DNA of 24,554 nt from a virus. This document shows positions 1 through 24,554 of this stretch, in pieces; position 1 is the first letter of the stretch; each line of letters starts with the position of its first letter. The notes below the pieces were generated by a model. It did no database searches, had not been told where the DNA came from, and saw only the letters and a program-made list of their open reading frames with translations. The stretch spans positions 1 through 24,554 of IMG/VR virus record IMGVR_UViG_3300009155_000250; one strand, given 5' to 3'. A program made the translations under genes and the position numbers.

Positions 1-2
1 AA

Positions 3-62
3 TCAGGGGTGCAAATATTTTTACCACAATTGACCACTATTAAAACATCATTGGGATTATAA
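3..62 (+). CDS. Probable C-terminal end of an upstream gene (partial)
   Basis: This frame is open from the window edge and encodes 19 residues ending in LTTIKTSLGL before a TAA at 60-62. The other two forward frames stop earlier, at 31-33 and 41-43. The frame ends one base before the ATG of the next gene, which matches the very tight gene spacing elsewhere in the window. Too little is visible to name a product. By analogy with T4-like gene order it should be another tail or baseplate protein, but that is inference only. Confidence 0.45.
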   Translation, partial: SGVQIFLPQLTTIKTSLGL

Positions 63-63
63 A

Positions 64-3000
64 ATGGCAATTAATTATGATGAATTAGGTAATGTAATAA
101 ATTCTGATGGCATATCTGGAGAAAATAATTATAATTCATCAGATATTGAACGTAAAACTAAAAAATCAGATACAAATTTGCCTGAAAATTATTATTCTAC
201 GCAACAAGCAGGCACTAATATTCTCAATAGTTATAGATCAGTAAATTATAATTTTACATTGGCTGCTATATCTGCATATCAGGCCAGCCGGCCAGAAACT
301 TATGATTTAAAAAATCCTAAATATATTGTAGCAACTAGCAAGGGTAAAAATAAAAATGACAGAATTAATGCATCGTTATCTGAAAACAATAGATTAGTTA
401 ACAAAAATCAACTTAATAATACCAGACAATTATTTGATGACATTTCATCATTTAATAAAGACACGCCAGGCAGTTTTGATTTATTCATAGATGATGTCAG
501 TATTGATTCAACATTTAGTTTCAAGGATGGCGCAGTTACCTTACCTTTAAAATTTAATTTTGAAGTAATAGAACCGTATAGCCTTAACGGATTTATAGAA
601 GCTTTACAAATTTGTTCTTTGGCTAGCGGTTATAAAGATTACCAGAAAGCAAGTTATGTGTTGATTTTAGATTTTGCAGGGATTCCAGATAGTAGCGATG
701 TGCCATTGCCAGAAAGTGTGCCTAACTCTAGCAAAATGTTTTTTATCCAAATAACTGGGATACAAGTATCAGTGACAGATTCAGGTACAAAATATAAAGT
801 TGAAGCAGTTGCGGTGGGCGATAAAGCTCGAGGCAATGCAGTGTCAAAAACTAAAAGAAAAATAGTTGGTGAAGGTAATACAGTTAAGCAACTGTTATCT
901 AATATAGTAAAAGGTTTGAATGAACAATCCTTATTAGAAGCAAAGTCATCATCAAAAAATCAAACGATGTCTGATAGTTATGAAATTTTATTTCCAGTAT
1001 ATAACGATAACGGCGAAATCATACCAGGAAAAGACAATTCTATTGCAACAGAAGCATTTTGGGATGATTTGGCTTCGGCAAACAGCAATCCTGCTATGAA
1101 CAAAATTGGAGAAACTAACTCTGCTTATCAACCAGTGGGTACTGCTATTAAATCAACTACAAAAAAAGAATCGCAAAGTACACTTTCGTATCAACATACG
1201 GCACAGTTTGATTCTGGAGTTCCAATAACTGATATAATTTCTTCAACTATTCGAGATAGTAATTATGTAAAAAAAGTTATAAAAGCATTCCAAAGCAATG
1301 GTGATCCAAAATCAGTGCTAGATTCAAATGGATTTTTGAATTATTTTATAATTACTCCAAAATTAATGGCCAAAGATGGCCCTGACAATCCTGAAACAAA
1401 TCAACCATATTATACATATACATACCTAGTTGAGCCTTATAAAATTCTTTACAATATGGCAGTCCCGGGTGCAGGAAATCAAGCAATTGATGCTAAAAAA
1501 ATTCAAAAATTTTCTTTGAGAAATTACAAATATTTTTACACAGGATTGAACGTTGACATACTTGATTTTAAAATAAATTTAAACCATTTATTTTTTGAGG
1601 AAGTTCCTAAAGATTTAGGAAATAGCGAGTCAGATCCCAGTGCAGATAGTGCCAAATCAGGAAATAGTACTAATACTAGATTTGGAAATTCTGGTAAAGA
1701 TACTGGGTCTAAAGCTGCCCAATATTCTACAAACAATGCCAGTACTGAAAATCCTAGTGGTATGCCTAACAGTACTGCGCCTGATGGGGTGGGGTGGCAA
1801 CAGTCAGTAAAAATAATGCATGAGAAACTTGCAAATTCTGTGGGCCTTATAACGGGAGAGTTATCAATATTAGGAGACCCGTACTACCTAACAGCCACTG
1901 GGTCAGGTAATAGTTTAAATAAAAATAGTCAGTTTGGTAAACTGGCTAATGGTCAAGAAGCAGCGGCAAGAGCAGGGATGGTTTTGATATCGTTAGCATT
2001 TAATAATCCAGATGATATAGGTGAATCTGGATTTGTAAAATTTAATAATAATCCTTTGCCAATAAGTGGGTTATATCAGATTACCATAGTAAAGAGCCAT
2101 TTTAAAGATGGTATTTTTAAACAAAATTTATCAATACTTAGAGTTCCTGGACAAACGTTAGATCAAAAACCAGATGATCCAAGTTTGATTTTTGATGCTT
2201 ATCCTAATCCTGAAGATCAAATAGAAACAAGTAGAGGTCCGAATCCGCCTTCCTATGCAATAACCACAAATGATGGGACCATAGGTGTTAGATCTAACTC
2301 ATTAAATTTACAATCAATCCTTAATAAAACAATTTCAAATAATCCTGGTGGATTGGGCGGTAATAATAATTCAGTCTTTGGTGCAGTTAATCCTGCAGGA
2401 AATATACCTAACTCAATTTATGGGATAATACCCAATGGACCTAATCAATTAGCTAGTGGTATACGTGCATCAGTTTCTGGTTTAGTTGCTACACAGGCTA
2501 AGGGACTGGGCCAGGCAGCTTTAGCGAAAGGTTCATCACTAGCACTTAATGCTGTTTTCCCAGGATCTGGACTTGTGCTTAATGCATTGACGGGTAATTT
2601 ACTTGGCAATCAATATAATTTAAAGAATGTGTTAGGAAGTAATTCTCTAAATGCTGCGGCATCAAATGTTTCTAATTTGATAGGTGATGTTGGTAATAAA
2701 GTTAGTGGACTTTTTGGAGCATCTAAATTATTTGGAATAAAAACGTCGTTAGGAAATCTTTCAGGGAAATTAGATACCAAAACATTGTCATCGCTCAATG
2801 GATTATATAATGTAATACCGCCAAACGTTAACATAAAAACAGCATCCAATCAAGGTATTCGAACCGATAGTCTTACTCAAGATGGCTTATCTAAATTACC
2901 GCCAATACCAGAACAATCAGTAGGCATTAGAACTCCTGGATTTATTGAAAATAATGCTAATAGCAATTATAATGTACTTGGAAACTTTAATAATCCGTAT

Positions 3001-3204
3001 CAAATTGACACAGTGGCTCAAGTTGGAAAAATACAATCTGCGTTTGATCTGTATAGTGGTATATCTGAAAAACCTTTGTCTGTAGAAGCTAATTACAGTA
3101 TTGTTAATCAGAATTTATCAAAGTCGGTAATCGCACAATACGGCAGTCGATCAAAAAATGAAGTCAGCCCGCTGATCAATGCGTTAAATAACAACATCGC
3201 GTAA
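64..3204 (+). CDS. Putative baseplate hub / tail structural protein (gp27 position)
   Basis: A 1046-residue protein directly upstream of the gp5-like spike gene, where a hub partner analogous to T4 gp27 would be expected. Residues about 134-255 form a beta-rich domain with the motif FNFEVIEPYS (about 165-174), a pattern I associate with T4-like virion proteins. Residues about 600-705 look like a second conserved domain ending in SGLYQITIVKSHF and LSILRVPGQ, like the closing strands of phage hub proteins. The centre (about 520-580) is Ser/Asn/Gly-rich and linker-like. Residues about 755-890 are Gly/Ala/Asn-rich with hydrophobic stretches. The C-terminal 150 residues are again Asn/Ser-rich. T4 gp27 has about 390 residues, so this is much longer. 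A GGGA at 53-56 lies seven bases before the ATG. The gp27 assignment rests on position and style, not on a clear motif; another baseplate protein is possible. Confidence 0.6.
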   Translation: MAINYDELGNVINSDGISGENNYNSSDIERKTKKSDTNLPENYYSTQQAGTNILNSYRSVNYNFTLAAISAYQASRPETYDLKNPKYIVATSKGKNKNDRINASLSENNRLVNKNQLNNTRQLFDDISSFNKDTPGSFDLFIDDVSIDSTFSFKDGAVTLPLKFNFEVIEPYSLNGFIEALQICSLASGYKDYQKASYVLILDFAGIPDSSDVPLPESVPNSSKMFFIQITGIQVSVTDSGTKYKVEAVAVGDKARGNAVSKTKRKIVGEGNTVKQLLSNIVKGLNEQSLLEAKSSSKNQTMSDSYEILFPVYNDNGEIIPGKDNSIATEAFWDDLASANSNPAMNKIGETNSAYQPVGTAIKSTTKKESQSTLSYQHTAQFDSGVPITDIISSTIRDSNYVKKVIKAFQSNGDPKSVLDSNGFLNYFIITPKLMAKDGPDNPETNQPYYTYTYLVEPYKILYNMAVPGAGNQAIDAKKIQKFSLRNYKYFYTGLNVDILDFKINLNHLFFEEVPKDLGNSESDPSADSAKSGNSTNTRFGNSGKDTGSKAAQYSTNNASTENPSGMPNSTAPDGVGWQQSVKIMHEKLANSVGLITGELSILGDPYYLTATGSGNSLNKNSQFGKLANGQEAAARAGMVLISLAFNNPDDIGESGFVKFNNNPLPISGLYQITIVKSHFKDGIFKQNLSILRVPGQTLDQKPDDPSLIFDAYPNPEDQIETSRGPNPPSYAITTNDGTIGVRSNSLNLQSILNKTISNNPGGLGGNNNSVFGAVNPAGNIPNSIYGIIPNGPNQLASGIRASVSGLVATQAKGLGQAALAKGSSLALNAVFPGSGLVLNALTGNLLGNQYNLKNVLGSNSLNAAASNVSNLIGDVGNKVSGLFGASKLFGIKTSLGNLSGKLDTKTLSSLNGLYNVIPPNVNIKTASNQGIRTDSLTQDGLSKLPPIPEQSVGIRTPGFIENNANSNYNVLGNFNNPYQIDTVAQVGKIQSAFDLYSGISEKPLSVEANYSIVNQNLSKSVIAQYGSRSKNEVSPLINALNNNIA
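2440..2730 (+). other. Gly/Ala-rich hydrophobic segment in the putative hub protein
   Basis: Residues about 793-889 of the hub-like protein contain alternating small and hydrophobic stretches such as GQAALAKGSSLALNAVFPG and LVLNALTGNLLG, flanked by Asn-rich, charge-poor sequence. The composition differs from the beta-rich, Lys/Asp-containing domains before it. It could be a flexible or membrane-active segment. No definite transmembrane helix can be called by eye. Confidence 0.4.
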
Positions 3205-3206
3205 TT

Positions 3207-3210
3207 AGGA
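3207..3210 (+). promoter_or_regulatory. Shine-Dalgarno sequence of the spike gene
   Basis: AGGA lies seven bases upstream of the ATG at 3218, in the 13-base gap after the hub gene. This is a standard spacing and supports the chosen start. Confidence 0.6.
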
Positions 3211-3217
3211 TTTATAC

Positions 3218-5623
3218 ATGCCATTTGATCAAAGAGCATTACGTACTAAACCACAAGGTTCTGGACCGTATATTGCAGAAATAGTAAACCATTTAGACCC
3301 ATTAAGAATGGGTAGATTAGAAGTATCAATCGTAGATGGATTATCAAATTCGTTAACTAATCCAAATGAAACTTATATTGCTAATTACCTTAGTCCTTTT
3401 CAGGGTGCAACATCTGTTAGATTTGAAGGAACGAATCCAGCAAATTTTAATGATGTACAAAAAAGTTACGGGTTTTGGATGGTACCGCCTGATGTAGGGT
3501 GTAGAGTATTAGTTATATTTGTTAATAAAGATCCTAATCAATGTTTTTGGATAGGATGTGTGCAGGACACTTATCAAAATCATATGATACCAGGTATTGC
3601 GGCTAGTCCTGAGTCATATATAACTTCTTCACAGTTAAAAAAATATGGACAAGCCTCTTATCTCCCAGTGGCTGAATATAATAAATCAACTGAAAAAAAT
3701 AAAAATCCCAATGTTGACAAAAAACTAAAACCAATTCATCCATTTGCGGATAGATTATTAACTCAAGGGCTTTTATTAGATCGAATTCGTGGAGTAACAT
3801 CTAGTAGTGCTAGACGAGAAACTCCAAGTGCAGTATTTGGAATTAGTACACCTGGACCTTTAGATCCTACTGGTCCTAAAAAACCAATTAGTCGACAAAA
3901 GAAAGATTTCATTGCACCAGTGAGTAGATTAGGCGGTAGTACGTTTGTAATGGATGACGGGGATGTAAATGGTCAAAATGAATTGGTTAGAATAAGAACA
4001 AGAACTGGGCATCAAATACTGTTACATAATTCAGCTGATTTAATTTATATAGCCAATTCTACTGGCACTGCATGGATAGAATTAACTAGCATGGGTAAGG
4101 TTGATATCTATGCTGCTGATTCAGTAAGTATACATACTCGGGGAGATTTTAATCTACGAGCTGATCGAGATTTTAATTTAGAGGCTGGCCGAAAATTTAA
4201 CATAGCAGCAGGATCAGGAGATGTTAACATTAATTCTGGAAAAAACTTTAATTTATTAGCCGACGGAATTAAAATAAGATCTTTTACAGATGTCAGTGTG
4301 ACATCAGACACCGAAACTAAAATTGCGGTTGGTGAAAATTTTGGTCTAGCAGTTACAGGTGATACCAATGTCTTAGTTAAAGGAACAGCTAATGTTAGTT
4401 CACTAGATCAGTTAAATATTATTTCTGAAAATCGAGTAGCAATAAAATCAAATACTGATTTGGCATTAAGTTCTGGCGAATCTATAACAATTTCGGCCAA
4501 TATCATTGACATGAATGGAGTTCCTTCAACTAGTCCATCAACTGCTGTGCCATTTACAGTTGATACACCACCGCCCTTAAATTTTTTCTCTGTGCCACAA
4601 AATGCGCCTGGAGTATGGGATAATAATTTTTATGCAGCGCCTAATCTTACATCTATAATGTCAAGGATTCCCAGTCACGAACCTTGGGCACAGCACGAAA
4701 GTGCCAATCCTGAACAATTTAATTTAGCAAATACTGATGCAAGTATCGCTACTACTATACCAGGAAATAATGGAAGTCCTAAAACAGTATTCAGTGGTAC
4801 ACCAAAATATGTAACTGCAGGTACTGGATCTTCTCCAACTTTTGCTGGCCAAAGTGCTAATACTACACCTTCAAGTAGTTTTTTACCAGAGGTCACTGAT
4901 AGCGATAAGAATAAGGCAGCACAACAATCAAGGAACGGCCTTAAAGGACAAGAAGCTCTTAAGAAAGCGGCATCACAATTGGGTATGATTGAAGTTAATG
5001 CTGTTGCTAGTTTGTTGGGAATTACTGGTGGTGAAAGTTTATGGAAGATTGAAACTGAAAACTTTAATTATAAAGCAGATAGATTAATTGAAGTATTTCC
5101 ATCAATATTTAAAAATAATCCTACTTTGGCCCAACAGTATGCTGGGAACCCAAATAATTCATTACCAGAACTTTTATATGGGTATCAAAGCCCCATTGGA
5201 AAACGACTTGGTAATACACAGCCGGGTGATGGTGCCAAATATGTTGGAAGAGGATTTATTCAATTAACAGGACGTAGCAATTATGCTAGATACAGTCAAC
5301 TTATGTATGCCAACGGATTTGTTCCTAAACCTACAACATTGTTAGATGAACCAGATGCTTTGAATACTCTGATCCTTGCTGCTCAAGTCAGCGTGATATA
5401 CTTGTTAGATAGGGTCAAAATCTCTCAAGCAGATGATGGGTACTTTTCATCGGCACTTAAAGCAGTGGGGAATAATACGCCTGATATATTGGCCAAGAAA
5501 ACTAGCTTCTATGAATACTTTTTAGAACAATTAACACCACAGCAAAATGTTTTAAGATCAGGAAGTGGCGAAATAGTCAAGGATTCCCAGGGTAACCCAA
5601 TTAGAACAGGTAGAATAGATTGA
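3218..5623 (+). CDS. gp5/VgrG-like baseplate spike with C-terminal GH19-type lysozyme
   Basis: An 801-residue central spike of the tail tip, expected to be a trimer that pierces the envelope and cuts peptidoglycan. Residues about 16-127 are an OB-fold-like gp5/VgrG N-terminal domain (GPYIAEIVNHLDPLRMGRLE through FWIGCVQDTY). Residues about 292-436 are short repeated strands such as DFNLRADRDFNLEAGRKFNI, typical of the intertwined beta-helix of gp5 and VgrG. A Pro/Ser/Thr/Asn-rich linker (about 437-573) leads to a GH19 chitinase/endolysin-like domain (about 575-780) with GGES, ENFNYKADRL and GRGFIQLTGRSNY (677-689). E606 and E614 are candidate catalytic glutamates by comparison with phage GH19 lysozymes. 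T4 gp5 has about 575 residues and carries its GH24 lysozyme between the OB fold and the helix, so both the enzyme family and its position differ here. It lies between the hub-like gene and gp25. Confidence 0.88.
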   Translation: MPFDQRALRTKPQGSGPYIAEIVNHLDPLRMGRLEVSIVDGLSNSLTNPNETYIANYLSPFQGATSVRFEGTNPANFNDVQKSYGFWMVPPDVGCRVLVIFVNKDPNQCFWIGCVQDTYQNHMIPGIAASPESYITSSQLKKYGQASYLPVAEYNKSTEKNKNPNVDKKLKPIHPFADRLLTQGLLLDRIRGVTSSSARRETPSAVFGISTPGPLDPTGPKKPISRQKKDFIAPVSRLGGSTFVMDDGDVNGQNELVRIRTRTGHQILLHNSADLIYIANSTGTAWIELTSMGKVDIYAADSVSIHTRGDFNLRADRDFNLEAGRKFNIAAGSGDVNINSGKNFNLLADGIKIRSFTDVSVTSDTETKIAVGENFGLAVTGDTNVLVKGTANVSSLDQLNIISENRVAIKSNTDLALSSGESITISANIIDMNGVPSTSPSTAVPFTVDTPPPLNFFSVPQNAPGVWDNNFYAAPNLTSIMSRIPSHEPWAQHESANPEQFNLANTDASIATTIPGNNGSPKTVFSGTPKYVTAGTGSSPTFAGQSANTTPSSSFLPEVTDSDKNKAAQQSRNGLKGQEALKKAASQLGMIEVNAVASLLGITGGESLWKIETENFNYKADRLIEVFPSIFKNNPTLAQQYAGNPNNSLPELLYGYQSPIGKRLGNTQPGDGAKYVGRGFIQLTGRSNYARYSQLMYANGFVPKPTTLLDEPDALNTLILAAQVSVIYLLDRVKISQADDGYFSSALKAVGNNTPDILAKKTSFYEYFLEQLTPQQNVLRSGSGEIVKDSQGNPIRTGRID
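4091..4525 (+). other. Beta-helix needle region of the spike
   Basis: Residues about 292-436 show tandem strands of about 7-9 residues with alternating hydrophobic and polar positions (VDIYAADSVSIHTRG, FNLEAGRKFNIAAG, VNINSGKNFNLLADG). This is the visible signature of the trimeric beta-helix in gp5 and VgrG proteins. No Zn- or Fe-binding PAAR-type tip motif was seen after it. Confidence 0.75.
4940..5557 (+). other. GH19-type lysozyme/chitinase-like domain of the spike
   Basis: Residues about 575-780 carry GITGGES (E606), ENFNYKADRL (E614), LLYGYQSPIGKRLGN, GAKYVGRGFIQLTGR and a helical C-terminal half (LILAAQVSVIYLLDR). The layout matches phage GH19 endolysins, where the two glutamates are about nine residues apart. 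Here the spacing is eight, suggesting a one-residue deletion, or that a nearby residue such as E612 takes part. The histidine common before the first Glu is replaced by Gly. Confidence 0.75.
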
Positions 5624-5629
5624 TAAATA
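5622..5629 (+). promoter_or_regulatory. Weak late-promoter-like box GATAAATA before gp25
   Basis: GATAAATA overlaps the stop codon of the spike gene and differs by one base from the T4 late core TATAAATA. A start site six bases downstream would leave almost no leader before the ATG at 5637. One-mismatch matches are common in such AT-rich DNA, so this is weak. Confidence 0.2.
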
Positions 5630-5636
5630 TAACACC

Positions 5637-6074
5637 ATGCCTTACAAAACATTAGAAATCACCAATTCGGCAGTAGTTTATCAACAGGCTCCTAAAACTA
5701 GTCAATTTTACAAGGGCTTTTCCAGCACAGACGTGGCCAATGTCAATAACAAATTATATGACATAGACATAATTAGACAAGATTTGATTAATCAATTTAA
5801 AACCAGTAAAGGTGAGAGATTGATGAACCCAACATTTGGTACAATTATATGGGATGTATTAATGGAGCCAATGACTGATGAAATTTATGATTTGTTATCT
5901 CAGGATATAACTTCAATATGTAATAGTGACCCTAGGGTAGTTCCTACCCAAATAAATTTAAATGAATTTGAGGGAGGTTATTTGGTAGAGATATCATTAC
6001 AACTAGTTGGAACTAATCAAACTACATTTTTAAAGTTATCTTTTAATCAAGAAACTGGGTTGAATATACAATAA
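5637..6074 (+). CDS. 25: Baseplate wedge protein gp25 (GPW/gp25 family)
   Basis: A 145-residue protein close in length to T4 gp25 (132). It belongs to the gp25 family, whose members sit in the inner baseplate wedge and template sheath assembly. Visible hallmarks are a Phe/Ser-rich N terminus (FYKGFSST), DIDIIRQDLINQF at about residues 42-54, the family signature KGERLMNPTFGTIIWDVLME (about 58-77), and CNSDPRV followed by a two-strand C terminus. The gene starts 13 bases after the spike gene. No convincing Shine-Dalgarno sequence is visible before the ATG, so translation may be coupled to the gene upstream. In T4, gene 25 lies with genes 26, 51 and 27. Here it sits between the spike gene and gp6, and I recall it next to gp6 in marine T4-like phages. 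Confidence 0.93.
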   Translation: MPYKTLEITNSAVVYQQAPKTSQFYKGFSSTDVANVNNKLYDIDIIRQDLINQFKTSKGERLMNPTFGTIIWDVLMEPMTDEIYDLLSQDITSICNSDPRVVPTQINLNEFEGGYLVEISLQLVGTNQTTFLKLSFNQETGLNIQ

Positions 6075-6110
6075 TATACCCACTTTACTGCCGCTATAAA
6101 TAAGGTATAT
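6074..6110. repeat. Inverted repeat around the late promoter box
   Basis: ATATACC at 6074-6080 is repeated as its exact reverse complement GGTATAT at 6104-6110, separated by 23 bases that contain the TATAAATA box. Seven perfect base pairs with a long loop is too weak for a terminator. It could be a protein-binding site or chance. Confidence 0.35.
6095..6102 (+). promoter_or_regulatory. T4-type late promoter core TATAAATA
   Basis: An exact copy of the late promoter core recognised by the T4 gp55 sigma factor family, preceded by C as is frequent in such phages. It lies in the longest intergenic gap of the window, 20 bases before the gp6 ATG. By the T4 rule, transcription would start near 6108 and give a leader of about 14 bases. 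I saw no second exact copy in the window on reading it by eye. Confidence 0.65.
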
Positions 6111-6121
6111 AATGAAAAATC

Positions 6122-9100
6122 ATGTCTATACCTTCTACTAACTCAAAACTACTGGTAACTGAAGATTGGAAAAAAATATACCAATCATATCAAAATGCGG
6201 AATTTCAAAGTTACGACTTTGATACTCTTCGCAGGATTTTAATTTCCTACCTTCAAGAAAATTATCCAGAAGATTTCAATGATTTTATTGAAAGTAGCGA
6301 ATACATTGCATTAGTTGAGCTGATTGCATATCTAGGACAAAATCTTAGTTTTAGGGTTGATTTGAATGCCAGAGAAAACTTTCTAGAAACTGCTCAACGT
6401 AGGGATAGTATTTTAAGATTGGCACAACTAGTTAGCTATGTGCCAAAACGTAATACACCTGCTAGCGGACTTTTAAAAATATCAGCGTTATCTACTACTG
6501 AAAATATTTTTGATCAAGCTGGCAATAATTTATCTGGTAGTACTATTGTTTGGAATGATCCTACAAATGCCAATTGGTATGCACAATTTTTAAGTATATT
6601 AAACGGAGCAATGCCAGGAGAAACAGTATTTGGAAAGCCAAACGATAGTGGTATCATTGTTGGGGTACAAACTGATCAATATATCATTAACAGTTCTAAC
6701 ACGGATGTTCCAGTATATTCATTTGGTCAGAATATTAACGGTTCAGCTATGAATTTTGAAATAGTGCCTGCTACATTTTCAGGTAAGAACTTTGTTTATG
6801 AAGATACTCCTACCCCAGGAAATTCTTTTAAAATCATATATCAAAATGATAATCAAGGGTCTGGTAGTGCAGGTACTGGATTTTTTGCATTTTTTAAACA
6901 AGGTACGCTGGGTTTTAGTAATTTCAATGTAACCAACCCTGTGCCAAATGAAATCATAGGAATTAATGTTGAAAATATCAATAATACTGATGTGTGGTTA
7001 TGGCAATTGGACATGAACGGCGGGTATTCATCATTATGGAACCAAGTTCAGTCTACAAATGGTAATAATATTATCTACAACAGTTTAGAAAAATCTTTTA
7101 AAAACATATATAGTGTTACTACTCGCGATAAAGATCAAATTGATTTAAATTTCTCAGATGGTGTATTTGGTAATCTACCCACAGGAAATTTTCAAATTTT
7201 TTATCGTCAAAGTAATGGAGCTTCTTATAGTATAAGTCCAGATCAAATGTCTGGGATTACTGTGACCATACCTTATGTAGATAAATCTGGAGTCAATCAA
7301 ACATTATCGGTTATTTTAAATTTAGAATATACTGTGAATAATAGTTTATCTACAGAAACCAATGACACAATTCGTAGGAATGCACCTCAATCATTCTACA
7401 CTCAGAATAGAATGATAACTGCTGAAGATTATAATATAGTACCCTTAACATACACTACTGATATTTTAAAAATTAAAAGTGTTAATAGAGTAAGTAGTGG
7501 GATTAGTAAATATTTTGAGCTAAGTGATGTTAGCGGAAAGTATAGTAAAATAAATATTTTTTGTGACGATGGTATAATTGCAAAAAATGTTACCAGTGAA
7601 GATTTAAAATTTAGTTTTTATGATCAAAATGATTTGTGGACTTCAATAAAAAATTATTTAATACCTATATTGACTAAATCAGAATTAATGTCTTTTTATT
7701 TAGATGTTTATAGAAAGGTTGCACCAATCAATGTAGATGATACTAAGCAAATTACTTGGGTATCAGTAAACACGGTTACCGGGCAAAGTCGAGGATATTT
7801 TAGAGGACCAATTTATAACAATGAAACAAATAACTATTTTTTGAGACCGTTGTCCACTCATCAAAGTCCTGCAGGGTTTGACAATCCATTATATTATGTA
7901 TCAGCAGGATCTATGATTAAATTTCAAGCACCAAATGATAATCTTGGAAGAACTCAATATTTTTTACCAGATGGTACTTTTACAATAACAGAAGGATTTG
8001 ATACATCCAATTATTTTTGGACTAATGTTCAGCAGGTAATTGGTACGGGTGATAATAATGGAGTTGGTGCATTAGATGATGGCACTGGCCCCGTAATATT
8101 AAGTAATATAATTCCTAACGGATGTATTGTTGTTGAAGTAGTTCCTCCTTTTGTTAATTCTTTAGATCAAGATTTTCAATTCAATATAGTTAATTTATGT
8201 TTGAGTTATCAAAATTTTGGTTTAAGATTTGATACCGTTTATCGAACTTGGCAAATAATTTTTAATGGGAATTTAAATAAAACCAACGATTTATCTGAAA
8301 GTGGATTAGATAATATGTTTATTAATGAAGGCGATAATACTTTCTCTAATAGGGATTCAAGTTGGTTAATATTATTTGATTTAATTGCTCCAAAAACATA
8401 TAAAATCACTACTAAATTAGTACAGTATATTTTTAAAAGTGAAAATCAAACTGGCTTCTATGTTGATAATTCTAATATAAATTATGATTATACTAACAAC
8501 ACGGTAGTAAAAGATAAAATTACAATTTTATCAATTAATCCAAAAGCCAATTCCTTAAAACCGTTAGGTATTGATTATATTTGGCAAATAACTGGTTCAA
8601 AAATTGAAGAGGATGGATACATAGATCCGTCAATAATTTTTCTTGGACTTTATAACGGTATTTCACCTGGGCAATTAAACACAGTCACAATTAATCCGGA
8701 TTCTTTTTCTAATATTGTAGGACTTCCAACTAATACTGCATTAATTAATGGTATAAGTTATACAGGTAGACGTGGAATAAAATTTCATTATGAACATAAT
8801 CCTTCTGAAAATGCAAGAGTTGACCCTGCTAAAAGTAATATAATTGACATCTATATGTTAACATCTAGTTACAATAATCAATTTAGAAATTGGATTTTAA
8901 CAGGAGTTGGAGCAAAACCAATACCCCCAACTACTCAATCTTTGGAAAATAACTATAGTGCAAGTTTGGAGTTGGTTAAATCAATCAGTGATCAAATAGT
9001 ATTCCAACCTGCTTCTTATAAAATTCTTTTTGGAAATTATGCAGAATCAAAATTACAAGCAACATTTAAAGCAGTTAAAAATAGTACCAGTATAATGAGT

Positions 9101-9385
9101 GACAACTCTATTAAATCTAAAATATTAGAAGCAATTAATCAATTTTTTGCTTTAGAAAATTGGGATTTTGGGCAAACATTCTACTTTAGTGAACTATCTA
9201 CTTATGTGATGAATTTAATGTCGCCGGATGTTACCAACTTAGTATTAGTTCCAGTATCCTCAAATTTTGGAAATTTATACGAAATTAAATGTCAGACAAA
9301 CGAAATTTTTATCAGTGGAGCTACTTCAGATAATATTGAAATTATTTCAGCTGTGACACCATCAAAGTTACAATTTGGAACATAA
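6122..9385 (+). CDS. 6: Baseplate wedge protein gp6-like (baseplate J family)
   Basis: A 1087-residue wedge protein. In T4, gp6 forms the inner iris-like ring that opens during baseplate rearrangement. The N-terminal region carries ELIAYLGQNLSFRVDLNARE and ENFLETAQRRDSILRLAQL (about residues 62-101), then SYVPKRNTPASG, the most recognisable gp6 signature. A second conserved part at about 419-462 (APQSFYTQNRMITAEDYNIV) is the baseplate-J-type core. The C terminus (about 988-1047) has ILEAINQFFALENWDFGQTF followed by LSTYVMNLMSPDVTNLVLVP, the usual C-terminal fold of this family. T4 gp6 has 660 residues; the extra length lies mainly between about 110 and 400 and between 500 and 950, probably inserted beta-rich domains. 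A late promoter box lies 20 bases upstream. No clear Shine-Dalgarno sequence precedes the ATG. The next gene starts two bases after its stop. Confidence 0.9.
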   Translation: MSIPSTNSKLLVTEDWKKIYQSYQNAEFQSYDFDTLRRILISYLQENYPEDFNDFIESSEYIALVELIAYLGQNLSFRVDLNARENFLETAQRRDSILRLAQLVSYVPKRNTPASGLLKISALSTTENIFDQAGNNLSGSTIVWNDPTNANWYAQFLSILNGAMPGETVFGKPNDSGIIVGVQTDQYIINSSNTDVPVYSFGQNINGSAMNFEIVPATFSGKNFVYEDTPTPGNSFKIIYQNDNQGSGSAGTGFFAFFKQGTLGFSNFNVTNPVPNEIIGINVENINNTDVWLWQLDMNGGYSSLWNQVQSTNGNNIIYNSLEKSFKNIYSVTTRDKDQIDLNFSDGVFGNLPTGNFQIFYRQSNGASYSISPDQMSGITVTIPYVDKSGVNQTLSVILNLEYTVNNSLSTETNDTIRRNAPQSFYTQNRMITAEDYNIVPLTYTTDILKIKSVNRVSSGISKYFELSDVSGKYSKINIFCDDGIIAKNVTSEDLKFSFYDQNDLWTSIKNYLIPILTKSELMSFYLDVYRKVAPINVDDTKQITWVSVNTVTGQSRGYFRGPIYNNETNNYFLRPLSTHQSPAGFDNPLYYVSAGSMIKFQAPNDNLGRTQYFLPDGTFTITEGFDTSNYFWTNVQQVIGTGDNNGVGALDDGTGPVILSNIIPNGCIVVEVVPPFVNSLDQDFQFNIVNLCLSYQNFGLRFDTVYRTWQIIFNGNLNKTNDLSESGLDNMFINEGDNTFSNRDSSWLILFDLIAPKTYKITTKLVQYIFKSENQTGFYVDNSNINYDYTNNTVVKDKITILSINPKANSLKPLGIDYIWQITGSKIEEDGYIDPSIIFLGLYNGISPGQLNTVTINPDSFSNIVGLPTNTALINGISYTGRRGIKFHYEHNPSENARVDPAKSNIIDIYMLTSSYNNQFRNWILTGVGAKPIPPTTQSLENNYSASLELVKSISDQIVFQPASYKILFGNYAESKLQATFKAVKNSTSIMSDNSIKSKILEAINQFFALENWDFGQTFYFSELSTYVMNLMSPDVTNLVLVPVSSNFGNLYEIKCQTNEIFISGATSDNIEIISAVTPSKLQFGT

Positions 9386-9387
9386 TA

Positions 9388-12300
9388 ATGACAACGTCAA
9401 CATTTAAATCAGTTAATTTACTGCCAACATATTTTCAAACTGATAAAAATTCTAAATTTTTATCTAGTACCATTGATCAATTAATACAACCTGCTAAAAT
9501 AGAAAGATTGAATGCTTTTGTGGGGTCAACAGCCACGCCTAATTATAGCTCGTCTGATTCGTATGTTGTTGAGCCAGAAATTTCAAGGCAATTATATCAA
9601 TTAGATCCTGCTTTAGTAATCAATAATATACAAGATTCAATACAGTCTATTATTACTTTAAAAGATCTTTCTAATGAAATAGGAATCAAAGGAGGCTATA
9701 ACAATAACTTTGATAGATTATTTAGGAGTGAAATGTATCCTTATGATCCTCCAATTGATTTAGATAAGTTTAACAATTATCAAAATTATTTTTGGCTTCC
9801 TTCAGGTCCTTTTATAATAGATATTGATGAAGATGATTTGGATGTTGCTAAATTTATTGTAGGCAATACAACTACCACAGTTATGGTGCACGGCAACTCG
9901 GTTCAGTTGTTAAATGGTATGTTAGTGACTTTTACTGGATTAAATGTTGCTTATGAATATCAATATAAAGAGTTTTTTGTTGAAGGTGTAGGAACATCAA
10001 TAGTATTAGTGCCTTTGAATGAATTAATCACCCCTGAAAAAATAGCACAATCTAATGACGAGTTATATGATTCTACAAAATATGATTTTTTAGGTTTTGA
10101 TAGTTCAGAAAATTTTCCATTAAATCCAGAATATGTCACAATTAATCGTGCCAGTAAAGATAGGAATCCTTGGTCAAGATATAATCGGTGGGTTAGTTTA
10201 GATGTAATAAAAACTAGCTCTTTACTAAACAGCAAAGAAATCATTACTCCTATTTCTAATAGAGCTGTTAGGCCTATTATTGAATTTAAAGCAGACATAC
10301 AGCTATATAATTTTGGATCTAATGCAATACAACATGTTGACTTAATAGATACTACAAGAACAGATGCCTATAATGAAATTGAAGGATTAATACTACCAAC
10401 ACCTACCTCAACTAAAAGCAACATACTTATTGATGGAGTGAATATAGAATATGGCCATCGCATAATTTTTGCTGCTGATAAAAATGAATTAATCAGAAAC
10501 ACGGTGTTTGTTGTTTTACTTGTTAATTTAGGTGGAAATCCAAACCCGTCTGTTGCATTGATTCCTTTGTCTGAATACTCGCAAACTACTTTAACTGAAG
10601 GGACATCAATATTAGTTAAAAGGGGAGTGGTTAATGGCGGAACAAGTTGGTGGTTTGACGGTTTATACTGGAATTACGCTCAACAGCACACTAAACTTAA
10701 CGAGGGACCGTTAATTGATTTATTTGATAGCTCTGGGGTTAGTTACTCAAATAAAAATGTTTATTTGAATAATTTCAAAGGGAATAAAATTATTGGGTTT
10801 GGTATTAATGAAAACAACCCTATAGATCCTGTGTTGGGGTTACGTTTAAATTATTTGAATAATGATGTTAATTCAAGTATTCTTTTTGAAAATTATTATG
10901 CTAATGAAGTTATAAATTTGATTGATATTGGCGAAAATGTTTCTAAAATTAAAACTAGTCAAACTTTTTTTAAAATTGATGGAAAATTAGCAAACGTATG
11001 GGGTAACTTGATAAATCCCCCAGTTGGTTTAAACACCAGCACTGGGTATTATGATTTGCCAATGGGAGTTACAAATAATCCATTAAATGAAGATCTGGAC
11101 AATCTAGTTCATGGTGATTTGGATAATCAAAAAACTAATAATATTCAAGTAGTTTCAAATGTAAATCCAATTAGTTTTGCCATGATGTTTATGGGTAAAT
11201 CTGAACACAATATTGTTGATGCTATAACAAAATGTTCCGCTGATTACGAATATTTTAAGCTAAGTTTAATTAATAATACCTCGCTAGTGACACATCCAAA
11301 TGATCCTATTAAGTCTCTTGATGAAATTTTAAATAAAATTAATGCTGGTAAAACAATAAAAAGTTCTTTTTATCTATCAGATATGTTAGGTTATGGAACA
11401 GAAAAAATTGAAACTCAGTATGTAGTGTCTGATCCTAGATTTACATCCTACCCGTTACCACAAGATTTTTCTATAACATCACCCTCAAGTAAAAGTTTAT
11501 TAGTATATATTAATGGAAGTCAATCAGTTTTAGGAATTGATTATGAAATACAATCAACTGATTCTTATATTGAAATTTTAAAAAATTTATTTATTGGTGA
11601 TGAAGTATTAATTGTTTTGTATCCAGATACTAAACGCAACTATATACCGCCAACCCCTACTAAATTAGGGTTATATCCTAAATTTGTTCCAAAAATTTAT
11701 TTAGATACTAGCTATACAACACCGGTAAACGTAATTCAAGGACATGATGGTAGTATAACTGTTGCATTTAATGATTATAGAGATGATATTATATTAGAAT
11801 ATGAGCTACGAGTTTATAATAATATAAAAGTTGATTATCAACCAGAATTATTTGACATTCATGAAGTTGATCCTGGTGTTTGGAGAGATACTGCAAAAAT
11901 TAGCGATTATAATTATGAAGAAATCAATTCTATTTTAGAAAAAGATTTTATTAAATGGGCAATTAATTATGGTATTGATTATACCACAAATAATTCTTAT
12001 AGTGCTAGTAATAAATTTACCTGGAAATTTAAATCAAAAATAAATTCAATTGAAGGATCGTGGAGAGCGATATTTAAATATTATTACGACACTGATAAAC
12101 CAAGTACCAGTCCTTGGGAAATGTTAGGTTTCCATGAAAAACCTAATTGGTGGGATTCCCAATACGGTCTAGCACCTTATACATCTGGCAATACATTGAT
12201 GTGGAATGATCTTGCAAACGGTCGAGTAGCAATCACTGATAATGGTCCTGTTATCAATGAGTTTTACGCAAGGCCTTCGTTATCAAATAATTTACCAGTT

Positions 12301-15300
12301 AATGGAATCGGGGATTTATTAGACCCAATTACTATTGGCATAGCTGAGTCATTGGAAAATTTTAGTTGGTCAGTGGGCGAACAAGGTCCTGCAGAAACTG
12401 CCTGGAGACGAAGTAGTAGTTGGCCATTTGCAGTTCAAAAATTATTGTTGCTAACCCGCCCAGCAAAATATGCTTCTTTAATGTATGATCCTTGTCAAAT
12501 TAAAAAAAATATTGTTGGACAATGGGTATCTGTTAAAGATCAATCATTTTTAAAATTAAAAAATTTATATATTCATGGAGAGAATGAAATACCTACAAAT
12601 AGCGGGTATAGTGTTTATCTAAGTGAGAATGGTCAAAGACTTGACAAAAATTATATTTCAAAACTTAGAAATGATTTGACATATGCCAATTTTAATTTAT
12701 TTTATCCTGTTGCTGGTTTTATAAACAAAGATACTATACAAATTTTTATTGATGCGTATGAGCCAACTACTAGTTTGCCTGGGGCATTATTACCTGATGC
12801 TGATTATAATTTAATACTTAAGACTAGCAACCCGATTATGAGTATAGGTATTTCGGGTATAATTATACAAAGGGTTGATAATAATTTTGTTGTTAGGGGA
12901 TATGATAGAGAAAATCCTTATTTCACATATTATTTGCCAATCAGAAACTCGTCAACTCCTTCAATTACTGTAGGCGGCATCAATAAAGAGTTTGTTAATT
13001 GGGAGTCGGGACTAACAGGTGCAGTTGGAAATTTAAATTTAACTACCGCACAGTCTGCTCCAACTGGAAATTTTTACCAAAAAGATCAAATAGTTCAAAA
13101 TGGAGGAGCTTATTATCAAACACTAGTTTCTCATCAATCAGGATTAGTTTTTGATAAATCTCTATTTTCAAAATTACCTTCATTGCCAGTTATTGGCGGC
13201 GCCACAGTTCAATTGGCAAATAATTTTGAATCAACACCTCTAAAAATTCCATATGGACATACATTTACAAATATTCAAGATTTGTATGATTTAATTGTAG
13301 GATATGGCAAATGGTTATCTGATCAGGGATTTGTGTTTAATCAATTTAATTCTGATTTAATGGAAACGGTTGATTGGAATTTAAGTGCAAAAGAATTTTT
13401 ATATTGGAGTACACAAAATTGGATTAATGATAGCGTATTATCGTTAAGTCCTTTTGCAGATCAAATTACATATAGTTTTGACAAATTAGTAGTTGATAAT
13501 ATTTTTAATAAATTTTACGAGTATAGTGTTATCAAATCAGATGGCACTCCCTTTGAAAAATCCAATCTATTTATCACACGGTTGGATGGTGTCTTTACTG
13601 TTAAAGCGATTAATACTGAAGATGGAATATATTTTTTACGATTAAATGCTGTACAGAAAGAACAAGGCATAGTTTTTAATAACAAAACAATTTTTGGAGA
13701 TGTGGTTTATAATCCTAAAACCAGTCAGCGTCAAAATCGTGTTAAATTAGTTGGGTTTCGAACTTCTGATTGGAACGGGAACTTTTCTGCTCCAGGATTT
13801 GTCTATGATATTGTTAATGTAGTTGACTGGGTCCCAAATACAAACTATCTAGCCAGTACGGTTGTACGATATAATAATTTTTATTATAGTGCCATCAGAA
13901 ATGTCAGTAAATCAGCGACTTTTGATTTTAACAAATGGAAAAAACTTGGAAAAAAACCAATTTCCAAATTGTTACCAAATTTTGATTATAAAATTAATCA
14001 ATTCAAAGATTTTTATAGTTTAGATATTGATAATTTTGATATTGGTCAAGAAAAATCTGCTCAAAATTTAATTGGTTATTGGGCAAGAACTTATCTTAAT
14101 AATATAATACCTAATCCAATATCTCAATATAAGTTTTATCAAGGCTTTATTAAAGAAAAAGGTACAAAAAATGTTGTATCAAAATTGTCTAATGCTGATC
14201 CAGTAAATTCAGATATTGAAATTAAAATTTATGAAAATTGGGCATTACGTGTTGGGGAATACGGTGGATTCACATCATCTCAAGAATTCGAGTTTGCGTT
14301 AATAGAAGGAACCTTTTCAGAAAATCCGCAGATCATATCGTTTTTGCCACAACCAGCTACTTTAAATTATTCATCAATTTACTATGTTGATCCGTCAAAA
14401 TTTACTATACCTTCAACGGGAAAAATACCTGAAATAAAAACCACTACTTCAACGAATGTGTTTAAATTAATACATGCAGGGTATGTTCGAATTGATGATG
14501 TTGACGCTACTGCATATAATCAAGATAGTTTGTTAGATATTGCTAATTCTAATAATTTATTAGAAGGAAATACTATTTGGTTAGGATTTAAACCTGATGG
14601 AAGCTGGGATGTTTTAGAATATAGGTTGTTGACTCAAATTGTTGATGCAGTATCAGATACATCTTATGACCGAATAACTATCACTACATTAACCCCACAT
14701 AAATTAGAAATTGGGAAAATTGTATCTATTTCTGGTGTTTCTAATTCATTAAATGGAGTTTATCTTGTAGACTCAATAATATCTTTAACTCAATTTGAAA
14801 TACTTAATTCTACAATGTTTACAAATATGGAATCTTTAACATTACCAGGATTTTTGTTTACATTTGAGTCATTAAGATTTTTAGATTTTGATTCCATACC
14901 ATCTGATGAAATATTGCATACTTACAAAACTGGTTCCTATGTATGGGTTGATTCAGGCAATGATACTAGTAATAAAGGTTGGGCAGTATATAAAAAATCT
15001 TCAAATTATAAAAATAATATTTTTATTGGAAAACATTCCAATTCCCCACAGGGTTATGGATATAGCATTAGTTCAAGAAATGGAAGTGATATTTTAGCAG
15101 TTGGGGCTCCTCTATTTAATGACACTTCTAATAGTTCAGGCGCAGTGGTCGTTTATAAAAATAAAAAATCAGTATTGGAAGAAGTAGCATTTTACACAAT
15201 GCCAAATACAGCTGGAAATAGTAATAAATTAGGAACAACCGTAGTTTATGATGATTATCCTTTTTCAACTGGCATTGAAAAATTTGGATTGACTTTTGCA

Positions 15301-18300
15301 GGGGCTCCTGGAGCATATAACAATAGTGGTACTGTCTTAATTTTAAGTATTAATGACATATATCAAACAACAGTTACAGGACGATTAACTAATCCAAATG
15401 CATCATCTACTGGTACTTATGGTGCTAGTATTTTTGTTCAAAGAAATACAACTACAAAATTAGTATTGGTGGGAGCACCAATAATTAACAAAGTATATTC
15501 CTACATTGTAACTGCAACAAATTCAAGTTCCACAGTACAGATCAGTCAATACTCAACAGTAACATCATCTGCGTCATTAAGTTCAGATGCACAATGGGGA
15601 TATTCAATTGTTGGGTCAGATAATTCAAATTGTCTAGCTATCAGTGCTCCGTATAATGGTTATAAAAATACCGGCACAGTCACTGTAATATTTGGCAACG
15701 GTTCTAAACAGACTATATCTAGTCCTTTTGGGGAGAATGGTCATTTTGGTCTAGCTATGGCTATGAGTTTTGATGCATCATATTTGGCTATTTCTGCACC
15801 ATCCACGCCAAATTCAAATAATAGTTTTGGTGCTGTGGCAATTTACAGTAACACTTGGACAAATAATTTTTACACGCTAACTCAAATTTTAACTAATATT
15901 GTTCCCGATGGTAAAATGTACTTTGGTATGGCTATTAGTATTAATACCATGTCAAATGGGTTGGTGGTATCTGCATTGGGTACCAACACTACTGTTATTA
16001 CTACATTTGATACTATTACTACATTTGATTATGATACAACTATATTCACTGAATCTGAAGATTTTTCAGGGACTACATATCTTTATAATCGTAAAAATTC
16101 AAGATTTGTATATAGTCAAGAGGTCAATGAACTAGAGGAATCAATAACTACATCAACTAATTTTGGAAATTCAGTGATAATTGATGATGATTTGATTTTT
16201 GTAGGTGCTCCATCTACTATAAATCAAAGTACAGGTAGTTTATATATATTTTCTAAAATTAATACGCAGGTTGACGGGTGGGAAAGATTTCGGGTACAGG
16301 ACGAATTACTATTACCCGAATCATTAAAACAAATAAGATTAATTGATACAAATTCAGACAGCATTATTAGTTATTATGATTATGTTGACCCGCTTAAGGG
16401 AAAAATTTTAGGAGTTGCTGAAAAAGAAATAACTTATAAAACAGCCAGTGATCCTGCAATTTATAGTTTAGGGTTTGACGGGGTAAATGTTGATACTAAT
16501 TTAAATTGGATAGATCAACAAGTAGGGCAGTTATGGTGGGATCTAAGCAATGCAAAATTTATTTGGTACGAACAGGGCGAATTAGAATATCGAAAAAATA
16601 ACTGGGGTAAATTATTTCCAGGGGCAAGCATTGATGTTTACGAATGGGTAGGTTCCTCATTATTGCCAAGTGAATGGAGTGTACAAGCAGATACTCCAAC
16701 AGGATTAGCCAATGGAATTAGTGGGCAACCTAAATATGTTAATAATAGTGTGTTATCCGTTAAACAAGTATATGATAATGTTACTGGAAATTTTAGTAAT
16801 GTATATTTTTACTGGGTAAAAAATAAAGTTATTGTGCCTAATGTTAATAATAGAAAACTAAGTGCATTTGCTATATCCTCGTACATTGCTAATCCCACAC
16901 AGGCAGGAATACAATATTCGTCATTTATTTCATCTAGTTCTTTAATATTATCTAATTTTTCTACAAAACTTCGATCAGATGAAATTAGTTTAAATTTTAC
17001 AATTGATAATACTAATAATAAAACTGTAAAACATGTTGAATGGCAATTAATTATTGAAAATTCAAAAGATAGCCCTATACCAAAGTTACTTGAAAAGAAA
17101 TTTATTGATAGTCTTATTGGTAATGACGAATTGGGAAATCTTGTACCTGACCCAAGTTTATCTAAAAGATTAAAATATGGTTTGGGAATAAGACCCCAAC
17201 AAACATTATTTGAAGATAGATTGACTGCGTTACGCAACGTTATTGGGTTTGCTAATAATGTATTAATTAATTATCAAATCACTGGAAATTATAGTTTTGG
17301 AAATTTAAATACCCAAGAAGAACTACCTCAACCAACTACGTCATCGTGGGTGGTTATTGAAGATATTTCAGAGTTGTCAATAGTTGATACTTCAATAGTT
17401 AATAAAGCATCTGTTATTTCAGATAGTTATGTTAATGGCGGTTGGACAGTATATCAATATGAGAATTCAAAATGGAATAGGGTTAGAACACAGGCATATA
17501 ATACAACACTATACTGGGAATATGTTGATTGGATTAGTGCCAAATACAACAAATATACACCTATTTTATATGTTATTGATGACCCATACGAGTTATCAAA
17601 ATTAAATTTAATTCCTGGTCAATATGTAAAAATTAATAATAGGGGAGATGGTAATTATATTATTGTTACAATGGTTCCTATCGGATCTATTGGAAATTTT
17701 GGTGATAAATTTGACGTTGTATATTCAGAAAATGGCACAATTCAATTTAAAGATTCTTTATGGAATTTGTCATTTGGTTGGGATAATGATTATGCGTTTA
17801 ATCAACCTTTATTTGATCAAACTCCAAATATTGAAATATCTTATATTTTGTCTGCGTTAAAAAATGATTTGTTTATTAACGATTTGTCAGACATGTGGAA
17901 TTCGTTATTCTTCATAGGAGTCAAATACGCATTATCAGAACAAACATTTATAGATTGGGCTTTTAAAACATCGTTAGTTGATATAGTAAAATATGCTGGT
18001 ACTTTAACTCAAACATCTGTTTATAAATTACAAGATAGTGCGTATTATGAAAATTTTATTAACGAAGTTAAACCTTACCATACTCAGATACGAAGATTTA
18101 CTGCAAATTTTGAAAATTTTGATGATTCAATGACACGAGTGATTGATTTTGATGAGCCATTTGTGTATGATCAAACCACACAAAAATTTGTTCCGTCAAT
18201 CATACCTTCAAGTTATTTCACTTTCCCAGGAGCATTTAATACTACAACTGGACAAATTACTACAGCTAGTTATCGTTCTAATTTAAAATTAACTACGGTG

Positions 18301-21300
18301 CCATTAAGAGAAATAACTAACACAATATTGTTTGATAGGGTTGATTCAATTGATCAAATTGGAAATTTAACAGTTAATGATAATTTTATTGGAACTAAAG
18401 ATAAATCAATTTTTCAATTAAGCTGGTTAGCCCAGCCTAATAAATCTAAAATTTATGTAACACTGAATGGTTATGAATTATTTGAATCTGCATATACACT
18501 AATTTATAGTAATGAACAATTTGGCGGATATACTAAAAAATATAGTTATTTGAAAATATTTTTAGATAAAATTCAATTAATTGGGTTGAATGATATTGAA
18601 AATTATTCATTATCAGTGACTTATGAAAAAAATATAGAGTTACTAACTGCGGCGGAACGTGTAAAGAATTTTTATTCACCAACTGACGGAATGATCACTA
18701 ATGACATATCTTTATTGATGTCCGGGGTATCAGATCCTAGAAAAATTATTGGCGGGCAATATGAAGGTAAAGGATTTTCAAACATTAATTCTGGAATGAT
18801 CGCTGATAGCATAATTAATCCAAGTGATTCTTATTATCCTTCTTGGAATTATGGAGGTTTGATAAATGCATTGGGTATTAACCCTTCAGATTTAGTTATT
18901 GATGGATCATTTAACTTTTTATCTCCCGAAGCAAATCAGGCACCTGATGAACAAGTTCCAGGATTTTCAGCTGATTCATTAGGGATAGATGTTTTTACCA
19001 AATCTCCTTATCAAACTCCTACAATTTTTAATGGTAGTGTTAATATATCTCCGTCCAATTTAGACAACTTACTTACATTATCAGTAATGCCTCCAACTAC
19101 TGCAAGTATAATTGTGACTTTTAATAATAAACTATTTGAATATCAAAGTTTAGAAAAAACTTGGACAACATCAACACAATTTAGTATTGATTGGACTAAT
19201 AACAAATTATTAATTCCTAATCAAGATAAGGTTGGTATACTAGCATATACAATAATAGGTGTTGGTGATGCAACACTAACTGGTCTAGGAATTATAGGGT
19301 TTGAATCGTTATCGGTGAATGTAGCAAGCACGTCAACCAGCACTAGACTGACCAGCATGATTAATTATAGACAGTTAAAGAGTTCGTATGTCACTGTTGA
19401 TGGAGCCCCAATAACACGTTTGACTGCTACAAATTCTATCAACGATTTATTTTATTATATAAACACAGTGAGTAGTCGAGACACGCGGGCTGCTGTGGAT
19501 ATATATAATTTATCTTCTGGTACTCATTACATTCAATCTTGGTTTTTTGATTCTTATTCGCCAAAATTTAATCAAATACAAGAACAAATTATACGAATTG
19601 ATGATGAACCAATATTTGTTAATGACGAAAATGGGTTTGCTTCAAGCATAGCCATAACCAATTTTCCCAAAATTTTAAATAGTCCAAATTCCCAAGTAGT
19701 TGTGGAGTTGATACCTGACGCTGGATTACCTGTTAGACTTCGTCCGCCATATGCAGTGTACTATACTGTAACAACCACTGATGTAACATTAGCTAGTTAT
19801 CCAATAGTGGCATCTACCTCATCTTTTGTATTTGATGATCTCCAATCAAAAAATATGAAAGTATACTTAGATGGACATAAATTGAATTTTGGAGTTTCTC
19901 AAGATTTTTATGTATCTAATAATGCTGTAATTTTAACTACACGTCCGGCACTGGTGGGATATCCTCCAATAATTGGTAGTCAACTTATCATAGAAACTTT
20001 CTATTATAACGATATTTCTAATTCTCAGTCAATTAATGATGGATCTGTAATTTATGATTATGATTTTGTGTTGGATACCAATAATGAAGCAATATTATTA
20101 ACTCCAAATTATAGTACATCTACAAATTCTTCAATAAAAATAACCACGTTTACAATACAAGATTCATTGGGAATTGTAACTCAAAGATTTGTAGGAAATC
20201 CTGATAATAGGACCTATAAATTAAGTTATCCAGTATTAAATTCAAATTATTTGTGGGTTGAAATAAATTCAACAGCTACGGGGTTATTATCATTGATTAA
20301 TAATGTTGATTATCAGTTGTTGGAAGATCATTTAACAGTATTGATTAGTAGTGAGTTTTTCCTAACAAATAACGATTCAGTTTTTATAATGAGTTTTGCT
20401 GATCCAGGTAAATCAGGAAAAAATATGGGTTATAGGATTACCAAAGATTTCTTAGGTAAAACTAATTTTACTAGAATATCTAGTGTTGATTCTACATACT
20501 TAACTCAACCGTTATCAGCTTTTGATACTGAAATTTATGTAGCTGACGGAAGTATGTTAAGTGCTCCAAATTCAGAAAAAAATATTCCAGGAGTTATACT
20601 GGTTGCAGGCGAACGTATTGAATTTTTTAAAAATGTTGATAATGTTTTAAGTCAACTACGAAGAGGAACTGGTGGAACAAGTCCATTAACGAATTTGGAT
20701 GCGGGTACTGTAGTTATTGATCAAGGTACTGAACAAATAATAGAAATATCTCCAGGAACACCCTACACAGATAAAATTTTAATTCAAAATACATATACTA
20801 GTGCCAATTTGGAAAATACGTATATAATTAATACAACCACAATAACTACTTGGGTAAATCCAATTACATCAAGTACAGTGCGATGTGATGGCATTACTTT
20901 GATGACTACTAAGTCTTCATTGCCAGTTGATCCATATACTGGTATACAAACATATTTAGGAAGAACTTATTCTGTGTCAACGGCTAGTATACATGCCAAA
21001 GATCAGCTTGAAATATATTATGGTGGGCAGTTATTACGTAAAAATCAAAGTTTTCACCACGATACTACAATAATGTATGATGGTATATTGTTAGATCAAA
21101 TTAAAGGTACAGTTCCTTCAGCTTCATTTTTATCATCGGCAACAATATATTTAGGCGATTCTTATATCTGTGAAGATACTGATGAAGTATGGGTATGTAC
21201 TGAAAATCAATATAATTTACAATCAGTGCCATCATTTGTTTATTCAGGATTAAAGAGATACAAGCCTGATTTTACAATAAATACCGGAACACAGCAGATT

Positions 21301-21528
21301 ATTTTAAATACGCAAACTGTTAAAATACAAACTGGGACACAATTAGTTGTAGTGATGAAACAAGTAGGACCATCCTGGAATGATGTCAAATCAATTAATT
21401 CTACTACATCTTTATTAGACAGTACTGGAACTATTACCAAATTCTTAAAATTAGGGAATGCAGTATTACCCACGCATTATTTCTATGGGTCGGCAAGTTC
21501 TATAGCTAAACCACAAGGCGGAGTATAA
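9388..21528 (+). CDS. Giant 4046-residue baseplate/tail virion protein
   Basis: A single uninterrupted 12.1-kb gene, starting two bases after gp6 with a GGA about eight bases before its ATG. It holds the place of T4 gene 7, but T4 gp7 has 1032 residues. The N-terminal 130 residues and blocks such as SPWEMLGFHEKPNWWDSQYG (about 905-925), WRRSSSWPFAVQKLLLLTRP (about 1006-1025) and EVKPYHTQIRRF (about 2893-2904) are of a type I recognise from very large virion proteins of marine T4-like phages. Inserted modules are CBM5/12-like segments (about 1220-1263, 1479-1525), a segment around KLEIGKIVSISGVSNSLNG (about 1760-1810), a seven-repeat FG-GAP propeller (about 1888-2291), and fibre-like modules nearer the C terminus (3022 onward; VYLDGHKLNFG near 3490; GERIEFFKNVDNVLSQLRRG near 3741). 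It probably bridges wedge and fibres. The exact role is unknown, and gp7 equivalence is positional inference. Confidence 0.82.
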   Translation: MTTSTFKSVNLLPTYFQTDKNSKFLSSTIDQLIQPAKIERLNAFVGSTATPNYSSSDSYVVEPEISRQLYQLDPALVINNIQDSIQSIITLKDLSNEIGIKGGYNNNFDRLFRSEMYPYDPPIDLDKFNNYQNYFWLPSGPFIIDIDEDDLDVAKFIVGNTTTTVMVHGNSVQLLNGMLVTFTGLNVAYEYQYKEFFVEGVGTSIVLVPLNELITPEKIAQSNDELYDSTKYDFLGFDSSENFPLNPEYVTINRASKDRNPWSRYNRWVSLDVIKTSSLLNSKEIITPISNRAVRPIIEFKADIQLYNFGSNAIQHVDLIDTTRTDAYNEIEGLILPTPTSTKSNILIDGVNIEYGHRIIFAADKNELIRNTVFVVLLVNLGGNPNPSVALIPLSEYSQTTLTEGTSILVKRGVVNGGTSWWFDGLYWNYAQQHTKLNEGPLIDLFDSSGVSYSNKNVYLNNFKGNKIIGFGINENNPIDPVLGLRLNYLNNDVNSSILFENYYANEVINLIDIGENVSKIKTSQTFFKIDGKLANVWGNLINPPVGLNTSTGYYDLPMGVTNNPLNEDLDNLVHGDLDNQKTNNIQVVSNVNPISFAMMFMGKSEHNIVDAITKCSADYEYFKLSLINNTSLVTHPNDPIKSLDEILNKINAGKTIKSSFYLSDMLGYGTEKIETQYVVSDPRFTSYPLPQDFSITSPSSKSLLVYINGSQSVLGIDYEIQSTDSYIEILKNLFIGDEVLIVLYPDTKRNYIPPTPTKLGLYPKFVPKIYLDTSYTTPVNVIQGHDGSITVAFNDYRDDIILEYELRVYNNIKVDYQPELFDIHEVDPGVWRDTAKISDYNYEEINSILEKDFIKWAINYGIDYTTNNSYSASNKFTWKFKSKINSIEGSWRAIFKYYYDTDKPSTSPWEMLGFHEKPNWWDSQYGLAPYTSGNTLMWNDLANGRVAITDNGPVINEFYARPSLSNNLPVNGIGDLLDPITIGIAESLENFSWSVGEQGPAETAWRRSSSWPFAVQKLLLLTRPAKYASLMYDPCQIKKNIVGQWVSVKDQSFLKLKNLYIHGENEIPTNSGYSVYLSENGQRLDKNYISKLRNDLTYANFNLFYPVAGFINKDTIQIFIDAYEPTTSLPGALLPDADYNLILKTSNPIMSIGISGIIIQRVDNNFVVRGYDRENPYFTYYLPIRNSSTPSITVGGINKEFVNWESGLTGAVGNLNLTTAQSAPTGNFYQKDQIVQNGGAYYQTLVSHQSGLVFDKSLFSKLPSLPVIGGATVQLANNFESTPLKIPYGHTFTNIQDLYDLIVGYGKWLSDQGFVFNQFNSDLMETVDWNLSAKEFLYWSTQNWINDSVLSLSPFADQITYSFDKLVVDNIFNKFYEYSVIKSDGTPFEKSNLFITRLDGVFTVKAINTEDGIYFLRLNAVQKEQGIVFNNKTIFGDVVYNPKTSQRQNRVKLVGFRTSDWNGNFSAPGFVYDIVNVVDWVPNTNYLASTVVRYNNFYYSAIRNVSKSATFDFNKWKKLGKKPISKLLPNFDYKINQFKDFYSLDIDNFDIGQEKSAQNLIGYWARTYLNNIIPNPISQYKFYQGFIKEKGTKNVVSKLSNADPVNSDIEIKIYENWALRVGEYGGFTSSQEFEFALIEGTFSENPQIISFLPQPATLNYSSIYYVDPSKFTIPSTGKIPEIKTTTSTNVFKLIHAGYVRIDDVDATAYNQDSLLDIANSNNLLEGNTIWLGFKPDGSWDVLEYRLLTQIVDAVSDTSYDRITITTLTPHKLEIGKIVSISGVSNSLNGVYLVDSIISLTQFEILNSTMFTNMESLTLPGFLFTFESLRFLDFDSIPSDEILHTYKTGSYVWVDSGNDTSNKGWAVYKKSSNYKNNIFIGKHSNSPQGYGYSISSRNGSDILAVGAPLFNDTSNSSGAVVVYKNKKSVLEEVAFYTMPNTAGNSNKLGTTVVYDDYPFSTGIEKFGLTFAGAPGAYNNSGTVLILSINDIYQTTVTGRLTNPNASSTGTYGASIFVQRNTTTKLVLVGAPIINKVYSYIVTATNSSSTVQISQYSTVTSSASLSSDAQWGYSIVGSDNSNCLAISAPYNGYKNTGTVTVIFGNGSKQTISSPFGENGHFGLAMAMSFDASYLAISAPSTPNSNNSFGAVAIYSNTWTNNFYTLTQILTNIVPDGKMYFGMAISINTMSNGLVVSALGTNTTVITTFDTITTFDYDTTIFTESEDFSGTTYLYNRKNSRFVYSQEVNELEESITTSTNFGNSVIIDDDLIFVGAPSTINQSTGSLYIFSKINTQVDGWERFRVQDELLLPESLKQIRLIDTNSDSIISYYDYVDPLKGKILGVAEKEITYKTASDPAIYSLGFDGVNVDTNLNWIDQQVGQLWWDLSNAKFIWYEQGELEYRKNNWGKLFPGASIDVYEWVGSSLLPSEWSVQADTPTGLANGISGQPKYVNNSVLSVKQVYDNVTGNFSNVYFYWVKNKVIVPNVNNRKLSAFAISSYIANPTQAGIQYSSFISSSSLILSNFSTKLRSDEISLNFTIDNTNNKTVKHVEWQLIIENSKDSPIPKLLEKKFIDSLIGNDELGNLVPDPSLSKRLKYGLGIRPQQTLFEDRLTALRNVIGFANNVLINYQITGNYSFGNLNTQEELPQPTTSSWVVIEDISELSIVDTSIVNKASVISDSYVNGGWTVYQYENSKWNRVRTQAYNTTLYWEYVDWISAKYNKYTPILYVIDDPYELSKLNLIPGQYVKINNRGDGNYIIVTMVPIGSIGNFGDKFDVVYSENGTIQFKDSLWNLSFGWDNDYAFNQPLFDQTPNIEISYILSALKNDLFINDLSDMWNSLFFIGVKYALSEQTFIDWAFKTSLVDIVKYAGTLTQTSVYKLQDSAYYENFINEVKPYHTQIRRFTANFENFDDSMTRVIDFDEPFVYDQTTQKFVPSIIPSSYFTFPGAFNTTTGQITTASYRSNLKLTTVPLREITNTILFDRVDSIDQIGNLTVNDNFIGTKDKSIFQLSWLAQPNKSKIYVTLNGYELFESAYTLIYSNEQFGGYTKKYSYLKIFLDKIQLIGLNDIENYSLSVTYEKNIELLTAAERVKNFYSPTDGMITNDISLLMSGVSDPRKIIGGQYEGKGFSNINSGMIADSIINPSDSYYPSWNYGGLINALGINPSDLVIDGSFNFLSPEANQAPDEQVPGFSADSLGIDVFTKSPYQTPTIFNGSVNISPSNLDNLLTLSVMPPTTASIIVTFNNKLFEYQSLEKTWTTSTQFSIDWTNNKLLIPNQDKVGILAYTIIGVGDATLTGLGIIGFESLSVNVASTSTSTRLTSMINYRQLKSSYVTVDGAPITRLTATNSINDLFYYINTVSSRDTRAAVDIYNLSSGTHYIQSWFFDSYSPKFNQIQEQIIRIDDEPIFVNDENGFASSIAITNFPKILNSPNSQVVVELIPDAGLPVRLRPPYAVYYTVTTTDVTLASYPIVASTSSFVFDDLQSKNMKVYLDGHKLNFGVSQDFYVSNNAVILTTRPALVGYPPIIGSQLIIETFYYNDISNSQSINDGSVIYDYDFVLDTNNEAILLTPNYSTSTNSSIKITTFTIQDSLGIVTQRFVGNPDNRTYKLSYPVLNSNYLWVEINSTATGLLSLINNVDYQLLEDHLTVLISSEFFLTNNDSVFIMSFADPGKSGKNMGYRITKDFLGKTNFTRISSVDSTYLTQPLSAFDTEIYVADGSMLSAPNSEKNIPGVILVAGERIEFFKNVDNVLSQLRRGTGGTSPLTNLDAGTVVIDQGTEQIIEISPGTPYTDKILIQNTYTSANLENTYIINTTTITTWVNPITSSTVRCDGITLMTTKSSLPVDPYTGIQTYLGRTYSVSTASIHAKDQLEIYYGGQLLRKNQSFHHDTTIMYDGILLDQIKGTVPSASFLSSATIYLGDSYICEDTDEVWVCTENQYNLQSVPSFVYSGLKRYKPDFTINTGTQQIILNTQTVKIQTGTQLVVVMKQVGPSWNDVKSINSTTSLLDSTGTITKFLKLGNAVLPTHYFYGSASSIAKPQGGV
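13048..13176 (+). other. CBM5/12-like segment 1 in the giant protein
   Basis: Residues about 1221-1263 read GNFYQKDQIVQNGGAYYQTL followed by a short polar stretch. The spacing of the aromatic residues and the Gly-Gly turn resemble the W/Y-x-Y-x-G-x-x-V pattern of small chitin-binding-like modules. The match is by eye and partial: the leading Trp is missing. Confidence 0.4.
13822..13962 (+). other. CBM5/12-like segment 2 in the giant protein
   Basis: Residues about 1479-1525 read VDWVPNTNYLASTVVRYNNF, then YYSAIRN and FNKWKKLGKKP. The order Trp, Pro, Tyr, Val, Tyr, Tyr, closing Trp is the pattern of small carbohydrate-binding modules (CBM5/12) found in chitinases and phage fibres. Binding itself is inference. 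Confidence 0.5.
15049..16260 (+). other. Seven-repeat FG-GAP (integrin-alpha-like) beta-propeller in the giant protein
   Basis: Residues about 1888-2291 hold seven repeats of a FG-GAP-type unit: an aromatic-Gly start (YGYSISS, LGTTVVY, YGASIFV, WGYSIVG, FGLAMAM, FGMAISI, FGNSVII), then a strand ending in AVGAP, FAGAP, LVGAP, AISAP, AISAP, VVSAL or FVGAP. A GxVxVY-like closing strand follows in most of them. The GAP positions are about 50-80 residues apart (codons near 15103, 15298, 15470, 15640, 15790, 15967 and 16203), which fits propeller blades. The sixth repeat has lost the Pro. No clear DxDxDG calcium loops are seen. Confidence 0.75.
15997..16032 (+). repeat. Tandem 18-base direct repeat
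   Basis: Two adjacent 18-base units that begin with the same 15 bases (ATTACTACATTTGAT) encode the repeated peptide ITTFD. They lie within the sixth FG-GAP repeat and keep the frame. This looks like a recent in-frame slippage duplication. Confidence 0.7.
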
Positions 21529-21536
21529 CATAAATA
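21529..21536 (+). promoter_or_regulatory. Possible late promoter box CATAAATA
   Basis: This box differs by one base from the T4 late core and lies in the 27-base gap before the 21556 gene. It ends 20 bases before the ATG, the same spacing as the exact box before gp6, which would give a leader of about 14 bases. One-mismatch boxes also occur inside genes here, so the position is the main support. Confidence 0.4.
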
Positions 21537-21543
21537 TTACTAT

Positions 21544-21548
21544 GGAAG
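21544..21548 (+). promoter_or_regulatory. Shine-Dalgarno sequence before the 21556 gene
   Basis: GGAAG ends seven bases before the ATG at 21556 and supports this start. Confidence 0.55.
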
Positions 21549-21555
21549 ATTAAAT

Positions 21556-22227
21556 ATGACTAACAGTGATCTAGAAAAACCCAACGAATTTTGTCCAATA
21601 TCAGTTCGAGGACATGTTAAAATATATGACCCTGAAACCAATGAGGTTTACAGGGACCAACCTAATGCTATTAATTATGAAAATTTTAGCGTAGCTATGG
21701 CCCAAAGCCTAGCAAATCAGGGTATTGGTATGATTGAAGGTATGGCTTTTGGTAATGGTGGATCTAGAGTTGATGCTACTGGAATTATAACATACCTTAC
21801 ACCAAATGTGATAGGTACTACGGCCGGACTTTATAATCAAACACTTTATAAAGTAGTTGATGCTAATCAAACATTGTATAAGTCTGATGGCGGAACGGTT
21901 ATGTCGCCATTTAGCTCTAACGTAGATCCTGCTAGAAATTTTATACAGTACAGACATTTACCAGGTGCATTTTACAGTGATATTCTTATTAGTTGTCTTT
22001 TAGACTTTGGTGAACCATCCGGACAACAAGCATTTGATAATTCTGTAAATAGCGATGGCACATACGTTTTTGATGAAATTGGTATTAAAGCATACGGTTT
22101 AACTGGTCCTGGGTCTGGACAATTTTTAACTCATGTGATTTTTCATCCAGTTCAAAAATCATTGAATCGTCTTTTACAAATTGATTATACAATTCGAGTA
22201 CAAAGTTTGACAGCGGGGGTGAAATAA
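21556..22227 (+). CDS. Putative virion structural protein
   Basis: A 223-residue protein I cannot assign to a named family. It is soluble-looking, with no signal peptide or membrane segment. The N-terminal half contains VRGHVKIYDPETNEVYRDQP, a beta-rich start reminiscent of adaptor proteins. NAINYENFSVAMAQSLANQG looks helical and leads into MAFGNGGSRVDATGIITYL. The C-terminal half (YVFDEIGIKAYGLTGPG, FHPVQKSLNRLLQIDYTIRV) is again beta-rich. I associate this pattern with small virion proteins of T4-like phages, often next to fibre genes. It sits between the giant protein and the two fibre-like genes and touches the next gene without a gap, so it is probably co-expressed with them. An adaptor or collar-like role between baseplate and fibres is a guess from location. 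Confidence 0.7.
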   Translation: MTNSDLEKPNEFCPISVRGHVKIYDPETNEVYRDQPNAINYENFSVAMAQSLANQGIGMIEGMAFGNGGSRVDATGIITYLTPNVIGTTAGLYNQTLYKVVDANQTLYKSDGGTVMSPFSSNVDPARNFIQYRHLPGAFYSDILISCLLDFGEPSGQQAFDNSVNSDGTYVFDEIGIKAYGLTGPGSGQFLTHVIFHPVQKSLNRLLQIDYTIRVQSLTAGVK

Positions 22228-23013
22228 GTGGCATATTCAATAACATTTAAAGATGGAAGTCCGCTGTTATTAATAGCAGATAATACCGTTGACACATCAA
22301 GAAGTGTGACTTTTGTAGGTAAAGATTATCGAGGGTATGGGATTTATCAAAATCAAAATTTAATTACATTATTAACTAACTCAGCCAGTCCTAATCACTC
22401 TAAACCAATAAACCCTTTAGTTGGCGAATTGTGGTATGATGTTACTAATCAAAAACTAAATATTTGGGATCCAGCATACAACTCAAATGGTGGATGGAAA
22501 AATACTGCAGGTGCAGTGATTAGTCGTTCACAGCCTGGATCAGTAGCAGTTGGCGACTTTTGGTATGACATTACTAATAAAACACTTAATTTATATACAT
22601 TTGACGATTACCTAACAATAACAACTTATCCAAGATTGACCCCGTCGGGTTGGATAGTTCCAAATGATCCAGTATTAGATAATACTGCACCAACTGGTGT
22701 TACTCAACAAGTAATATTACTTAAAAATAATGGAAATGTTGTTGGAGCATTAAGTAATTCAAGTTTTATTGCCAGCACCAACGATAGTAGCTACACTTTT
22801 CCTTTAGCCAATAGTGCTGCTTATTCCATATTACAAGGATTGAATATTATTGGGTATGTTCAAGCTACAGGCGGGCTTGTTGTAAACACTGTTAACGACA
22901 ATTTTGCAGCTAACTCTACCGGGGTTCCTGGACAATTGGCAGCTAGTACAAATTCTTTATTTGTTTGTGTAGCTAATAATTCTTGGAAAAAAATACAACT
23001 AACTTCTTATTAA
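22228..23013 (+). CDS. Tail-fibre-like protein, short paralogue
   Basis: A 261-residue protein that starts with GTG directly after the stop codon of the preceding gene. A G-rich stretch at 22215-22220 acts as a plausible ribosome-binding site and supports the GTG. Residues 1-80 (ITFKDGSPLLLIADNTVD, VTFVGKDYRGYG, LITLLTNSASP, GELWYDVTNQKLNIWD) match the start of the following gene in order and spacing, so the two share an N-terminal module. A second GDFWYDITNKTLNLYT unit follows at about 107-122. Such WYD/WWD units with a K-L-x-L/V strand are typical of fibre and virion proteins of marine phages. The C-terminal 130 residues are beta-rich without a recognised motif, and the maturation-type C-terminal domain of the neighbour is absent. 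A role as tail fibre or fibre adaptor is inferred. Confidence 0.72.
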   Translation: MAYSITFKDGSPLLLIADNTVDTSRSVTFVGKDYRGYGIYQNQNLITLLTNSASPNHSKPINPLVGELWYDVTNQKLNIWDPAYNSNGGWKNTAGAVISRSQPGSVAVGDFWYDITNKTLNLYTFDDYLTITTYPRLTPSGWIVPNDPVLDNTAPTGVTQQVILLKNNGNVVGALSNSSFIASTNDSSYTFPLANSAAYSILQGLNIIGYVQATGGLVVNTVNDNFAANSTGVPGQLAASTNSLFVCVANNSWKKIQLTSY

Positions 23014-23015
23014 TC

Positions 23016-24245
23016 ATGCCTTATATATTAAGCCTAACAACTGGTAGTACTTTAGTTACAGTCAAAGATGGTACTGTTGATAATACCACTAGTCTTACTT
23101 TTCTTGGAAGAAACTTTTCTGGTTACGGAGAACCTTTAGAAGAAAATTTTATAAAATTATTAGAAAATTTCTCTTCACCGGGGGCAAGCAATGTTCCATT
23201 AAACTCGGTATTATCAAATCCTCTTCAAGGGCAACTGTGGTTCAATAGCACTACACGCCAACTATATGTTAGTTATGATGGCACAAATTTTAAAGGACTT
23301 GGTAGTATAACAGTTGGGTCTAAGAACACAATAGATAATCCAGTAGATGGTGACATGTTTTGGGATGATGGAGTATTGTATGGCTATCAAGCATCATCAG
23401 AGTCATTTGTTAACATTGGCCCTGCTAATGGTAGTCAGTTTAGTTCATGGCTTTACGGTAGAACATTGTCTGCCCCTAATGATTATCTATTGCCATCTAT
23501 TACTGGGGTTGTTGGTACATTACCAGTAACAGTATTATCATATAGTTCTTATACACCAAAAAATACTAATTTGATTGATGGTAACACATTAAACACTTTC
23601 ACTTATATTAAACAAGGTATTACGTTACCTAATGCTGATCCAATCACGGGAGTATCTTCAATATCCACTGATACTGGATATTTACTTTGGGGAACTGCGG
23701 CCGATGCTGTCAATGCTAGAAATGTTTCAGTAACCAGATCTAATTTATCAAATAATAATTTTTATATACCTTTATCAAACACAACAACAGGCCGTGTAGG
23801 GCTTGTAACATCATCTTCTTTTTATTATACTAATAATGGAGTTTTGAATGCTACAGCCACTGCTGCCTATTACGCAGATCTAGCAGAACGTTATGAAGCA
23901 GATGCTGTTTATGACGAGGGAACTGTATTGATTATTGGTGGCGATAAAGAAGTTACTGTTACATCACAATTTGCAGATACAAGAGTGGCGGGTATAGTAA
24001 GTAAAAATCCTGCTTATTTAATGAATAAAGATGCTGGAACAGACGAATCTCACCCAGCTATTGCCTTAAGAGGCCGAGTTCCTTGCAAAGTTCAGGGATA
24101 TATTAAGAAAGGTGACTTGATTGTTACAAGTAGCACACCTGGATACGGAATTGCCGCAAGTCATGTTTTTGGCGGAGCAATAATAGGAAAAGCCCTAGAA
24201 GAACACTCTGAGGGCTTTGGGATTATTGAAGTATTGGTAGTTTAA
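23016..24245 (+). CDS. Tail-fibre-like protein with conserved C-terminal domain
   Basis: A 409-residue protein. I chose the ATG at 23016, two bases after the previous stop, because from there the N terminus aligns with that of the preceding gene; an in-frame TTG at 22983 would overlap that gene without reason. Residues about 1-80 are the shared module (ITLT-like strand, [45 protein letters not shown]). A second unit is [13 protein letters not shown]. The C terminus (about 285-409) reads [54 protein letters not shown] and [20 protein letters not shown]. This is a widespread C-terminal domain of phage fibres and related bacterial proteins, possibly related to Peptidase_G2/intramolecular-chaperone tips. 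Whether it is cleaved cannot be seen. The gene end overlaps thyA on the other strand. Confidence 0.8.
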
Positions 24246-24554
24246 ATTGCCATTGGTGCTGAAATAGCATCGTGATGTTGGTAATCTACTAATTCAATAT
24301 CTTCCATTTCAAAATCGGCAATAACAGTTATTGATGGATTTAGATATAATGTTGGTAATGGTAATAGACTTCGACCTAGTTGCTCTTTAACCTGATCAAA
24401 ATGGTTGTGATATATATGAGCATCACCAAAACTAATAATTAAATCTCCAACTTCTAAATTACAAACTTGTGCAATCATATGTGTGAATAGTGCATAGCTG
24501 GCAATATTAAATGGAACACCTAAGAACAAATCCGCAGATCTTTGATACATGTGG
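24242..24554 (-). CDS. thyA: Thymidylate synthase ThyA, C-terminal part (partial at window edge)
   Basis: The visible 103 residues are the C-terminal two fifths of a ThyA-type thymidylate synthase (about 260-290 residues in full), which methylates dUMP to dTMP with methylene-tetrahydrofolate. Diagnostic motifs are [20 protein letters not shown] (the QRS phosphate-binding Arg/Ser, then the Asp and the Asn that bind dUMP), [24 protein letters not shown] (the His and Tyr that contact the deoxyribose) and the terminal AISAPMAI, which matches the usual end of the family. The catalytic Cys-containing part lies beyond the window. The Met near the edge is internal: the frame stays open with a His before it. 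It points against the tail genes and its stop codon overlaps that of the last fibre gene. Phage ThyA supplies dTMP for phage DNA synthesis. Confidence 0.96.

Follow-up and report, generated by a model that had tools for sequence, protein, structure and literature searches.

The locus described here raises the question of what a run of seven FG-GAP repeats, resembling the head of an integrin alpha chain, is doing in the middle of a 4046-residue phage virion protein, and whether it arrived there recently or long ago. FG-GAP propellers occur in animals and bacteria, in giant viruses and in a small number of phage proteins, and beta-propellers often bind glycans or proteins. The window analysed is the viral record IMGVR_UViG_3300009155_000250 (24,554 bases), in which all genes noted lie on the plus strand (Table 1). 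A first-pass annotation, made from the sequence alone, had proposed an integrin-like propeller at positions 15049-16260, acquired by insertion into a baseplate protein and serving in receptor binding or as a scaffold.

Table 1. Features of the window, the giant protein and its predicted propeller
Feature	Positions	Strand	Residues	Basis
gp5-like baseplate hub / tail lysozyme gene	3218-5623	+		phrog_13211, 5e-49
gp25-like baseplate wedge gene	5637-6074	+		PF04965, 4.9e-8
gp6-like baseplate wedge gene, directly 5' of the giant gene	6122-9385	+		phrog_10646, 8.8e-269
Giant structural protein (4046 aa), directly 3' of the gp6-like gene	9388-21528	+		phrog_10938 'virion structural protein', E=1.7e-285
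Left flank, conserved, ends in WxD...GWAVY motif	14350-15000	+	1655-1871	
Whole predicted propeller	~15001-16269	+	~1872-2294	Pfam, AlphaFold2, Foldseek, VIA-align
Putative closing strand completing blade 7	15007-15027	+	~1874-1880	model strand 25-31
Blade 1	15049-15207	+		model and repeats
Blade 2	15223-15399	+		model and repeats
Blade 3	15409-15567	+		model and repeats
Blade 4	15589-15723	+		model and repeats
Blade 5	15742-15897	+		model and repeats
Blade 6, loop between strands B and C enlarged	15913-16131	+		model and repeats
TTFD...TTFD...TxF hairpin in the blade-6 loop	16000-16047	+	2205-2220	
Blade 7, fourth strand supplied by the upstream closing strand	16156-16269	+		model and repeats; best FG-GAP_2 stretch
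Right flank, present with or without the propeller	16270-17427	+	2295-2680	
Tail-fibre-like gene, downstream of the giant ORF	22983-24245	+		phrog_19602 tail fiber protein, 5.7e-7

Genomic context of the giant protein

The genes are arranged in the order gp5-like, gp25-like, gp6-like and giant gene, and three smaller genes lie 3' of the giant ORF. The giant ORF is uninterrupted, and positions 15049-16260 correspond to its residues 1888-2291, free of stop codons. Assignment to phrog_10938 is based on both the profile match and the position after gp6; outside the propeller, a Pfam scan of the protein in chunks returned a single sub-threshold match and nothing else. The tail-fibre-like gene also has matches stronger than that to phrog_19602, all to families of unknown function. 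The C-terminal part of the gp5-like protein matches endolysin/chitinase families (phrog_181, phrog_14712).

The order of gp6 and giant gene is kept in cultured jumbo phages with an annotated gp6, and the homolog in PA5oct is annotated in its record as detected by ESI-MS/MS, which suggests that the giant protein is a baseplate-associated virion protein. Of the earlier term 'phage baseplate protein', the encoding of the protein at a baseplate locus is supported; its location in the baseplate is putative. The giant gene occupies a T4 gp7-like position, directly after the gp6-like gene; HMMs of its segments gave no significant match to T4 gp6-gp12 and wac, and hence none to gp7, gp8 or gp10. The giant protein is neither an integrin nor demonstrably T4 gp7.

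The segments on both sides of the propeller are common to jumbo phage proteins, in agreement with their first description as typical of large phage virion proteins. The left flank is present in the propeller-less locus L070 (E 1.4e-44) and partially in cultured jumbo phages. No part of the giant protein is more conserved than the right flank. Taken as a domain of residues 2295-2690 (positions 16270-17457), it occurs in 59 cultured-phage records, of which nearly all exceed 280 kb, and yields a confident AlphaFold2 model (pLDDT 86); for residues 2290-2700, neither Foldseek (best E 0.32) nor VIA-align (best Z 4.0) gave a fold match in the PDB. Since nearly all cultured homologs reside in genomes of more than 280 kb, and contigs carrying the propeller reach 322 kb (L162), the window probably derives from a jumbo or very large phage.

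Repeats and predicted structure

Residues 1888-2291 can be read as seven repeats with the pattern [FYW]G...(GAP-like)...VY. The segment reaches the curated Pfam cut-offs for families of FG-GAP / integrin-like propellers, with E=1e-8 and 35.6 bits for FG-GAP_2 (PF14312, cut-off 23) and E=2.7e-5 and 24.4 bits for FG-GAP (PF01839, cut-off 22.1). FG-GAP_2 was also matched by 22 of the 23 aligned relatives (best 8.5e-34). When searched as a single sequence against the PDB, the segment gave integrin matches no better than E 0.6, which was too weak, so that a family profile was used instead; this profile found integrin alpha-4 at 8.9e-14. The two Pfam matches, their recurrence in relatives and the family profile place the seven repeats beyond chance.

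The AlphaFold2 model of residues 1850-2320, computed from 23 sequences, is all beta (mean pLDDT 81.6, pTM 0.84). The best 50 matches listed by Foldseek against the PDB were all integrin chains (best 5.4e-13), and VIA-align superimposed model residues 23-451 on integrin alphaM over 354 residues (Z 40.1, rmsd 2.7 A). As firmly as prediction and profiles can establish it, the segment is predicted to be a closed seven-bladed beta-propeller of the FG-GAP / integrin-alpha type. The seven repeats of the first-pass annotation, and the closed ring proposed for them, were in this way borne out by profile comparison and structure prediction; their coordinates were correct for the repeats but too narrow for the domain. 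The integrin alignment begins at residue 1872 (model residue 23), and the domain start was therefore moved upstream to include a strand that, by analogy with that alignment, would pair with blade 7 and close the ring.

The predicted propeller resembles the head of integrin alpha in its seven FG-GAP repeats, its four-stranded blades and the N-terminal strand that precedes blade 1 and closes the ring. It differs in its low identity (17-20% in structural alignments), in its position inside a phage virion protein, between phage virion segments rather than integrin leg domains, in a blade-6 TTFD hairpin that is conserved throughout the clade, and in lacking DxDxDG loops. A pattern search for the integrin calcium loop (DxDxDG-type, before the GAP-like motif), run without an integrin positive control, had no hit in the window or in any of 158 distinct relatives, and the corresponding loop is shorter than in the aligned integrin alpha-4. 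An integrin-type propeller with calcium sites was rejected on these grounds. The lack of obvious calcium loops, already remarked on in the first-pass annotation, does separate this protein from classical integrin repeats, but it is shared by its relatives and not peculiar to it.

The TTFD hairpin is found in 140 of 159 distinct carriers of the propeller and is rare elsewhere (20 matches across other ORFs totalling 415,598 aa). It is the most conserved feature of the clade outside the core propeller, and we infer that it is the best candidate for a contact element. In relatives, additional segments up to ~200 aa long interrupt the propeller at about 14 sites, most of them loops or strand edges. 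This is comparable to the segments inserted between strands in some integrins (I domain); one insert in a relative matches CBM_5_12. The preference for loops and strand edges was not significant (12 of 14 sites, p 0.195), and a confinement of inserts to loops was not supported. In L055 and L071 the flanks are ~1200 aa apart, with glycine-rich 'GSGYTxxPxV'-like repeats between the blades.

Distribution and history of the propeller

The conserved right flank was found in 211 loci, in scans that began from the window and its relatives; some of these loci overlap or share a contig, so that the counts refer to loci and not to species. The collection scan was made with alignment A3, because the 25-row alignment A2 proved too diverse. 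Of the 211 loci, 201 have the propeller, at the same site in each. It is lacking in the other ten, Atu_ph07, Phosso, SCTP-2, PA5oct, 121Q, GAP32, L070, L235, L237 and L238; it is likewise missing from five further cultured phages (Vibrio 2.275.O, RaK2, XaC1, RAS14 and XacN1), which brings the cultured representatives examined to 11, all without it. L134 was considered as a propeller-less locus and rejected, since sequence and Pfam reveal a far-drifted propeller; it is counted as a carrier. A further scan returned at least 598 matching stretches; uncultured phages with the propeller are a very large group. Contigs that encode the protein family (L230-L238) have been placed in genome bins with bacterial and archaeal names, among them Rickettsiales, Pelagibacter, Pacearchaeota and Euryarchaeota, probably through binning errors.

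The distance from flank to flank is 401 aa in the window, 360-1260 aa among carriers and 83 aa in L070; several cultured jumbo phages have 53-125 aa at the site, and their flanks continue around the gap. In a tree of the right flank (99 rows, 89 carriers and 10 non-carriers), the presence of the propeller needs two changes: nine non-carriers, six of them cultured jumbo phages, lie beyond one deep branch (SH-aLRT 99), and L070, in which the propeller has been replaced, is nested inside the carriers. The tree is a quick one with some long branches and, being unrooted, does not separate gain from loss: the clade's ancestor may have gained the propeller long ago, or the other side may have lost it long ago.

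These comparisons also bear on a recent acquisition, in which recombination would have inserted the propeller into the protein of this particular phage. The clean boundary in L070 and the cultured phages and a slightly raised G+C around positions 15001-16000 (34% vs ~30%) would be in line with it. The shared site in 201 of 211 loci, the two changes on the tree, a divergence resembling that of the flanks, and an identity of only ~33% among the window's own blades make it very unlikely, and it was rejected. Of the insertion proposed by the first-pass annotation, the clean boundary and the absence of the module from some related phages were confirmed; the event is old. As far as the sequence comparisons reach, the giant proteins of a large clade of environmental phages, relatives of the cultured jumbo phages, have long had the propeller in common.

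Sequence constraint and proposed role

Against L011, L012 and L150 the propeller is ~64% identical (other segments of the protein, 50-71%), and its dN/dS of 0.18-0.22, a rough ratio because synonymous sites are near saturation, falls within the range of the neighbouring segments. Change faster than that of structural neighbours, which is usual but not obligatory for receptor-binding domains, was absent in the propeller. Judged from these alignments, it is under purifying selection and as constrained as its neighbours. The nearest sibling, L013 (96% identical), is near-identical to the window at residues 550-1655 and 100% identical in the propeller, but clearly more divergent (93% identity) at residues 1-550 (positions 9388-11037), a pattern that suggests recombination.

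The main rival to a structural role places the propeller on the tail's outer face, as a module that would bind a receptor or glycan and grip the host surface at adsorption. Binding is a frequent function among propellers of the integrin/VCBS supercluster (PMC8023676); extra segments in the loops of some relatives, one with the CBM_5_12 match, and the occurrence of the propeller in environmental but not in cultured jumbo phages point the same way. Yet it evolves no faster than the rest of the protein, it is unchanged in L013 despite the differing N-terminal part, and the tail-fibre-like gene downstream is a likelier candidate for receptor binding. We regard this reading as possible, with the odds clearly against it. 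Of the two functions offered by the first-pass annotation, a scaffold appears to fit better than receptor binding, and in particular a diversifying receptor-binding role seems less likely, because the constraint on the propeller matches that on its neighbours and its sequence is identical in the closest sibling.

An unlikely alternative is an old remnant free of contacts, a tolerated spacer that is sometimes lost. Its absence from cultured relatives, its replacement in L070 and the far-drifted sequence of some carriers such as L134 would agree with this, but it is constrained to the same degree as the rest of the protein, and the clade has preserved both its cage residues and its blade-6 hairpin.

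The reading that we favour, with some confidence, is that the propeller is an old conserved module of the giant post-gp6 protein and most likely a rigid, calcium-independent hub in the region of the tail baseplate. As its two ends adjoin each other, it would form a lateral module, with the left flanking domain before it and the right one after it. Its loops, above all the blade-6 TTFD hairpin, would contact neighbouring virion proteins, and the extra inserted segments of many relatives may do the same. Three points weigh against such a hub. With no relation to T4 gp7, gp8 or gp10 and no PDB fold match for the right flank, gene order and a single homolog are what points to the baseplate; cultured jumbo phages and L070 manage without the module, which is therefore dispensable; and a low dN/dS is compatible with binding of a conserved ligand.

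A more speculative and rather doubtful variant is an exchangeable docking platform of a baseplate type not yet seen. The hairpin would lock onto the baseplate, and the other loops would bear lineage-specific segments, some of them host-binding, much as an I domain is borne on integrin heads; many uncultured phages, but no cultured relative, would then possess such an integrin-like head.

Relation to known propellers and phage proteins

Bacterial integrin-type / FG-GAP propellers (PF14312) are similar in the FG-GAP_2 match and in their cage glycines and prolines. Those described in Chouhan et al. 2011 (PMC3192720) keep their calcium sites, and the place of integrin-type propellers among propellers is treated in PMC8023676 (VCBS supercluster) and PMC9218822. 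Term searches of the three articles returned no mention of phage. A search of the open-access literature for FG-GAP and phage found no description of a propeller in a phage baseplate protein. The fold is known, and its place in a protein of a phage baseplate locus is apparently undescribed.

The phrog_10938 giants of PA5oct, 121Q, GAP32, RaK2, Atu_ph07, SCTP-2 and others are homologous to the giant protein over much of its length and have the same post-gp6 order, but the cultured ones differ in lacking the propeller. As a clade-level trait of uncultured phages, the propeller is missed by knowledge gained from cultured jumbo phages. Residues 1872-2294 and the blade-6 hairpin offer a concrete target for studying what the propeller does in the virion and how whole domains enter and leave giant phage proteins.

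FG-GAP repeats also occur in structural or hypothetical proteins of Synechococcus phage S-MbCM6, Sinorhizobium phage Phosso and the uncultured phage LR797314, in another protein context and with no TTFD hairpin motif within the repeats. The S-MbCM6 protein (L090) is a structural protein of 7022 residues, named gp8 wedge protein in one record. Gene 108 of Phosso (L008) encodes another giant protein, hypothetical and with 19 FG-GAP_2 repeats, whereas the giant protein at the baseplate locus of the same jumbo phage has no propeller.
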